Shown here one piece after another: positions 1 through 64,000 of a DNA stretch of 64,000 bases; the first letter of the stretch is position 1, and every line of letters begins with the position of its first letter. A model generated the notes under the pieces. That model saw only the letters and a list, made by a program, of their open reading frames with translations. It made no database searches and was not told where the DNA came from. Made by a program: the position numbers and the translations under genes. This stretch comes from a virus. The stretch lies in IMG/VR virus record IMGVR_UViG_3300036792_000267, positions 1 to 64,000 of that record. One strand, written 5' to 3'.

Positions 1-92
1 TGCGCTACGAGCGCTCGCTCATCGGGGACTACCGCCTCGGGCTGCACGTTGCGCAGCCGCCGTCGCTGGTCATCGTTACCGGGATCGGCTGA
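1..92 (+). CDS. 3' end of an unidentified gene (partial)
   Basis: An open frame enters from the left edge and stops at TGA 90-92. The visible 29 residues start RYERSLIGDYRLGL and end in a hydrophobic stretch before the stop. Codon third positions are mostly G or C, as in the other genes here. Too little is visible for an assignment. Confidence 0.55.
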   Translation, partial: RYERSLIGDYRLGLHVAQPPSLVIVTGIG

Positions 93-131
93 GTTCCTGC
101 GCGACCGCCGCCGGCTCCGCTAGCCTCGTGC

Positions 132-168
132 CGCGGGCGCGGTTCATTCGCAGTGGCTGGCGCCCGCG
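132..168. terminator. Hairpin, 9-bp perfect stem
   Basis: CGCGGGCGC at 132-140 pairs with GCGCCCGCG at 160-168 around a 19-nt loop, 40 nt after the stop of the upstream gene. No T tract follows; actinobacterial terminators often lack one. Confidence 0.4.
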
Positions 169-287
169 ACGGCGGGACGGGGACCAGTCGTTCATTAAAA
201 CGGACGCTCCCCCGGCTCCTGTCCCGCCAAAGGGGTAAAGGGCGCGCAGCCGGGTCCGGCCAGTGTGCGGACGCCCCCGGCTGCGCC

Positions 288-327
288 AGGGCCCCTGCCC
301 GCGTCCCCAAGGGCGGGCAGGGGCCCT
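288..327. terminator. Hairpin, 15-bp perfect stem
   Basis: AGGGCCCCTGCCCGC at 288-302 pairs perfectly with 313-327 around a 10-nt loop. This is one of the strongest hairpins in the window and is likely a bidirectional terminator, though no clear T run follows. Confidence 0.5.
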
Positions 328-579
328 CTGCGCGCTCTAGCCTTGCCTTGTGGGCCCACGCGGGCTGTGGCAGTACGTCGGGCACACCGAACCCGGGACG
401 GGCCTCAGTTGACGTCGCTGCCGCGGCGCGCAGGTCCCTGGAAAATTGGCTTAGCGGCGATGTAACGATTTCGCCGTCAACAGCGGGTACTGATTCCGGA
501 TCACCCCCTGATTCTGCGGGCGACACCCCGTGGTCCGACCCCATGCAGTGGTCTGCTGGTGACGCAGAGTGGTAACGGA

Positions 580-665
580 GATAGCTTGAGGTGCTAGCTG
601 ATATCACCTGGACCCCTGAAAAGATATCAGCTAGCACCTTGTGATAGCTATCAGGGGGTGCTATC
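580..665. repeat. Nested inverted repeats, probable operator or partition site
   Basis: GGTGCTAGCTGATATC (590-605) is the perfect 16-bp reverse complement of 623-638. Related half-sites flank it: GATAGCT at 580, the palindrome GATAGCTATC at 643-652, and GGTGCTATC at 657-665. The array covers the -35 box and spacer of the promoter for the ribbon-helix-helix-like gene at 674, which suggests autoregulation or a centromere-like site. Confidence 0.6.
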
Positions 666-667
666 TT
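639..667 (+). promoter_or_regulatory. Promoter of the 674 regulator gene
   Basis: TTGTGA (639-644) and TATCTT (662-667) are 17 bp apart. The GTG start at 674 lies 6 nt after the -10 box, so the transcript would be leaderless. The GATAGCTATC palindrome lies in the -35/spacer region. Confidence 0.5.
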
Positions 668-673
668 CTGGGT

Positions 674-964
674 GTGGGCAAGGGCGATTTCCTGCTCCGG
701 CTGGACCCGGAAGAACTCGAACGCGTGCACAAGGCTGCCGCGGACGAGGGCATCACCGCGTCCGACTACATCAGGGAGGGAATCGGCTTGAGGCACCAGC
801 AGGCGGGTATCCCCAGGCCAGAGACTCGCGAGAGTATCCTGGCGGAGGTCGCCGACGTTGCCTCCAAGCTGAAGGCGGGCTTCGTCCTGGTGCCGTCGGC
901 GGAGGCGGAATCCTCCGGGGGCCCGGACTCGTGGTCCGGGCTGATGGACCGGGAGGGGCCCTGA
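674..964 (+). CDS. Ribbon-helix-helix-like DNA-binding protein
   Basis: The product is 96 aa. Its N-terminal part (FLLRLDPEELERVHKAA, then GITASDYIREGI) has the strand-helix-helix pattern of CopG/Arc-type repressors, with small hydrophobic positions alternating and a T/S-x-S-D-Y-I-R helix start. The GTG at 674 is chosen over the longer frame from 641 because 641 lies inside the palindrome and the promoter -10 box ends 6 nt before 674. Such proteins bind palindromic operators or partition sites, matching the repeats just upstream. The C-terminal half is Ser/Gly-rich and unassigned. Confidence 0.6.
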   Translation: MGKGDFLLRLDPEELERVHKAAADEGITASDYIREGIGLRHQQAGIPRPETRESILAEVADVASKLKAGFVLVPSAEAESSGGPDSWSGLMDREGP

Positions 965-1340
965 TGGACCGCCGGCTAGACCAATTTCGCTTCGCACGTA
1001 TTAAAAGCTTGTCTTTGCCCAAGGGTGAATATTACGCAAGTTCGCGTTGTTTTCCCTGGCTACCAGGCCGGCTGCCTGACACCAGCGGGGAGCTGCACGT
1101 CCCCGTCCCGGTCAACGTCCCCCGCCGACACCTAAGATCCGCGGGACCTGGGCACAGCCCCAGGTGCGCTGCGACGGTTGAGCCTTTGCGAACTCGGGTT
1201 CCTTCCGGCGTATGTGCCTCGGCGCAAGGGTCACCCGACCCGGCTCCTTCCTGTGCACCAGGGGAGCCGGCTCCGGCGTCTCGCCGTAGGGGTCCCTGCC
1301 GGGCAGGCAGCCTACATACTTCGATCAACAGGAGGCACCC
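965..1340. other. 376-bp stretch without a confident gene
   Basis: A frame opens at ATG 964 overlapping the previous stop, but it lacks the codon bias of its neighbours and runs into the next gene, so it is not called. There is an AT-rich patch around 980-1050 and a small hairpin ACCTGGG/CCCAGGT near 1145-1165. A CATACT-like box near 1315 and AGGAGG at 1330-1335 precede the next gene. Confidence 0.4.
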
Positions 1341-1610
1341 GTGGCCAGCCGCGTGAGCCCCGGGCAGTCGCTGCTGACGGCCCTGGCCGGCCTGACCGCC
1401 TACGAGGCCGGCGCGTACCCGGGTGACCTGCTGGACACCCGGGCGGAGAAGCCGGAGGAGGCGGAGCAGCTGAGGACCGCCGCCGACGCCTTCGCCGCGG
1501 CGCTGGCCGTGGCCAGCCGGCTGGCGGAGGAGGTGCGCCGGCTCGGGGGCGACCCCGACGCGCTCCGGCTGCGCATCTACGACAAGGCCAGTGAACTCGC
1601 CTACTCCTAA
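1341..1610 (+). CDS. Hypothetical small helical protein
   Basis: The product is 89 aa, Ala/Glu/Leu-rich and probably all helical. The GTG start at 1341 has a good AGGAGG site 6 nt upstream. No family is recognised. It is followed within 6 bp by the class 1 promoter at 1616. Confidence 0.6.
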   Translation: MASRVSPGQSLLTALAGLTAYEAGAYPGDLLDTRAEKPEEAEQLRTAADAFAAALAVASRLAEEVRRLGGDPDALRLRIYDKASELAYS

Positions 1611-1615
1611 CTTAC

Positions 1616-1644
1616 TTGACTTGAGTTAACCGCCCCGCTACGCT
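1616..1644 (+). promoter_or_regulatory. Class 1 promoter/operator (TTGAC-N4-GTTAA)
   Basis: TTGACT (1616-1621), 17-bp spacer, TACGCT (1639-1644). The -35 box is the left half of TTGAC-TTGA-GTTAA, an imperfect palindrome also seen at 6285, 17480, 19464, 31065 and 55855. It should drive the small-gene operon from 1701 to 4329. Confidence 0.65.
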
Positions 1645-1700
1645 GAGACTAGCTAGCGGGGCTTAACCTTTTCCCCGGAACCTAAGCGAAGGGCAGGCAC

Positions 1701-2120
1701 ATGGGACCTGGAAACGACAAGTACGCAGCCGACTGCGGCTCTCCGCCGGCGGAGGCTCCCGGCAGCCTGCTCGGTACCATGCGGAAGGGCATCGCGTCGG
1801 ACCGGCTCGGCCTGAGCTTGTCCGGTCCCCCGATGGTGGACGTCCGGGCAGAGCCGGACCGCGACTACGCGGACGACACCGACCTCATCTACATGCGCGG
1901 GGGTGTCGATTTCCGCACCCGGTTCACCCCGGCTGACGTCGTGAACGTCATCGCCGCGCTCAGCGGTGCGATGCCGACCGCCGGCGAGGTCGTGGCTGGC
2001 TTTCTGAACGAGCGGCTGGAAAAGGCACGGCGGGACGAGAAGCTGGCGTTCGGCGAGATCGGCCCTGGCCCGGAGGTCCGTGCCCTGCAGCGCGTCATCG
2101 CCATGCTGGAGGAGAAGTGA
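1701..2120 (+). CDS. Hypothetical protein
   Basis: The product is 139 aa. The ATG at 1701 follows GGGCAGG. It has an acidic middle part and a C-terminal helix (FLNERLEKARRDEKLAF). No family is recognised. It is the first gene after the 1616 promoter and its stop overlaps the next start (GTGA). Confidence 0.6.
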   Translation: MGPGNDKYAADCGSPPAEAPGSLLGTMRKGIASDRLGLSLSGPPMVDVRAEPDRDYADDTDLIYMRGGVDFRTRFTPADVVNVIAALSGAMPTAGEVVAGFLNERLEKARRDEKLAFGEIGPGPEVRALQRVIAMLEEK

Positions 2121-2797
2121 CGGCGCTGCTCGTTACCGTCGCCGTGGTGCTGGCAGCCGGCTCCCTGACGCTGCTGTTTCACCCGCTGGCGCGGTTCCTG
2201 AAGGCTTCGGAGGTGCCGGCGGCGCTGCTCATCGCGTGCTCGGGCCGGCCTAACCGCCGCCGCCTGCTGTTCGTGCTGCGCTCGCGCCGCGAGGCCTACC
2301 TCGATGACATCGCCGGCCTGCCGCCCGAGTACCTGCGGGTGGTCCTGGCCTGGCAGTGGGCGGTGGCCCGGTTCACTGCCCTGGTGCTCCGCTGCCGTCG
2401 TCGGCTTCGCTTCGCCTGGCGGAATGGCCCGCTGGTCGTTCCGCCGAAGGAGAAGAAGCTGGCCGGGGGGATGGCGGAGTTTGAGCGGGTGGTGGCGGCT
2501 AACGAGGCTGCGGTACGGGAGGCGGGCTGTACCGTTGCGGAGCTGTCCGAGGCCGTCAGCCAGGTAGGCCGGCACGTCGAGAAGCTGTCCTGCAGCGCTT
2601 CGGCGCGCGGCATCGGCGCTAGCCTCATCGCGGCGGGCTCCGTCACCGCCGCCCAGGTCCAGGCGGGCGACGTCACCCTCTTTCCCGCTGCCCGCAACCC
2701 GTGGGCTGCCCAGGTGAACGCCGAGCTGGCTGTGCGCAGGGCTGACGAGGCCGTGTACCAGGCGAACGCCGCGAAGGACCGGAGGGACGCCCGGTGA
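2117..2797 (+). CDS. Hypothetical membrane-anchored protein
   Basis: The product is 226 aa. Residues 1-22 (MTALLVTVAVVLAAGSLTLLF) form a hydrophobic N-terminal segment that could be a membrane anchor. An Arg-rich cytoplasmic-type region and long Ala/Glu-rich helices follow. GTG start in a GTGA overlap. No family recognised. Confidence 0.6.
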   Translation: MTALLVTVAVVLAAGSLTLLFHPLARFLKASEVPAALLIACSGRPNRRRLLFVLRSRREAYLDDIAGLPPEYLRVVLAWQWAVARFTALVLRCRRRLRFAWRNGPLVVPPKEKKLAGGMAEFERVVAANEAAVREAGCTVAELSEAVSQVGRHVEKLSCSASARGIGASLIAAGSVTAAQVQAGDVTLFPAARNPWAAQVNAELAVRRADEAVYQANAAKDRRDAR

Positions 2798-3120
2798 GCG
2801 GGACCACTGAGCGCACGGTCGATGGCGTGACGGCCGACCTGCTGCGGCTCGCCCTCGCCGGCATCATCACCCCGGCCCTGCGGGAGAACACCGAAAAGCA
2901 GGTGCGCGAGCTGGCGGACGAGGCGTGCCGGCTGGTGCGCGAGGACGAGAGGGCCAGGAACCGCAAGTCGCTGGCCGCCGCCTGGTCGGCGTGGCTGGAC
3001 CTGGTGATGTCGGTGAGCCTGCCCTCGGCCGGCGGCAAGAGTCTGCTGCAGGACGTCCTTGACCTGGAGCCCGAGCTGCGAGAGCGGTTTGAGGCCGCGT
3101 TCCTGGGAGGCGGGCGGTGA
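2794..3120 (+). CDS. Hypothetical protein
   Basis: The product is 108 aa, highly charged and mostly helical. GTG start in a GTGA overlap with the previous stop, and a GTGA overlap with the next gene, which indicates translational coupling in one operon. No family recognised. Confidence 0.6.
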   Translation: MSGTTERTVDGVTADLLRLALAGIITPALRENTEKQVRELADEACRLVREDERARNRKSLAAAWSAWLDLVMSVSLPSAGGKSLLQDVLDLEPELRERFEAAFLGGGR

Positions 3121-3464
3121 GCATTTTCACGGTTGTGCGCCACGGTAGCGGCAGGATCGTGCTGGAGACCGACGACTGGGTGGACGCCCAGGCGGCGGCC
3201 ATCGCGTCGACTGGCCGCAACCTGCGGGACGACGACTGGCTCTCGGTGCGCGGCACCCACCCCACCCACGAGTGGGGCCCTCCTCACCCTGACCAGGGCG
3301 ATGCCGCGCCGCACGCCCGCCGCTGCGTTAAGTGCGGCGGCTGGGATAACGGCAGCTACGGCTCCCAGGCCCCGTGCGGCTACGACTTCGACGGCCCCGG
3401 CGGCTCTTCCCTGGTGGCGGCAGTCGAGCGGGAGCTGGCCGCGAGGGAGGCAGCTGGTGGCTGA
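3117..3464 (+). CDS. Hypothetical protein with a zinc-knuckle-like motif
   Basis: The product is 115 aa. Around residues 63-85 it has H-A-R-R-C-V-K-C followed by a lone Cys, a possible metal site. The rest is unrecognised. It starts at GTG in a GTGA overlap. Confidence 0.55.
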   Translation: MSIFTVVRHGSGRIVLETDDWVDAQAAAIASTGRNLRDDDWLSVRGTHPTHEWGPPHPDQGDAAPHARRCVKCGGWDNGSYGSQAPCGYDFDGPGGSSLVAAVERELAAREAAGG

Positions 3465-3693
3465 GTACCAGTTCACCGTCCGGCTGAACCGCGAGGTTAC
3501 CGAGGCCGAGGTAGACCTGCTGTACGAGGTCGGCCTGAGTGACGCGGGGATCGAGACAGGCCCGGCCGGCGCGCTGCTCGACGTCACCCGCGAGGCTCCC
3601 TCGCCTGCTGACGCTGTTGAGTCGGTGTGCGCCGACGTGGCGAAGGTGGCGGGCCTGCGCGTCCGCTCAGTCAGCGAGGTGACCCGTGCCTGA
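3457..3693 (+). CDS. Hypothetical small alpha/beta protein
   Basis: The product is 78 aa. The GTG at 3457 overlaps the previous gene's end; the frame is open upstream but only shadow sequence is there. The alternating strand/helix pattern (YQFTVRLNREVTEAEVDLLYE) is seen in small phage proteins of unknown role. No family recognised. Confidence 0.6.
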   Translation: MAEYQFTVRLNREVTEAEVDLLYEVGLSDAGIETGPAGALLDVTREAPSPADAVESVCADVAKVAGLRVRSVSEVTRA

Positions 3694-4012
3694 CGGCATG
3701 TTCCTGCGGTTCGAGGACCCGTACGGGGGCGGCAAGAGGTACGCGGAGCTGCCGGCCGGCGAGTACGGCTACAGCGACGCCCAGGGCCTGTACGAGTGGC
3801 GGCGGGTGCCGTACGACTACCCGCCGGGCTCGGTACTGCCCGGCCCTGGCACCATGCTGGTGCGGATCGACTACAGCGGCGGGGACCGGCAGGCTAGCGA
3901 CCGCAACGGCCTGTGGACTCACGGCGGCTCGGCCAGTGTCCAGGCCCGGGATGCCGGCTGGCCGGCGGAACTCGGCCTCCAGGCGGCCCTTGACCCGGCG
4001 AGGCTGAACTGA
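3686..4012 (+). CDS. Hypothetical protein
   Basis: The product is 108 aa, rich in Tyr, Gly and Asp and without membrane segments. It starts at GTG 3686 inside the previous gene's last codons. No family recognised. Confidence 0.55.
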   Translation: MPDGMFLRFEDPYGGGKRYAELPAGEYGYSDAQGLYEWRRVPYDYPPGSVLPGPGTMLVRIDYSGGDRQASDRNGLWTHGGSASVQARDAGWPAELGLQAALDPARLN

Positions 4013-4329
4013 TGGCCGTTAAGCTGCTCGCCGGCTTCACCCACGTCAACCGGGGTACAGCCGACTACAAGGGGGTACTGCGCGCCACGCCCAAGTCGGC
4101 GCCCGCCTGGACCTGCACCCACAACCACCTGTCGGCCGAGGCAGCCCGCCGGTGCGCCGACTTCGAGCTGGAAAGCCGCAAGCAGGGCAGCCGCGAGGTC
4201 ATCTCCCTGCGCTGGTGCGAGCCGTGCGGCCGATGGTGGCCGGACGGCGACGCTCCGGCCTGCCCGGTGTGCTCGGTGCCCATGGAGAGGGTGAAACTCG
4301 TTGTACTGGAGCGAACCCGGATGCCTTGA
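4012..4329 (+). CDS. Hypothetical zinc-ribbon protein
   Basis: The product is 105 aa. Residues about 69-88 hold W-C-E-P-C-G then C-P-V-C, a two-knuckle zinc ribbon. ATG at 4012 overlaps the previous TGA. Its last codons lie in the next class 1 promoter (4326-4354). Confidence 0.6.
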   Translation: MAVKLLAGFTHVNRGTADYKGVLRATPKSAPAWTCTHNHLSAEAARRCADFELESRKQGSREVISLRWCEPCGRWWPDGDAPACPVCSVPMERVKLVVLERTRMP

Positions 4330-4354
4330 CCGAGGCAACGGGAAACACTAGACT
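4326..4354 (+). promoter_or_regulatory. Class 1 promoter
   Basis: TTGACC (4326-4331), 17-bp spacer, TAGACT (4349-4354), immediately followed by CCAGTCAAG, a further half-site of the TTGAC/GTCAA type. The -35 palindrome itself is imperfect. It drives the genes from 4380. Confidence 0.6.
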
Positions 4355-4379
4355 CCAGTCAAGAAAATAGGAGGTTGCC

Positions 4380-4688
4380 TTGAGCAACGACACCGCTGTC
4401 GCGGAGACGGACGGGCGCAGCCGCCCGGAGCCGCCGCACGAGGCACCGCCCGGCCAGCACTGGACGGCGGTCCGTGCGGACCGCAAGTGGGCCCCGGCCG
4501 AGCCCGGCAAGAACTGCCGTTACCGCGGCACGTCCGAGCACGCCTGCGGCGGGCCTGCCGTGGTCGTCGTCACGCGCGGCATCAGCCGGCCCATCCCGTG
4601 GAACTACTGCGCGAGGGACGCCCTGGAGCAGTACGGGGTGTGGCTGGAAGACGGGAAGGTCATGACGTGGGAACTGAAGGACGACTGA
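4380..4688 (+). CDS. Hypothetical protein
   Basis: The product is 102 aa. The TTG start at 4380 follows AGGAGG by 5 nt. The N-terminus is Pro/Glu-rich; the body has two Cys (residues about 46 and 56) and one further Cys. No family recognised. First gene of a second small operon. Confidence 0.55.
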   Translation: MSNDTAVAETDGRSRPEPPHEAPPGQHWTAVRADRKWAPAEPGKNCRYRGTSEHACGGPAVVVVTRGISRPIPWNYCARDALEQYGVWLEDGKVMTWELKDD

Positions 4689-5020
4689 CCGCCCGGCTGC
4701 GCGCCGACGGCGAGGGATTCCGCGAGGAAGCGGGGCACCTGGACCCTGAGCCGTTCATCGGCCGGGTGCTCGAAGTGCTGCCGGAGGTTGTGGTTGAGGA
4801 CTTCGGCGACCCGTACATGCGGCCAGAGGCGCTGCGTACTCCTGAAGCCTGGCGGGAGTGGCTGTGCGAGTACACCGGCAACATGGCGTGGGCCGGCGAT
4901 GAGCAGGCGCCGGAGACCAACTTCATGCGCCGCGCCAGGCCGGGCGACACTACGAACGGCTACACCAAGACGGACCGGACCTGCAATGGCCTGGCAGTAT
5001 GGGAGAAGGTGGCCCGGTGA
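4667..5020 (+). CDS. Hypothetical protein
   Basis: The product is 117 aa from GTG 4667, which overlaps the previous gene by 22 nt; no later in-frame start leaves a plausible N-terminus. Acidic, Trp-containing, unrecognised. Confidence 0.5.
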   Translation: MGTEGRLTARLRADGEGFREEAGHLDPEPFIGRVLEVLPEVVVEDFGDPYMRPEALRTPEAWREWLCEYTGNMAWAGDEQAPETNFMRRARPGDTTNGYTKTDRTCNGLAVWEKVAR

Positions 5021-5616
5021 ACCTGGAAACCCTGGAAATCGGCGCCGAAGAGGCGCGCGAGAAGCTGGACGAGTACTCGCGTGTCCTGCAGGGCGAGCGC
5101 ACGGCTGAGGACGAGGCCATCGCCGCCGGCTACCGCGCCGCGGCGCACGGGCTGCCGGTCATCAGCCTGCCCCGCACCATCGCGGCAGGCGGGTTTCACG
5201 GTAACAGCCTGCCCCGGCTGGCGGTTATCGGCGCGGAGGCGACGGCGTGCTACGCCCGGTGGGACGGCCGGTCCCTGGTTTACGCCGACCGCGACGACCG
5301 GATGGCTAACCGCGGGGCCCTGGTGGGCGCGCACTCGGTGCGGGTTCCCCTCGCTCCTGACGACCTGCCCGGCGACTTCCGCAGGCAGTGGCAGGCCGGC
5401 GTCTCGATGGTCCCGCTCATCCCGCCGCGCCTGCGCCCCGGGCCGCGCCGCCTGCGGCACTGCCACATCCTGTGGGAGGTGGACGAGTGGAAGTGGGTGC
5501 CCGCGTGCGACCCGGCGCTGCTGCGCCACATCCGCGGCGACCTGTGGGCGGTGCTGGCCACCTGGGACCTGACCGACCTGGAGCGCATGGTCCTCACCCA
5601 GCGGAGGCTCGGCTAG
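5017..5616 (+). CDS. Conserved-type hypothetical protein
   Basis: The product is 199 aa. The GTG at 5017 (GTGA overlap) has GGAGAAGG upstream, better placed than ATG 4999. The C-terminal pattern H-I-L-W-E-V-D-E-W ... D-P-A-L-L-R-H-I-R-G-D-L-W-A-V-L-A-T-W-D-L-T resembles hypothetical proteins common in actinobacterial phages and plasmids. That is recall of a pattern, not a search result. Function unknown. Confidence 0.55.
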   Translation: MNLETLEIGAEEAREKLDEYSRVLQGERTAEDEAIAAGYRAAAHGLPVISLPRTIAAGGFHGNSLPRLAVIGAEATACYARWDGRSLVYADRDDRMANRGALVGAHSVRVPLAPDDLPGDFRRQWQAGVSMVPLIPPRLRPGPRRLRHCHILWEVDEWKWVPACDPALLRHIRGDLWAVLATWDLTDLERMVLTQRRLG

Positions 5617-5873
5617 TGAGCGCGTTTGCACCCGTCGTCTTGCCTGCTGACGTCGTGCAGGCTGCAGCCGAGCGGGCGAATACGGAGAACAGGTCGCTGG
5701 TTGATGTCGCCACTACGCTGCTGCGTGAGTACGCAGCCGGGAAGTCGTGGGTTAACTTGCCCGGTTCTTCGGGTGGCCTCGAAGAGGCGATGCGTGACTC
5801 TGGACTCATGGGCCAGATCGAGGAAAGTCGTGCGCACCCAGAGCGCATGGTCCCGTTGGACCTGGATGACTGA
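5616..5873 (+). CDS. Hypothetical small protein, possible antitoxin-like
   Basis: The product is 85 aa. A helix-helix pattern at residues 9-45 (PADVVQAAAERANTEN, then LVDVATTLLREYA) could be a ribbon-helix-helix fold, but the strand is weak. GTG 5616 shares its G with the previous TAG. Confidence 0.45.
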   Translation: MSAFAPVVLPADVVQAAAERANTENRSLVDVATTLLREYAAGKSWVNLPGSSGGLEEAMRDSGLMGQIEESRAHPERMVPLDLDD

Positions 5874-6279
5874 GCCGCTGCCCCGCCGTTATAGCCGCCT
5901 GTGGCTGCCTGCCCTGGGGGACCTGGTGGAGTCTTCGCTGCTGGTGTTCCGCCACGGGGTTGCCGGCCCCCGCGGGAAAGCCCGGCTGCGGGCCTGGCAG
6001 GCTGGCGACGGGCATTTCGCCCTGCTGGCTGACAGCGGGCGCGGACTGGACGTCACCGATGCCCAGCCGGGGATGCGCAAGATGCTCGCCGGCCGGTTCG
6101 GCGAGCCGCTGGCCCTGGCCGAGCACTGGCGCGACGGGCGCGTCTACCTGGTGCTCCCGCCGTTCCCCGGCCAGGAGACCGAGCGGCTGCTGCTGAACCC
6201 GGCCAGCCCGGATGACATCCTGCACGACTACGTGGCCGCCTGGTGGGCCGCGCACGGGGATATCATCCTCGCCTTCTGA
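5866..6279 (+). CDS. Hypothetical protein
   Basis: The product is 137 aa from ATG 5866 (ATGACTGA overlap with the previous stop). Mixed alpha/beta with a Trp-rich C-terminus (AAWWAAHGD). No family recognised. It ends the operon just before the promoter at 6285. Confidence 0.55.
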   Translation: MTEPLPRRYSRLWLPALGDLVESSLLVFRHGVAGPRGKARLRAWQAGDGHFALLADSGRGLDVTDAQPGMRKMLAGRFGEPLALAEHWRDGRVYLVLPPFPGQETERLLLNPASPDDILHDYVAAWWAAHGDIILAF

Positions 6280-6284
6280 CTGGC

Positions 6285-6313
6285 TTGACATGAGTTAAGC
6301 AACTCCCTAGACT
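6285..6313 (+). promoter_or_regulatory. Class 1 promoter/operator
   Basis: TTGACA (6285-6290), 17-bp spacer, TAGACT (6308-6313). TTGAC-ATGA-GTTAA spans 6285-6298 and a further GGTTAAG half-site follows the -10 box. It drives the coupling-ATPase gene. Confidence 0.7.
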
Positions 6314-6354
6314 CGGGTTAAGTAGGCAACCGAGTACAGGGGAGAGGCACACTC

Positions 6355-6387
6355 ATGGCGGACAACCAGGCCCGGCGGCAGCCGTGA
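6355..6387 (+). CDS. Ten-codon leader cistron MADNQARRQP
   Basis: ATG 6355 has GGGGAGAGG upstream. Its TGA (6385-6387) overlaps the GTG start of the coupling ATPase (GTGA). The ATPase start has no ribosome site of its own, so translation is probably coupled through this mini-cistron. A sensing role is possible but not shown. Confidence 0.4.
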   Translation: MADNQARRQP

Positions 6388-8096
6388 CCAGCCTGATGCA
6401 GAAGATGGTCCTTCCCGGCGGCGGGCTCGACCCCGGGAACCCCGGCGCGGCCGGCAGTGGCCAGCTGGGCGTCATCGACAACGCGCTGACCTCCTCCGTG
6501 GCCTCGGCCGGGCGCACCCTGGCCGCCAACGGGGGCGGCTACGCCGTAGCCGTTGGCGCCGGCCTGGGCGTGTGCGCCGCGGCCAGCATCAACCCCATGT
6601 TCGACCTGATGGTGGTGGGCGCGTGCAGCTACCACGTCGGCCAGCGCGTCTTCGACAACCTCACCTGGATGTCGTCGGGCGGCTGGCTCGCCCAGCGCCG
6701 GCGCAGGAAGTACCAGGGCGAGGCCAACCCTATCGAGGTCGCCCAGACGCTGTCGCCCGCGTTCGCGGCGAAGAAGATGCAGCGGCTGGCCCCTGACCTG
6801 CCCGCCGTGCTGTCTTTCCTGCCCCTGGGTGTGACCGTGCACCGGCCGCACCAGCAGGTGGCCATCTCCCGGGCGGAGTCGGTCGCCGTGTTCGGCGTGC
6901 CGCAGTCCCTGAAGACCGCGCTCATCTCCGGCTGGATTCTGGAGGCCCCCGGCCCCGTGCTCGCCACCTCCTCCCGCGCCGACCAGTGGCGGCACACCGT
7001 CACCGAGCGCGAGAAGATGGGCGAGGTGCTGGTGCTGGACGCTGACGGCTACGGCCCCGGCACCAACTTCGCGTGGTCGCCGGTGGCGGGCTGCGAGGAC
7101 TCCGAGGTGGCCCTGCGCCGGGCCGGGGCGCTCATGGACGCCTCGCCGCGGGACCCTGGCGGCAAGGACAAGTGGCACGAGGCACGCGGTGTGGTCTTGC
7201 TGAGCCGCGCGCTGCACGCCGCGGCCCTCGACGGCGGGAACATGTACGACGTGCGCGCCTGGTGCCGCAACCCGGAGGACGAGGCTTTCCTCAAGGTCTT
7301 GCACGGCGGCGGGGCTGCACTGGACTGGGCCGAGGAAATCGAGGGGTACGCCGCGGAGGGGGGAGACTTCCTCAGCTCCGCTACTTCTAGTGCCCTCGCC
7401 GCGCTCGGCTGGATGGACAGCCGTCAGCTGGCGGTGGCGGCCTGCCCGCCCCTTGGCACGGGGCTCGACATCGGGAAGTTCCTGGCGGTCGGCAACGGGA
7501 CCGTTTACCTTATCGGGGCCGAGCGGCCCTACGGTTCGCTCACCCCGTACTTCAGCGCGTTCGTCTCCGAGTTCATGGAGCAGGCCCGCATCCTGGCCGA
7601 GCGCCAGGGCGGTCGGCTGAAGACGCCGATGCTGCTTGCCCTGGACGAGGCCGCGACCACGGCGAAGGTCGACCTCAAGCGGTGGCTCGCCGTCACCGCC
7701 GGCTACAACATCACGGTCGTGACCGGCTTCCAGGCCGTGCAGCAGATCGAGGAGGGCTGGGGCGGCCCCGCCGCGGCTGAGGTCATCCTCGAAATGCTGT
7801 CCACCAAGGTCATCGCGGGCGGCTTCACGTCCACGGCCACCCTGGAGCGGCTGTCCACCATCTGCGGGCACCGCGACACCTGGCGGCGCGAGGGCAGCGT
7901 CAAGGTCCGTGACAAGGAGCTGGTTTTCCCGCCTGAGCGGCTGCGCCAGCTGAAGCAGTTCCGCGCGCTGGTCCTCCAGCGCAACTGCAAGCCGGTGGAA
8001 GTCCGCATCCAGCCTGTCTGGGAGCACCCTGCTCACCAGGAAGTCCGCATCACCGATGCCCCGGAGCCGGAGGCCCCGGAGCCTACCCAGGAGTAA
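6384..8096 (+). CDS. VirD4/TraG-type coupling ATPase (T4CP-like)
   Basis: The product is 570 aa. Hydrophobic segments near residues 52-90 suggest N-terminal membrane anchoring. A Walker A variant GVPQSLKTA lies at 171-179 and Walker B PMLLALDEAA at 415-424, followed by the G-Y-N-I-T-V-V-T-G-F-Q stretch typical of the TraG/TraD C-terminal motor. Such proteins pump DNA or protein substrates into a type IV secretion channel during conjugation. No relaxase or VirB4 gene is visible in this window, so it may serve an incomplete system, or act in DNA packaging or partition. The Pro/Glu-rich C-terminus is unassigned. Confidence 0.75.
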   Translation: MTSLMQKMVLPGGGLDPGNPGAAGSGQLGVIDNALTSSVASAGRTLAANGGGYAVAVGAGLGVCAAASINPMFDLMVVGACSYHVGQRVFDNLTWMSSGGWLAQRRRRKYQGEANPIEVAQTLSPAFAAKKMQRLAPDLPAVLSFLPLGVTVHRPHQQVAISRAESVAVFGVPQSLKTALISGWILEAPGPVLATSSRADQWRHTVTEREKMGEVLVLDADGYGPGTNFAWSPVAGCEDSEVALRRAGALMDASPRDPGGKDKWHEARGVVLLSRALHAAALDGGNMYDVRAWCRNPEDEAFLKVLHGGGAALDWAEEIEGYAAEGGDFLSSATSSALAALGWMDSRQLAVAACPPLGTGLDIGKFLAVGNGTVYLIGAERPYGSLTPYFSAFVSEFMEQARILAERQGGRLKTPMLLALDEAATTAKVDLKRWLAVTAGYNITVVTGFQAVQQIEEGWGGPAAAEVILEMLSTKVIAGGFTSTATLERLSTICGHRDTWRREGSVKVRDKELVFPPERLRQLKQFRALVLQRNCKPVEVRIQPVWEHPAHQEVRITDAPEPEAPEPTQE

Positions 8097-8099
8097 CTT

Positions 8100-8750
8100 T
8101 TGGCTACTTTCGGACAGCCTCACCCGCACCGGCGCAAGCTGCCGCGCCATGCGCGGCATGTCATCAGGCAGATGCTCAAGCTCCGCGTCGCCATGCGGGC
8201 CGGAGTCCTGCAGACGCACGCCAAGCAGCTCGACAGTGCCGTCAACCTGCGCGAGTACCCGGACCGGGTGCACCCTGACCATGACCGGCACGCCCCCGGC
8301 GTCCGCGTCATCGTCGGCCCGGAGACGCGCAGCCTGCTGCGTCAGCTGCGCGACTCCCGCGATCTGCGCACCCAGCAGCAACTGGTCAGGGAGATCATCC
8401 ACCAGATCCAGAAGCGCGTGCTCAGTGCACTCAAGCGCGCCGCGCGCGCGGAGAAGGCCCGGAGGGCTGCGGAGAAGGCTCGCGAGCGGGCCGGCAGGCT
8501 CGCGGACCGCGTGCGCCGCTCGCGCCTGTGGCCCTGGCTGCGCGCCCTGCCCGGCCGGGCTAAGAAGCTGGCCGGCGGCCGGACCGTCCGCGTGGTCGGC
8601 AACCGGACCTCCGCCCCGCGCACCCGGACTGCGGCTCCCGCGCGTACCCGCGCGAAGGCGCCGGCTCCCGCGCGTCCCCGGGCGAAGGCGTCAGCGCCCG
8701 AGCGCACCCGGACCGCAGCTCCCGCGCGTCCCCGGGCGCCGAGGAAGTGA
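8100..8750 (+). CDS. Very basic protein with an Ala/Pro/Arg repeat tail
   Basis: The product is 216 aa from TTG 8100, 3 nt after the coupling ATPase. Residues about 100-150 form an Arg/Lys/Ala coiled-coil-like helix. The last 45 residues repeat TRTAAPAR / ARAKAPAPAR / RPRAKASAP units, like the tails of actinobacterial nucleoid proteins. DNA condensation or binding to the transported DNA is an inference. The TTG start lacks a clear ribosome site and is uncertain. Confidence 0.5.
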   Translation: MATFGQPHPHRRKLPRHARHVIRQMLKLRVAMRAGVLQTHAKQLDSAVNLREYPDRVHPDHDRHAPGVRVIVGPETRSLLRQLRDSRDLRTQQQLVREIIHQIQKRVLSALKRAARAEKARRAAEKARERAGRLADRVRRSRLWPWLRALPGRAKKLAGGRTVRVVGNRTSAPRTRTAAPARTRAKAPAPARPRAKASAPERTRTAAPARPRAPRK

Positions 8751-8752
8751 TA

Positions 8753-8782
8753 TTGACGATCATTTCGCGGAGGGTCTAACCT
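8753..8782 (+). promoter_or_regulatory. Promoter before the structured leader
   Basis: TTGACG (8753-8758), 18-bp spacer, TAACCT (8777-8782). The palindromic GTYAA half-site of class 1 promoters is absent here. Transcription would begin near 8790, at the structured region. Confidence 0.5.
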
Positions 8783-8787
8783 CGGCG

Positions 8788-9030
8788 AAGAGCCCGAGAG
8801 GCCCAGTCCGCACCCGGCGCGTTTGACCGGCGGGGGACAGGTGCCCTCCCGGCCTCGCCTCCGCTCGGCAGGAGGCAACTATGAGGCCAGTCGCAGCCCT
8901 TTCGGCAGGGCACCGGCTGGCCTCAGTCGTCCGCCGGTCCGCGCCCGACCGGAATCCCCGGGCTGAGATTGAAAGGCACCCGGTTCCGCGCCGTGCTGGT
9001 GAGGCTGGCGGGAATGGAACCGGGTGCCTG
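8788..9030 (+). ncRNA. Candidate structured RNA or long leader with four tandem stem-loops
   Basis: Four consecutive perfect stems follow the promoter: GCCTCC/GGAGGC (8857-8862/8871-8876), GAGGCCAG/CTGGCCTC (8883-8890/8917-8924, with inner GCCCT/AGGGC), CCGGTC/GACCGG (8934-8939/8947-8952) and a 14-bp stem AGGCACCCGGTTCC (8974-8987) with 9016-9029. The reading frame from ATG 8881 has a GGAGG site, but that site is buried in the first stem and the frame runs through the next gene, so it is not called. It could be a riboswitch, attenuator or small RNA; no known family is recognised. Confidence 0.45.
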
Positions 9031-9088
9031 TCATGTCGATGTGAGCGCCCCGCACCTTGGCGCGCTGTAAATCGCATGCGAGTCCAGT

Positions 9089-9832
9089 GTGCCTTACGAA
9101 CTGCTGTATTCCAACCTCGGGGCGCCCTGGCCGTCGCTCGCGGCGCGCAAGGTGGTCGTGGGCGGGGTTCCCGTGACGTTCGCCGAGGCGCTGCGCGCCG
9201 CCGAGATACTGCGAGATTCCAGGACGTCCGCCATCGCGCCGGTGCTGCGGGCCGCGGGCTCGCCGCTGGCCGGGTGCGATTACTTCGCCGCCGCCGCGCC
9301 CTACCTGGAGGCCGCGAAGGCCGCCCCCAAGACCGGGCGCGCGGGGGCGGCCGGCCGCCACGTCACCAAGAACGCGTTCCTCGAAGCCGTCGCCCTGGCG
9401 CTGACCCTCGCGCGCGCGCAGGACGTGGCCGGCGCCCTGGAGGCGTTCGGGTCGGACGAGAGGTACGCGGTCGCCATCGCGCGCGCCGCCACCGACGCCC
9501 GTGAGCGCGCCTACGTCGCCGGGGTACGGTCGGCTGTCCGCAGCGCCGTTACCCGCGCTGTGGCCGCCTGCGGGGCCGTGGCGGGGCAGTTCTCGTGCTC
9601 GTGCGTCACCGCGTGCGGCACCGGCACCTGCCGGTTCGCCTCGCCCGCCTACCGGGTGGTGGTCGTGGTCGCCGCGCCCGGCCGCTTCACCCGCCCGGCT
9701 AACCACGTGGACGCCGGGAGGCCGTTCACCGAGACCGGTGCAGCGGCCGAGGTCGTCGCGCTCGGGGCCGCCGGGCACAGCGTGCAGGTCTGGGACACTG
9801 ACGCCCTCGCGACCGGAGACAAGGCTGCCTGA
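9089..9832 (+). CDS. Hypothetical protein with a Cys cluster
   Basis: The product is 247 aa from GTG 9089. Ala-rich helices fill residues 35-165; a Cys cluster S-C-S-C-x3-A-C-G-T-G-T-C lies near 172-184 and could bind metal. A strand-rich C-terminal part follows. No ribosome site is seen before the start, so the exact N-terminus is uncertain. It lies directly downstream of the structured RNA region. No family recognised. Confidence 0.5.
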   Translation: MPYELLYSNLGAPWPSLAARKVVVGGVPVTFAEALRAAEILRDSRTSAIAPVLRAAGSPLAGCDYFAAAAPYLEAAKAAPKTGRAGAAGRHVTKNAFLEAVALALTLARAQDVAGALEAFGSDERYAVAIARAATDARERAYVAGVRSAVRSAVTRAVAACGAVAGQFSCSCVTACGTGTCRFASPAYRVVVVVAAPGRFTRPANHVDAGRPFTETGAAAEVVALGAAGHSVQVWDTDALATGDKAA

Positions 9833-9849
9833 GCGCCGATTGCCCGGTC

Positions 9850-10134
9850 ATGTCCCTGATTACCGACGTCGAGCAGGCTGCCGAGAAGGTCTTCCGCGAG
9901 GTGGAGGCGAAGGTCGAGAACTTCGACGGGCAGGCCCTGGCTGAGGCCCGCCGGCTGCTCGCTGACGCCAAGACCGCCGAGCAGCAGGTCCTTGCCCTCA
10001 TCCTGACCAACAAGTCCCAGATCGTCACGCTGCTGGAGAAGTACGGCCCTGAGGTGGTGGCCGCGGTCGAGGCTGTCCTCAAGGACCTGCTCACCGAGGT
10101 TCAGGGGCTGTTCGGCCTCACGCCGCCTGGGTAA
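9850..10134 (+). CDS. Hypothetical helical protein
   Basis: The product is 94 aa, amphipathic helices throughout, followed by a short hydrophobic C-terminus. ATG 9850. Small helical proteins with such C-termini are common in actinophages, but no function is assigned. Confidence 0.55.
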   Translation: MSLITDVEQAAEKVFREVEAKVENFDGQALAEARRLLADAKTAEQQVLALILTNKSQIVTLLEKYGPEVVAAVEAVLKDLLTEVQGLFGLTPPG

Positions 10135-10147
10135 CGGTCGCAGGAGC

Positions 10148-10462
10148 GTGGGCGCAGTCGGCCGGTTCCTGGTCCACTTCTTCGGGTGCGACTACGGGGC
10201 CCCTTACGGGCAGTTCGTCCCCTATGACTTCTGGTCCGGCGTTTCGGGGTCGTTCCTGGTCGGCCTGACCGTGTTCCTGGTCACCTGGTACGCGAGCCAC
10301 ACCTGCCACGCCTCGCGCTGGTGCATGCGGATCGGCCACTACCCGGCGGCGGGCGGCACCTTCCGGCTTTGTCACCGTCACCACCCGGACTTGCGCGGGC
10401 AGCGACCGCACCGCGACCTCATCGAGCGGCTGCACCGCGAGTACAAGGCGGCCGGGACGTAG
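10148..10462 (+). CDS. Small membrane protein
   Basis: The product is 104 aa. GTG 10148 is preceded by AGGAG. One transmembrane segment spans residues 28-50 (FWSGVSGSFLVGLTVFLVTW). A Cys/His-rich cytoplasmic-type tail (R-W-C-M-R-I-G-H-Y ... L-C-H-R-H-H) follows, a combination seen in many actinophage membrane proteins of unknown role. Stop TAG forms part of the class 2 promoter motif at 10460. Confidence 0.6.
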   Translation: MGAVGRFLVHFFGCDYGAPYGQFVPYDFWSGVSGSFLVGLTVFLVTWYASHTCHASRWCMRIGHYPAAGGTFRLCHRHHPDLRGQRPHRDLIERLHREYKAAGT

Positions 10463-10465
10463 CAA
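10460..10465 (+). promoter_or_regulatory. Class 2 -10-like motif TAGCAA, 5 nt before ATG
   Basis: ACG-TAGCAA-CGGGT-ATG: the hexamer lies exactly 5 nt before the helicase start at 10471, as at 25950, 35414, 37441 and 40587. The helicase gene has only a weak ribosome site, consistent with a leaderless transcript. Confidence 0.4.
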
Positions 10466-10470
10466 CGGGT

Positions 10471-12159
10471 ATGACGCTGGCCTTGCCCGACGCTGCCCTG
10501 ATGTCCCGTGAGGACCGCCGCAAGCGCGCGGACCGCATCCGCGCCCTGGAGGACATCCAGCCTTTCCCTGAGCTGGACTGGTTCAACTCCGAGCCGTGCG
10601 ACCGCCACGAGAGCCTGAACATCCTGTGCCGTCGCTGCGGCATCAGGCTGCGCAAGCACCAGCGGATCGGGGCCTCGTGGATGTACCTGGGGCTGCCCGG
10701 CTTGCTGAGCGACACAATGGGGTCCGGAAAGACGGCTCAGGTGCTCGCCCTGCTCGCGATGTGCAAGCAGAACGGCGAGCTTGGCCTGCACAACCGGGCG
10801 GTCATCGTCTGCAAGGCCGCCGCGGTCTGGGACCCGTGGGGCGGTGAGCTGAAGCGGCTGCTGCCGGGCATCAGTGCTTACGTTGCCGACGGGGACCGCG
10901 ACCAGCGGATGCGCGGCTACATGGGCAACTGGGAAATCGCGGTTGTCTCCGACCGCACGTTTGCCGGCGCGCACGGGAGCAAGCAGAAGCGGGACGGCGA
11001 TGTGGCCCTGCTGGAGAGCTTCCCCGTCGGGACCTTGATCTACGACGACATCGACCCGATGCGCAACCACCTGACCGAGACGTCGGTGGCCATCAACCGG
11101 CTGGCCGCGCAGTGCGCCCGCGTGCACGGGCTGCACGCCACCCCGATGCAGAAGCGGCTGACCGAGCTGTGGTGCTTCCTGCAGCCGGTCGGTGGCCGGG
11201 TGGCGCTCGGGTCCCTGGAGCGGGTGGAGAACCGCTACGTCTCAGTCGGGTCGCGGACGCTCCTCACCCGCGACTCTAACGACAAGACCGCCCGCCGCCG
11301 CGTGCGCAAGCAGGTCCAGGTCGGTACCGGTATCACCTCCAACCCCCGGCTGGTCGCCGAGTTCCAGGGCCGAATCCGCCCGCTGGTGCTGCGGCGCACC
11401 GCCAAGGACATCGAAGGCGACGTCGCGATGCCGGAGGTCCAGTACAACCCGGTTTTCCTTGACCTGAGCCCGCGCCAGCGCCAGCGGTACGAGGAACTGC
11501 GCCGAGGCACGCTGCGGCGGCTGAAGGAGACCGGCGAGGAAGTCACCCAGACCGAGGCCGCTGCCGCGTTCACCCGCGGGTGGCAGATCTGCAGTGGGCT
11601 GGCCACTTTGGATGAGGGCCCGCGGGCGGACGATTCCGTGAAGCTCGACTGGGCGATGGACCTGCTCACCGGGGACCTGGTCGACGAAAAGGCCGTCGTC
11701 TTCGTCTACTTCAAGAACAACGTGGCTGCCCTGGCGAAGCGCCTGAAGGCGGAGGGCATCGGCGGGGTGCTCATGTGGAGCGGGGAGACCGACAAGCGCG
11801 AGCGCGCCCGCCGCCTGGCCCGGTTTCGCGAGGACCCGTCGTGCCGGGTGCTGGCCGGCACCACCACGATCGAGGCAAGTCTCAACCTGCAGGCGGCACG
11901 GCAGATGATCCTTATCGACACGATCCTCAACCCGGCGCGAATGGCCCAGCTGGTCGGCCGGTGCGCCCGGGTGGGCAGCGCCTTCCCGACGGTGTACGTG
12001 CACCACCTGCTGGCCCGCCAGACTCAGGAGGACGCCTACCTGCCGATGCTGCGGCGCGAGGGGGAAATCGCCGACACGGTGTGGGGCGAGAAGGAGAGCC
12101 TGTTCACCGCGCTGAGCCCGCGCCAGATCATGCGCCTGGTCGCTTACGGCAAGCTCTAG
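10471..12159 (+). CDS. SNF2/DEAD-like ATP-dependent helicase
   Basis: The product is 562 aa. Residues 43-57 hold a C-x2-H ... C-x2-C zinc-like motif. Walker A MGSGKT is at 83-88 and a variant motif II reads IYDDIDPM instead of DEAH. The second RecA-like domain has the SNF2 features [17 protein letters not shown] and motif [12 protein letters not shown]. Likely a DNA translocase or remodeller used in replication or recombination. ATG 10471 is chosen; the frame upstream is shadow. It converges on the bL12 gene and the stop codons share CTAG. Confidence 0.75.
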
Positions 12160-12542
12160 CGGACGGTGACGGTGCCCCCGGCACCCTCGATTGTTTCCAG
12201 GGCGCGCTGCGCGGTCTCCCGGTCGACTCGTTCGAGCACGGTGACCGGTGCGCGCTCCACCAGGTCCTTGGCCTCCTTGAGGCCCAGCCTGGTGAAGACC
12301 CGGACCTCCTTGATGACCTGGATCTTCTTGTTTCCGGTGGCTTCGAGGACGACGTCGAACTCTGTCTGCTCATCCTCCTCGGGCTCGGTGTCGTGCAGCG
12401 GGTTAACCGGCGGCTGCCCGTTCAGCGACACGGCGGCGGAGACCCCGAACGTGTCCTCGAAGTCCTTCACGAACTCGGACAGCTCAAGGAGGGTCATCTC
12501 CTTGAACGCGTCCATCAGGTCAGCGCTGCTGAGCTTCGCCAT
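12156..12542 (-). CDS. rplL: Ribosomal protein bL12 (L7/L12) homologue
   Basis: The product is 128 aa. The N-terminal dimer domain (residues 1-35, [26 protein letters not shown]) and the C-terminal domain ([21 protein letters not shown] ... [11 protein letters not shown]) match bL12, which recruits translation factors to the ribosome stalk. The usual Ala-rich hinge is replaced by an acidic, Pro-containing linker (residues 45-60), and the end is GTVTVR. ATG 12542 has a perfect AAGGAGG site. It is the only - strand gene in the first 57 kb. A phage-borne copy could modify host ribosomes for the element's own messages; this is inference. Confidence 0.85.
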
Positions 12543-12620
12543 CGGTCCCTCCTTGGCCTGATTGTGACCGTCATCGTAGCGGGTGCGCGCCGTCGGTGAT
12601 GCGTGACGATCACCGGGGAC

Positions 12621-12821
12621 ATGGCATCAACGCGAGTCGAGTGGTTCCTGGCTGCCAAGAAGGCGCTGCGCGCCCACCCGGACTGGGCCGATGAGCAGGT
12701 GGCGCATCACTGCGGCATCCCGCTTGCCGCCACCGACGAGATTATCCGCCCCGCCCGCCAGGAAATTGAGCAGGACCAGGTTGACCCCGCCTCGAAGCAG
12801 GCCCGGCGGGTGATTGAGTGA
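12621..12821 (+). CDS. Hypothetical small DNA-binding-type protein
   Basis: The product is 66 aa (72 aa if GTG 12603 is used). [10 protein letters not shown] ... [12 protein letters not shown] looks like a short helix-turn-helix. It overlaps the sigma factor start (GTGA), so it may regulate or accompany it. Start choice uncertain. Confidence 0.5.
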
Positions 12822-13510
12822 CCGATGAGGAGATTCGCGCCCGGATCGGGGAGCTGGTCACGGAAATCGTGCCGACGGCGCGGAGTGAGGCCTACCGGGT
12901 GTGGCAGCGCGCCCCGCACGCCCTGGAGATGGACGAACTCGAAGCCCTCGCCTTGTCGGGCCTGGCCGCCGCTGCCGCGCGCTGGGTCACCTACTGCGCC
13001 AAGCACGACCACGACCCGTCGCGGTTCGAGTACTTCTACGCGTACTGCCTGCGAAGGATGCGGGGCAGCATGCTCGACTACCTGCGCTCGCAGGACTGGG
13101 TGACGCGCAGCGCCCGGACCAAGGCGAAGGCGCTGCGCGAGGCCGGCCAGGACCGCGGCCTGTCTGACGCCGAGCTTGCGCGGATCACCGGGATGGGCAT
13201 CGATGAGGTGCGGGCCACCAACGCCGCGGTCTCCGCGCGGCCGGTGTCGATCGACGCCGAGCCCTACGACGTGGCCGGGCAGGATGACGTGGAAGGCCAG
13301 GCGGTGGTGAGCGAGGTGCTGGCCGCGCTGTCCGCCGTCGTCGTCCGGTTGTCTGAGCCTGCTCGTGTCGTGCTCGTTCTGCATTATTACCACTCGATGA
13401 CGGTGCCTGAGCTGGCGCCCTACGCCGGCGTATCAGTAGACGAGGCCGTGAGGCTTCACCAGGGAGCTATCTTCGAGATTCACCGGGCGATGCTGGGAGT
13501 CGTGGCATGA
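12818..13510 (+). CDS. Sigma-70 family factor, FliA/WhiG-like
   Basis: The product is 230 aa. Region 2 lies near residues 65-105: F-Y-A-Y-C-L-R-R-M-R-G-S-M-L-D-Y-L-R-S-Q-D-W-V-T-R-S-A-R closely follows the FliA/WhiG pattern (RIRGA-LDELRSLDW-PRS-R). A region 3-like helix pair lies near 125-150 and a region 4 helix-turn-helix near 185-220 (L-S-E-P-A-R-V-V-L-V-L-H-Y-Y). Usual length for this group is about 240-280 aa. It probably redirects host RNA polymerase to the element's genes. FliA-type -10 boxes read GCCGATAA, similar in shape to the GCCGTAGYA motif found before several genes here. Confidence 0.75.
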   Translation: MTDEEIRARIGELVTEIVPTARSEAYRVWQRAPHALEMDELEALALSGLAAAAARWVTYCAKHDHDPSRFEYFYAYCLRRMRGSMLDYLRSQDWVTRSARTKAKALREAGQDRGLSDAELARITGMGIDEVRATNAAVSARPVSIDAEPYDVAGQDDVEGQAVVSEVLAALSAVVVRLSEPARVVLVLHYYHSMTVPELAPYAGVSVDEAVRLHQGAIFEIHRAMLGVVA

Positions 13511-13791
13511 GGTACGAGCTGTACGCCGTGGAGGTCCTGACGGATACCAACCCGCTGACGTACGCACTGGCTACGCGGGTCAACGAGGGCGGAGTGGGTT
13601 CCCCGCTGGTCTGGCCGGACCGGGCAGGGGCGGAGAAGTACATCGAGGCGGAGTTCGCCCCGCACTGCGGAGACGAGGTGGACGCTCAGGTGGTGCCGCT
13701 GACCGGGGAGACGGGCAGTGAGAACGATGAGTCCTGGGCTCAGCTGGCTAAGACCTGGCCGCACGCGCGCTCAGGCGACGCCTTCAACTGA
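13507..13791 (+). CDS. Hypothetical acidic protein
   Basis: The product is 94 aa, acidic, with an alpha/beta pattern (YELYAVEVLTDTNPLTYALATRV) and no known motif. ATG 13507 overlaps the sigma-factor stop (ATGA). Confidence 0.55.
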   Translation: MRYELYAVEVLTDTNPLTYALATRVNEGGVGSPLVWPDRAGAEKYIEAEFAPHCGDEVDAQVVPLTGETGSENDESWAQLAKTWPHARSGDAFN

Positions 13792-13794
13792 CTG

Positions 13795-14268
13795 ATGCCG
13801 CTGAGCGACGTGGAGAAGAGGGCCGGGCGCGCGTTCCGCGACGCCCGGCAGGCTGTCCTTGACGCCCGCAATGAGCAGGACCCGCCGGGCGTGTTCGTGC
13901 TCCCGCTGTGGCGCGTGGTCCGCCACGAGTGCCCGGCTGCGGGCGGGGCGTCGACCGGTGTCATCCTGCGCGAGGCCTGCGAGCCGAGCCCCGAGTACTG
14001 GGCCTGCTACTGCGGGGCCGTGGCGCCGCTTAGCCCGGAGGTCTTTCCCCACGAGGACTGCGACGGCGGTAAGGTCATCGCCGTGGCCGGCCAGTTCGCG
14101 TTCATATGGAAAGAGGGGAAGTGCTCCGGAGCTGGATGCGGGCTGGCCGCCCGCACCCGACGCGGGCGCTTCGTCATCGCCGCCGATCGTCTGCCCGATC
14201 ACGGAAGGACACTTGGTGAGCGACAAGCCCGGCCACATCATCGAGATCCCCGAATCCCTCGGGCGTGA
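13795..14268 (+). CDS. Hypothetical protein with several Cys
   Basis: The product is 157 aa from ATG 13795, 3 bp after the previous stop. Cys residues lie at W-A-C-Y-C-G and C-S-G-A-G-C. The last 17 codons overlap the next gene and look non-selected, so the functional end may be earlier. No family recognised. Confidence 0.5.
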   Translation: MPLSDVEKRAGRAFRDARQAVLDARNEQDPPGVFVLPLWRVVRHECPAAGGASTGVILREACEPSPEYWACYCGAVAPLSPEVFPHEDCDGGKVIAVAGQFAFIWKEGKCSGAGCGLAARTRRGRFVIAADRLPDHGRTLGERQARPHHRDPRIPRA

Positions 14269-14860
14269 CGTAGACGCCTTCTACGCGGGCAAGCGCCCTG
14301 CCCCGCCCATGGAAGCGTTCATGTCGGACGGGGCGCTGGAGCAGGTGGCCGAGCAAACCGCCGCCGCTGCCGCGCCGGTGCATGCCGCGGACCTGGTGCC
14401 CATCACCAAGGCGGAAGCCGCCCGGCGCACCACGTTCGACGGGGAGACGCTGCCGAACGTGCCCGCCACGCGCCGCGTCATTCCCGAGCCGTTCCGGCGC
14501 CCGCTGGTCCAGTTGGTCAGCGTAGAGGGCCCCACCCACGGCCGGGCGTGGGTCACCTGTCTGGTCGACAAGATTACCGAGGGCGACATGGTGGTCGACG
14601 TCGGCCGCATCGCCTGCGACGCCGAGACTGTCATCAGGTACGAGACCGTCGCCGGGGTGCCGGACGTAGCAGTAGGCATGAAGGTCATTCTCACCGGAGT
14701 CTCCGGTAACCGGGTGCCGTTCAACCCGGGCACGCGCGTCAGGGCCTTTCGTCTGGCCGAGTTATGGGCCGCCATGGCCGCGGGGGCCGCAAGCGGGTCC
14801 TCGACATCGGCTGCGGGGCAGGGATCTCCTCAGACGGGTACGCCGCCTACTTCGACGTGA
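14216..14860 (+). CDS. Hypothetical protein with a beta-rich middle domain
   Basis: The product is 214 aa from GTG 14216, with AAGGA 8 nt upstream. A beta-strand-rich region covers residues 85-175. The Gly/Ser/Thr-rich last 32 residues lie in the 97-bp overlap with the methyltransferase gene and look like read-through. Unrecognised. Confidence 0.5.
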   Translation: MSDKPGHIIEIPESLGRDVDAFYAGKRPAPPMEAFMSDGALEQVAEQTAAAAAPVHAADLVPITKAEAARRTTFDGETLPNVPATRRVIPEPFRRPLVQLVSVEGPTHGRAWVTCLVDKITEGDMVVDVGRIACDAETVIRYETVAGVPDVAVGMKVILTGVSGNRVPFNPGTRVRAFRLAELWAAMAAGAASGSSTSAAGQGSPQTGTPPTST

Positions 14861-15486
14861 CAGGAGTCGACAACAACCCGGCGGTGGGCCGGTACTACCC
14901 GTACGAGTTTGTTTGCGGGGACGCTCTCAAGCTGGACTCAGGCGGGCGGCCCGTGTCGGCCCTGGAGCCTGGTTACCTGCGGCAGTTCGACCTCATCCAC
15001 CTGGGCGGCCCGTGCCAGCCCTGGAGCAAGATGATGAACTGCCGCCCGGGGCTGCGCGAGAAGTACACCGACCTCATCGGGCCGCTGCGCCCGGTGCTTG
15101 AGGAGAGCGGCGTGCCCTACGTCATCGAGAACGTGGAGGGCGCCCCGCTCAGGGACCCCGTCTGGCTGTGCGCGGTGGCGTTCGGCGTTCCCGAGCTGCT
15201 CCGGCACCGCGGGTTCGAAACCGGCAACGGCCTGGTCATCCCGCCGTTGTACCACCCTAAGCACCCGCTGAAGGCCAGCAAGGCAGGTCACTGGGTGCCG
15301 GGCACGGCGATGTCCCTGGCCGGCCACTCCGCCCCCATCGCCAAGGTCCGCGAGCTGATGGGCGTCACGCGCTACGTCCCGCGCGAGATGCTGATGGAGG
15401 CTGCCCCCGGCTACATGACCGCTTACGTCGCCGCGCACGCCGTGGCCTACCTGAGCCAGGAGGCGGCGTTATGGCCGATGCGGTAG
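14764..15486 (+). CDS. Cytosine-C5 DNA methyltransferase-like protein
   Basis: The product is 240 aa. SAM-binding motif I R-V-L-D-I-G-C-G-A-G is at 11-20; motif IV L-G-G-P-C-Q-P-W has the catalytic Cys at 84; motif VI V-I-E-N-V is at 120-124. It is short for a restriction-type methylase (usually above 300 aa) but matches the compact C5-type methylases common in actinophages. A likely role is protecting the element's DNA from host restriction. A target-recognition region is not evident. Confidence 0.7.
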   Translation: MGRHGRGGRKRVLDIGCGAGISSDGYAAYFDVTGVDNNPAVGRYYPYEFVCGDALKLDSGGRPVSALEPGYLRQFDLIHLGGPCQPWSKMMNCRPGLREKYTDLIGPLRPVLEESGVPYVIENVEGAPLRDPVWLCAVAFGVPELLRHRGFETGNGLVIPPLYHPKHPLKASKAGHWVPGTAMSLAGHSAPIAKVRELMGVTRYVPREMLMEAAPGYMTAYVAAHAVAYLSQEAALWPMR

Positions 15487-16934
15487 CTCACGGGAACACG
15501 GTCCTGGCTGCCATCGTGGCCGGCGGCGGGTCGGTGAAGGCGCTGGACCACGCGGCCGAGCGGCTGGTCATGCCCGAGCTGTTCTTCACCGACACCGTTC
15601 AGCTCAAGCTCTTCCTGCTGCTTGAGCGGTACCGCCGCCAGGCCGGCGGCATCATGAGCCGCGAGGTGCTGAGCGACCTGCTGCGCGGGCGCAAGCCCGG
15701 CACCATTCAGATGTACGAGGAGGCCTACGACGGGCTGGCCGCGGCGCTGCCCGAGGAGCATCAGTTCCGCCATGCGGTCGACCAGTTGCGCGAGCTGGCG
15801 GCCAAGCGCTTCACTGGCGAGGCGTTCGCCGTGGGCAGGCAGATCCTTGACGCGAGCGAGGCCGAGCCGGTGAAGCTGGAGGACGGCCGGACGCTGTGGG
15901 GGCACCTGGAGGCGCGCGCGTACGTGCAGGCTGCTCTCGCCGACGCGGAGCAACTGGGGTCGGAGGCGGATACCCCGGCAGGCAATGTCACTGGCGAGGG
16001 GGATGAGGTGATGGCTGCCTACGCCCGCGCCAAGGAGCTGCGCCAGTCCGGTCGCCCGGTTGGCGTCCAGCTCGGCTTCCCCGAGCTGGAGCGCTCTCTG
16101 GGCGGCGGCATCGGCAAGGGGCTGTGCTTGATAATCTCGCCCACCTCGGTCGGCAAGTCCAGCCTCTGCGTGCACGCTGCCTGGCACAACGCGGTCGTCC
16201 ACGGGCGCAACGTGTTTTACTTCACCACCGAGCAGCACTACGACGAGGTGCGGGTGAAGCTGTTCGCCCGGCACTCGCGCCACCCCAAGTTCGGGCTTCC
16301 GCGCGGGCTCGACACCCTGGACATCATGTCCGGCCGCCTGTCCGAGGAGGAGGAGCGGGCGCTGGCCTGGGTCGCCGACGACCTGAAGACCGGCGGCTAC
16401 GGGGAACTCCACGTTGTGCAGATGCCTGAGCACTGCACGGTGGCGGCGTTCTCCGGGCGGGCGGAGTCGATGGCTCGTCGGTGCCTCCCTGAGCTGATGG
16501 TGTTCGACTACCTGCAGTTGTGCGACCCGGCGCAGTTGTCGCGCGACTCTAAGGTGCACGAGAACCAGTCGGGCATCGTCAAGGCGTCGCACCGCTGGGC
16601 GGAGACGGCGTTCCACGGCAAGGGGGTTTCCCTCATCTCCCCCTGGCAGCCCAACCAGGGCGGCGCGCAGGCTCTGCGGGGCAGCGGGCCGTTCTCGGTC
16701 GACACGCACATGAGCCAGTCGTCGGAGGCAGGCAAGACGGCGGGCCTGGTGCTCGCGCTGGCCGCGCCGGAAGAGGACACCTCCCGCGGGCGGGCGGCCC
16801 CGCTGGTGCTGTCGGTCGAGAAGAATCGCAACGGCCGGAAGGGCGCGCGGGCGCAGATTGTCGCCGACTACGCGACCAGCTACTTCACCGACCGGGAGCT
16901 GCCGGACGAGGACCCGATCGACTTCGGGGAGTGA
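15471..16934 (+). CDS. Replicative DnaB-type helicase
   Basis: The product is 487 aa. An N-terminal helical domain (1-170) precedes a RecA-like ATPase domain with Walker A S-P-T-S-V-G-K-S-S at 223-231 and Walker B E-L-M-V-F-D-Y-L-Q-L at 341-350. V-E-K-N-R-N-G near residue 455 fits the DnaB C-terminal motif. It should unwind the fork on the lagging strand. ATG 15471 overlaps the methyltransferase end by 16 bp and the primase-type zinc gene follows directly. Confidence 0.8.
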   Translation: MADAVAHGNTVLAAIVAGGGSVKALDHAAERLVMPELFFTDTVQLKLFLLLERYRRQAGGIMSREVLSDLLRGRKPGTIQMYEEAYDGLAAALPEEHQFRHAVDQLRELAAKRFTGEAFAVGRQILDASEAEPVKLEDGRTLWGHLEARAYVQAALADAEQLGSEADTPAGNVTGEGDEVMAAYARAKELRQSGRPVGVQLGFPELERSLGGGIGKGLCLIISPTSVGKSSLCVHAAWHNAVVHGRNVFYFTTEQHYDEVRVKLFARHSRHPKFGLPRGLDTLDIMSGRLSEEEERALAWVADDLKTGGYGELHVVQMPEHCTVAAFSGRAESMARRCLPELMVFDYLQLCDPAQLSRDSKVHENQSGIVKASHRWAETAFHGKGVSLISPWQPNQGGAQALRGSGPFSVDTHMSQSSEAGKTAGLVLALAAPEEDTSRGRAAPLVLSVEKNRNGRKGARAQIVADYATSYFTDRELPDEDPIDFGE

Positions 16935-16935
16935 C

Positions 16936-17469
16936 GTGCCGCGCAAGAGGACGCTGTACGCCATCGCGAACGAGCGCATCTCGTTCGACAAGGCCATGCA
17001 GTGGGCCGGGCAGGCCGGGGCGGTCGCGCGCGACCGCGGGGTCAAGGTCGCCTGCCCGTCTTGCGGCGAGGACGGCGCGATGCGCGTCTACCCGAACCAC
17101 GGGTGGTGCTTCTCCGAGCAGGCGTACTTCTCCCCCGTCGGCCTGCTGGCCGAGGTCTGGGAGATGGACCGCGACACCGCCGCCAAGCGGGCACTGGACA
17201 TGATCGGCTACGCGCCGCCGGAGTACCCCGAGCTGTGGGAGGCCGCGCAGCGCGACCCTGAGCCTGCGCTCGATGACCTGGCGACCGCGCTGCGCCTGTA
17301 CTGCGCGCGGGTGTGCCCGGACTGGGCTGCCCGGCAGTACGAGGATGCCGTGGCGAGCCGGCTGGCCCGCTGCCTGGGGGCGCTGCGGGCGGTCCGGACG
17401 GAGGAGGACTGCCGGAAGTGGCTCACGGTGGCGAAAACGGTCATGGGGCGCGTGCTGTCTCGGCACTAG
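16936..17469 (+). CDS. Primase-type zinc-binding protein
   Basis: The product is 177 aa from GTG 16936 with GGGGAG upstream. Residues 35-75 (A-C-P-S-C-G-E-D-G-A-M-R-V-Y ... W-C-F-S-E-Q) resemble the CHC2 zinc domain of DnaG-like primases, although the last Cys of the usual four is not in place. No TOPRIM catalytic domain is present. Adjacent to the DnaB-type helicase, so a role in primer synthesis or origin recognition is likely. Confidence 0.6.
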   Translation: MPRKRTLYAIANERISFDKAMQWAGQAGAVARDRGVKVACPSCGEDGAMRVYPNHGWCFSEQAYFSPVGLLAEVWEMDRDTAAKRALDMIGYAPPEYPELWEAAQRDPEPALDDLATALRLYCARVCPDWAARQYEDAVASRLARCLGALRAVRTEEDCRKWLTVAKTVMGRVLSRH

Positions 17470-17479
17470 CGGAATAGAC

Positions 17480-17508
17480 TTGACTCCGGTTAAGCTATAG
17501 TTGAGACA
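17480..17508 (+). promoter_or_regulatory. Class 1 promoter/operator
   Basis: TTGAC-TCCG-GTTAA (17480-17493). The expected -10 position 17 bp downstream reads GAGACA (17503-17508), weaker than at the other sites; TATAGT at 17496-17501 is too close to serve as the partner. Drives the excisionase-like gene at 17546. Confidence 0.5.
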
Positions 17509-17545
17509 GCAACAACTCCCTTACCGAGGGGCTAGGAGAAGACAC

Positions 17546-17968
17546 ATGAAGAGGGACATTCCCGTTCTTGAGGGCTGGCTGAGCCTGCCGAAGGCAGCGC
17601 GCCTGCTCAGCGTGACCCGGCAGCGGGTCTTTCAGATGGGTGCGGAGGAAGACAAGCTGACCTCGCTGCGCCTCATTCCAGGCGCGGGCGACCGGCCGGC
17701 GGCCTACGTGGTCGGTGAGGCCGAGGTGTGCAAGCTGCGGCGCGAGCAGCTGGAGGCCAAGATCGCCTCTGTCAAGGCGGCGGGCGACCCTGACGGCCTG
17801 GCTGGCGAGCTGGAGACGGAGCTGGTGGAGGTTCAGCTGGACGCGGTTTCCCTGCTGTTCGCCCAGCTCGGGGCAGCGGCGGAGGCCGCGGACGTCGCCG
17901 GTGACGCGGACCTGGCCAGGCTGCTGCGCAAGCGGAGGGCGAATATGCGGGCCCCTGTCGCTGCCTGA
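17546..17968 (+). CDS. MerR/excisionase-like helix-turn-helix protein
   Basis: The product is 140 aa. ATG 17546 has AGGAG 7 nt upstream. Residues 8-30 (L-S-L-P-K-A-A-R-L-L-S-V-T-R-Q-R-V-F-Q-M) match the helix-turn-helix of excisionase/MerR-type proteins. A helical tail (75-140) may dimerise. First gene after a class 1 promoter, so it could be its regulator. Confidence 0.6.
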   Translation: MKRDIPVLEGWLSLPKAARLLSVTRQRVFQMGAEEDKLTSLRLIPGAGDRPAAYVVGEAEVCKLRREQLEAKIASVKAAGDPDGLAGELETELVEVQLDAVSLLFAQLGAAAEAADVAGDADLARLLRKRRANMRAPVAA

Positions 17969-17983
17969 GCGTAAGGTGACGGC

Positions 17984-18280
17984 ATGCCCGAGCACGACTA
18001 CCTGGATAAGTCTGTCCCGGCTGCCCTTGACGATGACTTCAAGGCCCCGTGGTTCGACTGGCTGACGGAGCAGTGGCCCGAGCGGGACACCGCCCGGGGC
18101 TGCCTCGCGGCGGTGCACCGCATGGATGTTGAGCGCGCCATGCAGCCGCCGGTCGTCAACGTCACCGTGCCCGGCATCCCCGGGCACTTCACCGGGACGC
18201 TCGGCGGCGGCGAGGTGGCCTACCTGCCCGACCCTGCGCTCACCGGCGCGTTCACGGCCTTGCCGGATTCCCTCGCGTGA
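17984..18280 (+). CDS. Hypothetical protein
   Basis: The product is 98 aa from ATG 17984. Acidic N-terminus, strand-rich middle (VVNVTVPGIPGHFTGTL). Unrecognised; GTGA overlap with the SWIM-type gene. Confidence 0.55.
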   Translation: MPEHDYLDKSVPAALDDDFKAPWFDWLTEQWPERDTARGCLAAVHRMDVERAMQPPVVNVTVPGIPGHFTGTLGGGEVAYLPDPALTGAFTALPDSLA

Positions 18281-18528
18281 GGGTTTCGGTGCGGGCCGTG
18301 CAGCCGGTGCCGCATCGCGGGGTTCTCGCCCCCGTCTGGGAGATGCCCGTCAGGTCGGCCCGCTACGACGACACGGACTACCTGGTCCGGCTGCTCCTCG
18401 ACGGCACCTGGGCCTGCACCTGCTCGGCCTACAACTACGGGTCGCGGCTTGACGGGGAATGCCGTCACATTGACATCGCCCGGGAGGAGCGCGAGCGCCG
18501 CATGACGCTCGCCTTCCTGCTGTGCTGA
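18277..18528 (+). CDS. SWIM-type zinc-finger protein
   Basis: The product is 83 aa. W-A-C-T-C-S-A-Y then E-C-R-H-I gives the CxC...CxH pattern of SWIM domains, used to bind DNA or protein. Single-domain phage versions are known from actinophages; role here unknown. Confidence 0.6.
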   Translation: MRVSVRAVQPVPHRGVLAPVWEMPVRSARYDDTDYLVRLLLDGTWACTCSAYNYGSRLDGECRHIDIAREERERRMTLAFLLC

Positions 18529-18543
18529 GGCGTAGGAAAGGAC

Positions 18544-18888
18544 ATGAGCAATCGCCGGACCTCGGTTTACGAGCGCGACGGCTGGCAGTGCCAGATGCCG
18601 GTGTGCTTGTGCCCGGATGGCCGGGCCATTGACCCGGGCCTGCGCGGTACGGGCAGCTTGTGGGCGCCGAGTATCGACCACGTAGTTCGCCGGTCGATGG
18701 ACGGGCCGAACAGCGAGGATAACGTGCGCGCCGCGCACCGGCGCTGCAACATGGCGGACGCTGAAATCCCGCCAGCCCGCCCGCGGCGGGAAAAGCCGTT
18801 GCGGGAGCCGCACCTCAGCTACCGCATCGGTGACCTGTACGCCGAGCAGGCGCAGTTTTTCGGTGACCAGGGGAGCCGGTGGTCATGA
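18544..18888 (+). CDS. HNH endonuclease
   Basis: The product is 114 aa. ATG 18544 follows AAGGA. Y-E-R-D-G-W-Q-C-Q begins the domain, I-D-H-V-V supplies the catalytic His near residue 40, and N-V-R-A-A-H-R-R-C-N closes the beta-beta-alpha-metal fold. Could act in homing or packaging; terminase lies far away at 53 kb. Confidence 0.75.
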   Translation: MSNRRTSVYERDGWQCQMPVCLCPDGRAIDPGLRGTGSLWAPSIDHVVRRSMDGPNSEDNVRAAHRRCNMADAEIPPARPRREKPLREPHLSYRIGDLYAEQAQFFGDQGSRWS

Positions 18889-19154
18889 GAGAGCAGGGAC
18901 GCTGTGCCGGGTGCCAGGAGTCTGGCGAGCTGAAGAAGATCGAGCTTCACGTCATGACGTGCGCCAAATGGGCCGCTCTCTACCGTAGTGACCCGGCTGC
19001 CACGCTCATGCCTGCCCAGGAGCACGATCGCTGGGTGCGCGAGGAGCGCGCCGGCGAGCACAAGGCCGACCTGGACCGCCGGGTCGCCGATACCCAGGGC
19101 CGCAGGGCGGCATCGGTCGCCCGCTTCAAGGTCACCGACCCCCTGGAGGACTGA
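18885..19154 (+). CDS. Hypothetical zinc-finger protein
   Basis: The product is 89 aa. R-C-A-G-C-Q ... I-E-L-H-V-M-T-C-A-K-W gives a C-x2-C...H-x3-C zinc-binding pattern at residues 6-30, followed by a charged helix. ATGA overlap with the HNH gene. Confidence 0.55.
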   Translation: MREQGRCAGCQESGELKKIELHVMTCAKWAALYRSDPAATLMPAQEHDRWVREERAGEHKADLDRRVADTQGRRAASVARFKVTDPLED

Positions 19155-19450
19155 TGGCGACCAAGGGCGCATGGGAGGAGCTGTTCGGCGGCGGCCGGAA
19201 GTGGCGCGTGGCCGAGGAGGTGACCGGCGAGCGCACCGAGGCCGGCTACACGGTGAAGTTCTCCCGGGGCCGGTTCGAGCTGCCCGTGGGCGCGGCGTTC
19301 CGGTCCCTGCTGTCGACCAACCTGGGACGGCGCGGCCTGCTGCTCATCGAGACCAGCGCCGACGGGTCGGCCGACATCCCCGGTTCACGCATCGCGGTCG
19401 GCGAGGCGTCGGTCAGCCGTGCCCGCTCCCAGTTCAGCGCCGTGTGGTGA
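19154..19450 (+). CDS. Hypothetical protein
   Basis: The product is 98 aa, mixed alpha/beta, unrecognised. ATG 19154 overlaps the previous TGA. Ends the operon 13 bp before the next class 1 promoter. Confidence 0.55.
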   Translation: MATKGAWEELFGGGRKWRVAEEVTGERTEAGYTVKFSRGRFELPVGAAFRSLLSTNLGRRGLLLIETSADGSADIPGSRIAVGEASVSRARSQFSAVW

Positions 19451-19463
19451 TTCCGCAGTTAAC

Positions 19464-19492
19464 TTGACGCGAGTCAAGAGAGAGACTAGTCT
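19464..19492 (+). promoter_or_regulatory. Class 1 promoter with a perfect palindrome
   Basis: TTGAC-GCGA-GTCAA (19464-19477) is a perfect 5-bp inverted repeat; TTGACG to TAGTCT (19487-19492) has a 17-bp spacer. GTTAACTTG directly upstream adds another half-site. Confidence 0.7.
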
Positions 19493-19531
19493 CGACCTAC
19501 TGGTGAGGTTGGTTTCAATGGGGAGTTCCGT

Positions 19532-20680
19532 GTGGCGTCTTCTCGTTCGGCTGTCTGCGTTGCACCTGCAGACTACGGAGAGCTTTTCATCGAGTACGGG
19601 GACGACATCAAGCGCGTGGTCTGGCGGCAGCTAGGAGCTATCGCCAAGCCCGTGGACGTTGATGACGGCGTTTCGTACATCCTGCAGCAGTTCATGGCCG
19701 CTGACGTGATTGCCCAGTACAAGCCGGGCACCATCAGCGAGTTCAACAAGAACCCGGTCACCTTCAAGGCCTTCATCCTGGCCAAGGTGGCCCTCTACTG
19801 CCGCGGCCTGCGCGAGTCGATCGGCCGCCGCGCCGGGCGCGAGCTGCTGCTGGTGGACTCGGGCGAGGACAGCTCGACGTGGCTCGGCCTGCTGAGCGGC
19901 ACGACGGACGAGTACCCGTCGCTTGCCGACACCGACGCCATGGACCAGCTCCGCGACGCGCTGGCGGCGTTCGCGCCGGCGCCGGGCAGTGAGCCCGTGC
20001 TGCCGCTGTTCGACGCGCTGGCCGAGCAGTTCGCCTCGGGCAGGACCGTCTCGGCGGCGGCGGTGCGCAAGAAGCTGGGTAAGAGCCAGGCCGAGACTGA
20101 GGCGTGGCTGGAGGAGCTGCGCGACGCGCTGCGCGAGGTTACCGCCGTCAGCCACCCGCTCCCCGTTCCGGAGCCCGAGCCTGTCTTCGCCCCGGCGGAC
20201 GACAACTGGATGGCCGACCTGCGCGAGGCAGCCTCCGGGGAGGTTACCTTCGAGCTGGGCGGCGTGAAGCTGTCGGCCGCTGAGGTCCGCGCCGCGGTCG
20301 CGGCGCTCAAGGAAGCCAAGGGCAACCGCGTGCTGCCCGCCTTCAAGGACACCGGCCACCGCCTCGCCGAGGCCGGCAAGACCTGGTACCTCGGGTTCGC
20401 CGAGACGGTCATGCAGCAGTACCCGCACCTGCGCACGCCTGCGCGACGGCACGCCGAGGGGCACTTCGGGCGCGTCAAGCAGGCTCTCATCTACGGCCTG
20501 GAGCAGCTGGTCGCCGACAGACCTGTGACTGAAGCTGTGCCCGTTCCTGTGGCTGAGCCTGTGGTTCCGGGCGCGGACCTGTGGGCCGAGCTGGAGTCGG
20601 TGCTCGGCCGGCTTCCCGGGTTTGACGCCGACACGACCGAGGCCGCGCTCGAAGCGGTCCGGCTGCTGGCGGCAGCATGA
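19532..20680 (+). CDS. Sigma-like or DNA-binding regulatory protein
   Basis: The product is 382 aa. GTG 19532 follows GGGGAG. Residues 15-110 (D-V-D-D-G-V-S-Y-I-L-Q-Q-F ... F-K-A-F-I-L-A-K-V-A-L-Y-C-R-G-L-R-E) resemble sigma-70 region 2. A helix-turn-helix-like stretch (V-S-A-A-A-V-R-K-K-L-G-K-S-Q-A-E-T-E) lies near 175-195. Two Pro/Glu/Val linkers separate a third helical domain. If a sigma factor, it would be the second on the element; confidence in that is low. Confidence 0.4.
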   Translation: MASSRSAVCVAPADYGELFIEYGDDIKRVVWRQLGAIAKPVDVDDGVSYILQQFMAADVIAQYKPGTISEFNKNPVTFKAFILAKVALYCRGLRESIGRRAGRELLLVDSGEDSSTWLGLLSGTTDEYPSLADTDAMDQLRDALAAFAPAPGSEPVLPLFDALAEQFASGRTVSAAAVRKKLGKSQAETEAWLEELRDALREVTAVSHPLPVPEPEPVFAPADDNWMADLREAASGEVTFELGGVKLSAAEVRAAVAALKEAKGNRVLPAFKDTGHRLAEAGKTWYLGFAETVMQQYPHLRTPARRHAEGHFGRVKQALIYGLEQLVADRPVTEAVPVPVAEPVVPGADLWAELESVLGRLPGFDADTTEAALEAVRLLAAA

Positions 20681-20895
20681 CGTTCGAAGTGCGTGTCATG
20701 TCCGCAGAAGAGGTGGTCGAGAGCGACGTGCGCTGCGGTGCGCAGCCGTCTCCTCGCTCGACGGCGCGCTGCGAGGATAAGCCGGGGCACTGGAGGCGGA
20801 ATTCTCCTGCGAGTGACTGGCATTCAGGTCGTACTCGGGGCGGCTACTGGAAGTTCTGGCCGGTCACCGACGAGGAGATGAAAAGTGACCCCTGA
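20677..20895 (+). CDS. Hypothetical protein
   Basis: The product is 72 aa from ATG 20677 (ATGA overlap). Two Cys and three Trp, no family recognised. Overlaps the delta-prime start by 11 bp. Confidence 0.5.
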   Translation: MTFEVRVMSAEEVVESDVRCGAQPSPRSTARCEDKPGHWRRNSPASDWHSGRTRGGYWKFWPVTDEEMKSDP

Positions 20896-21541
20896 GCAGG
20901 TACGCGCCGAGCTGGCGGGCGAGCTGCCCCCGGCTACTCTTGTGCTCGGGCCCGGGTCGTGGCCCCTGGCCGCCCAGGCGGCCGGCCCGGACTGGCTGAC
21001 TGGCTGTGACTTGTCGCCTGCTGACGTGCGCCAGCTTCGTGAGAATGTGTGGCTGTTGCCGGCCCGGGGCGTGCGGGTGGTCGCGCTCTGCCTGGACAAG
21101 GCGTCAGTGCAGGTGCAGAACATGCTGCTCAAGGTGCTCGAAGAGCCGCCGTCAGGCACCCGGTTCGTGCTCACGGGCGAGCGCCGTCCGCTGGATACCG
21201 TCGTCTCGCGCTGCCGGGTGTTGGTTGTCGGCCAGGAGGCGGCCGAGGGCGAGACTGACCCCCGGGATAAGGCTGCGGTCGCTACCGCGCTGCGTGCTGC
21301 GCGCTCCGGTCAGACTGCGCTGCTGGCCCAGGCACTGCGGGGCTGGGTGCCGGCGCAGGCGAAGCTGCTGACGGTGTGGGCGGCCGAGGCTGCTTCCGGC
21401 CAGTGGAAGGCCTTCGGCCCTGACACCGTGCCCGGCGTCAGCACCGACCAGGCGATGCGGCTGCTGACCGAGCTGGCGCGCTACCCGGGCGCGAAGCTGG
21501 GGGCGCTGGTCGCACTGGAGACGGTTTTCTCGCAGGGGTGA
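20885..21541 (+). CDS. holB: DNA polymerase III delta-prime-like clamp-loader subunit
   Basis: The product is 218 aa. L-D-K-A-S-V-Q-V-Q-N-M-L-L-K-V-L-E-E-P-P followed by R-F-V-L-T-G and V-V-S-R-C-R matches the core of delta-prime/DnaX proteins. There is no Walker A, as in delta-prime. It is shorter than bacterial HolB (about 330 aa). With DnaX (46675), delta (22105) and beta clamp (40846) it would make a complete element-encoded clamp loader. Confidence 0.7.
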   Translation: MTPEQVRAELAGELPPATLVLGPGSWPLAAQAAGPDWLTGCDLSPADVRQLRENVWLLPARGVRVVALCLDKASVQVQNMLLKVLEEPPSGTRFVLTGERRPLDTVVSRCRVLVVGQEAAEGETDPRDKAAVATALRAARSGQTALLAQALRGWVPAQAKLLTVWAAEAASGQWKAFGPDTVPGVSTDQAMRLLTELARYPGAKLGALVALETVFSQG

Positions 21542-21570
21542 TTGGCGGAGAGATTCCGGCCGCCCGATTG

Positions 21571-21595
21571 GACGTGACATTGCCCCCGTCACGTC
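21571..21595 (+). repeat. Inverted repeat before the 21608 gene
   Basis: GACGTGAC (21571-21578) and GTCACGTC (21588-21595) form an 8-bp perfect stem with a 9-nt loop. AGGAG follows directly. It may be an operator or an mRNA stem controlling translation. Confidence 0.45.
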
Positions 21596-21607
21596 AGGAG
21601 AGCCCCG

Positions 21608-22099
21608 GTGCCCGGTTCTAACGGCCAGCCCCGCAAGACCAACCGCGCGCAGCAGCGCGACGCCGCCGCACGGGCGCCTCAGCCTCCGCAGGGCCGCCCG
21701 GTTGCCCAGGGCCAGTTCTCGCCAGGTCAGCCGAGTCAGATGGCCCAGCCCCCTGTTCCGCCGTCGCTGGAGGGCGTTCAGGCTGAGTTCGAGCGGATGG
21801 TGGCGGCCAATCAGGTCAAGTTCGCCGAGCTGGCGGCCCGGGGTGACGCGCCGGACCCGTTCTTCATGGTGCATGCCCGGATCAATCACCTGATTGACGC
21901 CATCGCGCAGGCAACCGGGCCCAACGGCCCCCGCTGGGCCGCGATGACCCGGCTCGGGTTCGAGAAGTACATTGCCGCCCAGCTCGATCAGGCGGGCCCG
22001 CAGATGCAGCGCATGCGACTGGCCGAGGGGGGCCGCTACACGCCCGAGATGATCCGTGCCCTGGCCGCGCAGACGGGGACGCTCCGCCGGCCGCAGTAA
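21608..22099 (+). CDS. Hypothetical protein
   Basis: The product is 163 aa. GTG 21608 has AGGAG 8 nt upstream. A Gln/Pro-rich N-terminal 50 residues is followed by a helical domain (residues 55-155). Lies between the two clamp-loader genes; no family recognised. Confidence 0.55.
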   Translation: MPGSNGQPRKTNRAQQRDAAARAPQPPQGRPVAQGQFSPGQPSQMAQPPVPPSLEGVQAEFERMVAANQVKFAELAARGDAPDPFFMVHARINHLIDAIAQATGPNGPRWAAMTRLGFEKYIAAQLDQAGPQMQRMRLAEGGRYTPEMIRALAAQTGTLRRPQ

Positions 22100-22104
22100 G
22101 GAGC

Positions 22105-23043
22105 ATGGCTTCTTTCATCCAGTGGTCGAAGAAGAGACCCATCCGCCGGGTCACCTGGGTATGCGGCCCGGAGGACGTCCTTGTGCGCGAGGTCGTGGCG
22201 GCGCACCGCGAGGGGGCACCCCCTGACCAGTGCGCTGTCCTGTTCGCCGGGGAGGCCCCCGAGCGCTCTGTCTGGGACGTGTTGCTGGCCGACCCGCCGC
22301 CCGGGGGGCGCCGGACGGTCGTCTACGGCGCGGAGAAGCTGAAGGACGCGGGGAACGCGGCCCTGCTGGCCGCTGACCCCGGCCTGGAGGCCGCCTACGC
22401 CGTCTTCGTGTCCGCGGAGCCTGATTTCCCGCGCGACGGCACCGCGCTGGTGCCTGCCCTGGCCGCGCTGCAGGCGTCTAAGGCCGCGCAGCTCATCCGG
22501 TGCTGTGAGCCGTCCAAGACGGAGGACAAGACCGCCCTGGTGGCCTCCTGGTGGCCCGGGGCAACGCTTAACTTCGCCTACGACGTGCTGGCGCGGTGCG
22601 GGAGCCTGGAGCGGGCTTACCAGGCGTGCGAGCAGGCCAGGATGGCCGGGTTGAAGCCGTCGCGGGAGATGGCCGCGGTCGTGTGCCCGGCCGAGCCTGG
22701 CGGGGACTTCGCCGACCTGCTCATGGCGGGGGACAAGCGCCGGGCGTGCACGGCCATTGGCCGGCTCAGCATCTCCGACCTGGGCGCGGCCATCGGCCTG
22801 CTGGCCTCGCGCCTGGTTGTCGCCGAGCAGATCGGTATCGGGGTGCGGCACGGGCTGAGCCCGCGCGAGGCCGCGTCCCGCGAGCACGTCGACCGCTTCG
22901 TGGCCAGCCGGGTCATCCCGCATGCCGGCGCGTACAGCGCCGACCGCATCCGCCGGTGCCGCCGGGCCCTGGCCGTGACCGAATCCGCCTGGCGCGGCGG
23001 CACCCGTGCTGGTGTCGCCGAGTCCCTGATCGCACTCTGGTGA
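22105..23043 (+). CDS. holA: DNA polymerase III delta-like clamp-loader subunit
   Basis: The product is 312 aa, close to the usual delta length (about 330). R-R-V-T-W-V-C-G-P-E-D-V-L-V-R-E at 14-29 matches the HolA start; V-V-Y-G-A-E-K-L-K at 72-80 corresponds to the middle strand; the C-terminal helical domain contains D-L-L-M-A-G-D-K-R-R-A and L-L-A-S-R-L. Delta opens the beta clamp. ATG 22105 follows AAGGAG. Confidence 0.65.
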   Translation: MASFIQWSKKRPIRRVTWVCGPEDVLVREVVAAHREGAPPDQCAVLFAGEAPERSVWDVLLADPPPGGRRTVVYGAEKLKDAGNAALLAADPGLEAAYAVFVSAEPDFPRDGTALVPALAALQASKAAQLIRCCEPSKTEDKTALVASWWPGATLNFAYDVLARCGSLERAYQACEQARMAGLKPSREMAAVVCPAEPGGDFADLLMAGDKRRACTAIGRLSISDLGAAIGLLASRLVVAEQIGIGVRHGLSPREAASREHVDRFVASRVIPHAGAYSADRIRRCRRALAVTESAWRGGTRAGVAESLIALW

Positions 23044-23044
23044 C

Positions 23045-23227
23045 ATGTGCGCTGACTGCAAGGCTGACCTGGCCAAGGCTCAGGATGCCCTCGAAAAGAT
23101 GACTACTGAGCGGAACCAGCTGACGGTCATGCTCGGTGCTGCCATGACCGTCATGACCACCGAGCAGTTCGCCGAGGTGCGCCGTCAGGTTAAGCGGTAC
23201 GACGCCGGCGGAGATAGCGCCGTATAA
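23045..23227 (+). CDS. Small protein with CxxC and helix
   Basis: The product is 60 aa: C-A-D-C at residues 2-5 then a long amphipathic helix. ATG 23045 lies 1 bp after the delta gene. Unrecognised. Confidence 0.5.
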   Translation: MCADCKADLAKAQDALEKMTTERNQLTVMLGAAMTVMTTEQFAEVRRQVKRYDAGGDSAV

Positions 23228-23229
23228 GC

Positions 23230-23448
23230 ATGCAGGCTGTCCGCTCCCTCTACGTTCGGTGCTTCGGCTGCCGCCGCTGGGCGGCGCGGGCGTCGTGCGC
23301 TGAGGTGGGCGGCCTGCTGTACGGCCCGGAGTGCTCGGAGAAGGCTCGCCAGGCTTGCATCTACTGGTGCAGCTTGTGCGGGTGCATGTTCGGCGAGGAG
23401 GGGATGTTCTCGATGGACGTCTGCAAGCTCTGCGAGGCCGGGCTGTGA
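23230..23448 (+). CDS. Cys-rich zinc-binding protein
   Basis: The product is 72 aa with ten Cys in pairs (C-F-G-C, C-S-L-C-G-C, C-K-L-C), probably two zinc sites. Its stop overlaps the polymerase start (GTGA), so the two are co-translated. Confidence 0.55.
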   Translation: MQAVRSLYVRCFGCRRWAARASCAEVGGLLYGPECSEKARQACIYWCSLCGCMFGEEGMFSMDVCKLCEAGL

Positions 23449-25952
23449 CCGCGGTGCTCGACGCTCCCGCGATGCCCAGTTACGACCTGCTGGAAGACCT
23501 GGACGAGATCCGCGAGCGCGCCCGCGCTGTCATCGCGGACAAGAAGCCGTTCGGGTTCGACGTCGAGACCGGTTACCTGGGCGACACGCGCGAGGGCGCG
23601 TCGCTTCACCCGGAGGAGAACTTCATCGTCTCCTTCCAGTTCACGAACTCGCTGAGCTGGTCGCGGATGATCCCCCTCGCCTTCGAGTCGGGGCGCAACG
23701 TCGACAACAAGGCCGTGGCCCCCGTGCTGTGGGAGATGCTGCACGCCGTCGATGACGAGGGGCTGCCGCTCGGGGTGGCGCACGGCGCGGTCGCCGAACT
23801 GCGGTGGATGGCCCGGTGGTTCCTGCGCCACCTGTGGGACCACCCGCTGTTCGGCCGCCAGGTGCGCGAGAGCCACGGCTACTACCCGGTGCGCTCGTGC
23901 ACGATGCTGGAGAGCTACGCCGAGGGCGTCAACAAGAGTCACGCGCTCAAGGCGGCCACGCTGGCGAACTACGGGCACAAGATGCGCGAGCTGGCCGACC
24001 TGCAGGCCGCGCTGCTCGGCCGCCCGCCGACGGAAAAAGAGAAGAACTCCGTCCGGTTCAACGTCTTCAACCCCGCTGACCCCGAGGTCATCGCCTACGC
24101 GTGCGAGGACGCGGTGTGGTGCCTGCGTCACCACCTGGACCGCTATCCCCGGCTACTGGCCAGCCAGCAGGCGTTCATCTACAAGGTGGAGATGGGCGTG
24201 CTGCCCATCGTCTGCGCGATGAGCGATGTCGGTATCCGCTACGACTGGAACCTGATGCGGGCCAAGTCCGCGGAGGTCCGCGAGTTCGCTGAGCGGCTTC
24301 TCGCGGAAATCGTCGCCGACTTCGAGGAGATGATCGGCGAGAAGTTGCCGCCGGACTTCAACTTCAACAGCAGCGCCCAGTTCGGTGACCTGCTTTACAA
24401 CAAGTGCGGGCTGCCGGTGCTGCACAAGACGCCGGGTGGCAAGCCGAGCGTCAGCGCCAAGGACGCCTTGCCCGGCCTGGTGGACAAGTGCCCCGCGGTC
24501 AAGAAGTACATGGGCTGGAAGCGCCTGGTCGACTTGCGGGTGAAGTTCCTCGACACCTACGAGCGCGACTACTCGTGGGCGGCGGACGGCCGGGCGCACC
24601 CGTCGCTACTGCAGCACGGCACCATCGGCGGCCGGTTCTCCTGCGAGAACATGAACTACCAGCAGAGCCCCAAGAAGTACCACTACGAGCTGCGCGACGG
24701 CACGACCTTCGACTTCAACTTCCGCGACGTCCTCGCCGCGACCCTGCCCGGTGCGCGCCCGTGGTGGGACCTGGTGCTGGAGGAGGCCGGGTGCCCGGAC
24801 GTGCCCGAGCCGGAGGAGCTGGGGTACTACTTCCTCGGGTTCGACTACAGTCAGATCGAACTGCGGGTCATGGCGGCGGAGGCTGGCGAGACCGCGCTGC
24901 TGGAGGCGTTCGCTTCCGGTGAGGACGTGCACAGCCGCACCGCCGCGCTGATGCTCAGCATCGTCGTGGAGCAGGTGACTGACGATGACCGTCAGGTGGG
25001 GAAGACGCGTAACTTCGCGTCGGTCTACGGCCAGGGCATCCGGGCGCTGGCTGACCAGCTGGGCCTGACCCTTGACCAGGCCCGCGAGAAGGACGCGCAG
25101 TACAACGCCGCCTACCCGCACATGCAGCCGTACCGGCGCCGGGTCATCGCGCGTGCCCGGCGTGACGGGTACATCATCACCAAGTTCGGCCGCCGCGTCA
25201 CCCTGCACCAGATCCGCGACGAGAACCCCAAGATCCGGGCCAAGGAGGAGATGACCGCCGGCAACGCGGCGGTCCAGGGCCCGGCGACCGGGGACTACGT
25301 GAAAGTCGCCATGGTCCGGGCGGTCCGCGCCCTGGAAAAGGCCGGGCTGGCAGGTAAGGCCCGCCTGATTATGAACGTGCACGACGCCCTGATGCTGGAG
25401 GTGCGCGCGGACGTGCCGCCGATCGAGGTCATCCGGGCGCTGCAGCCCGCGGTCGCCTACCCGGTCACCGGGCCGGGCGAGCCCTGGCCGGAGATGGTCG
25501 CCGAGTGGCACCTGGGCAAGTCGTGGGGCTCGGTGAAGGACATCCACCTTGAGGGCGACCAGATCGCGGTCGGCAAGAAGGACAAGTGCGAGCGCTGCCA
25601 CGTCGTGAAGCCCGCCCCGGTCACGGTTCCGGAGGTGACGTCGGAGGCCCGGCGCGAGGCGAACCGGGGCATTCCCGCGCCTGAGCCGGGACCGCCGCGG
25701 AACGTGGTCGTGGTGGTGCGTGACACGCCGACGCGCGACCAGGTGGTGAAGCTGGCCGAGTTCCTGCGGCAATTGCCCGGACAGAACACGGTTGAGCTGC
25801 AGTTGCCTGACGGCAGTATCCCCGTCAAGTTCCCTTGCGGGCTGTCGCCGGCCTACGAGGCGCATGTCTCGGTCATCCTCGGCAGCGCGGCGGTGCACTA
25901 CGACGTTGACTCCGTGGATACCGGCGAACTCACCGCCGGCCTTGAGCTGTAG
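23445..25952 (+). CDS. polA: PolA-family DNA polymerase with an extra C-terminal domain
   Basis: The product is 835 aa from GTG 23445. Exonuclease domain: motif I F-D-V-E-T (D39, E41) and motif III Y-A-C-E-D (Y218, D222) are present, while motif II reads H-G-A-V-A-E-L at 113-119, with Glu where Asp is usual. Polymerase domain: motif A F-D-Y-S-Q-I-E-L-R at 466-474, motif B R-Q-V-G-K-T-R-N-F-A-S-V-Y-G at 516-529, motif C V-H-D-A (D647; usual VHDE has Ala for Glu). After the fold, a C-E-R-C segment and a domain at about 750-820 resemble the end of bacterial DnaE. Probably the element's replicase. Confidence 0.85.
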   Translation: MTAVLDAPAMPSYDLLEDLDEIRERARAVIADKKPFGFDVETGYLGDTREGASLHPEENFIVSFQFTNSLSWSRMIPLAFESGRNVDNKAVAPVLWEMLHAVDDEGLPLGVAHGAVAELRWMARWFLRHLWDHPLFGRQVRESHGYYPVRSCTMLESYAEGVNKSHALKAATLANYGHKMRELADLQAALLGRPPTEKEKNSVRFNVFNPADPEVIAYACEDAVWCLRHHLDRYPRLLASQQAFIYKVEMGVLPIVCAMSDVGIRYDWNLMRAKSAEVREFAERLLAEIVADFEEMIGEKLPPDFNFNSSAQFGDLLYNKCGLPVLHKTPGGKPSVSAKDALPGLVDKCPAVKKYMGWKRLVDLRVKFLDTYERDYSWAADGRAHPSLLQHGTIGGRFSCENMNYQQSPKKYHYELRDGTTFDFNFRDVLAATLPGARPWWDLVLEEAGCPDVPEPEELGYYFLGFDYSQIELRVMAAEAGETALLEAFASGEDVHSRTAALMLSIVVEQVTDDDRQVGKTRNFASVYGQGIRALADQLGLTLDQAREKDAQYNAAYPHMQPYRRRVIARARRDGYIITKFGRRVTLHQIRDENPKIRAKEEMTAGNAAVQGPATGDYVKVAMVRAVRALEKAGLAGKARLIMNVHDALMLEVRADVPPIEVIRALQPAVAYPVTGPGEPWPEMVAEWHLGKSWGSVKDIHLEGDQIAVGKKDKCERCHVVKPAPVTVPEVTSEARREANRGIPAPEPGPPRNVVVVVRDTPTRDQVVKLAEFLRQLPGQNTVELQLPDGSIPVKFPCGLSPAYEAHVSVILGSAAVHYDVDSVDTGELTAGLEL

Positions 25953-25955
25953 TAG
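25950..25955 (+). promoter_or_regulatory. Class 2 -10-like motif TAGTAG, 5 nt before ATG
   Basis: CTG-TAGTAG-GGACT-ATG. The hexamer includes the polymerase stop codon and lies 5 nt before the next start, the same layout as 35414, 37441 and 40587. Confidence 0.4.
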
Positions 25956-25960
25956 GGACT

Positions 25961-26260
25961 ATGAGAGTAAAAAGAGGCTGGGCTACCGACTTCGGCAAGA
26001 CCCGGTTCGACGTCGAAGTGGACGAGACGGACCTGCTGGGGATGCTCGCTGAGCGGGGGTGCGACGACCCTGAAGCGGCGCGCAAGGCCATGCCAGGCAA
26101 GCACGCTTACCAGATTATGAACGCCGAGGCGATGACGTTCGTGCACCATTCCCTGGCTAAGCAGGAGGCAGCCCAGGGCGCGCAGCACATGGCCAAGGCG
26201 GCGGAGTTCATCGCTGAGCGGAACGCGCTGCTGGACAAGTACACCGCGTCGGCGTTCTAG
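25961..26260 (+). CDS. Hypothetical protein
   Basis: The product is 99 aa, helical in the second half, unrecognised. ATG 25961 has no classical ribosome site, only the class 2 motif, so it may be leaderless. Ends TAG sharing G with the next GTG. Confidence 0.55.
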   Translation: MRVKRGWATDFGKTRFDVEVDETDLLGMLAERGCDDPEAARKAMPGKHAYQIMNAEAMTFVHHSLAKQEAAQGAQHMAKAAEFIAERNALLDKYTASAF

Positions 26261-26763
26261 TGGCTGAGCCGTTCGACGGGGAGGCAGCCAAGCAGCGGGT
26301 TACCGCGCTGCTCAACGAGATGGCCGCGCTGCGGGCCATCGAGGTGCCGCCGCACGACGCGGACCCGGCGGAGGTGCACCGGGTGCTGCGCGAGGTGCTG
26401 CGTCCCCGGCTGGACCGCGCTGAGGTCATCATGGCCGAGGTCGCCGGGCACCGGCGCCGGGCGAGGGCCGAGGCGAAGCGCTGCGCCGCCGTCACCAGTG
26501 ACGCCTACGACAAGGCGCTAGCGCCGGTGTCGGGCCGGGCGATGTCGCGGGAGTACGAGAGCATCAAAGACCGTGAGGTGACGGCGCGCGTCAAGTCGTC
26601 ACCTGAGCGCCAGAGGCAGCGGGCTGCTGAGGGCACCGCTGACCTCATCGAGCAGGCTGAGGACGCTGTCAAGGGCATGTTCTTCGGCTTGTCCGGTATC
26701 CGGCGCGAGCTGCTGGCTGACCTGGAGCATTACTTCCCGTGGGGGGCGTCGCTAGATCGGTGA
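26260..26763 (+). CDS. Hypothetical helical protein
   Basis: The product is 167 aa, nearly all helix with Arg/Glu/Ala-rich segments (residues 40-90). GTG 26260 overlaps the previous stop. Located just before the SSB/RuvC/RecA group; could be a recombination accessory factor, but no family is recognised. Confidence 0.5.
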   Translation: MAEPFDGEAAKQRVTALLNEMAALRAIEVPPHDADPAEVHRVLREVLRPRLDRAEVIMAEVAGHRRRARAEAKRCAAVTSDAYDKALAPVSGRAMSREYESIKDREVTARVKSSPERQRQRAAEGTADLIEQAEDAVKGMFFGLSGIRRELLADLEHYFPWGASLDR

Positions 26764-26776
26764 CGATCGCAGCGGC

Positions 26777-26938
26777 ATGAAAGCCACAGAGGCGCTGGAA
26801 GAGATTGAGCGCATCGTGCACGAGTTCGGGGACTTTGAACTGCAGGTCCCTGACCCGATCGAGCGCTGGCACTACCCGGTGGACCGCATCGAGGTCGTCG
26901 TTGAGGCGCAGGCCATCCGCTTCGTCTCTGACCGCTGA
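26777..26938 (+). CDS. Hypothetical small acidic protein
   Basis: A 53-aa frame (M-K-A-T-E-A-L-E-E-I-E-R-I-V-H-E-F-G) with strong G/C third positions, ATG 26777 to TGA 26938, sits 13 bp after the previous gene. Alpha/beta pattern; unrecognised. Confidence 0.5.
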   Translation: MKATEALEEIERIVHEFGDFELQVPDPIERWHYPVDRIEVVVEAQAIRFVSDR

Positions 26939-26957
26939 GGCTGTCGGTCCCTGGGCG

Positions 26958-26963
26958 TAGTAG
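26958..26963 (+). promoter_or_regulatory. Class 2 -10-like motif TAGTAG before the SSB-like gene
   Basis: GGGCG-TAGTAG-GT, 29 nt before ATG 26993. The spacing matches the sites at 29785 (30 nt) and 33449 (32 nt), so a short 5' leader with a ribosome site would result. Confidence 0.45.
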
Positions 26964-26992
26964 GTAAGCACGAGCCGAATCAGGGAGACAAC

Positions 26993-28141
26993 ATGCCGAG
27001 AGCATCGCTTACCGAGGACTACCGCACCAGCGACCGGGTGGACCTGTTCGCCGCGCTGACGCTGGTGACCGGGGAGTACGCCCGCCTCCTCATCCCGGGG
27101 AAGAGGGACGACGTCTGGTACGAGTGGGTTCACACGTTCCGCGGGCCGCGGTTCGAGGACAACGGGCGCCCTGCCATGGAGCAGAAGAAGCGGAAGGACG
27201 GGACCGTTTACAAGGAGGTCTACGCCACGGATTACGTCGGCGGCCAGATCTGCCTGGGTGACCCGTCTATCATCGAGTCGGCCGGCAACGGCCTAGATCC
27301 CGTTCACTGCCCCGCCTGCGCTTCAGCGGAGAAGGGCACCAGGGGAATGGCGCCGGACCGCCGGTGGGCTGTCCCGGTTATCCGCTATAAGTGCACCAGC
27401 AAGGGCAGCACCGAGTTGCAGGACCCGCCGATGGCGGAGATCCTGGTCTGGTCGATGACGCAGCGGCAGTACAACATGCTGCTGGACGTCAGGCCGCACA
27501 TCCGGAACCTGCTGGACCTGCCGGCAGACCAGGAGTTTGAGTGGCAGGCCGCGGACGTCGTCGTCTGGTGCGAGGACGACAACTTCAAGCGGATGGTCTT
27601 CCAGCCGCCGCTCCGGCCCGCTTACCGTAACGCGGACGTCGCCGCGCTGGTCAAGAGGCTGTGGGGCAACAAGGCCAACCGGCCCACCGAGGAGCAGCTG
27701 CGCGCCGCCTGCGGGAAGGCGCCTGACCGCGACTTCATGGCCACCGACGTGGCGACGGTCGAGGCCGGGTGGAAGAAGATCGACCGCTTCGAGAACGGGC
27801 TTCCCCCTGTCGACCCCATTTCCGACACCCAGGTTGCCGGCGGCCAGGACCTGGGCCAGCAGCTGGACGACCTGCTCGGGGACGATGACCCGCTGGCTGA
27901 CCACCCGGGAGGCCTGGAGGAGTTCGGCTCCAAGCCCGCCGCGCCCGTGGATGACGACATCTTCGGCGAGAGTGACCCGGCCGTAGGAGCCGTGCGGGAG
28001 CCGGCCCCCGTTCCGGCGGCGGACGACCCGCTCGCTGACCCGCTGGCCGAGGACACCGCCCCCGCGCCGGTTCCGGCCGCCGCTGCCGCCTCCAACGGCA
28101 ACGGCAAGGTCCAGTCGTTCACTGACATCCTGGCCGACTAG
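26993..28141 (+). CDS. Single-stranded DNA-binding-like protein
   Basis: The product is 382 aa. ATG 26993 has GGGAG upstream. The N-terminal two thirds have a strand-rich core with C-P-A-C near residue 104; the last 110 residues are acidic and disordered (L-G-D-D-D-P-L-A-D repeats), ending S-F-T-D-I-L-A-D. The acidic tail and the location directly before RuvC- and RecA-like genes fit phage SSB proteins. Core homology is not certain. Confidence 0.55.
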   Translation: MPRASLTEDYRTSDRVDLFAALTLVTGEYARLLIPGKRDDVWYEWVHTFRGPRFEDNGRPAMEQKKRKDGTVYKEVYATDYVGGQICLGDPSIIESAGNGLDPVHCPACASAEKGTRGMAPDRRWAVPVIRYKCTSKGSTELQDPPMAEILVWSMTQRQYNMLLDVRPHIRNLLDLPADQEFEWQAADVVVWCEDDNFKRMVFQPPLRPAYRNADVAALVKRLWGNKANRPTEEQLRAACGKAPDRDFMATDVATVEAGWKKIDRFENGLPPVDPISDTQVAGGQDLGQQLDDLLGDDDPLADHPGGLEEFGSKPAAPVDDDIFGESDPAVGAVREPAPVPAADDPLADPLAEDTAPAPVPAAAAASNGNGKVQSFTDILAD

Positions 28142-28144
28142 CCG

Positions 28145-28714
28145 GTGACCTCTGTCCTGGGGCTTGACCAGTCCCTGACCTCCTTCGCCGCCGCCCGTGT
28201 CAGCTCTGACCGCCCGGTTGAGCTGCACAGGTGGCGGCCGGGGGCGCGGCGCGGCCATGACCGCTTGCAGTGGCTGCTTGACCACCTGGAGGCCGCCGCC
28301 GAGGGCTGCGACTTCGGGGTTATCGAGGGGCTGTCGTTCGGGGCCAAGGGCAGCTCCCTGCTGGACCTGGCTGGCCTGTTCGGGGTTGTCACCCATCGGC
28401 TGTGGCAGATCGGCCTTCCGTACGCGGTAGTCCCGCCGAGCAGCCGGATGAAGTACCTGACCGGCAAGGGGCAGGCGGACAAGGACACCTGCCTGCTGGC
28501 TGTGGTCAAGCGCTTTCCGGGTATCGAGGTCGACGGCAATGACCAGGCCGACGCGCTCACCATGGGTGCCATGGGCGCCGACTGGGGCGGCTTCCCGCTG
28601 GTGCAGATGCCCGAGACTCACCGGGCAGCACTGACTGTCAAGAACAGCAAGGGCAAGCCTGCCATCGCCTGGCCAGAACGAACCTGGGAGGTTTCTCGTG
28701 CCGTCACAAGTTAA
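28145..28714 (+). CDS. ruvC: RuvC-like Holliday-junction resolvase
   Basis: The product is 189 aa. G-L-D-Q-S-L at 6-11 (D8), V-I-E-G at 59-62 (E61) and N-D-Q-A-D-A-L at 132-138 give the RNase H-type acidic residues of RuvC. It should cut four-way junctions during recombination or before packaging. It overlaps the RecA gene by 17 bp. Confidence 0.75.
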
Positions 28715-29765
28715 GTCCACGGGGAAGGACGCGCTCGAAATCGCGCTCGCGCAGATCAAGCGGCAGTTCGGCCAGGGCGCCATCATGCGCATGGGTGACG
28801 AGGAGCGCGTGCCCGTCGAGGTCATCGACTCGGGCTCGATCGGCCTGAACGCCGCGCTTGGCGTTGGCGGTTACCCGCGTGGCCGGGTCGTCGAGATTTA
28901 CGGCCCGGAGAGCAGCGGCAAGACGACGCTGGCGCTGCACGCGGTCGCCAGCGCGCAGAAGGCCGGCGGGGTCGCCGCCTTCATCGACGCCGAGCACGCC
29001 CTTGACCCCGAGTACGCGCAGAAGATCGGGGTCGACGTCGCGAACTTGCTGCTCTCCCAGCCGGACACCGGCGAGCAGGCGCTGGAGATCGCGGACATGC
29101 TGATCCGCTCCGGAGCCGTGGCCATCGTCGTCATCGACTCGGTGGCCGCGCTGGTGCCCAAGGCCGAGATCGAGGGCGAGATGGGCGACAGCCACGTCGG
29201 CCTGCAGGCTCGCCTCATGTCCCAGGCGCTGCGCAAGATCACCGGCACGCTGGACTCGACTAAGACGACCTGCATCTTCATCAACCAGCTGCGCGAGAAG
29301 ATCGGGGTAATGTTCGGCAGTCCTGAGACGACTACGGGCGGCAAGGCGCTCAAGTTCTACGCGTCGGTCCGGTTGGACATCAGGCGGATCGAGACATTGA
29401 AGGACGGCGCAGAGGCGGTCGGCAACCGGACCCGTGTCAAGGTCGTGAAGAACAAGATGAGCCCGCCGTTCAAGACCGCCGAGTTCGACATCGTGTACGG
29501 CCAGGGCATCTCGCGGGTCCGCGAGGTCATCGACCGCGGCGTGGAGCAGGGCGCGGTCAAGAAGGCCGGCGCCTGGTACAACTACGGGCCGGTGCAGCTT
29601 GGCCAGGGCAAGGACAACGCCGCCCGCTACCTCGCGGAGAACCCGGAGACGATGGCTGAGATCGAGGCGAAGATGGCCGCCGGGGAAGTGGTTCCCGCGC
29701 CGCCGCGCGAGCCTGTGGATGTCCGCGCGCCGTGGGAGATGGACGAGATTCCGGCCAAGGTCTGA
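28698..29765 (+). CDS. recA: RecA recombinase
   Basis: The product is 355 aa, normal RecA length. Walker [10 protein letters not shown] at 69-77, [10 protein letters not shown] near 97-106, Walker [10 protein letters not shown], and the L2 loop region around [12 protein letters not shown] are all intact. GTG 28698 has GGGAGG upstream. It catalyses strand exchange and can trigger the SOS response. Confidence 0.95.
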
Positions 29766-29784
29766 TAAGGAACGCGCCCGGCCG

Positions 29785-29790
29785 TAGTAG
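29785..29790 (+). promoter_or_regulatory. Class 2 -10-like motif TAGTAG
   Basis: GGCCG-TAGTAG-GTGG, 30 nt before GTG 29821. Same motif and spacing as 26958 and 33449. Confidence 0.45.
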
Positions 29791-29820
29791 GTGGAGTCAG
29801 ACCAACGCGAGGAGGCCAAG

Positions 29821-31005
29821 GTGGACTTCACCACCGTTCCTTTCACGGAGGCCGGCCAGATGCTCACCGTGGAAGCGGCCCGGGAGCGCCTGGCGGCCAC
29901 TGAGCCGTTCGACTCCACGACCTTCTGGACCGGCGAGCCCGTCGAGGTGACCTACGGGAAAGGCTGGGCGGACGGCGAGCTGACGGCCCCGGCCCCGGTA
30001 TGGCTCACCGTCCCCGACGGCACCGTTTACCAGCTCACCCGGCAGGCGGCCACGCAGATCGGCTCTACCTGCCGCGTCAACCAGAAGTACCAGGAGTGGC
30101 TGCCGCCCGGCATGCTGGCGGTCAACGTCAACTGGGCCCTGGGGGAGGGCCTGCACAAGAAGAACGGCGACGGCCACGAGCTGAAGCTGATCCTCGCCGG
30201 CACCGGGCGCAACGCCGACGACACCGGGGACATCCCGCTGGCCGTGGCGCAGACTCGTGCCACGGTCGAGCCGTTCTCCAACGTCGAGCTGCTGAACGCC
30301 GTGCTGGCGGCAATCCGGGCCAAGCTGGGCAATGAGGCTGCGGACGGGGCGCTGGTGGACTATAAGTTCTACCACGACCTGGAGCACACCAGCTTCCGCG
30401 TCGTCGTCCCGGCGGCCCAGCAGGTCATCACCGGGACGGGTACCGAGGACGACGCCTGGTGCTTCGGCATCGAGGTCCGCAATTCCCTCATCGGCCTCAA
30501 GCAGACCGTGGTCAGCGGTTACCTGTTCCGGTTCGCCACCCTGGCCGGCCTCACCGACGTGGAGCACGGGGCGGGCGGGTTCAACCGCCGCGGGTCTACG
30601 CCGCAGGCCTGCTACAACTGGGCCGGGGAGTCGGCCGAGGAGATCCTTGACGGGATCGGGGGGGCGTTCGCCGGCTTGCGGGTGCTGCCCGACAACATCG
30701 TTGACGGCGAGTACGGCTCGGTGATGGAGCAGTACTTCCGCCTGTCCCCGGTCAGCAGGGACCTGCAGCTGAGGATCGTCACCGACCTGGAAGAGTGCCC
30801 GGTCGGCCAGGTGTCCATGTACGACCTCGCCGCGGTGTCGGCCGAGGCGGCCAACCTGGACGGCTCGACGTGGCGGGACGTGCGGACGGTGCACGACCTG
30901 GCGGGCTTCATCGTCCACCAGGGCGGCGGCATGTGCGACGGCACTATCGAGAACGGGTGCCGCCGCCTGCTGCCCGAGGACTGGGAAGCTCCCGAGGCTT
31001 CCTGA
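29821..31005 (+). CDS. Hypothetical protein, possibly DUF932-like
   Basis: The product is 394 aa. GTG 29821 follows GAGGAGG by 5 nt and is preferred to GTG 29791, which lies in the motif. The middle part (E-V-R-N-S-L-I-G-L-K-Q-T-V-V-S-G-Y-L-F-R) recalls DUF932 proteins of phages and plasmids, whose function is unknown. A strong terminator follows. Confidence 0.5.
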   Translation: MDFTTVPFTEAGQMLTVEAARERLAATEPFDSTTFWTGEPVEVTYGKGWADGELTAPAPVWLTVPDGTVYQLTRQAATQIGSTCRVNQKYQEWLPPGMLAVNVNWALGEGLHKKNGDGHELKLILAGTGRNADDTGDIPLAVAQTRATVEPFSNVELLNAVLAAIRAKLGNEAADGALVDYKFYHDLEHTSFRVVVPAAQQVITGTGTEDDAWCFGIEVRNSLIGLKQTVVSGYLFRFATLAGLTDVEHGAGGFNRRGSTPQACYNWAGESAEEILDGIGGAFAGLRVLPDNIVDGEYGSVMEQYFRLSPVSRDLQLRIVTDLEECPVGQVSMYDLAAVSAEAANLDGSTWRDVRTVHDLAGFIVHQGGGMCDGTIENGCRRLLPEDWEAPEAS

Positions 31006-31011
31006 CAAGCC

Positions 31012-31049
31012 GGCGGGGCCCTGGCGCCAAGAGCGAACGGGGCCCCGCC
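31012..31049 (+). terminator. Hairpin terminator, 10-bp stem
   Basis: GGCGGGGCCC (31012-31021) pairs with GGGCCCCGCC (31040-31049); a T-containing stretch (ATTTCTTG) follows. Ends the RecA-region transcript before the next promoter. Confidence 0.7.
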
Positions 31050-31064
31050 GCGGCCATTTCTTGC

Positions 31065-31093
31065 TTGACTGTAGTTAAGAGAATGGGTACTGT
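31065..31093 (+). promoter_or_regulatory. Class 1 promoter/operator, leaderless
   Basis: TTGAC-TGTA-GTTAA (31065-31078); TTGACT to TACTGT (31088-31093) with a 17-bp spacer. ATG 31100 lies 6 nt after the -10 box, so the transcript starts at or near the initiation codon. Confidence 0.7.
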
Positions 31094-31099
31094 GGGGTC

Positions 31100-32002
31100 A
31101 TGCCGAGAATCGCTTACGTCTCCAAGGGCTTTAGTGACGGATCACTAGAGGTCATCGCCCAGGCGAACGCCATCTGCGCTGACTACCAGGCGCAGGGTTT
31201 CGACCTGACCCTGCGCCAGCTCTACTACCAGTTCGTGAGCCGCGGCCTCATCGCCAACAGGCAGACCGAGTACAAGCGCCTCGGCGACATCGTGAACAAC
31301 GGGCGACTGGCCGGCCTCATCGACTGGGACTACATCGTGGACCGGACGAGGAACCTCCAGAGTCTCGCGCACTGGCGCACCCCGCAGCAGATCATCGACG
31401 CCGTGTCCCGGCAGTACAGGCACGACCTGTGGGCGCGGCAGCCTTACCGCGTCGAGGTCTGGATCGAGAAGGACGCCCTGGTCGGCGTCATCGCCGGGGC
31501 CTGCGAGCGCAATGACGTCCCCTACTTCTCCTGCCGCGGCTACACCAGCCAGTCCGAGTTGCACGGCGCGGCTATGCGCCTGGTTGGCTACGAGAAGAAC
31601 GGCCAGGACACCGTGGTCATCCACCTGGGCGACCACGACCCCTCGGGTGTGGACATGACGCGGGACATCCAGGACCGGCTCCGGCTGTTCGGCAGCCGGG
31701 CGGAGGTGCACCGTATCGCGCTGACCATGGGGCAGGTTGAGCAGTACGACCCGCCGCCGAACCCGGCTAAGCTGACCGACTCTCGTGCGACCGGCTACAT
31801 GGCTGAGCATGGCGATGAGTCCTGGGAGCTGGACGCGCTGGACCCGGCGACGCTCGACACGCTGGTGGAGGAAGAGATCCTTTCCTGGCGCAGCGACCCG
31901 CTGTGGGACGAGTCCACTGTCCGGCAGGAGCGGCAGCGCCGCCGGCTGGTCGCGGTGCGCGAGCGCTGGGACGACGTGGTTGCGCTGGTAGACGGCGACT
32001 AG
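31100..32002 (+). CDS. TOPRIM-domain protein (Spo11/topoisomerase VI A-like)
   Basis: The product is 300 aa. An N-terminal winged-helix-like part (L-R-Q-L-Y-Y-Q-F-V-S-R, residues 33-45) precedes a TOPRIM fold with W-I-E-K-D-A-L (E123) and L-G-D-H-D-P-S-G (D178, D180). This arrangement resembles topoisomerase VI A/Spo11, but the catalytic Tyr domain is not obvious and no B subunit is nearby. Likely a DNA- or RNA-processing nuclease; exact role unknown. Confidence 0.6.
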   Translation: MPRIAYVSKGFSDGSLEVIAQANAICADYQAQGFDLTLRQLYYQFVSRGLIANRQTEYKRLGDIVNNGRLAGLIDWDYIVDRTRNLQSLAHWRTPQQIIDAVSRQYRHDLWARQPYRVEVWIEKDALVGVIAGACERNDVPYFSCRGYTSQSELHGAAMRLVGYEKNGQDTVVIHLGDHDPSGVDMTRDIQDRLRLFGSRAEVHRIALTMGQVEQYDPPPNPAKLTDSRATGYMAEHGDESWELDALDPATLDTLVEEEILSWRSDPLWDESTVRQERQRRRLVAVRERWDDVVALVDGD

Positions 32003-32004
32003 CA

Positions 32005-33048
32005 GTGACCGCGCCGCGCGAGGTGCTTGACACCCAGCAGTCCCTTTACGCGGCCCTGCAGTACCCGCCGCCCGGCCCGGTCCAGTTCTTCAACGAGCTG
32101 TTCGACGGGCTGAAAGACATGATGGGTCGGCGGGACGCCGGCAGGTGGGTGACGGCGAGCTTCATCTCCATGTTCTTCCCGGCCACCAGCGGGGCGGACT
32201 TCCTCCAGTGCGTGCGCCGCCCCCTTTACGCTGCCCCCGCCTACCAGGTAGCCGGCGACATCGTGGCTGCGGTGACGGGGATGTACGACAAGACGGCCGA
32301 CGAGAGCGGCACCATGCTGCTGGCGGAGGAACTGCCGTCCCCGGCAGGCTTCCTCTGGCTGGATGAGCCGGCTGTCCTGACTGATGCGGGCGGCGTGTCC
32401 CTTGCGACGCGGGCCCTGTCCTGGGGCCCTCAGCCTGCACCGTGGGGGAACGGGGAGACCCTGAAAGACGGTATCCGGCTAACTTCGTGGAGCAGTAACC
32501 CTGGGGACAGCTACTACCCTGCAGCCGCGAGCGGCGAGCTTCCGCTGGTCTTGCAGCATTCGCAGTTCGTGCCGTTCGGCCAGCAGTTGGTCCGCGCCAC
32601 CGGCTCGTTTGAGACGGGCTCGATAACCGTTCACGCCGGCAAGTCCCCGGATGACCTGCTGCACTGGGTGCACACCCTGTGGATGTTCATGGGCACAGAG
32701 GTGGTGGCAGCCGAGAGGCCGCATGTTGAGCGGCCTTACCGGCGCCGGGCGCAGCGGGTGGTCGGCAACGAGACGGTGAACGTGGTGCTGCTGCGCCGGG
32801 TCCGGCACGGGGGCGCTGAGGTGGTGCACCGGGATATCGACTGGGGCTGCCGGTGGGTGGTTCAGTCTCATTTCCGTCACCTGGAGGACTATTCGGCCAC
32901 CGCGGAGCGCCATCACGCGGTATCACTGGGCGGGGACCGCTGCGCTGTCTGCGGTACGCGGATCACGCGGGTGCGGGCGTACGTCAAGGGGCCGGACGGG
33001 CTGCCACTGAAGGCTGTGCCCGAAACTGTTTACAGGGTGGCGAGGTAA
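32005..33048 (+). CDS. Conserved-type hypothetical protein
   Basis: The product is 347 aa from GTG 32005. The end (R-C-A-V-C-G-T-R-I ... Y-V-K-G-P-D-G-L-P-L-K) is a pattern found in hypothetical proteins of actinobacterial phages and plasmids; the C-x2-C may bind zinc. A long N-terminal domain is unrecognised. Confidence 0.55.
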   Translation: MTAPREVLDTQQSLYAALQYPPPGPVQFFNELFDGLKDMMGRRDAGRWVTASFISMFFPATSGADFLQCVRRPLYAAPAYQVAGDIVAAVTGMYDKTADESGTMLLAEELPSPAGFLWLDEPAVLTDAGGVSLATRALSWGPQPAPWGNGETLKDGIRLTSWSSNPGDSYYPAAASGELPLVLQHSQFVPFGQQLVRATGSFETGSITVHAGKSPDDLLHWVHTLWMFMGTEVVAAERPHVERPYRRRAQRVVGNETVNVVLLRRVRHGGAEVVHRDIDWGCRWVVQSHFRHLEDYSATAERHHAVSLGGDRCAVCGTRITRVRAYVKGPDGLPLKAVPETVYRVAR

Positions 33049-33258
33049 ATGTTTCCGCCGGAATTGCAGGTCAAGCAGTTTGTGGCCGAGGTTAACGGGG
33101 CGCATGGCTTCCGCTGGCGCGTGTTTACCACCGGGTCGGATAAGCACTACCTGTTCAGTTGCGTGCAGAACCCTACTTTTTGCCTTCCGGTACTAAAGGC
33201 CGAGCTGAAGCCCGATGTGCGCAGCGCGCTGGCTCACGGGTGGGGTCATGTCGACTGA
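33049..33258 (+). CDS. Hypothetical protein
   Basis: The product is 69 aa, starting at ATG 33049 directly after the previous stop. Aromatic-rich alpha/beta pattern, unrecognised. Confidence 0.5.
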   Translation: MFPPELQVKQFVAEVNGAHGFRWRVFTTGSDKHYLFSCVQNPTFCLPVLKAELKPDVRSALAHGWGHVD

Positions 33259-33445
33259 GGGCGTGCTCGTCGCCGTCATCGCGTGTCCCAAGGACACGTG
33301 CCCGGCTGAGTTCTACGGCACCTGGAAAACGCCGGATGACCTGGAAGAGGACTCGCCTGAGGAGTCCTTGCAGCTGTGCCCTGAATGCGGGTACAAGTTC
33401 ACGGCCGAATGGCCGGGCTACTCGTTTCACACCGAGGCGGGATAG
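33248..33445 (+). CDS. Small zinc-ribbon protein
   Basis: The product is 65 aa. C-P-K-D-T-C-P and C-P-E-C-G-Y form a probable zinc ribbon. ATG 33248 overlaps the previous gene by 11 bp. Confidence 0.55.
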   Translation: MSTEGVLVAVIACPKDTCPAEFYGTWKTPDDLEEDSPEESLQLCPECGYKFTAEWPGYSFHTEAG

Positions 33446-33448
33446 CCG

Positions 33449-33454
33449 TAGCAG
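33449..33454 (+). promoter_or_regulatory. Class 2 -10-like motif TAGCAG before the lipoprotein operon
   Basis: AGCCG-TAGCAG-TC, 32 nt before ATG 33487. Same motif as 26958 and 29785. Confidence 0.45.
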
Positions 33455-33486
33455 TCACTGAGTAGGCAACGGACGGGAGAAATCGG

Positions 33487-33897
33487 ATGGGAAGCAACGG
33501 GAAGAGAGCGGCCGGGCTGGCTGGCCTTGGCCTGGCCGGGGTGCTCGCGCTTAGCGCGTGCAACGGCAATTCGGGTACGCCGGCCGCCGCGAGGGTGTCA
33601 GCTGACGCCACCGGGTCGGCCGCTGTCGCCGCCAAGGCGAACCTGGCGGTCATCTCGGCCAAGTGCGGGACCGTGACCGCAGCCGGGCAGATCGCCGCAG
33701 CCAAGGACATGACTTCGAAGGCTGGCCGCCAGGCGTTGTGGGCCAAGTGCGGTGTGCCGAAGGCTAAGCGCTCGCAGGTCGAGACGCAGGCACTGGCGGC
33801 GGCCGAGAAAGCACACCTGGTGTCTGGCGGCCACGCCGCGCGGGTCATCTACTTCGACTCCACCCTGCCCAGCATCATTGAGAAGGCCGAGGCATGA
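33487..33897 (+). CDS. Lipoprotein
   Basis: The product is 136 aa. A signal peptide ends in the lipobox L-S-A-C with the modified Cys at residue 26. The mature part is Ala/Lys-rich with two Cys. ATG 33487 follows GGGAG. Phage or plasmid lipoproteins often act in superinfection exclusion; here that is only a possibility. ATGA overlap with the membrane protein. Confidence 0.7.
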   Translation: MGSNGKRAAGLAGLGLAGVLALSACNGNSGTPAAARVSADATGSAAVAAKANLAVISAKCGTVTAAGQIAAAKDMTSKAGRQALWAKCGVPKAKRSQVETQALAAAEKAHLVSGGHAARVIYFDSTLPSIIEKAEA

Positions 33898-34919
33898 CCG
33901 CGCTGCAGGTGCCCCAGCAGGCGCCTGAGGACGGCCTGCTTTACAAGCTCCGTCATCCGGGCCAGGCCTGGCGCGCTTGGCGCGAGGAGGCGAAGGAGGC
34001 CCGCCAGGCCCTCATCAGGCCCGAGCACAAGCTGCTGACCGGCGAGGACGTCCGGTTCCGGTTCGGGCAGATGACCATCTGGGGCATTGCGGCGGGCTTT
34101 GTCGGCGCGTGTGCCATCGCCGGGGTCTACTTCGCCCTGTTCGAGACTTACTGGCACATGCCGTTCGGCCTGTTCGGCGTTCACGGCGGCGGCTCGCTCA
34201 AGGGCTGGTGGGACAACCTGTTCTCCGGCCCGGTGTGGCCCGCGTTCCGCCATGCCGCGTTCCGCGACATCCCCGAGCCGGTCTTCGCCCTGATGGCGGT
34301 ACAGACCCTGCTGGCCAGGGACAAGTACGAGCCGGTGTCGACGCGGCGGATCATCGTCTCGCCGGTGGTCATCGTCTTCGCTACTTTCGCCCTGGGCGCG
34401 CTGAGCGTCTGGCTGGTCGACTTCGCCTTCCCTGACCTGTGGCACTGGGCAGTGACGGCGCAGGGGCACCCGAGCTGGAGGCTGGACCACACGGCCTGGC
34501 TGGGCCGCTGGAGCCTCGGTGTCCTTATCCCCGGCTTGATCATCAACCGCATCCTGCGGCTGTACTGGGCCCCGGTGGGGGCTACGCTGCAGGGCTACCT
34601 GCTTGACCGGACGATCGACCGCAAGCAGGGCATCGTCCGTGACTGTGGCGTCGAGCCGATGACCGCGGTCGAGTTCGACCGCAAGGGCTGGCACATCATC
34701 CCGTGGATTATCCGGCTGCCGCTGACGCCGCCGGTGATGCGCGAGCGGTTCGCCAAGCTGTGGCGGTCCAACGCCAAGATCAGCGTGCACAACGCTCACG
34801 GGCGGGTCACCGGGTTCATCATTGCCGTGGTGTTCGTGCTGGTTGTCATCGGGTTCATCGGCCACTACCTCATCGGGTCGGCCGGCATCCACGTCCCCTA
34901 CTTCAGCGCGGGAGCCTGA
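33894..34919 (+). CDS. Multi-spanning membrane protein
   Basis: The product is 341 aa. Transmembrane segments are visible near residues 62-84, 155-178, 205-220 and 303-325. A charged N-terminus (R-E-E-A-K-E-A-R-Q-A-L) and a soluble loop at 225-295 are predicted. In an operon with a lipoprotein and a second membrane-anchored protein, suggesting an envelope complex, perhaps linked to transfer or exclusion. No family recognised. Confidence 0.6.
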   Translation: MTALQVPQQAPEDGLLYKLRHPGQAWRAWREEAKEARQALIRPEHKLLTGEDVRFRFGQMTIWGIAAGFVGACAIAGVYFALFETYWHMPFGLFGVHGGGSLKGWWDNLFSGPVWPAFRHAAFRDIPEPVFALMAVQTLLARDKYEPVSTRRIIVSPVVIVFATFALGALSVWLVDFAFPDLWHWAVTAQGHPSWRLDHTAWLGRWSLGVLIPGLIINRILRLYWAPVGATLQGYLLDRTIDRKQGIVRDCGVEPMTAVEFDRKGWHIIPWIIRLPLTPPVMRERFAKLWRSNAKISVHNAHGRVTGFIIAVVFVLVVIGFIGHYLIGSAGIHVPYFSAGA

Positions 34920-34920
34920 C

Positions 34921-35265
34921 ATGGGCCGGGTTATCGCCGCCCTTGCCGCCCTTGTCATCGTCGTTGGCGGCTTGTACTGGCTCAACAGCGCCGAGACCAC
35001 GAAGAACAACATCACCTGCGTGAAGCAGGCCAGCATCGCGGGCGTCATCAAGTACGAGCTGTGCATCGCCGGGCAGGGCCAGCCGCAGTACGTGCCCTAC
35101 TCGGTGTGGCGCACCGCTAAGGTCGGCGGCTACTACGACGAGGGCACGCACACCGTATACAAGGGCGCCGGCGACGACCCGCATGTCTCGCACGGCATCG
35201 GCGACGACGGTGGTGGTGAGGGTCACGGCGGTGACGGCGGGGGCCACGGAGGCGGCGGGGAGTGA
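34921..35265 (+). CDS. Membrane-anchored protein with a Gly/His-rich tail
   Basis: The product is 114 aa. Residues 4-20 (VIAALAALVIVVGGLYW) form an N-terminal anchor; two Cys lie near 34 and 51; the last 25 residues are Gly/His/Asp-rich and could bind metal. ATG 34921 is 1 bp after the previous stop. Confidence 0.6.
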   Translation: MGRVIAALAALVIVVGGLYWLNSAETTKNNITCVKQASIAGVIKYELCIAGQGQPQYVPYSVWRTAKVGGYYDEGTHTVYKGAGDDPHVSHGIGDDGGGEGHGGDGGGHGGGGE

Positions 35266-35447
35266 GCTTCTGGGACCTGAAGACCCGGCTGGCGAAAGCT
35301 GGCCGGGTCTCCCTCTGGTTCGAGCCGAGGGACCTGTGGCTCTTCTACTTCCACGGCGAGGACGCAAGCTACGTGGTCATCGTCCCCATGTTCCCCGTCC
35401 GCATCGAGCGCCGTAGCAGTAAGCATGCTGAACCGCATCGAGGTTAG
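35262..35447 (+). CDS. Hypothetical small protein
   Basis: The product is 61 aa, aromatic-rich. GTGA overlap at the start; its end overlaps the SbcC N-half gene by 23 bp. Confidence 0.5.
   Translation: MSFWDLKTRLAKAGRVSLWFEPRDLWLFYFHGEDASYVVIVPMFPVRIERRSSKHAEPHRG
35414..35419 (+). promoter_or_regulatory. Class 2 -10-like motif TAGCAG, 5 nt before ATG
   Basis: CGCCG-TAGCAG-TAAGC-ATG. No Shine-Dalgarno sequence is present, so the SbcC N-half transcript may be leaderless. Confidence 0.45.
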
Positions 35448-36387
35448 GAACTACCAGAGCCTGCATAGCGCGGACATCCCGCTGGGCTGGTTCACGGTCA
35501 TCACCGGGCCGACCGGGTCGGGCAAGAGCGGGCTGTTCCGCGCGATGATGATGCTCGCGCGCAACGCCCGGGGCACCTCCTACATCACTCACGGCCAGGC
35601 GTCGTGCTCGGTGGCTGCCGGAGACGGCCGGTTCATTGTCCGCCTCACCAGGTCATCGGCGCGGGGCGGGAAGAACGAGTACCGGGTGGCACGGCTGGTT
35701 CCGACTCCGGTCAGGAACGGCGAGGGCTGGACCGCCTGCACGTACACCAAGCTGAACAGCCAGGTCCCCGCGCCGGTGGAAGACTTGCTGCAGCTGTCCG
35801 AGCTGAACTTCGCCAGGCAGCTCCCGCAGGTCCCGTACCTGCTGAGCCTGCCCGGCACGGAGATTGCACGGCGGCTAGGTGATTTGACGAACGTTTCCCT
35901 GGTGCTTGGGGCCGCCGCCGAGGCCGGGCGCCTCCGCAAGCGGGCGGATCGCGAGCTGGAGGACGCCCGTGCCCGGCGTGACGCCCTCATGGCGGAGGCG
36001 CAGGAGTTCGCGGGCATCAGGGAGCGCCGTGCGGCCTGCACAGCGGCCGAGGAGGCCCTTGCGGCGGTTCAGGCCACGGCGGCGCTGGCCGAGCGGCTGC
36101 GTGCCCTGACGGCCCGCCTGGAGGCCGCGGAGGCTGCCGAGGCCGCTGCCCGTGCCGAGGCTGCCTGCCAGGCTCCGCCGTCCCTGGACCGCCTGAACAA
36201 GCTGGTCACTGACTGGGCCCGGCTGCGGCACCTTTCCGGGCAACTGGAGGTGGCGGAGGGGGCAGCAGCCTGGCATGCCGGGCAGGCACAGGCCGCGCTT
36301 GCCGATGAGCGGGCTGCGGAAGAGGCCATTCACGCTGCCCTGGCCGACGCTGGCCAGTGTCCCCTCTGCGGGCAGGCCGTCGCCTAG
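35425..36387 (+). CDS. SbcC/Rad50-like ATPase, N-terminal half
   Basis: The product is 320 aa. V-R-N-Y-Q-S-L near the start and Walker A G-P-T-G-S-G-K-S-G at 28-36 match the SMC/Rad50 N-lobe. Q-loop sequence and an Ala/Glu/Arg coiled coil (about 165-310) follow. The protein ends right after C-P-L-C-G-Q, the zinc hook that joins two Rad50 molecules. The missing half (signature, Walker B, His switch) is encoded separately at 42757. Together with SbcD (37452) this should process DNA ends. Confidence 0.75.
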   Translation: MLNRIEVRNYQSLHSADIPLGWFTVITGPTGSGKSGLFRAMMMLARNARGTSYITHGQASCSVAAGDGRFIVRLTRSSARGGKNEYRVARLVPTPVRNGEGWTACTYTKLNSQVPAPVEDLLQLSELNFARQLPQVPYLLSLPGTEIARRLGDLTNVSLVLGAAAEAGRLRKRADRELEDARARRDALMAEAQEFAGIRERRAACTAAEEALAAVQATAALAERLRALTARLEAAEAAEAAARAEAACQAPPSLDRLNKLVTDWARLRHLSGQLEVAEGAAAWHAGQAQAALADERAAEEAIHAALADAGQCPLCGQAVA

Positions 36388-36397
36388 CCCCCGATAG

Positions 36398-36422
36398 CTC
36401 CTGCCGAGGCGACAGGCAGGAG
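36398..36422 (+). promoter_or_regulatory. Stem that hides the endolysin ribosome site
   Basis: CTCCTGCC (36398-36405) pairs with GGCAGGAG (36415-36422); the AGGAG of the endolysin gene is the right arm. Translation could be held back until the stem opens. Confidence 0.5.
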
Positions 36423-36428
36423 ATTCCG

Positions 36429-37436
36429 ATGTCCAATGCGGCCGGGGAAGACCGGAGCAGCTTCCAGTCAGTCCAGTCCTGGGGCGGTAACGCGTTCGCG
36501 TTCGCCAAGGCGACTGAGGGAACGTCCTGGTCAGACCCCACGTTCGCGTCCAACTGGGCGAACGCGGCGAACGAGGGCAAGGTACGCGGGGCCTACCACT
36601 TCTTCCACCCGGCTGACAGCGCGGGCGGCCAGGCGCAGTTCTTCATGTCGGTCGTCAAGGCCCATGGCCTACGGGCTGGGGACGTGCTCATCGCGGACGT
36701 GGAGATCTCCGCCGGCGCGGACGGCATGGAGGGCTACGGCACCGAGGGTGCCGCCCGGCGCTCGCACACCGGGCTGAGGGAGCTTCCCCGCGAGTTCACC
36801 GCGGCGGGCGTGGGCTCGGGCGCGCTGGTGTTCCTGAACGCGGTTCAGGCGGCGGCCGGGCCGCAGGTCAAGGTGCTGCTCTACAGCAGCCTGTTCATGG
36901 CGCAGAACCTGCTTATCCCGTGCGCCTCCTACCCGCTGTTCCTGGCCTACTATGCCGGCAGCCCGGCGCAGAGCGTGGCCCCGTGGAGGTCGTGGACTTT
37001 CTGGCAGAACGGGGCCACGGGCGAGGGCGGCGGTGACCTCGACTACTTCAACGGGGACGAGGCGGCGCTGGTTCACTGGGCTAACCCCGCGCCGTCCCCG
37101 CTGCCGCCGAACTGGGCCTACCCGCCGGTGCGGTCCCTGACGGCCTCTGGCGGCCAGACCAGTGTCAAGCTGGAGTGGACCGCGCCCGCGCCGGTGCCCA
37201 ACCAGCAGCCGATGCCCGGCATCGCGGAGTACGAGATCGCTATCGCCAAGGGCACCTCGATCAACGGGCCGGAGGTCGCGTCCTACCCGCGCTACCTGGC
37301 CAAGGGCGCCAACCCCGAGGTGTGGCAGGGCGGCTCGCTGGCGCGTAAGACGCAGTACACCGCCGGGGTGCGCGCTGTCGGTGCGGGCGGCAGCCACGCG
37401 GGCAGCTGGGCCACGGTGACGTTCAGCACGACATGA
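36429..37436 (+). CDS. GH25 lysozyme-type endolysin
   Basis: The product is 335 aa. Residues 12-225 follow the GH25 muramidase pattern: F-A-F-A-K-A-T-E-G, G-A-Y-H-F-F-H-P and L-I-A-D-V-E (D90, E92 as catalytic residues), then F-W-Q-N. A C-terminal domain (about 240-335, S-V-K-L-E-W-T-A-P ... Y-T-A-G-V-R-A-V) looks like fibronectin type III. No signal peptide is seen, so a holin or another export route is needed. ATG 36429 follows AGGAG. Confidence 0.8.
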   Translation: MSNAAGEDRSSFQSVQSWGGNAFAFAKATEGTSWSDPTFASNWANAANEGKVRGAYHFFHPADSAGGQAQFFMSVVKAHGLRAGDVLIADVEISAGADGMEGYGTEGAARRSHTGLRELPREFTAAGVGSGALVFLNAVQAAAGPQVKVLLYSSLFMAQNLLIPCASYPLFLAYYAGSPAQSVAPWRSWTFWQNGATGEGGGDLDYFNGDEAALVHWANPAPSPLPPNWAYPPVRSLTASGGQTSVKLEWTAPAPVPNQQPMPGIAEYEIAIAKGTSINGPEVASYPRYLAKGANPEVWQGGSLARKTQYTAGVRAVGAGGSHAGSWATVTFSTT

Positions 37437-37440
37437 GCCG

Positions 37441-37446
37441 TAGTAC
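37441..37446 (+). promoter_or_regulatory. Class 2 -10-like motif TAGTAC, 5 nt before GTG
   Basis: AGCCG-TAGTAC-GTGGT-GTG. No Shine-Dalgarno sequence; same layout as 35414. Confidence 0.45.
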
Positions 37447-37451
37447 GTGGT

Positions 37452-38429
37452 GTGGCCCTCTATCTGTGCGTTAACGACATCCACGCTCGGCGCCGCCCGC
37501 CGAGCAGCTGCACGGATACGTACTGGCCTGACCTGCTGAAGCTGCTCTACCAGACCGTGGATGTCGCCCGCGAGCGCGAGGTGGCCGCAGTCGTGTGGGC
37601 GGGCGACGTGTTCGACTTCAAGGCACCGTCGCGGACTGACCACGGGCTGATGCAGGAGATTATCGGGGTAATCCAGTCTTACCCGTGCCCGGCATGGATC
37701 TTGCCGGGCAATCATGACATCCAGTTCGACAGGCTGGAGTCCATCGAGATGACGCAGCCGCTGGGCGTGCTGTTCAAGGCTGGTGCCCGGCGGCTGGACG
37801 GCTGGCGTGAAGACGCCCCGCTATACGGCGTGCCCTGGCAGCAGGAATGGTCCCAGGGGACTGTCCGGGCTGCGCTAGCGGACTGGTACGAGTACACGCC
37901 GTTTGAGGCCGCCGGGCCACACCAGCTCGTCGTCACTCACGCCCCGATCTACCCGCCCGGTCAGGAGCCGCGTTACGAGGGGGCTGAGTTCACCCCGGCG
38001 TCCTGGTGGGCGGATGCCCTGGGCAACGAGGGCTGCCTGCTTTACGGGCACATCCACGAGCCGCACGGCGTGTGGCGGCACGAGGGCGTGACGTTCTGCA
38101 ACTTCGGCGCGCTCAGCCGGGGCAGCCTGGACGAGTACAACCGTAGCCGCCAGGTCGGGTGCGCGCTGTGGGACAGCGCGACCGGCGAGTTCGAGTTCGT
38201 GCCGCTCGATGCGAGGCCGGCCGAGGAGGTGTTCCGCCTGCGGCAGCACGAGGAGGCCCAGGCCTCGCACCGCCGGCTTGACCTCTTCCTGTCGGGGGTG
38301 GACGCCGCTACCCTCGGCCTGCTGAACGTGGAGTCCGTAATTGCCCACATACGCGAGGGCGGCCATGACGCCCGCGTGGTGAGCCTGGCCGAGGAACTGC
38401 TCATGGCCCAGCAGGGGGGAACGCGTTGA
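37452..38429 (+). CDS. sbcD: SbcD/Mre11-like nuclease
   Basis: The product is 325 aa. The calcineurin-type phosphoesterase motifs are complete: N-D-I-H at 8-11, W-A-G-D-V-F-D near 50, P-G-N-H-D near 84, T-H-A near 160 and Y-G-H-I-H near 200. It should work with the two SbcC halves in end processing. No capping domain beyond residue 260 is recognised. Confidence 0.8.
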   Translation: MALYLCVNDIHARRRPPSSCTDTYWPDLLKLLYQTVDVAREREVAAVVWAGDVFDFKAPSRTDHGLMQEIIGVIQSYPCPAWILPGNHDIQFDRLESIEMTQPLGVLFKAGARRLDGWREDAPLYGVPWQQEWSQGTVRAALADWYEYTPFEAAGPHQLVVTHAPIYPPGQEPRYEGAEFTPASWWADALGNEGCLLYGHIHEPHGVWRHEGVTFCNFGALSRGSLDEYNRSRQVGCALWDSATGEFEFVPLDARPAEEVFRLRQHEEAQASHRRLDLFLSGVDAATLGLLNVESVIAHIREGGHDARVVSLAEELLMAQQGGTR

Positions 38430-38941
38430 ACCGCATGTTCTTGAGGACCGCCGTCGGCTTCGACCTGGACAGCACGCTGTGCGACACGCGGCACCGCTGG
38501 CACCTGTCGCCGATGGCTGACCCGGAGTCAAGCTGGGCCGTGTACTGCGCAGCGCGGACGGGCGACACGCCTATTGCCGGCACCGTGGCTGCGGCCAGGC
38601 TGCATTACCTGTATAACCAGATCCACATCTGGTCAGGCAGTGAGTCGTCATCGGATGCGGTGACCCGCCGGTGGCTGAACCGTCACCGGGTCCCGTTTGA
38701 CGACCTCCGGCAGCGCCCGCTCGGCGACGACCGGCCCAACGCCGAGGTCAAGATCGGCTTCATCGAGGAGCTGCGGGCCCGCGGCATCGAGACGGTGCTG
38801 TACTTCGAGGACATTCCGGACGTGGCCGCGGAGATCCACGAGAAGACCGGCGTTCCCGTCCTGGTCGTCAACCCCTGCTATCCCGAGGACCTGGATAAGT
38901 TCCGGCACGGCGTGCACGACGGCATGGGCGGCGGCTTGTGA
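38426..38941 (+). CDS. HAD-type phosphatase, PNK 3'-phosphatase-like
   Basis: The product is 171 aa from TTG 38426 (overlaps the SbcD stop; GGGGGGA upstream). F-D-L-D-S-T-L-C-D at 12-20 has the catalytic DxD. I-W-S-G-S-E-S ... T-R-R-W-L-N near 72-85 and Y-F-E-D-I-P-D near 130 fit HAD phosphatases such as the T4 polynucleotide 3'-phosphatase. Probably end repair of DNA or tRNA. Confidence 0.6.
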   Translation: MNRMFLRTAVGFDLDSTLCDTRHRWHLSPMADPESSWAVYCAARTGDTPIAGTVAAARLHYLYNQIHIWSGSESSSDAVTRRWLNRHRVPFDDLRQRPLGDDRPNAEVKIGFIEELRARGIETVLYFEDIPDVAAEIHEKTGVPVLVVNPCYPEDLDKFRHGVHDGMGGGL

Positions 38942-39165
38942 GCGAGTGCAAGCACGAGATCGAGGAGGTGACCTGCTCGATGTGCCGTCCCAGGCACGCG
39001 ACGCAGGCGAGAGCCACCCGGTCCCCGGCGTTCGGCCCGTGGATTGTCGCCAGCTATGACGGTGAGTGCGCGGGCGGTTGCGGCCAGGGGGTTCGACGGG
39101 GTGACCAGATCCGGTCCGATGGCGCAGGGAACTGGCTATGCACGATCTGCGGGAACGACCAGTGA
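38938..39165 (+). CDS. Zinc-ribbon protein
   Basis: The product is 75 aa with paired Cys (C-S-M-C, C-A-G-G-C-G, C-T-I-C-G), probably two zinc sites. GTGA overlap with the previous gene; its own stop overlaps the old nuclease start at 39162. Confidence 0.55.
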   Translation: MSECKHEIEEVTCSMCRPRHATQARATRSPAFGPWIVASYDGECAGGCGQGVRRGDQIRSDGAGNWLCTICGNDQ

Positions 39166-39198
39166 GCGACAACGGGACGCTCCGGCTGAGCTGGTCGC
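39162..39198 (+). pseudogene. Remnant of the original start of the Cas4-like nuclease gene
   Basis: GTG 39162 (GTGA overlap, the usual start style here) opens M-S-D-N-G-T-L-R-L-S-W-S, then loses homology where the HNH gene begins. The same peptide appears again just after the HNH gene (39752). The simplest reading is that the HNH gene was inserted at this point. Confidence 0.6.
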
Positions 39199-39219
39199 CG
39201 TGTACCGTACACTCCTGGT

Positions 39220-39792
39220 GTGAAGACTTATGTACCAGGAGTGCCCCGAACTTGCAGTCGCTGCCATAAGTCCGACAGTGAAGTTGAGTTCCCGCCATAC
39301 CGTTCGGCTTACTGCGTTGTTTGCCGACCGCTGGCCAAGCAGGACTGGGCTGTCGGCAGCCGGACGACCATCCGTATTCAGGAGAGTGCTCAGCGGCTGG
39401 CCCGTCATCAGCGCGATCCGGACGGGGAGTGGCGTAAGGAACTGGACAAGCACTTGCGGTCTAAGTTCCATATCACGGTTGACGACTATGACCGGATGTA
39501 TGAAGCTCAGCACGGTCTGTGTGGTATTTGCGGGAAACCAGGTCGCGGGTCTGCCAGATTCGATGGCAGCGAAAGGCGTCTTGCTGTTGACCATGACCGA
39601 CGTTGTTGCCCTGGTGACAAGTCCTGCGGGAAGTGTGTTCGCGGCCTTCTCTGTGGGTCGTGTAACCCTAAGCTCGGTTTTTACGAGCTGTTCGAGAATC
39701 AATGTCAGTCCTGGCGGAACCGCCGTGTTCAAGTGGAGGAGGTGGTGCTAGATGTCCGGAAAGATTGGCGACGACGGAGCCCTGCGGCTTAG
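39220..39792 (+). CDS. Endonuclease VII-type HNH endonuclease (homing-like)
   Basis: The product is 190 aa. C-x2-C pairs near the N-terminus, then the endonuclease VII signature from about residue 92: Y-D-R-M-Y-E-A-Q-H-G-L-C-G-I-C-G, L-A-V-D-H-D-R and R-G-L-L-C-G-S-C-N-P-K-L-G. GTG 39220 has no ribosome site; TACACT (39208-39213, inside the palindrome TGTACCGTACA) ends 6 nt before it, so the message may be leaderless. GC content and third-position bias are visibly lower than in neighbouring genes, a sign of recent arrival. Likely a free-standing homing endonuclease. Confidence 0.75.
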   Translation: MKTYVPGVPRTCSRCHKSDSEVEFPPYRSAYCVVCRPLAKQDWAVGSRTTIRIQESAQRLARHQRDPDGEWRKELDKHLRSKFHITVDDYDRMYEAQHGLCGICGKPGRGSARFDGSERRLAVDHDRRCCPGDKSCGKCVRGLLCGSCNPKLGFYELFENQCQSWRNRRVQVEEVVLDVRKDWRRRSPAA

Positions 39793-39823
39793 TTGGTCCC
39801 GCCTCCGGCTTCATTTAGCATGA
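39752..39823 (+). pseudogene. Second copy of the nuclease gene start, out of frame
   Basis: ATG 39752 opens M-S-G-K-I-G-D-D-G-A-L-R-L-S-W-S-R-L-R-L-H-L-A and stops at TGA 39821-39823. The continuation of the protein (H-D-E-C-P-A-K-G-D-L-L-R-K) lies in the +1 frame from 39819. A +1 frameshift within about 39815-39820 would restore one protein. Confidence 0.6.
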
Positions 39824-39869
39824 CGAGTGCCCCGCTAAAGGGGACCTGCTGCGCAAGCACAAGTCGCCG

Positions 39870-40589
39870 GTGCAGGACGCGCGCAACTACTTTCACGGCA
39901 ACGTGGTTGACCTGGCCATGCGCCGCTGGCTGAGCCAGGAGGACCCGGAGGCCGGGTGGATGGCCGCCCAGGTCGACGCGATCTTCGATGAGTCCATCGG
40001 CATCGCCAGGGACTCTGGTGACGGCATCGTCCGGTGGAAAGGCCCCAACGACAAGAACGAGACCCGCGAGTTCTGCCGCGAGCTGGTGAAGCGGCTGGAG
40101 CCTATCCTGTGCAAGTACGCTATCCCGTTTGAGTGGCAGCCCGCGGAGCGGTTCTCTGTGCCCCTCCGGATCGAGGACCTGAACGGGTCGATGCGCGAGA
40201 TCATCCTCATCGGCGAGATGGACTTGCTGGTGCGTGACCGCGAGGGGCGGTACGCGGTCTGGGACCTGAAGGCGACCAGGGACAACAGCTACTACAAGAA
40301 GGTGCTCGGCCAGCTCGCGTTCTACGCCATCGCCGTGAAGGCGATGAAAGGCCAGTTCCCGGTGATGACGGGACTGATTCAGCCGATGTGCGACCAGCGG
40401 GTGCTCCCGGTCACCGTCGACCATGACGCGGTAGCCCAGATGGCTGGCCGCATTACCAAGGCCGCCCGCGACATCTGGGCCGGCAAGCTCGCCCCAAAAG
40501 CTGACAATGCCGGGTGCGCGTACTGCCCGGTGAAGCACGCCTGCCCCAAGTTCAGCTCCGGCGGCCGGGCAGCCCTGGCTGCGGCGTAG
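39870..40589 (+). CDS. Cas4/RecB-like PD-(D/E)XK nuclease
   Basis: The called frame gives 239 aa from GTG 39870, but the protein homology starts earlier: the frame is open from about 39804 and reads H-D-E-C-P-A-K-G from 39819. Nuclease motifs are G-E-M-D-L-L (residues 103-108), then A-V-W-D-L-K-A-T (D and K of PD-ExK). Three C-terminal Cys (C-A-Y-C-P-V-K-H-A-C) with the N-terminal C-P-A-K Cys would form the Cas4-type Fe-S cluster. The 5' end is disrupted by the HNH insertion and a frameshift, so activity is in doubt. Confidence 0.7.
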   Translation: MQDARNYFHGNVVDLAMRRWLSQEDPEAGWMAAQVDAIFDESIGIARDSGDGIVRWKGPNDKNETREFCRELVKRLEPILCKYAIPFEWQPAERFSVPLRIEDLNGSMREIILIGEMDLLVRDREGRYAVWDLKATRDNSYYKKVLGQLAFYAIAVKAMKGQFPVMTGLIQPMCDQRVLPVTVDHDAVAQMAGRITKAARDIWAGKLAPKADNAGCAYCPVKHACPKFSSGGRAALAAA

Positions 40590-40592
40590 TAC
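40587..40592 (+). promoter_or_regulatory. Class 2 -10-like motif TAGTAC, 5 nt before ATG
   Basis: GGCG-TAGTAC-CTGAC-ATG. Includes the nuclease stop codon; no Shine-Dalgarno sequence before ATG 40598. Confidence 0.4.
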
Positions 40593-40597
40593 CTGAC

Positions 40598-40849
40598 ATG
40601 GGACTTGAGGAGACGGTAGCCAGGCTGCGCGAGGACGTGACTGCCGCCCAGCGCCAGCACGCCAGCGCAGCGGCGCAGGCAGAACAGGCCGGCGCCCGCG
40701 CTGCCACGGTCCGCGAGGACCTGGAATCCGGGTTCGGCGTGACCACTGTGGAAGCAGCCAAGGCTGAGCTAGCCAGGCTGGAGAGCAAGCTCGCGACCGA
40801 GGCAGCCGAGGTACGGCGGCAGCTCGGCCTGGCAGGAGGGGCAGCATGA
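40598..40849 (+). CDS. Coiled-coil protein
   Basis: The product is 83 aa, nearly all Ala/Glu/Arg/Gln heptad-like helix. It lies between the SbcC halves and overlaps the clamp gene (ATGA), so it could be a structural partner of the SbcC coiled coils. Inference only. Confidence 0.55.
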   Translation: MGLEETVARLREDVTAAQRQHASAAAQAEQAGARAATVREDLESGFGVTTVEAAKAELARLESKLATEAAEVRRQLGLAGGAA

Positions 40850-42015
40850 CCAAAGAAGCAGGGGCTGACTACGGCTCCCTGGAGTTCACCGTCCGGCGGG
40901 CCATGTTCGCCCAGCTGGCGGACTGGGTGATGACCGCCGTCCCGAGCAGCGCCACGCTCCCGGTCAACGGCTGCTTCCAGGTCACCGTGAGCCCTGAGAA
41001 CCTGCGGGTGGCTGCCACCGACCAGGCTAAGGCGGTGCTTGCCGAGATCCCCGCCATCTCCTCGCAGTCGTCCGGGCAGGTCTACCTGCCGGCCAAGAAG
41101 CTGCGGTCGATCCTGAGCGAGGCCCGTGAGGGCGATGTCACCGTGTCGGTCAAGGCCGGCACGGCGGCGGTGACCGCGGGCTCGGCCAGCTGGCAGCTTC
41201 GCCTGCCCAGCCCTGACGGCTACACCGGGATGCCTGACCTGGAGTCGGCCGCGTTCGCCCCGGTCAGCCGGGAGGCCCTGCGCTGGGCGCTCGACACCGT
41301 GCGGCACGCGGTCGGCAAGGACGCCGGCCGTCCGGCGTTCACCCAGGTCCGTATCGCCGAGGCTGCCGGGCAGATGCTCGCTTGCGCGGCTGACGCCAGC
41401 CAGTTCGCTTCCGCGCCGGTGAACGGCTTCCCGCGTGACATGCTCATCCCCGGCGGCGTGCTGGATGACCTGCTTAAGCTGCTGTCCAAGATCCCGGTGG
41501 ACGACATCGAGGTGGCCGAGTCCGGCCCCTACGCGGTGTTCCGGGTCGGCACCGTTACCCTGGCGGCGCTGCGGATGGGCGCCCCGTTCCCGAATGTCGA
41601 CCAGCTGTTCCTTGGTCCGGTCAAGGGCAATGACATGAAGCTGGGCGTCGACAAGGACGAGCTGACCGCCGCGCTGCGCCGGGTCAGGGTCAATGTCGAC
41701 GCCAGCACGTCGGCGGTCGCGCTCATCGCCGACACCGCCCCTGGCGGCCGGGGCCGGCTGACCGTCACCGGCCGGGACAAGGGGGGCAACAGCGCTGAGG
41801 AGGTCATCCCAGCGTCCTGGGCGGGCGAGCAGCACCTCATGGTCGTCAACGCGGTGTTCCTGGCCAGCCTGCTGGCTGCCCACCCGGGCGCCACCTGCGA
41901 GTTCATGGTGGGCAAGGATCGCGGCCGGGTGCGCGCGCCCCTCCTGCTCAGGGACGAGGACAAGCAGGTCACCGGGACCTGCCCGCAAATGCCGCCCGCG
42001 CTCGTGGGCTACTAA
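40846..42015 (+). CDS. dnaN: DNA polymerase III beta sliding clamp
   Basis: The product is 389 aa, the usual clamp length. Three repeats of the clamp fold are visible: V-Y-L-P-A-K-K-L near 81, the A-S-W-Q-L-R-L-P-S region near 111-119, F-T-Q-V-R-I and the D-M-L-I-P-G motif in the middle, and L-M-V-V-N-A-V-F-L near 328. It should tether the PolA-type polymerase or other enzymes to DNA. ATGA overlap with the coiled-coil gene. Confidence 0.75.
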   Translation: MTKEAGADYGSLEFTVRRAMFAQLADWVMTAVPSSATLPVNGCFQVTVSPENLRVAATDQAKAVLAEIPAISSQSSGQVYLPAKKLRSILSEAREGDVTVSVKAGTAAVTAGSASWQLRLPSPDGYTGMPDLESAAFAPVSREALRWALDTVRHAVGKDAGRPAFTQVRIAEAAGQMLACAADASQFASAPVNGFPRDMLIPGGVLDDLLKLLSKIPVDDIEVAESGPYAVFRVGTVTLAALRMGAPFPNVDQLFLGPVKGNDMKLGVDKDELTAALRRVRVNVDASTSAVALIADTAPGGRGRLTVTGRDKGGNSAEEVIPASWAGEQHLMVVNAVFLASLLAAHPGATCEFMVGKDRGRVRAPLLLRDEDKQVTGTCPQMPPALVGY

Positions 42016-42030
42016 CAGAGAGGCACCGAG

Positions 42031-42585
42031 ATGCCCAAGTCACTGAAGCAGATGGAAGACGAGGTAGAGGCGTACTGCCGTCAGAAAGGCTGGTACGACC
42101 AGCCGGTCCGGTTTGAGCAGGCGATGGCCCTGCTGCACGAGGAGACGGCGGAGGCCGGCCACGCGTGGCGTGAGTGGGGGCTGGAAGACCACACTCTCGG
42201 GGTGACGGCGGAGAACCCGCGCGGTGGCGGTTACAGCGCCAAGCCCCAGGGCGTCGGCAGCGAGTTCGCTGACGTGCTCATTCGCATGCTGGACGATGAC
42301 CGTCGCTTCGGCCTGATGCTGGCGGAGTACCTGGAGGATGACCCGGAGATCTTCAAGCTTGACGAGGAGTTCCTGGTCAACATCAACACGCTGCACGGCC
42401 TCATCGCTCAGGTGACGACTGCCTGGGCAACCAGTGGCGAGTGCCAGTTCACGGCTTTCGCCGTGGTGCTGTCGTTCCTGCGCCAGCTGGCCCGGCAGTC
42501 GGGTATCAACCTTGTGGCTGAGTATGAGAGAAAGATGGACTATAACCACACTCGCGAATACCGGCACGGGGGCAGGCGGGCTTGA
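42031..42585 (+). CDS. MazG-like nucleotide pyrophosphohydrolase
   Basis: The product is 184 aa. L-L-H-E-E-T-A-E-A-G-H-A-W at 34-46 and E-F-A-D-V-L-I-R-M-L-D at 77-87 are the two EExxE/ExxD metal-binding helices of MazG enzymes. K-M-D-Y-N-H-T-R near the end is also typical. Hydrolyses (d)NTPs or ppGpp; phage versions may counter host stress signalling. Confidence 0.75.
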   Translation: MPKSLKQMEDEVEAYCRQKGWYDQPVRFEQAMALLHEETAEAGHAWREWGLEDHTLGVTAENPRGGGYSAKPQGVGSEFADVLIRMLDDDRRFGLMLAEYLEDDPEIFKLDEEFLVNINTLHGLIAQVTTAWATSGECQFTAFAVVLSFLRQLARQSGINLVAEYERKMDYNHTREYRHGGRRA

Positions 42586-42767
42586 TGGCGGTCACTGTCG
42601 GAACGTTCCGCTTGTCGAGGCAGAGTGTGGCCGTCACTGACGGCAAGCGCCACATCCAGTTCGATACCCCTGCTGACATGGTGGACTGGCTGAACCGTCA
42701 CCCGGAGGTAGTTGCCGACATCTGCCATTTCGACTGGACGACTCAGGCAGTTCTTGGTGGCCACTGA
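42585..42767 (+). CDS. Hypothetical protein
   Basis: The product is 60 aa (61 if TTG 42582 is used). Strand-helix pattern with F-D-T-P-A-D-M-V-D-W-L. Overlaps the MazG stop and the SbcC C-half start. Confidence 0.5.
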   Translation: MAVTVGTFRLSRQSVAVTDGKRHIQFDTPADMVDWLNRHPEVVADICHFDWTTQAVLGGH

Positions 42768-43791
42768 CCTTGCGGCCCTCGCAACGGCGGTCCGGTCCAC
42801 ACGGCGGGACCTGGACCGCCAGGCGGGGCGTGCCCAGCAGGTGGCCAAGGCCGGCCAGCAGGCTGAGGCGGATATCAAGCGCCATCTGGAACGTGCCGAG
42901 TTGTGCGCCTGCACCGCAGCCCTGCTCACGAGGATCGGCGAGGAGGCGCAGGAGAGCGCCCGCGAGATGTTCGATGACCTGGCCACGCGGGCGCTGCGGG
43001 ACATCTTCGGCGACGAGTTTTCGTTCCGCCTGGTGCCCGGGGAGACTGGCGGCCAGGTGACCCTGGAGCCGGTCATCCGGTCGGAGTACGACGGCGAGGT
43101 CATCGAGACGCCCGTGCTCGAAGCGCGCGGCGGCGGCATGGCGGTGGTCGTCGGGTTTGTGCTGCAACTGGTCATGGTTCTGCTCACCCCGGGCGCGCGC
43201 AAGATCCTGTTCCTTGACGAGACGTTCGCGTTCGTGTCGGAGAGCTACACCGACCGGCTGGCGGAGTTCATCGCCAAGGTCGCTAAGAGCAAGGGCGTGC
43301 AGATTGTGATGATTACCCATGACCGGACGTTCGCGCAGTACGCCGACGTCAAGGTGCGCCTGGTGCTCGGCCCCGGCGGGGTAACCCAGGTCTACGAGGG
43401 GGAGAGCGAGTTATGCCAGGCCGTAGTCCTGACTCGATCGAGCGGTGGTTGGACGAGAACCTGTTTCGTTTCGATGGTCCCGCCCAGATGCTGGGGACCG
43501 AGCCCAACGCGACGCGCCGGAAGTGGGACCTCACTGACGTGCGGTGGCTGCTCGCCGCGAGCTGGGATTACAGCCAGGCAGCCGGCAACATGGCGATCCC
43601 CGCCCTGTACGACGCGATCCACAAGGCCGGGGTTTACACGCTGGCCGACCGTTTTTACCTTCCCGCCACCCCGCGCGACATGGACCTGCTGGAGCGCGGC
43701 CAGGTGCCGGTGTTCGGCATCGAGTCCAGGCACCAGGCCCGCGACTTCGACGTGCTGGGAACGTCTATCTCGTACACAGTTCTGTTCATGA
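42757..43791 (+). CDS. SbcC/Rad50-like ATPase, C-terminal half
   Basis: From GTG 42757, residues 1-75 are a coiled-coil arm; V-L-E-A-R-G-G-G-M at 120-128 is the ABC signature region, K-I-L-F-L-D-E-T-F at 149-157 Walker B, and M-I-T-H-D at 185-189 the His switch. This is the half missing from the gene at 35425. No in-frame stop occurs until 43791, so the frame overlaps the radical SAM gene by 379 bp; the recognised domain ends near residue 215. A lost stop codon or a real long overlap are both possible. Confidence 0.7.
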   Translation: MATDLAALATAVRSTRRDLDRQAGRAQQVAKAGQQAEADIKRHLERAELCACTAALLTRIGEEAQESAREMFDDLATRALRDIFGDEFSFRLVPGETGGQVTLEPVIRSEYDGEVIETPVLEARGGGMAVVVGFVLQLVMVLLTPGARKILFLDETFAFVSESYTDRLAEFIAKVAKSKGVQIVMITHDRTFAQYADVKVRLVLGPGGVTQVYEGESELCQAVVLTRSSGGWTRTCFVSMVPPRCWGPSPTRRAGSGTSLTCGGCSPRAGITARQPATWRSPPCTTRSTRPGFTRWPTVFTFPPPRATWTCWSAARCRCSASSPGTRPATSTCWERLSRTQFCS

Positions 43792-46385
43792 ACTTCTGTA
43801 AGTTCCTGACGATGAGCGGCATCCCGCTGCGCTGGAGGGACCGGAGGGAGAACGCTGCCGACTACCCGATGGTCATGGCTGGCGGCCAGGCCTACTGCGC
43901 GCCGGAGTTCATGGCCCCGGTGGTGGACTGCGTGTGGCTGGGGGAGGCCGAGGACGAAGAGGGCAATCCCGGCATCAGCGCGGTCTGCGAGGCTATCCGC
44001 AAGATGAAGGACGCGGGCTTCTGGCAGAGCGACCGCGAGCTGTGTTACCGGGACCTCGCGCGCACGTTCAACTTCCTGTACTTCCCTCGGTATACGGCGG
44101 TGGACTACCACTACGAGGACCGCGGGCTGCCGGAGCCGACGAAGATGGTGTCCGGTTACCGGAGCACGATCGAGGGTGTCGGGACCACCTTCAAGGCCCG
44201 GCGCGTGGCCAACCTCAACAAGGCTGACCTGATGACGTCAGCGCCGCTGCTGTTCGGCGACCCGGGCATGGGCTCGGGCGACGTGGAGATGCAGCGCGGG
44301 TGCCCAGCCTGGTGCGTGTTCTGCCGGATCGGCTGGGTGACCAAGCCTCCCCGGCAGGAGGACGTTGACCGCACTGTGGCCCGTGCGCTGAAGTGGCGCG
44401 ACAGCATGGGGTCGGTTGACATTTCCCTGGTCGCCCCCGACCCGCCTATGCACACCCAGAAGAAGAAGCTGATCGCCGAGCTGCTGGAGAACGTCACCGG
44501 CCGGGTGGACGCCTCCTCGATGCGGATTGACGACTACCTGTCCGACCCCGACTTCGCGCTGCTGCTGCAGGTTTCCGGGGTCACGGCGCTCACCCTCGGC
44601 CTGGAGGGCAACGCCCAGCACACGCGCGACCTGGCTGGCAAGGGCACGTCCGACGCCGACGTGGAGAAGGTCGTTACCCGGGCGATCCGGGCCGGCGTCC
44701 GCAAGATCAAGCTCTACTTCATCACCAACTGGCCCGGTGAGGAACTGGCCGACGTGATGCGGGTGGTGGAGCTGGGCAAGAAGCTGGCTGACATCCGCAA
44801 CGGGTTCGGCGAGGCCGCGGCCGGCGTGCAGATCATCTTCAGCTGGACCCCGTTGCTCATCGAGGCACAAACCCCGTTGCAGTGGTTTGAGGTCACTCCG
44901 CCCGACTACATGCTGCAGGAGGCCCTGACCGAGCTGCGGGACCACCGGATCTGGATCAAGATCGGATCTAAGGCTAGTCCGCCTAAGCTCGCGTTCTTCC
45001 AGGCGTGCCAGCGGGCCAACCGGGGCGCGGGCGAGGCCATCGTAGACGTCATCGAGCACTACGGCACGGCCAGCTGGGGCGGCTTCCCGAAGGACATGCG
45101 GGAAAGACTCGATGAGTCGATGAAAGTTCACGGGTTCCGCAACGGGCTCGATGACATCTTCGGCGAGCGGTTCTTCGAGGACCGGCTCGGCTGGGAGATG
45201 ATCGACACTGGCGTCAAGCCGTCGCTGATGTGGCGAGCTTACCGGGACATGGTGGAGTTCCTTGAAGGCACTGACGCCGGGACCTACGACGCTGATATCC
45301 CCGAGGGATATCACGGCAACGAGTGGGTGTCGCGCTGCGACCAGCATTGCTCGGGCAACTCGTGCGGGGCGTGTGACAAGCACGACCTGGAGCTGCGCCG
45401 CCAGTACGTGCAGGCCGTCGACCGCGACCTGTCCCGTGAGCCGGTCCGGCCCATCGACCAGGCGACCGTGGCTCAGCGGGTGCGGCTGAAGGTGGAGCGG
45501 CCGGCGAAGTTCCGTTTCGTGTCCGGCACCTCGCTGGAGTACATCATCCGCCGGGCTGGCTACCGGGCCCAGGCTGCCATGGCTGCGCTCGGCAGGCCCG
45601 TGCCAGACATGGCGGTGGAATCGGTGCGGCTGGCGTCGTCCGGCACCTCTTACCGCGAGCGCAGCGCCGGGGTCGACTACGCCGAGTTCGGCCTGACCCG
45701 TGTGGCCGACAACTTCGACATCGGCGAATACCTCATCAAGATGGCCGTGCACATGCATCCGCACTTGCACTGGAGCGGGAACTTCGCGGTGCTCCCGGCC
45801 GCGGCGAGGCTCCCTGCGCGCCCGCAGAGCTTGTGGGAGCTGGAGGTCGCTGACGATCCTGCGGTTCTGGTTAAGCGGCTGCAGCGGTGGGACGAGGCTG
45901 AGTCCGTGCCGGTGCTGGTCCGCGCGGACAGCTTCTACGCCGGCGCGACCGCTGTCGAGGGCGACGCTAAGGAGCACGTCTCGGACTTCTGGCTGGCCCG
46001 TGACGGGCAGCGCACCGTGCTGCGCATGCTGCTCAACGGCAAGCTCGGGCCCTACCAGGCGTACGCGGCGCTGGCCGGCAAGGCCAGCTGGATCGAGGCG
46101 GCGCGCTACACCGCGCAGCGCCTGGAGTTCTTCAGCGGCGGCGGGCAGCCGTGCGAGGGGTGCGGCATGCCGGTGCCGGCGTCCCTGCTCGACGTCCCGT
46201 GGAGCGAGCGGTACTGCCCGCGCTGCGGGGACGCGTCCGAAGGGAAGATAATCGCGGCGCTCGCGGGCGCCGGCGTATTACAGGTACCTGCGTTCGCACC
46301 TGGAGGAACCTGTGCAAGCACCCGGATTCAGCAAGCCGGCTCACGGTTACGGCCAGCCGTTCGGCATCAGCCCGGACACCACTGA
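43413..46385 (+). CDS. Large radical SAM protein, B12-binding type
   Basis: The product is 990 aa. Residues 90-200 look like a B12-binding-type Rossmann domain (P-M-V-M-A-G-G-Q near 151). The radical SAM cluster C-x3-C-x2-C (R-G-C-P-A-W-C-V-F-C) has Cys297, 301 and 304, followed by a TIM-barrel pattern. A C-terminal domain near 675-760 (R-L-K-V-E-R-P-A-K-F-R-F-V-S-G) resembles the DUF2344 part of the same family, and a last zinc-like C-x2-C ... C-x2-C lies near 915-945. Substrate unknown; RNA or DNA modification is one possibility. Confidence 0.75.
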   Translation: MPGRSPDSIERWLDENLFRFDGPAQMLGTEPNATRRKWDLTDVRWLLAASWDYSQAAGNMAIPALYDAIHKAGVYTLADRFYLPATPRDMDLLERGQVPVFGIESRHQARDFDVLGTSISYTVLFMNFCKFLTMSGIPLRWRDRRENAADYPMVMAGGQAYCAPEFMAPVVDCVWLGEAEDEEGNPGISAVCEAIRKMKDAGFWQSDRELCYRDLARTFNFLYFPRYTAVDYHYEDRGLPEPTKMVSGYRSTIEGVGTTFKARRVANLNKADLMTSAPLLFGDPGMGSGDVEMQRGCPAWCVFCRIGWVTKPPRQEDVDRTVARALKWRDSMGSVDISLVAPDPPMHTQKKKLIAELLENVTGRVDASSMRIDDYLSDPDFALLLQVSGVTALTLGLEGNAQHTRDLAGKGTSDADVEKVVTRAIRAGVRKIKLYFITNWPGEELADVMRVVELGKKLADIRNGFGEAAAGVQIIFSWTPLLIEAQTPLQWFEVTPPDYMLQEALTELRDHRIWIKIGSKASPPKLAFFQACQRANRGAGEAIVDVIEHYGTASWGGFPKDMRERLDESMKVHGFRNGLDDIFGERFFEDRLGWEMIDTGVKPSLMWRAYRDMVEFLEGTDAGTYDADIPEGYHGNEWVSRCDQHCSGNSCGACDKHDLELRRQYVQAVDRDLSREPVRPIDQATVAQRVRLKVERPAKFRFVSGTSLEYIIRRAGYRAQAAMAALGRPVPDMAVESVRLASSGTSYRERSAGVDYAEFGLTRVADNFDIGEYLIKMAVHMHPHLHWSGNFAVLPAAARLPARPQSLWELEVADDPAVLVKRLQRWDEAESVPVLVRADSFYAGATAVEGDAKEHVSDFWLARDGQRTVLRMLLNGKLGPYQAYAALAGKASWIEAARYTAQRLEFFSGGGQPCEGCGMPVPASLLDVPWSERYCPRCGDASEGKIIAALAGAGVLQVPAFAPGGTCASTRIQQAGSRLRPAVRHQPGHH

Positions 46386-46461
46386 CGACAATTGGGCAGG
46401 TGACAGCTTCGCGGTAGTCCCTCCCCCGGAGGTTCTGGAGCCCGTTGAGCAGCCCGCCTGA
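46312..46461 (+). CDS. Small Pro-rich protein
   Basis: A 49-aa frame from GTG 46312 with a very good GGAGG site 8 nt upstream. Pro/Gly/Asp-rich, unrecognised. It overlaps the end of the radical SAM gene and the start of the next zinc protein. Confidence 0.5.
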   Translation: MQAPGFSKPAHGYGQPFGISPDTTDDNWAGDSFAVVPPPEVLEPVEQPA

Positions 46462-46678
46462 GCCGCTGGCGGGGGAGAGCGCGCCCTGCCCCTACTGCGG
46501 CGGCACCGCCGAGCTTGAGCAGGATGGCGACGCTACCTACTTCGCCTGCCCGGAGTGCGAGGGCGAGTTCGGCTACCGCAAGGCCGGGAGCGGGGCGTTC
46601 TGCGCAGCGGGCCTGCCTGTCCCCGTTCCCGAGCCGGTGCTCATCGCAACCACCATCACGACGAGGAGGCCTGAATGA
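46445..46678 (+). CDS. Zinc-ribbon protein
   Basis: The product is 77 aa from TTG 46445. C-P-Y-C-G-G then C-P-E-C form a zinc ribbon at residues 15-38. Overlaps the DnaX start (ATGA). Confidence 0.5.
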   Translation: MSSPPEPLAGESAPCPYCGGTAELEQDGDATYFACPECEGEFGYRKAGSGAFCAAGLPVPVPEPVLIATTITTRRPE

Positions 46679-47829
46679 GCGAGCCCTTGCAGCTGCAGTA
46701 CCGGCCGCGGACATTCGGTGACGTCGCTGGGCAGAAGCCGACTGTGGCCCTGCTGTACCTGATGTGCAAGCGCGGCACGGTGCCCGGCGGGATGCTCTTC
46801 TACGGCAAGTACGGGTCAGGCAAGACGACCATGGCCCGCATCGTGGCCAAGGCGCTCAACTGCGAGGCCCCGCCCGGGTCGGCCGCCAGCTGGCCGTGCG
46901 GCACCTGCGCGAGCTGCGCCGCGGTCGACAACGACACCAGCCCCGACGTGGAGGAGCTGGACGCGGCCGGCAACGGCACGGTGGCGGAGATCCGCGCTAT
47001 CCGCGAGCGGGCCTACTACGGCGCGGTCGGCGGGAAGTACAAGGTCTACATCATCGATGAGGCGCACGGCTTGTCCGGTGCGGCGTTCGAGTCCATCCTG
47101 AAGATCCTTGAGGAGCCGCCGCCGGGCGTGGTGTTCATCCTGGTCACCACCCAGTTCGAGTCCGTCCCCAAGACGGTGCGCAGCCGGTGCAGCCCGTTCC
47201 GGTTCGACCCGCTGACGGTGCCCGTCATCCGCGACCGGCTGGTGCACATCTGCCAGGCCGAGGGGTTCGCGATCGAGCCCGCGCTGCTGACCGCCATCGC
47301 CGAGGCGAGCGGCGGGGCGCTGCGCGACGCCGTGGTGCGGCTCGGCCAGGTGGCCGGCGTTGGCATCGGCTCCCTGGAGATGTGGCGCGAGCTGACCGGG
47401 GAGACTGACTTCGCGCCCGCGTTGCTGACCGCAGCGGCCGACGGCAACTACGCCGCCATGTACGCCTCGATGGCCAGTGCCCTGGCTTCCTACGGCGACG
47501 CGGGCCACGTGGCCCGCGAGGTGGTGAACTGCCTGGCTGAGCTGCTGGTGCTGTCGTGCGGCGGCGAGGTCTCCTCGCAGGGCGAGGCGCTGGCCGCCCG
47601 GCGCGAGCTGGTCACCCGGCTGGGCGCCCCCCGCGTGCAGGCGGCCATGTCGGTGCTGTGGGACCTGCACGCGCGGGTCCGGGTCGATGACCGCGAGACC
47701 GCGCTCAAGCTTGCCCTGGCCAAGCTCGCCCAGAAGCTCGCCCCGCGCGAGCAGGCCGCGCCGATCGTGGCGGCTGGAGGTGAAAGGGCCTCCGCTGAGT
47801 TCATGAGAGAGGCGCTGGGGTCCGTATGA
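46675..47829 (+). CDS. dnaX: DNA polymerase III gamma/tau (DnaX)
   Basis: The product is 384 aa, the length of a gamma-only form. L-Q-Y-R-P-R-T-F at 6-13, Walker A G-K-Y-G-S-G-K-T-T near 44-52, zinc module C-G-T-C-A-S-C, Walker B I-I-D-E-A-H, E-E-P-P and the arginine finger S-R-C are all present. No tau extension follows, so coupling to the polymerase must occur otherwise. GTP/ATP-driven clamp loading onto primed DNA. Confidence 0.9.
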   Translation: MSEPLQLQYRPRTFGDVAGQKPTVALLYLMCKRGTVPGGMLFYGKYGSGKTTMARIVAKALNCEAPPGSAASWPCGTCASCAAVDNDTSPDVEELDAAGNGTVAEIRAIRERAYYGAVGGKYKVYIIDEAHGLSGAAFESILKILEEPPPGVVFILVTTQFESVPKTVRSRCSPFRFDPLTVPVIRDRLVHICQAEGFAIEPALLTAIAEASGGALRDAVVRLGQVAGVGIGSLEMWRELTGETDFAPALLTAAADGNYAAMYASMASALASYGDAGHVAREVVNCLAELLVLSCGGEVSSQGEALAARRELVTRLGAPRVQAAMSVLWDLHARVRVDDRETALKLALAKLAQKLAPREQAAPIVAAGGERASAEFMREALGSV

Positions 47830-48059
47830 GAACAGACCTGTCTGACCGGCATCCGTCCACGCAGCAAGTGGGCCAGTGGCTTACGCCGAATCCCAATCTT
47901 CCGGCAGGTGCTCCCGCTACCGTGGCTGCCGTGATGTGCGACACGCGGGACAGGCTGCTTGAATTGTGCGATGACGGGCCGGAGTTTACCGTGGCCCTGC
48001 GTCACCTGGTCGACGCCAAGGACGCGGCGGTTCGCCAGGCCATCGCTGACGCGAGGTAG
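47826..48059 (+). CDS. Acb2/Tad1-like hairpin-domain protein (possible anti-CBASS)
   Basis: The product is 77 aa. A start H-P-S-T-Q-Q and a C-terminal helical hairpin L-L-E-L-C-D-D-G-P-E-F-T-V-A-L-R-H-L-V-D-A-K resemble the Acb2/Tad1 hairpin domain (pattern LLxLxPDxxExSxAL-xLxEA). Acb2 proteins sequester cyclic nucleotides used by CBASS and Thoeris defence. The match is by eye and the cyclic-nucleotide-binding residues were not checked. ATGA overlap with dnaX. Confidence 0.45.
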   Translation: MRTDLSDRHPSTQQVGQWLTPNPNLPAGAPATVAAVMCDTRDRLLELCDDGPEFTVALRHLVDAKDAAVRQAIADAR

Positions 48060-48061
48060 GC

Positions 48062-48616
48062 GTGGCCCTTCGTTTTGACGAGGAGTGGATGGGCCAGGGG
48101 CAGCTCGACGTGCTGGCGGCCCTGGCTCAGTCCACCAGCCGCCTCGACGGCGAGGCCATCGAGATCGGTACCTGGCAGGGCCGCTCGGCCATCCCTATCG
48201 CCAACGCCATCGCGCCCAAGGTCTTGCACGTCGTGGACCACTGGGAGGGCGACGACCCCGCCGCAGTTGCGCAGGGGCTCGGCATCCCGGCTGAGCTGGT
48301 CAAGCGGGACAACTACGGGATCTTCACCGCCAACGTCGCTGAGGCCACCCAGGGCAACGTGAGTGTCTGGAAGATGGGCTGGCGCGAGTTCGCCGGCCAG
48401 TGGGACCGCCCGATCCGGTTTCTGCACCTGGATGCCACGCATACGACGCGGGAGGTGTCGGAGAACATCGCCGCGCTGCTGCCGCACGCCATGCGCGGGG
48501 CGGTCTTCGCCGGCGACGACTGGAACTGGCCGACGGTCGCGGCCGGGGTGCGCGAGCAGTTCTCCGGCGACAAGATCAACGTCCTGTTCGACAAGCTCTG
48601 GTGGGTCCAGTTGTGA
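48062..48616 (+). CDS. Class I SAM-dependent methyltransferase
   Basis: The product is 184 aa. A-I-E-I-G-T-W-Q-G-R-S near 31-41 is motif I; V-L-H-V-V-D-H-W near 54 is the acidic strand end; F-L-H-L-D-A-T-H near 118 follows the methyltransf_24 pattern. First gene of a cassette with two glycosyltransferases; perhaps sugar methylation. Confidence 0.65.
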   Translation: MALRFDEEWMGQGQLDVLAALAQSTSRLDGEAIEIGTWQGRSAIPIANAIAPKVLHVVDHWEGDDPAAVAQGLGIPAELVKRDNYGIFTANVAEATQGNVSVWKMGWREFAGQWDRPIRFLHLDATHTTREVSENIAALLPHAMRGAVFAGDDWNWPTVAAGVREQFSGDKINVLFDKLWWVQL

Positions 48617-49431
48617 AGATCTGGGATACCTTCATGCTCCGCGACGAGCTGGACATCCTCGAATGCCACCTGCGGGAGTACGAGGACACGGATATCTACC
48701 GGCACATCCTGGTAGAGGCCCCGCTGACGTTCACCGGCCAGCCTAAGCCCCTGTACTACGCGGAGAACAGGGAGCGGTTCGCCCCGTGGGCCGACCGCAT
48801 CACCTACCTGGTGGACAACGAGCTGCCCGAGACGAACGACCCCTGGGCACGGGAACGGCACCAGCGGGATTTCGCCCTGCGCGGCCTTGAGGACTCGGAG
48901 CCCGGCGACGTCCTCATTGTCGCCGACGTGGACGAGCTGCTCTTTCACGAGACCCTGCAGCAGCAGCCAGAGCCGTTTCTCGGCTGCAACCTCCAGTTGC
49001 TGTACGGTGCGGTTGACCGGCTCGGCAACCGGCAGGTGATGGCGTCCCTTGCCCGCCGCGGTGCTGTCCACTCCCTCAACTCGGTGCGGGAGCTGCGGGA
49101 GCGCTACCCCAGGATCGAGCACGCCGGCTGGCACCTGAGCTGGCTCGGCGGGCCGGACGTGATCAGGCGGAAAGTCCAGTCGTTCAGCCATACCGAGGCT
49201 GTGCCGAAGATCTGCGGTGACGGCACCCAGCCAGGTATCGCGTACGAGATGTGGGCGTATGGCTGGGTGAACCCCGGCGGCGAGATGTACCCGGGCACCA
49301 CTGACGTGGACCCGGACGAGACCTGGCCGAAGTGGATCTGGGAGTCCTGGGACCCGGTTAACCGCTGCCGCCGCCCGGAGGGCCCGGCCCCTGACATCTG
49401 GTTCCGCCCGAGGAGGGCCCATGCTGAGTGA
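48613..49431 (+). CDS. GT17-like glycosyltransferase
   Basis: The product is 272 aa. K-I-W-D-T-F-M-L-R-D-E-L-D-I-L at the start and R-H-Q-R-D-F-A-L-R-G-L ... V-A-D-V-D-E-L fit family GT17 (beta-1,4-mannosyl-glycoprotein GlcNAc transferase type). Together with the next gene it may decorate virions, the host surface or DNA. GTGA overlap with the methyltransferase gene. Confidence 0.65.
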   Translation: MKIWDTFMLRDELDILECHLREYEDTDIYRHILVEAPLTFTGQPKPLYYAENRERFAPWADRITYLVDNELPETNDPWARERHQRDFALRGLEDSEPGDVLIVADVDELLFHETLQQQPEPFLGCNLQLLYGAVDRLGNRQVMASLARRGAVHSLNSVRELRERYPRIEHAGWHLSWLGGPDVIRRKVQSFSHTEAVPKICGDGTQPGIAYEMWAYGWVNPGGEMYPGTTDVDPDETWPKWIWESWDPVNRCRRPEGPAPDIWFRPRRAHAE

Positions 49432-50218
49432 CACCGCGCTGGTCATCACCGCGCACAAGAGACCCGAGTACCTGCGCCGGACGCTTGCGTCGTGGGCGGC
49501 GGCTGACCGCGTGGCGGAGCTGCGCCTGGTCGCCGTCGCGCTCGGCCCCTCGCACCGGCTGGACGACCAGATGGACGTCATCCGCGAGGCCGAGCAGGCC
49601 CTGGGCCGGAGGATCGTGGTCTTCCGCGACAGCCCGGAGGCTCAGCGCAGCCCCGGCATGCACCGCGCGCTCGGTGAGGCCATCGACCGGGTGACCGAGG
49701 ACTTCGCCCCCGAGTTCGTGCTCTGCGGCGAGGAGGACGTCATCGTCTCTGATGACGTGCTGGCGTACATGGCCTGGGCGCAGGTGCAGTACACCGACAG
49801 CATGCTGTGCATCTGCGCGCACAACCGCGGCGGGGCCGGCTGGGACGGGCTGAGCGCGCCGCGCGCCGACCAGGACGCCGACCAGGAGGCGGTCCGGCTG
49901 CTGCCGTACTTCAACCCCTGGGTGTGGTGCATCTGGCGGAACAACTGGAAGGCCGTGCTCCGCCCGGTGTGGGACTGGGACTGCGACAGCGGCGGATCAA
50001 GCGAGTCGGGTTACGACTGGAACATGCAGCGGCTGGCGTCCGTCGGCCCGTGGCAGAACCTGGTGCCGGACGCCGCGCGCAGCCAGACCATCGGCGAGCA
50101 CGCCGGCGTCTACTCCACCCCGGGCATCTTCCCGCTGCAGCAGGCGCAGTCTTTCCGCGGTCACCGCGAGCGCCCGGTGCGCTACCGGCTGGCGGAGAGC
50201 CCGCTTGGCGCTGGTTAG
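49421..50218 (+). CDS. GT-A fold glycosyltransferase-like protein
   Basis: The product is 265 aa. A-L-V-I-T-A-H-K-R-P-E-Y-L-R-R-T-L near 6-22 is a GT-A nucleotide-sugar start and L-C-G-E-E-D-V near 105 a DxD-like acidic motif. Acceptor unknown; overlaps the GT17 gene by 11 bp. Confidence 0.6.
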   Translation: MLSDTALVITAHKRPEYLRRTLASWAAADRVAELRLVAVALGPSHRLDDQMDVIREAEQALGRRIVVFRDSPEAQRSPGMHRALGEAIDRVTEDFAPEFVLCGEEDVIVSDDVLAYMAWAQVQYTDSMLCICAHNRGGAGWDGLSAPRADQDADQEAVRLLPYFNPWVWCIWRNNWKAVLRPVWDWDCDSGGSSESGYDWNMQRLASVGPWQNLVPDAARSQTIGEHAGVYSTPGIFPLQQAQSFRGHRERPVRYRLAESPLGAG

Positions 50219-50399
50219 CGAGAACGACAGCCTGCGGCGGTGGATTGTCTACGTCTACAAGGACGACAGGTGCACGTGCGACTACGCCTGGAAGAGCCTG
50301 GGCAAGGAGTACGGCGTCAGCTACGGCAAAGGCTGGGTCCGCCTGACTACGGCGGCGGACTGCCCACACCACGCCGCCCGATTAAAGGTGCGTGGCTAG
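50205..50399 (+). CDS. Hypothetical protein
   Basis: The product is 64 aa from TTG 50205, inside the previous gene's end. C-T-C and C-P-H-H motifs suggest metal binding. Start uncertain. Confidence 0.5.
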   Translation: MALVSENDSLRRWIVYVYKDDRCTCDYAWKSLGKEYGVSYGKGWVRLTTAADCPHHAARLKVRG

Positions 50400-50832
50400 C
50401 GACTGGGACAAGTTCGACGGGCTGTTCACCTGCCCGAAGAGCGTAGAGGACGGCGACCTGCGCACCGGGTACGAGGAGTTCTACGCGACCGCCCGGCGCG
50501 AGTGCGAGGGCTTGGACATGTCGGTTGCGCAGATCATGCGCACGTCGGTGATGCTCAACTGGTTTTTCAAGCACCAGCAGGTCAGCCGCCGCGGTTACGG
50601 CACTGACGACGGCTACCAGCACCCAGGCCAGGAAAAGGACGCGATTTTGGCCTGGGAGGCCATCGCCAAGACCTGGGACGACGTGCGGATGAAGTCCAAG
50701 CGCGCCGACCCCGGCGGCCTCGCCCCGGAGAAGGTCCGCGATGTCTTCGTGGCCGTGCTGGCGGAGGTGGACGACCCTGGCCTGCGCGCCCTGCTGCAGG
50801 ACAAGTTCGTTGAGGCCCTGAGCGGGGCCTGA
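50392..50832 (+). CDS. Hypothetical protein before the structural genes
   Basis: The product is 146 aa from GTG 50392. Helical, with an acidic middle part. Position before the structural/terminase genes would suit a small terminase subunit, but no helix-turn-helix is clear. Confidence 0.5.
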   Translation: MASDWDKFDGLFTCPKSVEDGDLRTGYEEFYATARRECEGLDMSVAQIMRTSVMLNWFFKHQQVSRRGYGTDDGYQHPGQEKDAILAWEAIAKTWDDVRMKSKRADPGGLAPEKVRDVFVAVLAEVDDPGLRALLQDKFVEALSGA

Positions 50833-52337
50833 TGGCCGGTGCCCTGGAGTTGCTGGAGGCCGAGCACGATGACCGCGAGGCCCATGACCACCTGCTGCGC
50901 GAGTGCCCGTGGTACCGACACGTGGACAAGGGCGGGCGCGACCACCCTGACCTGCATTGCAGGCCCGGCAACGGTGAGGGCGGCGCGCTAGTCAAGTTCA
51001 CCCCGCGCACGCCGGAGGCGTCCACGGTGGTGAAGCCGACGGTGCCGCCCGGCGGGCCCGGCTTGTTCCACATGAAAGGCCACCACCTGCCGCCGTACAT
51101 CGAGCACCTGTACCCGCACCTGGTGGCCCGCTACGGCAAGCAGGGGGCCTACCGGGTGGCGGTGGGCGTGGTCAAGAAGTGGAAGGAAGGCGTCAACCCG
51201 GGCGGGAAGCATCCGACAAAGACGCACCCGGACGTGCGGGCCGCCGCGCAGAAGAACATTGCTGAGTGGGAGAAGGAGAAGGCCGAGGCGCACCAGCACC
51301 GCGCTGAGCACGTCAAGGCGGCAGCCGGCGGCGTCGTCATCGCGCCGGGCACCCGCCCGCAGTACGGGCTTTACCAGAATCCGGTGCAGTCGATCTCGCC
51401 GAGCCCGCCGCTGCCGCCGGCGGTGGCGCTGCCGACCGCGGCCGAGGTGAAGGCGGTCATCCCGCTGGTGCCCGACTGCAGCCAGAAGGACCTGAGCGAC
51501 ACCGCGAAGAAGTTCCTGGAGCAGGCCGCCTGGAAGCTGAACAAGGACAACCCGCTGGAGGCGCTGAGCGTGATGCGCAGCGCCCAGACGGCCATGTACG
51601 CGGCGCACAAGGCCGACCTGGGGAACATGCTGCCCAGCGCCTACACGGCTAACGTGTTCACCCGCATCCCGCCGGCCGGCCAGTCCTCGGCGACGACGGC
51701 GATGAAGCAGGGCAACGAGCAGACACTCAGGTGGCGGAAAGCGGAGATGGCGCTGGGAGCGCTGTCTGACCGCATCCGCAAGCGCTATTTTCACGGGGTT
51801 TTCAACGGCCCGAGCCAGATGGCCCGGCTAGCGGAGGATGACATGAGCGCACTGGACCGCCTCGCGCTGGCGGTGACCACCGGCAAGGACGTGTCCGAGC
51901 CCACGGAGTCCGACACCTCGGGGGCGACGCCGCTCATCCAGCCGCCGGAGGACCTGCTGAACATTGCCGACCCCGACGCGCAGCGCCAGCTCGCGGCGCT
52001 GCCGGTGCTCGACAAGGACCGGGTGAACGCCTACCTGGCGCGAGCCCGGGACATGCTCCGCACCAACCCGGCGGGGGCAGCGCAGTCGGCGATGCGCGCC
52101 GCCGTGATTGCGAAGGAATCCGGCGCGCACGACCTGGCCCGGCACATCCTGCACCACGTGCGGGCCCTGGCTGACGGCGGCAACGCCACGTCCGCGCCGT
52201 CAGTCGCTGCGCAGATGCGCGCCGGAGGCAAGACGGTCAGCCCGCGTAACAGCCCCGGTCCTGCCAGCGACAACCCGAACGGGCCGGCGAAGCTGTCCGC
52301 GGTGGAGTTCCTGCTGGCCGCGGGGGCGGGCAGGTAG
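50832..52337 (+). CDS. Phage structural or morphogenesis-type protein
   Basis: The product is 501 aa. A motif near 88-145 (L-P-P-Y-I-E-H ... A-Y-R-V-A-V-G-V-V-K-K-W-K-E-G, then D-V-R-A-A-A-Q-K-N-I-A-E-W) recurs in actinophage head-region proteins. Long Ala-rich helices and Pro linkers follow. Function in capsid assembly is inferred from context. Confidence 0.5.
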   Translation: MAGALELLEAEHDDREAHDHLLRECPWYRHVDKGGRDHPDLHCRPGNGEGGALVKFTPRTPEASTVVKPTVPPGGPGLFHMKGHHLPPYIEHLYPHLVARYGKQGAYRVAVGVVKKWKEGVNPGGKHPTKTHPDVRAAAQKNIAEWEKEKAEAHQHRAEHVKAAAGGVVIAPGTRPQYGLYQNPVQSISPSPPLPPAVALPTAAEVKAVIPLVPDCSQKDLSDTAKKFLEQAAWKLNKDNPLEALSVMRSAQTAMYAAHKADLGNMLPSAYTANVFTRIPPAGQSSATTAMKQGNEQTLRWRKAEMALGALSDRIRKRYFHGVFNGPSQMARLAEDDMSALDRLALAVTTGKDVSEPTESDTSGATPLIQPPEDLLNIADPDAQRQLAALPVLDKDRVNAYLARARDMLRTNPAGAAQSAMRAAVIAKESGAHDLARHILHHVRALADGGNATSAPSVAAQMRAGGKTVSPRNSPGPASDNPNGPAKLSAVEFLLAAGAGR

Positions 52338-52381
52338 GCCGATTACCCGGGCGGAATCCGCTTGCTCCCGGGAGGCACGCA

Positions 52382-53197
52382 GTGTCGCTGGATAAGATCC
52401 TCGCCCTGTCCGGCACTGGCGCCGGGCTGCCGGACCTGGACGCTGAGCTGCTGCTCGCCGTCCAGGCTGCCTCCCGGGAGCTGGCCTTGCTGCTGGCCTC
52501 CGGTGACGACAGCAGCGATGGCGACAAGGGCGGCGGGAACAAGCCCGGCAAGAACGGCGATGACGACGACAGCGGCGATGGCGGCGAGCACACGGGTCAC
52601 GCTACCTACAAGGCGATGGTGAAGCGGAACATCCCGCCGAAGAGGGCCGCCGCCATGTGCGCCAAGTCGGACAAGAACGTCAAGGCCACCCAGCTGGCCG
52701 AGTCCATCTCGGTCATCCTCGCCGGCAAGCCGGGCCAGGACATCGCGCTGGTGACGCTCACCCCGGCCAGCGAGACCGCCGAGGGGCGCAAGAAGGCGGC
52801 CGAGTCGGGGCACGCGCTGCCGGGCGGCAGTTACCCGATCGAGGACAAGAAGCACCTGCACTCGGCTGCGGTGCTGGCCGCCTCCGGGCACGGCGACACC
52901 GGCGCCGCCAAGGCGCTGATCCGCAAGCGGGCGCGCGAGCTGGGCGTGGACGTCAAGACGCTGCCTGGCTTCGGCGGCTCGGACGAGGACAACGAGAAGG
53001 CCGCCGCCTCGATGGTGGCGCTGGCCAAGCAGGCGGGCGGCGGGGTGGCGATGCACCACGCGCCGATGACCGGCACCCACGCGCACGCGCACGCGGTCGG
53101 GGCCACTCATGAGCACGACCACCAGCATTTCGGTGACAACAACCACAGCGGCGGCCCGCTGCACCGGCCGGGCTCTGAGCCGAGAAGGGACTGGTAA
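52382..53197 (+). CDS. Head-region protein with a His-rich tail
   Basis: The product is 271 aa. GTG 52382 follows GGGAGG. An acidic/Gly linker (45-75) leads to A-L-P-G-G-S-Y-P-I-E-D-K-K-H-L-H-S-A near 150, a motif common in actinophage capsid-maturation or associated proteins. The last 40 residues are His-rich (H-A-H-A-H-A ... H-E-H-D-H), likely metal binding. Confidence 0.55.
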   Translation: MSLDKILALSGTGAGLPDLDAELLLAVQAASRELALLLASGDDSSDGDKGGGNKPGKNGDDDDSGDGGEHTGHATYKAMVKRNIPPKRAAAMCAKSDKNVKATQLAESISVILAGKPGQDIALVTLTPASETAEGRKKAAESGHALPGGSYPIEDKKHLHSAAVLAASGHGDTGAAKALIRKRARELGVDVKTLPGFGGSDEDNEKAAASMVALAKQAGGGVAMHHAPMTGTHAHAHAVGATHEHDHQHFGDNNHSGGPLHRPGSEPRRDW

Positions 53198-53199
53198 CC

Positions 53200-53379
53200 A
53201 TGTTCGCTTGGGTAGGCGCGCTGTTCGCCGCCATCGCCTTCATCCTGTACGCAGCCAAGTCCGGTACCAATGTCCCGTGGACCCCGATGGGCTTCACGAT
53301 CCTCGCCATCCTCTGCCTGCTACTGCACGTGGCGTTCTGGTGGTACCCGGTCGGCCGCCGCCCGGGGCCGCCAGCGTGA
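53200..53379 (+). CDS. Small two-span membrane protein
   Basis: A 59-aa frame, ATG 53200 to TGA 53379, with two hydrophobic segments (residues 4-19 and 30-48). AAGGGA lies 10 nt upstream. Small two-span proteins next to structural genes can be holins, but the endolysin is far away, so the role is open. GTGA overlap with terminase. Confidence 0.55.
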   Translation: MFAWVGALFAAIAFILYAAKSGTNVPWTPMGFTILAILCLLLHVAFWWYPVGRRPGPPA

Positions 53380-55343
53380 CCTCGGCCGGCGCTGCCGCCG
53401 CGGCCCTGCTCGGGTCGGCCGGCGGCACGGGGACGTCGGCGGGCGGGACCGGCATCTTCGAGGAGGAGCCGGTCCCGCTCGACGTGTTCGTACGGGACCG
53501 CGACTACCTGGCCAACCCGCCGCTGAGCGAGGTCCAGTACGAGGCGGTGCGGCACGCTGAGCGGGTCTACTACCTGGCCACCTACGACCTGCTCAGCCAG
53601 AGCGCCGACAAGCGGGTGCGGGACTACTGGAGCCAGCCGACGCGGATGGTCAACTTCCTCGAACTCGAATGGGGCAAGGGCGGCGGCAAGGACCACACCT
53701 GCCGGATGATTGCCATGCGGGTGTGCTACCTGCTGCTGTGCCTGAAATCCCCGCAGGACTACTACCAGATGCCTGAGCAGGACAGCATTCACGTTCTCAA
53801 CGTCGCGTCGTCCTCCAAGCAGGCCCAGCGCGCGTTTTTCGCCCCGATGCGCCGCGCCGTGCAGCGGCCCGGCTGCTGGTTTCAGCGCAAGGCGGGAATC
53901 GACATCCTCGACGCCGCCGAGCGGCAGCGCCGCGGTGCCCGCGGCGACCGGACCGTCACCCTGCTGGACACCATCCGGTTCGAGCACAATATTGAGGCCG
54001 TCTCCGGGCACAGCGACGCCGACAGCCAGGAGGGGCTCAACCTGATTCTCGGCATCGCCGACGAGATCGACGCGTTCCGGTCGGCGGCGGAACTGGCGAA
54101 GAACGCGGGCGCCAAGCAGCGCGAGTCCTCCAGCTCGGCCGAGGCGATCCTCGACATGATTCGCACAAGTGCGACCACAAGGTTTCCGGAAACCTTCAAG
54201 AACGTGCACATCTCCTATCCCAGGTATCTGGGCAGCACCATCCAGCAGCTGGTTGCCAGGGGGAAGGCAGACAACGAGGCTCGCGGGAACAAGAGCCGCT
54301 ACTACGTGTCCGGCCCGCTGGCCACCTGGGAGGCGAACCCTCGTATCAAGGGCAAGGAGTCGTTCGCGGAGGACTACCTGAAGGACCCCGCCATGGCGGA
54401 GGCCAAGTACGAGTGCAAGCCGCGGCGCGCGGTCAACCCGTACTTCGCCAACGAGGAAGCCATCCGCGACTGCCTCACCGAGTACGCCCAGCCGCCCCTG
54501 GCAGTGAGCTACATCCGCGAGGGCGCGTCGTGGAAGCCGGTCTACACGTTCAGCTCCGAGTGCTACCCGGTGAAAGGCGCCTTGTACGCCATGCACGCCG
54601 ACCTGGCGGCCACCGGCGACCGGGCCGGCATCACCCTCGCCCACGTCAAGCGCTGGCAGGACCACGCGCTGACCGGGTACGACGAGGACGGGCTGGAGAT
54701 CAAGGTCGCTGAGCGCCGCCCGGTGGTGAAAGTGGACTTCACCATCAGCTACGAGGCCGACGCCGGGGCCCGCCCGCCGATGGAGATCCAGATCCGGTGG
54801 GCCCGCATGCTGTGCCTGGAACTGCGCCGGATGGGATTCCCGGTGACGTTCTTCTCCTTCGACCAGTGGCAGTCGAAAGACTCGATGCAGATCCTGGAAT
54901 CGCACGGCATCGAGACCGACCGCTTCTCCACCGACGTGTCCGAGGAGGGCTGGCGCACCCTGCGCGACGTTATGTACGAGGGGCGCCTGGAGATGCCCGC
55001 CCGCGAGCTGACGGTCATCGAGCTGCTGGGCTTGAGCCGCTTGCCAAATGGCAAGATCGACCACCTGGGCGACAGCTCCAAGGACGAGGCCGACAGCCTG
55101 GCGGGCGCGGTCTCCGGGGCGCTGCGCATCGGCGGCATGGAGGACGCCAGCGGCAAGCGGGCCTACCCTGGCCAGATCTCGTTCTACGGGCCGGCGGCCG
55201 AGATTCCCTTCCCCGCGGGAATGCCGGCGGCCATGTCGGTGCTCGGGCCTGACCAGTTCATGCCGCCCGACCGGCCTGGCATGGAGTACGGCAGCAGCTA
55301 CCTGGACGACTGGGGCTCGGTCAGCGGGGACTACCTGCAGTAA
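53376..55343 (+). CDS. terL: Terminase large subunit
   Basis: The product is 655 aa from GTG 53376. Walker A W-G-K-G-G-G-K-D-H at 99-107 and Walker B L-I-L-G-I-A-D-E-I at 223-231 define the packaging ATPase; the C-terminal half (from about residue 405: Y-A-M-H-A-D-L-A-A-T-G-D, later F-F-S-F-D-Q-W-Q-S) fits the RNase H-like nuclease. It packages DNA into proheads. A Gly/Ala-rich N-terminal 30 residues is unassigned. Confidence 0.8.
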   Translation: MTSAGAAAAALLGSAGGTGTSAGGTGIFEEEPVPLDVFVRDRDYLANPPLSEVQYEAVRHAERVYYLATYDLLSQSADKRVRDYWSQPTRMVNFLELEWGKGGGKDHTCRMIAMRVCYLLLCLKSPQDYYQMPEQDSIHVLNVASSSKQAQRAFFAPMRRAVQRPGCWFQRKAGIDILDAAERQRRGARGDRTVTLLDTIRFEHNIEAVSGHSDADSQEGLNLILGIADEIDAFRSAAELAKNAGAKQRESSSSAEAILDMIRTSATTRFPETFKNVHISYPRYLGSTIQQLVARGKADNEARGNKSRYYVSGPLATWEANPRIKGKESFAEDYLKDPAMAEAKYECKPRRAVNPYFANEEAIRDCLTEYAQPPLAVSYIREGASWKPVYTFSSECYPVKGALYAMHADLAATGDRAGITLAHVKRWQDHALTGYDEDGLEIKVAERRPVVKVDFTISYEADAGARPPMEIQIRWARMLCLELRRMGFPVTFFSFDQWQSKDSMQILESHGIETDRFSTDVSEEGWRTLRDVMYEGRLEMPARELTVIELLGLSRLPNGKIDHLGDSSKDEADSLAGAVSGALRIGGMEDASGKRAYPGQISFYGPAAEIPFPAGMPAAMSVLGPDQFMPPDRPGMEYGSSYLDDWGSVSGDYLQ

Positions 55344-55354
55344 GCTGCGGTGGC

Positions 55355-55579
55355 GTGTGGCCGCGCCGTAAGCCGTTCCGTCTCCTGTGCCCGTTCTGCG
55401 GTTCCCCGTTCTTCTGGGTGCGCGCCGGGCTGGTGCGCTACCGTAACAGGCTGCCGGTCATCACCTCGCTGAACGGGGCGGGCCTGGAGTGCGCCGATTG
55501 CGGACTGGTGACCGACTACCAGGATTTCGTGGACCAGCACCGCGGCTGGCTGGTGCCCCGGCGCAAGGTCCGGTCGTGA
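55355..55579 (+). CDS. Zinc-ribbon protein
   Basis: The product is 74 aa. C-P-F-C-G-S and C-A-D-C-G form a zinc ribbon. GTG 55355, 11 bp after terminase. Confidence 0.55.
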   Translation: MWPRRKPFRLLCPFCGSPFFWVRAGLVRYRNRLPVITSLNGAGLECADCGLVTDYQDFVDQHRGWLVPRRKVRS

Positions 55580-55836
55580 GCGTCCCGTTCGAGATTTTGA
55601 TGGAGTACGCGGCCAGCCTCACCGAGGACGACCTGAAAGAGCCGATGGGCCAGCTGGCCGCCCGCGCCGGCACGATGCCCGAGCGCCTGGCCGACGCCAT
55701 GGTGGCCGTTAAGGTGGCGCGGGCCACGCCGCTGTCCATCCGGGCGACCATGCACCCGGCGGTGCGCAGGGCGGTGGACGCCGATCGCGGCGGGGTGGCG
55801 AGCGGGGCGCTGACCAGCTTCTTCGAGCCTGAGTAG
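55576..55836 (+). CDS. Hypothetical protein
   Basis: The product is 86 aa, mainly helical. GTGA overlap with the previous gene. Last gene before the tRNA-array promoter. Unrecognised. Confidence 0.55.
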   Translation: MSVPFEILMEYAASLTEDDLKEPMGQLAARAGTMPERLADAMVAVKVARATPLSIRATMHPAVRRAVDADRGGVASGALTSFFEPE

Positions 55837-55854
55837 GAACCCCGCGGATATGGC

Positions 55855-55884
55855 TTGACACGAGTCAAGCAGAGGTAGTACGAT
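55855..55884 (+). promoter_or_regulatory. Class 1 promoter with a perfect palindrome, head of the tRNA region
   Basis: TTGAC-ACGA-GTCAA (55855-55868) is a perfect inverted repeat; TTGACA to TACGAT (55879-55884) has an 18-bp spacer. This is the only clear promoter before the tRNA array. Confidence 0.7.
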
Positions 55885-55892
55885 AGAGATCC

Positions 55893-55978
55893 AGGTCCCG
55901 GTAGACCTTAAATGCCCGCGAGATGGGACACTCTCCGGGGGGAGCGCAGGCCCCCCACCGATAAAACAGGTTGCGGGC
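55893..55978 (+). ncRNA. Candidate three-way-junction RNA
   Basis: AGGTC/GACCT (55893-55897/55904-55908) is followed by GCCCGC (55914-55919) pairing with GCGGGC (55973-55978), closing GAGA/TCTC (55920-55923/55932-55935) and GGGGGG/CCCCCC (55937-55942/55951-55956). This would be a hairpin plus three-way junction just after the promoter, ahead of a short frame and a terminator. Could be a riboswitch or small RNA; no known family recognised. Confidence 0.4.
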
Positions 55979-56006
55979 CACAGGGCGCGCAGGCAAGCTA
56001 GGAGTC

Positions 56007-56123
56007 ATGGTGAACAGGTCATCGAGTAAGCAGCAGGCGCGAGGGTGGTACGTCCACCCGTTCGCAGCCATGCCGCTGCCCGAAGACAACTGCACCATCA
56101 CCCGCGAGGTGGTCCCTGGATAG
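56007..56123 (+). CDS. 38-aa peptide, possible leader
   Basis: ATG 56007 has TAGGAG 4 nt upstream; the frame ends at TAG 56123, 23 bp before a terminator. M-V-N-R-S-S-S-K-Q-Q-A-R-G-W-Y-V-H-P-F. It forms a small unit with the class 1 promoter and the structured RNA. Confidence 0.4.
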   Translation: MVNRSSSKQQARGWYVHPFAAMPLPEDNCTITREVVPG

Positions 56124-56146
56124 GACTCAGCATCCTGTTGCAGGAG

Positions 56147-56178
56147 CCGCCCCCCGGATACCGGCAGGGGCGGTTTTT
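56147..56178 (+). terminator. Rho-independent terminator
   Basis: CCGCCCC (56147-56153) pairs with GGGGCGG (56167-56173), with an inner CCGG/CCGG, followed by TTTTT (56174-56178). It lies between the promoter and the first tRNA, so the tRNA transcript may need read-through or an own promoter. Confidence 0.75.
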
Positions 56179-56196
56179 AGTTGGACAACTCAACAT

Positions 56197-56270
56197 AGGG
56201 GTGTAGCTCAGTAGGTCAGAGCAGCGGTCTCCAAAACCGTGTGCCGCGGGTTCGAATCCCTCCTCCCCTG
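56197..56270 (+). tRNA. tRNA-Trp(CCA)
   Basis: Cloverleaf with loop CTCCAAA. Acceptor AGGGGTG pairs with CTCCCCT except one T-T; T stem has one mismatch. First gene of the array. Confidence 0.85.
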
Positions 56271-56566
56271 CGACCGTCAGCAACGGCGAGAGCCTGAGCA
56301 GGCGCATGTCAACCGCATATTGACACTTCCACAGCGTGAGCATCTGCGGCGGGCGCCAACCCGCCGCAAGTTTCGGCGTGGTGAAAGACAATGCAGCTAC
56401 TCCCGGGGAGCAGCAGCCGTTAAAGGCTGGGGTCGCCGCAAGGCGGTCCTGTACCGGGCACCGTGCCAGTTTGAAAGCTTGCCGTGCCGTCATCAGGCGG
56501 AGTACACGGCAGCCAAGCGTGACGGCCGGGGCCGCGTTCACACCGTGGTCTCGCCGTCGCGCCTAT
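56271..56566 (+). other. 296-bp spacer without a recognised gene
   Basis: No tRNA or frame with good coding bias is seen. A stable hairpin TGCGGCGGG/CCCGCCGCA lies near 56345-56375. Might hold an unrecognised RNA. Confidence 0.35.
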
Positions 56567-56639
56567 GGGGTCTTAGCTCAGCTGGAAGAGCATCTGCTCG
56601 GCAGACAGAAGGTCACGGGTTCAAGTCCCGTAGGCTCCA
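56567..56639 (+). tRNA. tRNA-Ala(GGC), C33
   Basis: G3-T70 pair (Ala identity). Anticodon stem TCTGC/ACAGA has one mismatch; loop TCGGCAG has C instead of T at position 33. Confidence 0.75.
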
Positions 56640-56775
56640 CTGGACCGGATGGCAAGTCTGTCGCCATGTGTAGAGGGCCGTGACGGGTACCTCAGCGGCG
56701 GTTATACCGAAAGCCGGGTGTCTCCGGTGGCAAAGCGGCAGGTTTCGCGGGACATCTCCGTCATCCGGTTCTCCT

Positions 56776-56848
56776 GGGGCTTTAGCGCAGCTGGTAGCGC
56801 GCTGCATTCGCACCGCAGAGGCCGCGGGTTCGACTCCCGCAAGCTCCA
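56776..56848 (+). tRNA. tRNA-Ala(CGC)
   Basis: G3-T70 pair; anticodon loop TTCGCAC; T arm GCGGG-TTCGACT-CCCGC complete. Confidence 0.85.
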
Positions 56849-57124
56849 CGTGGCGGACCGTGGCACGGCATCCGCAGCAGGGCCGATCACCCTGTGCACA
56901 GGTAACCGGCCTTGAATGCCCGGCGCGAGTCCAAGCGTCCGGGGCGGAGGCACCCGCCACTCCAATTCCCGGTGAGTAAGCCGTGGCAGGCTGAGGGGCC
57001 GGGGCAATGCGGAACAAGGCACGTGCTGGTCTGCCCCGTCGGTTCCAACCTCCGGGCCTGCTGGCCAAGGTCGCCTCGCCAGGCGGCTGATGCGGCGATG
57101 CAGGACCATGACGACCAGATTCAA

Positions 57125-57198
57125 CTAGCTATGGCGCAGCTTGGTAGCGCATCGCGTTCGGGACGCGAGGGCCGCAGGTTCAAATCCTGCTAGCCAGA
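57125..57198 (+). tRNA. tRNA-Pro(CGG)
   Basis: Anticodon arm TCGCG-TTCGGGA-CGCGA perfect; acceptor CTAGCTA/TAGCCAG has an A-C mismatch at 3-70. Confidence 0.8.
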
Positions 57199-57199
57199 C

Positions 57200-57274
57200 T
57201 GGGGTGTAGGGAAGATTGGTCATCCCGCCTGCCTTGGGTGCAGGAGATCGCCGGTCCGAGTCCGGTCACCCCGA
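57200..57274 (+). tRNA. tRNA-Pro(TGG)
   Basis: Anticodon arm CCTGC-CTTGGGT-GCAGG. T loop TCCGAGT has C at position 55. Starts 2 bp after tRNA-Pro(CGG). Confidence 0.8.
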
Positions 57275-57320
57275 CCCGTGTGAGTCAACCGACACACGTA
57301 AATCCCCATCGGTTGAGCCT

Positions 57321-57394
57321 GGGGCCTTAGCTCAGTTGGTAAGAGCGTCTGGTTGAAACCCGGAAGGTCGGTGCGTCGAGTGCACCAGGTCCCA
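57321..57394 (+). tRNA. tRNA-Phe(GAA)
   Basis: Anticodon arm TCTGG-TTGAAAC-CCGGA. T loop GTCGAGT has G at position 54. Acceptor GGGGCCT/AGGTCCC. Confidence 0.8.
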
Positions 57395-57408
57395 CGCAGT
57401 AACACAAT

Positions 57409-57481
57409 GGGGATGTGGCCGAGCGGCTACAGGCTCCTGCCCTCCAAGCAGGCTACGCGGGTTCGATTCCCGTCATCCCCT
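57409..57481 (+). tRNA. tRNA-Gly(TCC)
   Basis: Acceptor GGGGATG/CATCCCC, discriminator T; anticodon arm CCTGC-CCTCCAA-GCAGG. Confidence 0.9.
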
Positions 57482-57491
57482 CTGGTACGGG

Positions 57492-57508
57492 CCAGACTCA
57501 TAATCTGG
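57492..57508 (+). pseudogene. Isolated tRNA anticodon arm (CAT)
   Basis: CCAGA-CTCATAA-TCTGG is a perfect Met-type anticodon arm with a normal T33, but no acceptor or D arm fits around it. Probably a tRNA-Met remnant. Confidence 0.35.
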
Positions 57509-57544
57509 TTGCGTGCAAGCGGCTGTCGCGCCGCGGCCGGGCCG

Positions 57545-57572
57545 CCTGACGGGGGGCGACACCTTCGTCAGG
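57545..57572 (+). repeat. Spacer hairpin
   Basis: CCTGACG (57545-57551) pairs with CGTCAGG (57566-57572) in the spacer between tRNA-Gly and tRNA-Lys. Confidence 0.45.
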
Positions 57573-57588
57573 GGCGCCGGTTGTTTAC

Positions 57589-57661
57589 GTGCCGCTAACT
57601 CAATTGGCAGAGTACCGTCCTCTTAAGTCGGGAGTTGGGGGTTCAAGTCCCTCGCGGCGCA
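57589..57661 (+). tRNA. tRNA-Lys(CTT)
   Basis: Acceptor GTGCCGC/GCGGCGC; loop CTCTTAA; one T-T mismatch in the anticodon stem. Confidence 0.85.
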
Positions 57662-57738
57662 CTGGAGGCGGTCCGGAGACCGCGCCCGTGGCTGACAACG
57701 ACGTACAGGTCTCCTGCTGTCAGCGGGCCCGCCTCCAG
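57662..57738 (+). repeat. Hairpin-closed spacer element
   Basis: CTGGAGGCGG (57662-57671) pairs perfectly with CCGCCTCCAG (57729-57738); inside are GGTC/GACC and GCTGACA/TGTCAGC stems; CTTTTC follows. It starts on the base after tRNA-Lys. Confidence 0.55.
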
Positions 57739-57744
57739 CTTTTC

Positions 57745-57820
57745 GGGCGAGTAGCAGAACCGGCATATGCGGCGGCCTCAAAACCCGTGTCTCCTGCGGG
57801 TTCAAGTCCCGCCTCGCCCA
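57745..57820 (+). tRNA. tRNA-Leu(CAA)
   Basis: Acceptor GGGCGAG/CTCGCCC; loop CTCAAAA; short variable arm for a Leu tRNA (76 nt overall). Confidence 0.75.
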
Positions 57821-57917
57821 CGCGGCTGGCAAGGCCGTTCTGCGAATCCTTGCCCGGTCCCCTCTGCGGGAGGAACAGGTCCGTCAATCCGGGGTCAGCA
57901 AAGAGCCTCGGCAACTA

Positions 57918-57989
57918 TGGAGTATGGGGTAATCGGCAGCCCGGCAGATTCTGGCTCTGTCAGTCTTGGTTCGAGTCCAGGTACTCCAG
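57918..57989 (+). tRNA. tRNA-Gln(CTG)
   Basis: Acceptor TGGAGTA/TACTCCA; anticodon arm GCAGA-TTCTGGC-TCTGT. Its 3' half is antisense to the small gene at 57960-58079. Confidence 0.85.
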
Positions 57990-58079
57990 CGAGAGCAGCA
58001 GGTCAAGGTGCATCTCGATCTCGTCATTGGTGATGAGGCTGACAGCCAGGTCGATGAAGTCAAGTTCGTCCATACTCAT
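57960..58079 (-). CDS. 39-aa acidic peptide
   Basis: ATG 58079 to TGA 57960, M-S-M-D-E-L-D-F-I-D-L-A-V-S-L-I-T-N-D-E, with typical G/C third positions. It lies 29 bp downstream of the DinB-like gene on the same strand and runs antisense into tRNA-Gln. No ribosome site seen. Confidence 0.5.
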   Translation of the reverse strand: MSMDELDFIDLAVSLITNDEIEMHLDLLLSLEYLDSNQD

Positions 58080-58108
58080 TAAGTTCGCGAGCAGGCCGAA
58101 CTGTGAGG

Positions 58109-58654
58109 TCAGTCAGGAACGTAGAGGTGGTGCGGGAGGATGTTCAGCGTGTAAGTCCCGTCGAACCGCGGCATGCTGCCGGCCAGCTCCCCCAGGTGCC
58201 AGTAGACGTGGACCGCTAGGTGCTCCCACACGGCCCCGCCGGTCAGCAGGGACACCGGCACCCCGGCAGGCGCGGGAGCGTCCCACTGGCTGAGGTCGAA
58301 CTCGTCCAGTACCCGCAGCGCCTTGGTGACCGTCTGGCAGAACACGCGCAGCAGGACCACCTTCGGGAACGTCTCCCGGTCGACGCTGGCTGCCTTGCTG
58401 ACGGCACTGGGCTCGGCCAGGTTTGTCTCGTTGAACACCTGGTGGACCGAGCGGCTGAGGACCGTCCGCCGCCCGTCGAGCCACGAGCTGAACAGGTCAG
58501 CCACGCAGGCCAGGTGCCCGATCGTCCAGGCAGCGGAGAACCCGGTCGGGAGTTCTTCGAAGAACTCGTCGTTACTGACCGGCTCCAGGCCGAGTAGCAG
58601 TATGTTGCCGCTGCGGTCGATCTGCCGCGCGACGACTTGCTTAGCAGTAGTCAT
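58109..58654 (-). CDS. DinB/YfiT-like protein
   Basis: The product is 181 aa. W-T-I-G-H-L-A near 42-48 and H-V-Y-W-H-L-G-E-L near 150-158 give the His residues of the DinB four-helix metal fold, used by thiol-dependent transferases. Opposite to the tRNA genes around it. Start ATG 58654 is preceded on its strand by GCG-TAGTAA-AAGC, a class 2 motif, and has no Shine-Dalgarno site. Confidence 0.65.
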   Translation of the reverse strand: MTTAKQVVARQIDRSGNILLLGLEPVSNDEFFEELPTGFSAAWTIGHLACVADLFSSWLDGRRTVLSRSVHQVFNETNLAEPSAVSKAASVDRETFPKVVLLRVFCQTVTKALRVLDEFDLSQWDAPAPAGVPVSLLTGGAVWEHLAVHVYWHLGELAGSMPRFDGTYTLNILPHHLYVPD

Positions 58655-58658
58655 GCTT

Positions 58659-58664
58659 TTACTA
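58659..58664 (-). promoter_or_regulatory. Class 2 -10-like motif TAGTAA, 4 nt before ATG
   Basis: On the - strand GGGGCG-TAGTAA-AAGC-ATG precedes the DinB-like gene, the only class 2 site found on that strand. Confidence 0.4.
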
Positions 58665-58665
58665 C

Positions 58666-58739
58666 GCCCCGGTAGCTCAGCCGGAAGATGCGCTCGCTTC
58701 GTAAGCGAGAGGTCCCCAGTTCAACTCTGGGTCGGGGCT
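58666..58739 (+). tRNA. tRNA-Thr(CGT)
   Basis: Acceptor GCCCCGG/TCGGGGC; anticodon arm CTCGC-TTCGTAA-GCGAG perfect. Confidence 0.9.
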
Positions 58740-58741
58740 CG

Positions 58742-58854
58742 GTCAGGCTGAGGCAGGGGAGGCCCTTCACCGGGTCGCACTAGGTTGCCCGCAGCCCAGT
58801 AGCTTGGGCACGGGAGAAGGATGCCGGGCAGCACGGCCCGGGTGTAGGCCTGAC
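58742..58854 (+). repeat. Hairpin-closed spacer element
   Basis: GTCAGGC (58742-58748) pairs with GCCTGAC (58848-58854) at both ends of the spacer between tRNA-Thr and tRNA-Leu; an inner CCCA/TGGG stem is also visible. Confidence 0.45.
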
Positions 58855-58859
58855 AACAA

Positions 58860-58943
58860 GCCCGAATGCTGCAATCGGTAGACTGACCCGCTTGAGGAGT
58901 GGGTGTCCTTCGGGGCGTGCGGGTTCGAGTCCCGCTTCGGGCA
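58860..58943 (+). tRNA. tRNA-Leu(GAG)
   Basis: Acceptor GCCCGAA/TTCGGGC; anticodon arm CCCGC-TTGAGGA-GTGGG; long variable arm TGTCCTTCGGGGCGT. Confidence 0.9.
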
Positions 58944-59040
58944 CCTGGGGGAGATCCGGTGTAGCGCACCGGCTGGGGGCCAGGGCCCCTGGTAGTTCAA
59001 AAGTCGCTGACAGCCCTGGCAGAAAGAACACCCCCTCTAC

Positions 59041-59113
59041 GCCGGCTTAGCTCATCGGGCAGAGCGCCCGCCTTGTAAGCGGAAGGTGACCCGTTCGAGT
59101 CGGGTAGCCGGCT
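59041..59113 (+). tRNA. tRNA-Thr(TGT)
   Basis: Acceptor GCCGGCT/AGCCGGC; loop CTTGTAA; T arm ACCCG-TTCGAGT-CGGGT. Confidence 0.9.
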
Positions 59114-59114
59114 C

Positions 59115-59203
59115 GGAGGCTGCATGCAAGGTACGGCGCGCTAACGCGCGGGACAGCGCAGGAACCCGAGTACCGTCGTAAACCGACTGTCCTTGCAGCC
59201 TCC
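59115..59203 (+). repeat. Hairpin-closed spacer element
   Basis: GGAGGCTGCA (59115-59124) pairs perfectly with TGCAGCCTCC (59194-59203); GGTAC/GTACC and GGCGCG-type stems are nested inside. Confidence 0.55.
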
Positions 59204-59213
59204 TTCAGCTCGC

Positions 59214-59287
59214 TCCGGGGTGGGTTGTGCGGCATCCCGTCTTGACTTTGGATCAAGGGCACGCCAGTTCGATTCTGGCCCCCGGAA
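59214..59287 (+). tRNA. tRNA-Gln(TTG)
   Basis: Acceptor TCCGGGG/CCCCGGA; anticodon arm CTTGA-CTTTGGA-TCAAG; T arm GCCAG-TTCGATT-CTGGC. Confidence 0.9.
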
Positions 59288-59296
59288 CAAGCACAT

Positions 59297-59370
59297 GCCC
59301 CGGTAGCTCAGTTGGCGAGAGCGTTTCCCTGGTACGGAGGAGGTCCCGCGTTCGATTCGCGGTCGGGGCT
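59297..59370 (+). tRNA. tRNA-Thr(GGT)
   Basis: Acceptor GCCCCGG/TCGGGGC; loop CTGGTAC with two G-T pairs in the stem. Confidence 0.85.
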
Positions 59371-59381
59371 CGCAAGATCAT

Positions 59382-59454
59382 GCCGACGTGGTGCAGCTGG
59401 TGGCACATCGCCTTGCCAAGGCGGAGGTCGCGGGTTCGAATCCCGTCGTCGGCT
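59382..59454 (+). tRNA. tRNA-Gly(GCC)
   Basis: Acceptor GCCGACG/CGTCGGC, discriminator T; anticodon arm TCGCC-TTGCCAA-GGCGG. Confidence 0.9.
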
Positions 59455-59464
59455 CGTGTACCCC

Positions 59465-59528
59465 GCCGTGGCCACCGGGTAAGGGGGTTCAGCACATGCC
59501 CGGGTCGCGCCCGGCACGGTGGCACGGC
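59465..59528 (+). repeat. Hairpin-closed spacer element
   Basis: GCCGTG-g-CCACC (59465-59476) pairs with GGTGG-CACGGC (59518-59528), 11 bp with one bulge. Confidence 0.45.
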
Positions 59529-59590
59529 TGCCCTGGCAGCCTGCTCTCCTGACGACAGGGGACAAGGGGGCTCAGCCCTCCCAGGGACGC

Positions 59591-59674
59591 GGGCGGGTGG
59601 CGGAATAGGCAGACGCGCACGGTCCAGGCCCGTGTATCCCGCAGGATGTGAGGGTTCAAGTCCCTCCTCGCCCA
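59591..59674 (+). tRNA. tRNA-Leu(CAG), C33
   Basis: Acceptor GGGCGGG/CTCGCCC; anticodon stem CACGG/CCGTG perfect; loop TCCAGGC has C at position 33. Confidence 0.85.
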
Positions 59675-59765
59675 CTTTCGGGTCCGCTCCCGTGGCCCGG
59701 GGGCGTCGCGCATCGCGCCGCGGCGGTTCCAGTCCTCCTGCTAGCGGAGGGCGAACGGGAGGCCC

Positions 59766-59856
59766 GGAGGGATGGCACGAGTGGCTTAAGGCGCTGTCCT
59801 GCTAAGGCAGAGGGTCTGCGAGAGCGGCCCCGCGGGTTCGAATCCCGCTCCCTCCG
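59766..59856 (+). tRNA. tRNA-Ser(GCT)
   Basis: Acceptor GGAGGGA/TCCCTCC; loop CTGCTAA; long variable arm; 91 nt. Confidence 0.9.
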
Positions 59857-59941
59857 CTTCTGTACCGGATACCAGCCAAGTCCGTTAGGTGGTGACGCAG
59901 GTACAGCGCCCGCGGGAGACGGCAATCCTTGGCGGGCACCT

Positions 59942-60027
59942 GGAGGGTTCGCCTAGTCCGGCCTATGGCGCTGCGTCGGAAGCGCAGTTGGTTAACAGCC
60001 TCGCGAGTTCGAATCTCGCACCCTCTG
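59942..60027 (+). tRNA. tRNA-Ser(GGA), C33
   Basis: Anticodon stem CTGCG/CGCAG perfect; loop TCGGAAG with C33. Acceptor GGAGGGT/ACCCTCT with G1-T72. Confidence 0.85.
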
Positions 60028-60031
60028 CCCC

Positions 60032-60122
60032 GGAGAGGTAAATCGAGTTGGCCTACCGATCGCGGTCCCGAAAACCGTCAGGGGGTTCGTCCCCCGTGTG
60101 AGTTCGAGTCTCACCCTCTCTG
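60032..60122 (+). tRNA. tRNA-Ser(CGA), C33
   Basis: Anticodon stem GCGGT/ACCGT; loop CCCGAAA with C33. Long GC-rich variable arm. Starts 4 bp after tRNA-Ser(GGA). Confidence 0.85.
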
Positions 60123-60132
60123 CGCATGGCTT

Positions 60133-60168
60133 GAGGCGGTACCCGCGGGCCGCTGCAGGTACCGCCTC
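60133..60168 (+). repeat. Spacer hairpin, 11-bp perfect stem
   Basis: GAGGCGGTACC (60133-60143) pairs with GGTACCGCCTC (60158-60168), 14-nt loop, just after tRNA-Ser(CGA). Confidence 0.55.
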
Positions 60169-60315
60169 CGTAATCGCCAGGCGAATGAATCTGCTCGGAT
60201 TCAGCTTCGAGACCAGACTCGGTGCCTTGCAGGCGGCTGTTACCGCCTGCACCCGAAAGCATACATACGGTTACGATCTTGAGCAAGCGGCGAAATAGCT
60301 CAAGATGTCTGGCAC

Positions 60316-60388
60316 GGGCGGGCAGCTCGATGGTTCGAGCAGCTTCCTGATACGGAGAAGGTTGGAGGTTCAAGTCCTCCTCCGCCCA
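60316..60388 (+). tRNA. tRNA-Ile(GAT)
   Basis: Acceptor GGGCGGG/TCCGCCC; loop CTGATAC; T arm GGAGG-TTCAAGT-CCTCC. Confidence 0.85.
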
Positions 60389-60399
60389 CGTACGACCGG

Positions 60400-60473
60400 A
60401 GGCCGGTAGCTCAGCTGGTCAGAGCGACACGCTTATAACGTGTGCGTCAGGAGTTCAAGCCTCCTCCGGCCTA
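60400..60473 (+). tRNA. tRNA-Ile(TAT)
   Basis: Acceptor AGGCCGG/CCGGCCT; anticodon arm ACACG-CTTATAA-CGTGT. Reads AUA directly, without lysidine. Confidence 0.9.
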
Positions 60474-60476
60474 CGA

Positions 60477-60549
60477 CGCGGGGTAGCTCAGTTGGCAGAG
60501 CAGCCGGCCCATAACCGGAAGGTCGCGGGTCCGAGTCCCGTCCTCGCTA
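60477..60549 (+). tRNA. tRNA-Met(CAT), C33
   Basis: Anticodon stem CCGG/CCGG core; loop CCCATAA with C33. C1-T72 mismatch; T loop TCCGAGT (C55). CCA is encoded (to 60552). Initiator, elongator or Ile2 role not decided. Confidence 0.8.
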
Positions 60550-60553
60550 CCAC

Positions 60554-60627
60554 GGGCCGCTAGCTCAACAGCGAAGAGCAGTTGCCTTTTAAGCTTCAGG
60601 TTCCGGGTTCGAGCCCCGGGCGGCCCA
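60554..60627 (+). tRNA. tRNA-Lys(TTT)
   Basis: Acceptor GGGCCGC/GCGGCCC; loop CTTTTAA; anticodon stem has two T-T mismatches. Starts 2 bp after the encoded CCA of tRNA-Met. Confidence 0.75.
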
Positions 60628-60641
60628 CTAGCCTGGTTCCT

Positions 60642-60788
60642 GTGAAGACTCTGGCCTGGCTCCTCGATGAAGCCCTGGACCGGCTCCCGTGCCGCGAGGA
60701 CGGCCGGTGGCGCTGGTACGGCGAGTGGGGCTGCCGACTGGAGAACAGGTTTCCTGTCCTGCGCGAGTGGATGTACGAGCGCCGGTAG
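60642..60788 (+). CDS. 48-aa protein inside the tRNA array
   Basis: GTG 60642 to TAG 60788: M-K-T-L-A-W-L-L-D-E-A-L-D-R-L then Trp-rich W-R-W-Y-G-E-W-G. Good codon bias. TAGCCT (60629-60634) ends 7 nt before the start, so it may be leaderless. Its last 10 bp overlap tRNA-Arg(TCT). Confidence 0.55.
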   Translation: MKTLAWLLDEALDRLPCREDGRWRWYGEWGCRLENRFPVLREWMYERR

Positions 60789-60852
60789 CTCAGCCGGATA
60801 GAGCGGCTTCCTTCTAAGAAGACGGCCGGGGGTTCGAATCCCTCCCGGCGCG
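60779..60852 (+). tRNA. tRNA-Arg(TCT)
   Basis: Acceptor GCGCCGG/CCGGCGC; loop CTTCTAA. Its first 10 nt are also the last codons of the 60642 gene. Confidence 0.85.
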
Positions 60853-60863
60853 CGCATGAACAT

Positions 60864-60938
60864 GGTCTTGCAGAGCAGTCCGGAGTGCTCGCCTGCCCCT
60901 CAAGCAGGAGATCGTCGGTTCGAATCCGTCCAGGACCA
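60864..60938 (+). tRNA. tRNA-Glu(CTC), C33
   Basis: Acceptor GGTCTTG/CAGGACC, encoded CCA to 60941. Anticodon arm CCTGC-CCCTCAA-GCAGG, C33. C8 instead of T8. Confidence 0.8.
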
Positions 60939-60942
60939 CCAA

Positions 60943-61016
60943 GCCCCCGTCGACTAGCGGCCTAAGTTACCGCCCCTTCAAGGCGGCGGACACCGGTTCG
61001 AATCCGGTTGGGGGCA
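60943..61016 (+). tRNA. tRNA-Glu(TTC), C33
   Basis: Acceptor GCCCCCG/TGGGGGC; anticodon arm CCGCC-CCTTCAA-GGCGG, C33. Confidence 0.85.
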
Positions 61017-61050
61017 CGTGGGCATCAGGATTTATCCTGGTGTCCTTCGA

Positions 61051-61126
61051 CGCGGAGTAGGGGAGTTCGGTCGTCCCCGCGGCGCCCATAACGCCGAGAT
61101 CGCGGGTCCGAATCCCGCCTCCGCCA
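61051..61126 (+). tRNA. tRNA-Met(CAT), C33
   Basis: Anticodon arm CGGCG-CCCATAA-CGCCG, C33. C1-C72 mismatch as in initiators, but no GGG/CCC anticodon-stem signature. T loop TCCGAAT (C55). Confidence 0.8.
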
Positions 61127-61230
61127 CGGGAAGGAACTGCCCAGCTCCCTTGCATCCGGATGCATCGGCACGCGCGGCTGGCGTTCCGGCACAGCGGCCC
61201 GGCCCCGGTCGTTCCCAAACGGGGCCTCTA

Positions 61231-61303
61231 TCCGGTGTGGCGCAATCGGCAGCGCAACTGACTGTTAATCAGAGGGTTCCCGGTCCGAGTCCGGGCACCG
61301 GAG
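61231..61303 (+). tRNA. tRNA-Asn(GTT)
   Basis: Acceptor TCCGGTG/CACCGGA; anticodon arm ACTGA-CTGTTAA-TCAGA; T loop TCCGAGT (C55). Confidence 0.9.
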
Positions 61304-61412
61304 CGCGTGGGCCTGGGGCCTGCGGGATACAGCCTGGTCCGCGGCCGGGCCCGGGTCCCGTTGGGCGGAGAAGCAGCCATACCCAGGGAAGCGGGGGTGC
61401 CCCGCACATCAT

Positions 61413-61487
61413 GGTGACGTAACTCAGCATGGCCAGAGTGCTGCCTTGTCACGGCAGAAGTCGCGGGTTCAAATCCCGTCGTTACCG
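61413..61487 (+). tRNA. tRNA-Asp(GTC)
   Basis: Acceptor GGTGACG/CGTTACC; anticodon arm CTGCC-TTGTCAC-GGCAG. Its 3' end overlaps the stop of the - strand gene at 61482. Confidence 0.9.
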
Positions 61488-61637
61488 CGTGCCCCGTCGT
61501 CGCACGATGACCGTGCAGGCCAGGGCGAACAGCGCTAGCAGGCCGATGACTGGCCATGTTAGCCAGTGCAGCCCGGCCGCCTTCAGCAGGTCATCAAGGA
61601 TGAAGCCGAGCGCGACGCCGACCAGGATGAACAGCAT
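61482..61637 (-). CDS. 51-aa membrane protein
   Basis: ATG 61637 to TAA 61482. M-L-F-I-L-V-G-V-A-L-G-F-I-L and a second hydrophobic segment (W-P-V-I-G-L-L-A-L-F-A-L-A-C), then R-R-R. Small two-span protein; follows the 61640 gene with 2 bp between them. Confidence 0.6.
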   Translation of the reverse strand: MLFILVGVALGFILDDLLKAAGLHWLTWPVIGLLALFALACTVIVRRRGTR

Positions 61638-61639
61638 CG

Positions 61640-61777
61640 TTAGCCGAGCCCGGCGCGACGCCGCCGCTCGGCGTGCTCGAAGTCACGGATGCGCCGGATG
61701 GCGAGGTGGCCGCCGAACTTGAGGCCGGTCGCGATGCCAGCGCCGAAGACGGCTAGCAGCAAGATGAAAGTGCCCAC
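61640..61777 (-). CDS. 45-aa membrane protein
   Basis: GTG 61777 to TAA 61640. M-G-T-F-I-L-L-L-A-V-F-G-A-G-I-A-T-G-L-K-F then a basic tail (E-R-R-R-R). One transmembrane helix. Forms a two-gene operon with the next small membrane gene. Start is the only sensible one but lacks a close ribosome site. Confidence 0.55.
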   Translation of the reverse strand: MGTFILLLAVFGAGIATGLKFGGHLAIRRIRDFEHAERRRRAGLG

Positions 61778-61831
61778 GTGATTAAACGGTACGTCACCCC
61801 CTGGTCTCTTTACCAGGGGCAAGCAAGACAT

Positions 61832-61905
61832 GGCCGTGTAGCTCAGCAGGCTAGAGCGTTTCCATGACACGGAAGAGGTCCCTGGTTCAAGTCCAGGTAC
61901 GGCCA
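61832..61905 (+). tRNA. tRNA-Val(GAC)
   Basis: Acceptor GGCCGTG/TACGGCC; anticodon arm TTTCC-ATGACAC-GGAAG. Confidence 0.9.
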
Positions 61906-61906
61906 C

Positions 61907-61979
61907 GCGCGCGTAGCTCAACGGATAGAGCTGCAGTCTACGGAACTGTGTGTTGGAGGTTCGAGTCCTCTCGTGCGCA
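61907..61979 (+). tRNA. tRNA-Arg(ACG)
   Basis: Acceptor GCGCGCG/CGTGCGC; anticodon arm GCAGT-CTACGGA-ACTGT. Starts 1 bp after tRNA-Val. Confidence 0.9.
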
Positions 61980-61982
61980 CTG

Positions 61983-62033
61983 GACGGCAGGTGAGCAGGC
62001 TGACACCGCCTTCGGGCTCAGCCCCCTGCCGTC
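61983..62033 (+). repeat. Hairpin-closed spacer element with T run
   Basis: GACGGCAGG (61983-61991) pairs with CCTGCCGTC (62025-62033), inner GAGC/GCTC, then TTTC. Fills the whole gap between tRNA-Arg and tRNA-Val. Confidence 0.55.
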
Positions 62034-62039
62034 TTTCAA

Positions 62040-62113
62040 GTCCGGTTAGCTCAGCCTGGGAGAGCGCTGCCTCCACACGGCAGGCGTCGGGGGTTCAAAT
62101 CCCTCACTGGACA
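62040..62113 (+). tRNA. tRNA-Val(CAC), C33
   Basis: Acceptor GTCCGGT/ACTGGAC; anticodon stem CTGCC/GGCAG perfect; loop TCCACAC with C33. Confidence 0.85.
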
Positions 62114-62115
62114 CG

Positions 62116-62187
62116 GTGGGATTTGCCGTCGAGGGAAGGCGCAGGGTTGTGGTCCCTGCAAGGCGGGTCCGACTCCCGTATCTCACC
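62116..62187 (+). tRNA. tRNA-His(GTG)
   Basis: Acceptor GTGGGAT/ATCTCAC with C73 and a G at 62115 for the His-specific G-1:C73 pair; loop TTGTGGT; T loop TCCGACT (C55). Confidence 0.85.
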
Positions 62188-62191
62188 CCAA

Positions 62192-62271
62192 AGCGACAGT
62201 GGGCGGCGGCACGCCCAGCGGCCTGTAAAGCCGTGGCCTTGGCAGACCTGGGTCGGCACCAGGTGTCGCTA
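62192..62271 (+). tRNA. tRNA-Tyr(GTA)
   Basis: Acceptor AGCGACA/TGTCGCT perfect; loop CTGTAAA; variable arm GGCCTTGGCAGA; T loop GTCGGCA (G54), which could hide it from standard scans. Confidence 0.75.
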
Positions 62272-62302
62272 CGTTAAGGTTTTCCCGAGAAAAGGAGAGC
62301 CT

Positions 62303-62374
62303 ATGCCCAGGTACACGATTCCCTGCGTCGCCCACTGTGAAAGCGGGGCATTAACGCAGGTCTTGCGCTCGTAG
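62303..62374 (+). CDS. 23-aa peptide
   Basis: ATG 62303 has AAGGAG 7 nt upstream; M-P-R-Y-T-I-P-C-V-A-H-C-E-S-G. The end overlaps tRNA-Arg(CCG). Too short for more than a weak call. Confidence 0.25.
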   Translation: MPRYTIPCVAHCESGALTQVLRS

Positions 62375-62438
62375 CTCAGTGGACAGAGCACCGGCTTCCG
62401 GAGCCGGGTTGTCGGAGGTTCGAGTCCTCTCGGGCGCG
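62365..62438 (+). tRNA. tRNA-Arg(CCG)
   Basis: Acceptor GCGCTCG/CGGGCGC; anticodon arm CCGGC-TTCCGGA-GCCGG perfect. Confidence 0.9.
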
Positions 62439-62442
62439 CTAT

Positions 62443-62516
62443 GGCGGTATGGCCGAGTGCGGTTCAGGCACACGTCTGCAAAACGTGGTACCCGGGTTCG
62501 ACCCCCGGTACCGCCT
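62443..62516 (+). tRNA. tRNA-Cys(GCA)
   Basis: Acceptor GGCGGTA/TACCGCC, discriminator T; anticodon arm CACGT-CTGCAAA-ACGTG. Confidence 0.9.
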
Positions 62517-62520
62517 CCAT

Positions 62521-62594
62521 GACCCTGTAGCTCAGCTGGACAGAGCTGCTTCCCCCTAAGGAGCGAGTCGCTGGTTCGAGTCCAGCCAGGGCCA
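62521..62594 (+). tRNA. tRNA-Arg(CCT), C33
   Basis: Anticodon arm GCTTC-CCCCTAA-GGAGC with C33; acceptor GACCCTG/CAGGGCC has an A-C mismatch at 2-71. Last tRNA of the array. Confidence 0.8.
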
Positions 62595-62639
62595 CGTACG
62601 CCGGTGCTCACGCTGTGGCAGTTCCGAGGTCCAATTACT

Positions 62640-62672
62640 CCCCGTCGTCCCCTGGGACTGGCGGGGATTTTC
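62640..62672 (+). terminator. Terminator after the tRNA array
   Basis: CCCCG (62640-62644) pairs with CGGGG (62662-62666), inner GTCC/GGAC, then ATTTT. The 309-bp stretch 62595-62903 holds this, the next hairpin and the upstream region of the secreted-protein gene; no gene is seen in it. Confidence 0.65.
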
Positions 62673-62690
62673 CTTGTGCTTATGGTGTAA

Positions 62691-62750
62691 GGCAGGAGGC
62701 CGGGTACGTGACTCGGCTTCGCGGATCGAGAACGGAACCGGCCTCCTGCC
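62691..62750. repeat. Long inverted repeat, 13-bp perfect stem
   Basis: GGCAGGAGGCCGG (62691-62703) pairs with CCGGCCTCCTGCC (62738-62750), 34-nt interior. Could be a second terminator or a protein-binding cruciform. GTTAACTTG (62816-62824) further down resembles a class 1 half-site. Confidence 0.5.
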
Positions 62751-62903
62751 CCATCAGAGTACATTCGCCTCATTGTCCCGGTTCATCCCGTAGCCCGGGT
62801 TTGGTCACGGTTCAGTTAACTTGTGGCAAGAAACACGGTTCCTGCGCCATAGTGGACTGTTTCCCCGCGGTCAGCGCGGGGGTTGGAGTGAGGGGAACGC
62901 TCT

Positions 62904-63848
62904 ATGAAGTTTGGCAGGCGGCTTGCTGCCGCCGTAGTTGTGCCTTTTCTCGCGCTGGGGGGCGGCCTGGCCGCTGCCGGGGTCGCGAGCGCCGCGCCCG
63001 TCCCGACCGGCTACACGGCCTGGATCGGCCATGACCAGGTTGAGGTTTCCAGCCTCGGGGTGAACGCCGCCGCTGCCGTCAACGCCGCCGGCACGCTGAG
63101 CCTGACGGTGGGCTCGCCGAGCGCGAGCACCTACGCCCAGGCCGTGGTTGACCTTCCGGCAGGTAGCGTCCTGTCGCACTTCGCGCCGGAGTTCGTGACC
63201 GACAACTACAACGCGGGCTCCCCGCGGTGGGTCATCGAGTTGGCCAACGGCAAGAACCTGTTCGGCTACCCGGCGCAGGAGGGCGGCCAGTGGGAGGAGA
63301 GCTGGAGCGGCGCCCCGCACCTTTACACCAGCTACAACCAGGCGGTGACTGACGCCGGCGGGTACGGCCAGGTGGTGAAGAGCGCGTTCATCGTGGCGGA
63401 CGGCGACCAGGCGCCGGGCACAACCGACACCATCTCGCATGTCAGCTACGGCGGCACGGACCTGACGGTGAAGCCGGTTTACGCGCCGGTGCCGCGCCTG
63501 TCCCACGGCCACGCGGTGGCCACTGCGGCGACGAGCGAGGAAGTGCTGTTCACCCTGTCCGGGGCCCCGAGCTGGGTCCGGTTCTACATCGTGGGGCCGG
63601 GAGCCATCAACGGTCACGTCGGCTGGGTGAACGCCCAGCTCGGGGTGAACATCGGCTACTACTTCGGCCTTGAGGCGCACCACGGCTACGCGGTCTACTA
63701 CCAGCCGGTGGTTGCCCAGGGCAGCGCGGTGCCGGTCCCCGGTTCGCACATGGGCTACGTGTACTTCGTCAGCGGCGCCAACGTCGGCGCGACTGCGGCT
63801 TACACCGGCCCGTCCTCGATCGCCGGGATGTACCGCCTGGCTGCGTAG
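62904..63848 (+). CDS. Secreted protein with Sec signal peptide
   Basis: The product is 314 aa. A basic start, hydrophobic core (residues 7-25) and V-A-S-A-A-P cleavage site near residue 32 form a signal peptide. The mature part is beta-strand-like, rich in Gly, Ala, Ser, Tyr and Val, with no catalytic motif recognised. ATG 62904 follows GAGGGG. Could modify the host surface or be a tail/cell-wall-type protein. Confidence 0.7.
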   Translation: MKFGRRLAAAVVVPFLALGGGLAAAGVASAAPVPTGYTAWIGHDQVEVSSLGVNAAAAVNAAGTLSLTVGSPSASTYAQAVVDLPAGSVLSHFAPEFVTDNYNAGSPRWVIELANGKNLFGYPAQEGGQWEESWSGAPHLYTSYNQAVTDAGGYGQVVKSAFIVADGDQAPGTTDTISHVSYGGTDLTVKPVYAPVPRLSHGHAVATAATSEEVLFTLSGAPSWVRFYIVGPGAINGHVGWVNAQLGVNIGYYFGLEAHHGYAVYYQPVVAQGSAVPVPGSHMGYVYFVSGANVGATAAYTGPSSIAGMYRLAA

Positions 63849-63877
63849 CAGGAGACCCACAACCGCATAAACAACCA

Positions 63878-63915
63878 GCAGAGCCCCCGGCCCACCCCCG
63901 GGGGCTCTGCGTTTT
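63878..63915 (+). terminator. Rho-independent terminator, 13-bp stem
   Basis: GCAGAGCCCCCGG (63878-63890) pairs with CCGGGGGCTCTGC (63898-63910), followed by GTTTT. One of the clearest terminators in the window. Confidence 0.85.
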
Positions 63916-63929
63916 CCGATTGCCCGTGC

Positions 63930-64000
63930 ATGCGCCTTCAGGGAATGTGGCACGAGTTCATGGCCGACGCCGGCAATGCGCCGGGCCAGCAGCAGGGAGA
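63930..64000 (+). CDS. 5' end of an unidentified gene (partial)
   Basis: ATG 63930 (or ATG 63945, with AGGGA upstream) opens M-R-L-Q-G-M-W-H-E-F-M-A-D-A-G-N and runs off the right edge. Too short to assign. Confidence 0.45.
   Translation, partial: MRLQGMWHEFMADAGNAPGQQQG

Follow-up and report, generated by a model that had tools for sequence, protein, structure and literature searches.

Frequent C in place of the near-invariant U33 in the tRNA arrays of a phage lineage

The uridine at position 33 of tRNA is regarded as nearly invariant, as the U-turn by which the anticodon is presented depends on it. Here, we describe a phage tRNA array in which this base is often C, and we consider it on balance probable that position 33, formerly an invariant U, has become a nearly neutral pyrimidine in this array-phage lineage, within a functional back-up tRNA set. 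Judged from the sequences, a textbook rule of tRNA structure appears to be relaxed in this lineage, in tRNAs that otherwise look functional. The free movement between U and C in about 24 isoacceptors of otherwise intact tRNAs amounts to a natural experiment on the weight of U33 in decoding. Near-identical C33 and U33 pairs permit decoding, modification and nuclease sensitivity to be compared, and through such pairs the purpose of phage tRNA sets becomes testable. No report of C33-rich tRNA arrays was found in the open-access literature.

The window, i.e. the whole 64,000-nucleotide stretch analysed, belongs to a 151-kb IMG/VR phage record with terminase, DNA polymerase and endolysin. Its large terminase gene (53109..55343, + strand, PHROG terminase match) served as the marker for finding relatives and ordering them in a tree. 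The array (56197..62595, + strand; ARAGORN, Rfam and direct reading of loops) holds 38 tRNA genes in 6.4 kb and represents every one of the 20 amino acids. As in other phage tRNA arrays and tRNA array units, there are at least 20 dense tRNA genes covering most isotypes, and the array is phage-borne and conserved among relatives in identical order. ARAGORN called 37 tRNAs in the window, 10 of them with C preceding the anticodon, and the 38th, Ser(CGA), was added from the sequence, Rfam and the relatives, giving 11 C33 and 27 U33 genes. The folds, for which the earlier note had suggested a check, are confirmed by covariance-model matches (Rfam).

All C33 genes lie on the + strand. The loop reads U32 C33 in Ala(GGC) (56567..56640; ARAGORN and loop reading), Leu(CAG) (59591..59675, combining C33 with G37, which is rare), Ser(GGA) (59941..60030) and Val(CAC) (62040..62114). 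It reads C32 C33 in Gly(TCC) (57409..57482; Rfam, 55.9 bits), Ser(CGA) (about 60033..60120; read directly as CC-CGA-AA), a first Met(CAT) (60477..60552, with C55 and an initiator-like C1.U72 mismatch), Glu(CTC) (60864..60941), Glu(TTC) (60943..61017), a second Met(CAT) (61051..61127, with C55 and a perfect anticodon stem) and Arg(CCT) (62521..62595). The earlier note had named ten C33 tRNAs, all correctly according to the ARAGORN loops and the direct reading of Ser(CGA); it overlooked Gly(TCC), so that its counts of ten C33 and 28 U33 genes become 11 and 27, and its description of well-paired anticodon stems does not extend to Ala(GGC), where a C31.A39 mismatch closes the loop. Ser(CGA) was not listed by ARAGORN in the window and has solely a tRNA-Sec-like Rfam match there (32.7 bits), but ARAGORN calls it in five relatives (L001, L002, L003, L005 and L008), and it is C33 in all relatives possessing it. 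Only two C33 genes are for Met; the remaining nine are for other amino acids. A working tRNA with C33 has a parallel in the eukaryotic initiator tRNA (PMC9023262), although there C33 is confined to the initiator, while here it occurs mostly in elongators of many isotypes.

The ordered array is common to eight related contigs, whose clade is supported in the terminase tree (100/100). The relatives carry a near-complete set of about 35 genes, roughly a quarter of them C33, with 6–10 C33 genes per full array; a shorter array has 6 among its 15 genes. Position 33 is essentially restricted to pyrimidines: the 275 tRNAs of the eight focal contigs have 206 T, 69 C and no purine, and pooling over the array family gives 309 U, 108 C (26%), one G and no A. 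The isoacceptors with C33 vary between relatives, with 24 toggling, which requires at least 50 switches, and Ser(CGA) alone is always C33. Where two orthologs share at least 90% identity, 14% of pairs differ at position 33, always as T/C, compared with 0% at positions 8, 14, 54, 56 and 58 and an average of 5% across positions; in some near-identical pairs, such as Glu(CTC) of L002 and L005, T/C33 is one of only two differences. The share of C33 is highest in Ser(CGA) (every copy), Val(GAC) (11/15), Asp (10/14) and Asn (9/14), and C33 never occurs in Ile(GAT) (0/12), Lys(CTT) (0/10), Phe (0/10) or Trp (0/7). Since independent metagenome assemblies give the same pattern, sequencing or assembly error is ruled out, as the earlier note had argued for reading errors. 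Prediction bias was likewise ruled out with ARAGORN runs on genes with a forced base 33: of the same 240 genes, 229 were recovered with A33 or G33 and 231 with C33, and the scarcity of purines is therefore not a detection effect.

Frequent C33 is limited to few array lineages. The comparison sets are at or close to the U33 norm, with C33 in 6/237 tRNAs of distant relatives, 1/125 of cultured actinophages and 29/763 of other viral arrays, and the excess of C33 is significant against distant relatives (Fisher p=2e-13) and cultured actinophage arrays (p=4e-11). GC pressure alone was rejected as the cause: other array phages of GC at least 0.60 have C33 in 5/134 tRNAs outside the screened isoacceptors, so a lineage-specific relaxation is needed. 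The C33 array phages, which are from soil, probably have actinobacterial hosts; searching bacterial genomes with the terminase revealed neither host nor prophage. A Micromonosporaceae MAG has U33 in 47/47 core tRNAs and 9 C33 and one A33 among 29 array tRNAs, and core tRNAs with U33 can therefore share a genome with array tRNAs carrying C33; in this single array-bearing genome, C33 is thus not a trait of the bacterial core tRNAs. A B12 radical-SAM protein (TIGR03960-like, 43413-46385) was also considered as a cause and dropped; it is present in all focal genomes and G007 (4/36 C33), but also in relatives with few tRNAs, and it was not found in G030 and G034, members of the C33 array family whose contigs are possibly incomplete.

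Composition and sequence context indicate how C33 is distributed. With C/(C+T) at 0.68 in the array spacers and 0.26 at position 33, C33 is rarer than composition predicts, as if U were still mildly preferred (scaled preference about 1.8, calculated from these two values). C33 is depleted beside G37, which accompanies 7/107 C33 genes and 71/306 T33 genes (p=8e-5), and the depletion holds within isoacceptors (CMH p=0.004, odds ratio 5.9). C33 and the codon usage of the phage are uncorrelated (rho -0.04), and a concentration in low-demand tRNAs was accordingly rejected.

In the explanation that we prefer, the array, whose anticodon order is conserved, would be a functional, near-complete supplementary tRNA set, and C would be the mildest substitute for U33, being a pyrimidine that may still fit the loop turn. 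Individual genes would gain and lose C33 by drift in a GC-rich setting, with C33 excluded chiefly where pairing with G37 could close the loop. The C33 tRNAs are presumably charged and decode adequately, and selection on position 33 would be weak because the set serves as a back-up pool during infection. Several points count against relaxation. Some cost of C33 is expected, as published U33 mutants can impair translation (yeast tRNA-Gln, PMC3664417). Relaxation also does not account for the choice of lineage, given that the GC-rich array phages Magritte (U33 in 26/26 tRNAs, GC 63%) and G013 (30/31, GC 64%) keep U33, and Ser(CGA), Val(GAC), Asp and Asn are at or above the neutral expectation, which leaves room for selection for C33.

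Decay, an alternative raised in the earlier note, would make the C33 genes degenerating pseudo-tRNAs. The closing mismatch of Ala(GGC) and the poor folding of part of the genes when modelled as unmodified RNA fit this, but it is highly improbable, as C33 and U33 genes retain the invariant positions equally (in the eight focal contigs, 97–99% at positions 53, 54, 56, 58 and 61, about 94% at 8 and 55, and 88% at 14) and have 4.81 and 4.73 of five anticodon stem pairs, respectively. With no loss of other invariants or stems, purines nearly missing at 33 (1/109 non-T) and identical isoacceptors in identical order throughout the clade, we reject pseudogenes. The earlier note also suggested a decoding partner encoded elsewhere; as a general cause this is unlikely, because many C33 genes are the sole array copy of their anticodon and no tRNA was found in the record outside the array. 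Host tRNAs are still available as decoding partners. Under-modification is improbable; on this reading, without full modification of position 37, U33 can pair with A37 and close the loop, whereas C33, which cannot pair with A37, would keep hypomodified tRNAs open. C33 is indeed strongly tied to A37 and avoids G37, within isoacceptors too, and t6A, which prevents U33:A37 pairing, is formed despite U33C in human mitochondrial tRNA-Thr (PMC7102964). Mere tolerance of C33, however, equally predicts G37 avoidance, and the isoacceptors needing a modified A37, namely Ile(GAT), Lys(CTT), Phe and Trp, never have C33. Even less probable is C-to-U editing, in which a deaminase would convert C33 into U33 in the transcript and T and C in the gene would be equivalent; this accounts for the T/C-only variation, the rapid interchange and the absent link to codon demand. 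TrcP acts at position 32, in the anticodon loop and adjoining position 33. Its C-to-U-to-pseudouridine editing of Vibrio cholerae tRNA (PMC9553926) is a bacterial precedent, but at that other position and in another organism, and a phage-encoded deaminase was not found here: no focal phage has PF00383 (dCMP/cytidine-deaminase family), and no deaminase or pseudouridine-synthase family is among the Pfam matches of the scanned translated ORFs. Complete editing further predicts C33 near 68% and indifference to G37, neither of which is observed. A host-encoded editing enzyme is possible.

An adaptive origin of C33, in which either U33-dependent actinobacterial nucleases select C33 in phage and mobile arrays or host C-to-U editing restores U33, is a tentative possibility, and either branch would be a new way of altering the U-turn across a set of phage tRNAs. 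Nuclease evasion taken by itself seems rather unlikely. It holds that C33 weakens or removes recognition by host tRNA-cleaving defences, with host changes causing the toggling, and would yield a decoding-competent tRNA set resisting U-turn-reading nucleases. Escape from VapC, PrrC and colicins has already been proposed for phage tRNAs altered in the anticodon loop at nuclease sites (PMC10264068). Consistent with evasion, mobile arrays are where C33 is concentrated, none of the 47 core tRNAs of the array-bearing MAG has it, and certain isoacceptors reach or exceed the neutral expectation. In this MAG and one other genome, a Ro/TROVE RNA-binding gene lies within 1.5-3 kb of the array, suggesting an RNA-damage context. 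The RNA ligases PF09414 and RtcB were not found in the focal phages, while some cultured U33-array phages are annotated with RNA ligases; G014, however, likewise lacks PF09414 and RtcB and is entirely U33 (44/44), and the absence of RNA repair was rejected as the cause. Against evasion, no consistent target set is apparent among the 24 isoacceptors, which are interchangeable across relatives, and C33 lies overall below the spacer-based expectation. Of the nuclease resistance put forward in the earlier note, the anticodon-loop change stands; selection of C33 for such resistance is not specifically supported. The mycobacteriophage C1 clusters of van den Berg et al. 2023 (PMC10264068) similarly have a large array of nearly all isotypes with anticodon-loop departures, in a text where no mention of position 33, nucleotide 33 or uridine was found; here, in contrast, one position changes from U33 to C33 in many isoacceptors, interchangeably between relatives. 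Dense isoacceptors redundant with core tRNAs also characterise the array units of mycobacterial chromosomes, plasmids and phages, whose role is unknown or suspected to be anti-defence (PMC5966550, PMC12803027), but the plasmid arrays examined have C33 in 8/126 tRNAs, against the 26% of the focal family.

ARAGORN called 37 tRNA genes at 56197-62595 in the window, with folds confirmed by Rfam and all 20 amino acids represented, and the base 5' of the anticodon was C in 10 of them, including tRNA-Gly(TCC) at 57409. An eleventh C33 gene, tRNA-Ser(CGA) at 60033-60120, was read from the sequence, and ARAGORN calls Ser(CGA) in five relatives. The ten C33 tRNAs listed in an earlier note were all correctly identified, but Gly(TCC) had been left off. 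Within the array, a DinB_2-superfamily gene lies on the opposite strand (58109-58654, -).

The source record, an IMG/VR virus of 151,377 bases, includes genes for terminase, DNA polymerase, DnaB-like helicase, sliding clamp and endolysin. Phage genes were called with a codon-periodicity script, and the protein scans covered products of at least 60 aa, several excepted. Among cultured phages, Microbacterium phage Magritte comes closest (47% for the terminase, 34% for the polymerase), and this kinship, together with an Lsr2-domain match, points to actinobacteria as probable hosts. A B12-binding radical-SAM protein, distantly TIGR03960-like (43413-46385, +), is kept throughout the focal phages and in some of the relatives; it is unusual for a phage. 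The phosphatase domain of polynucleotide kinase-phosphatase (HAD_PNKP) matched weakly, under the cut-off (38426-38941, +), and the RNA ligase families tested were absent from the focal phages.

A terminase search for relatives gave eight related contigs, and the terminase alignment 79 loci; nine distinct contigs form one clade (support 100/100). These metagenomic contigs, some of them incomplete, share the same array order; their arrays hold 33-38 tRNAs, apart from a shorter one of 15, and 6-11 C33 genes per contig. Position 33 was T in 206, C in 69 and a purine in none of the genes of eight contigs, two of which have the same array, and T in 309, C in 108 and G in one when the family was widened by a DNA-pattern scan; ARAGORN still found genes with A or G forced into this position. 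With orthology assigned by order and anticodon, so that exchange of some tRNAs is possible, 24 isoacceptors toggle between U33 and C33, requiring at least 50 switches. Trp, Phe, Ile GAT, Gly GCC, Lys CTT, Arg ACG and Arg CCG never switch, and Ser(CGA) is C33 in every relative that has it. In one relative (L001), an anticodon-UCA tRNA, called SeC by ARAGORN, sits between tRNA-Glu(TTC) and tRNA-Asn in the place of the second Met tRNA of other relatives, and could read UGA.

The C33 genes keep positions 8, 14, 53-58 and 61 and the stems as well as the U33 genes do. Among ortholog pairs ≥90% identical, position 33 is one of the fastest positions, differing in 14%, always T/C, against a mean over positions of 5% and zero change at 8, 14, 54, 56 and 58. 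G37 is scarcer with C33 (7 of 107 genes, vs 71 of 306 with U33; p=8e-5, stratified p=0.004, both optimistic since related tRNAs are taken as independent), a pattern that closure of the loop by a C33-G37 pair would predict. From the composition of the spacers, C should make up 68% of pyrimidines, vs 26% observed at position 33, so U is still mildly favoured overall (scaled coefficient about 1.8 by our own arithmetic). C33 showed no relation to codon usage. At position 55 in the T loop, a second usually invariant U is relaxing to C: T-to-C is raised in the same lineage (16/275, with one G; about 1/237 in distant relatives), with cases at 57200, 60477, 61051, 61231 and 62116 in the window and others in relatives.

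The best-supported account, and on balance a probable one, is that the array is a functional back-up set of tRNAs in which U33 has been relaxed to Y33 and whose C33 members would still decode. C33 is known in eukaryotic initiators (PMC9023262), t6A formation goes ahead despite U33C in human mitochondrial tRNA-Thr (PMC7102964), and the phenotype of U33C in yeast tRNA-Gln was ascribed to poorer decoding (PMC3664417). Evasion of host anticodon nucleases, suggested in the earlier note, draws on an anticodon-loop proposal already made for phage tRNAs (PMC10264068), in whose main text a term search found no mention of position 33; toggling across 24 isoacceptors singles out no target set, and we consider this reading unlikely. 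Less plausible still is C-to-U editing of C33, as the focal phages encode no PF00383 deaminase and complete editing predicts indifference to G37, contrary to the observed avoidance.

Beyond the family, position 33 was T in 227, C in six and a purine in four genes of more distant relatives by terminase; 124 T and one C in five cultured actinophage arrays; 723 T, 29 C and 11 purine in other viral arrays (pattern scan, screened isoacceptors omitted); and 118 T and eight C in actinobacterial plasmid arrays. A Micromonosporaceae MAG array, on a contig for which misbinning is conceivable though its neighbours look chromosomal, has nine C33 and one A33 among 29 tRNAs; core tRNAs of the same MAG are U33 in 47 of 47. 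Occasional C33 is thus a general trait of mobile arrays, and a level of about 25% is peculiar to the focal family and this MAG array. Two bacterial genomes whose arrays contain C33 tRNAs (G044:C305:27268, L394; G045:C79:10517) have their sole gene for TROVE, a Ro-like RNA-binding protein, 1.5-3 kb after the array; the gene is absent from the focal phages and present in their relatives Magritte, G013 and G018. Further multi-C33 arrays on bacterial contigs (L210, 7/19; L185, 4/17) and in a Sigynarchaeota MAG (L182, 4/12) suggest additional independent cases beyond actinophages.
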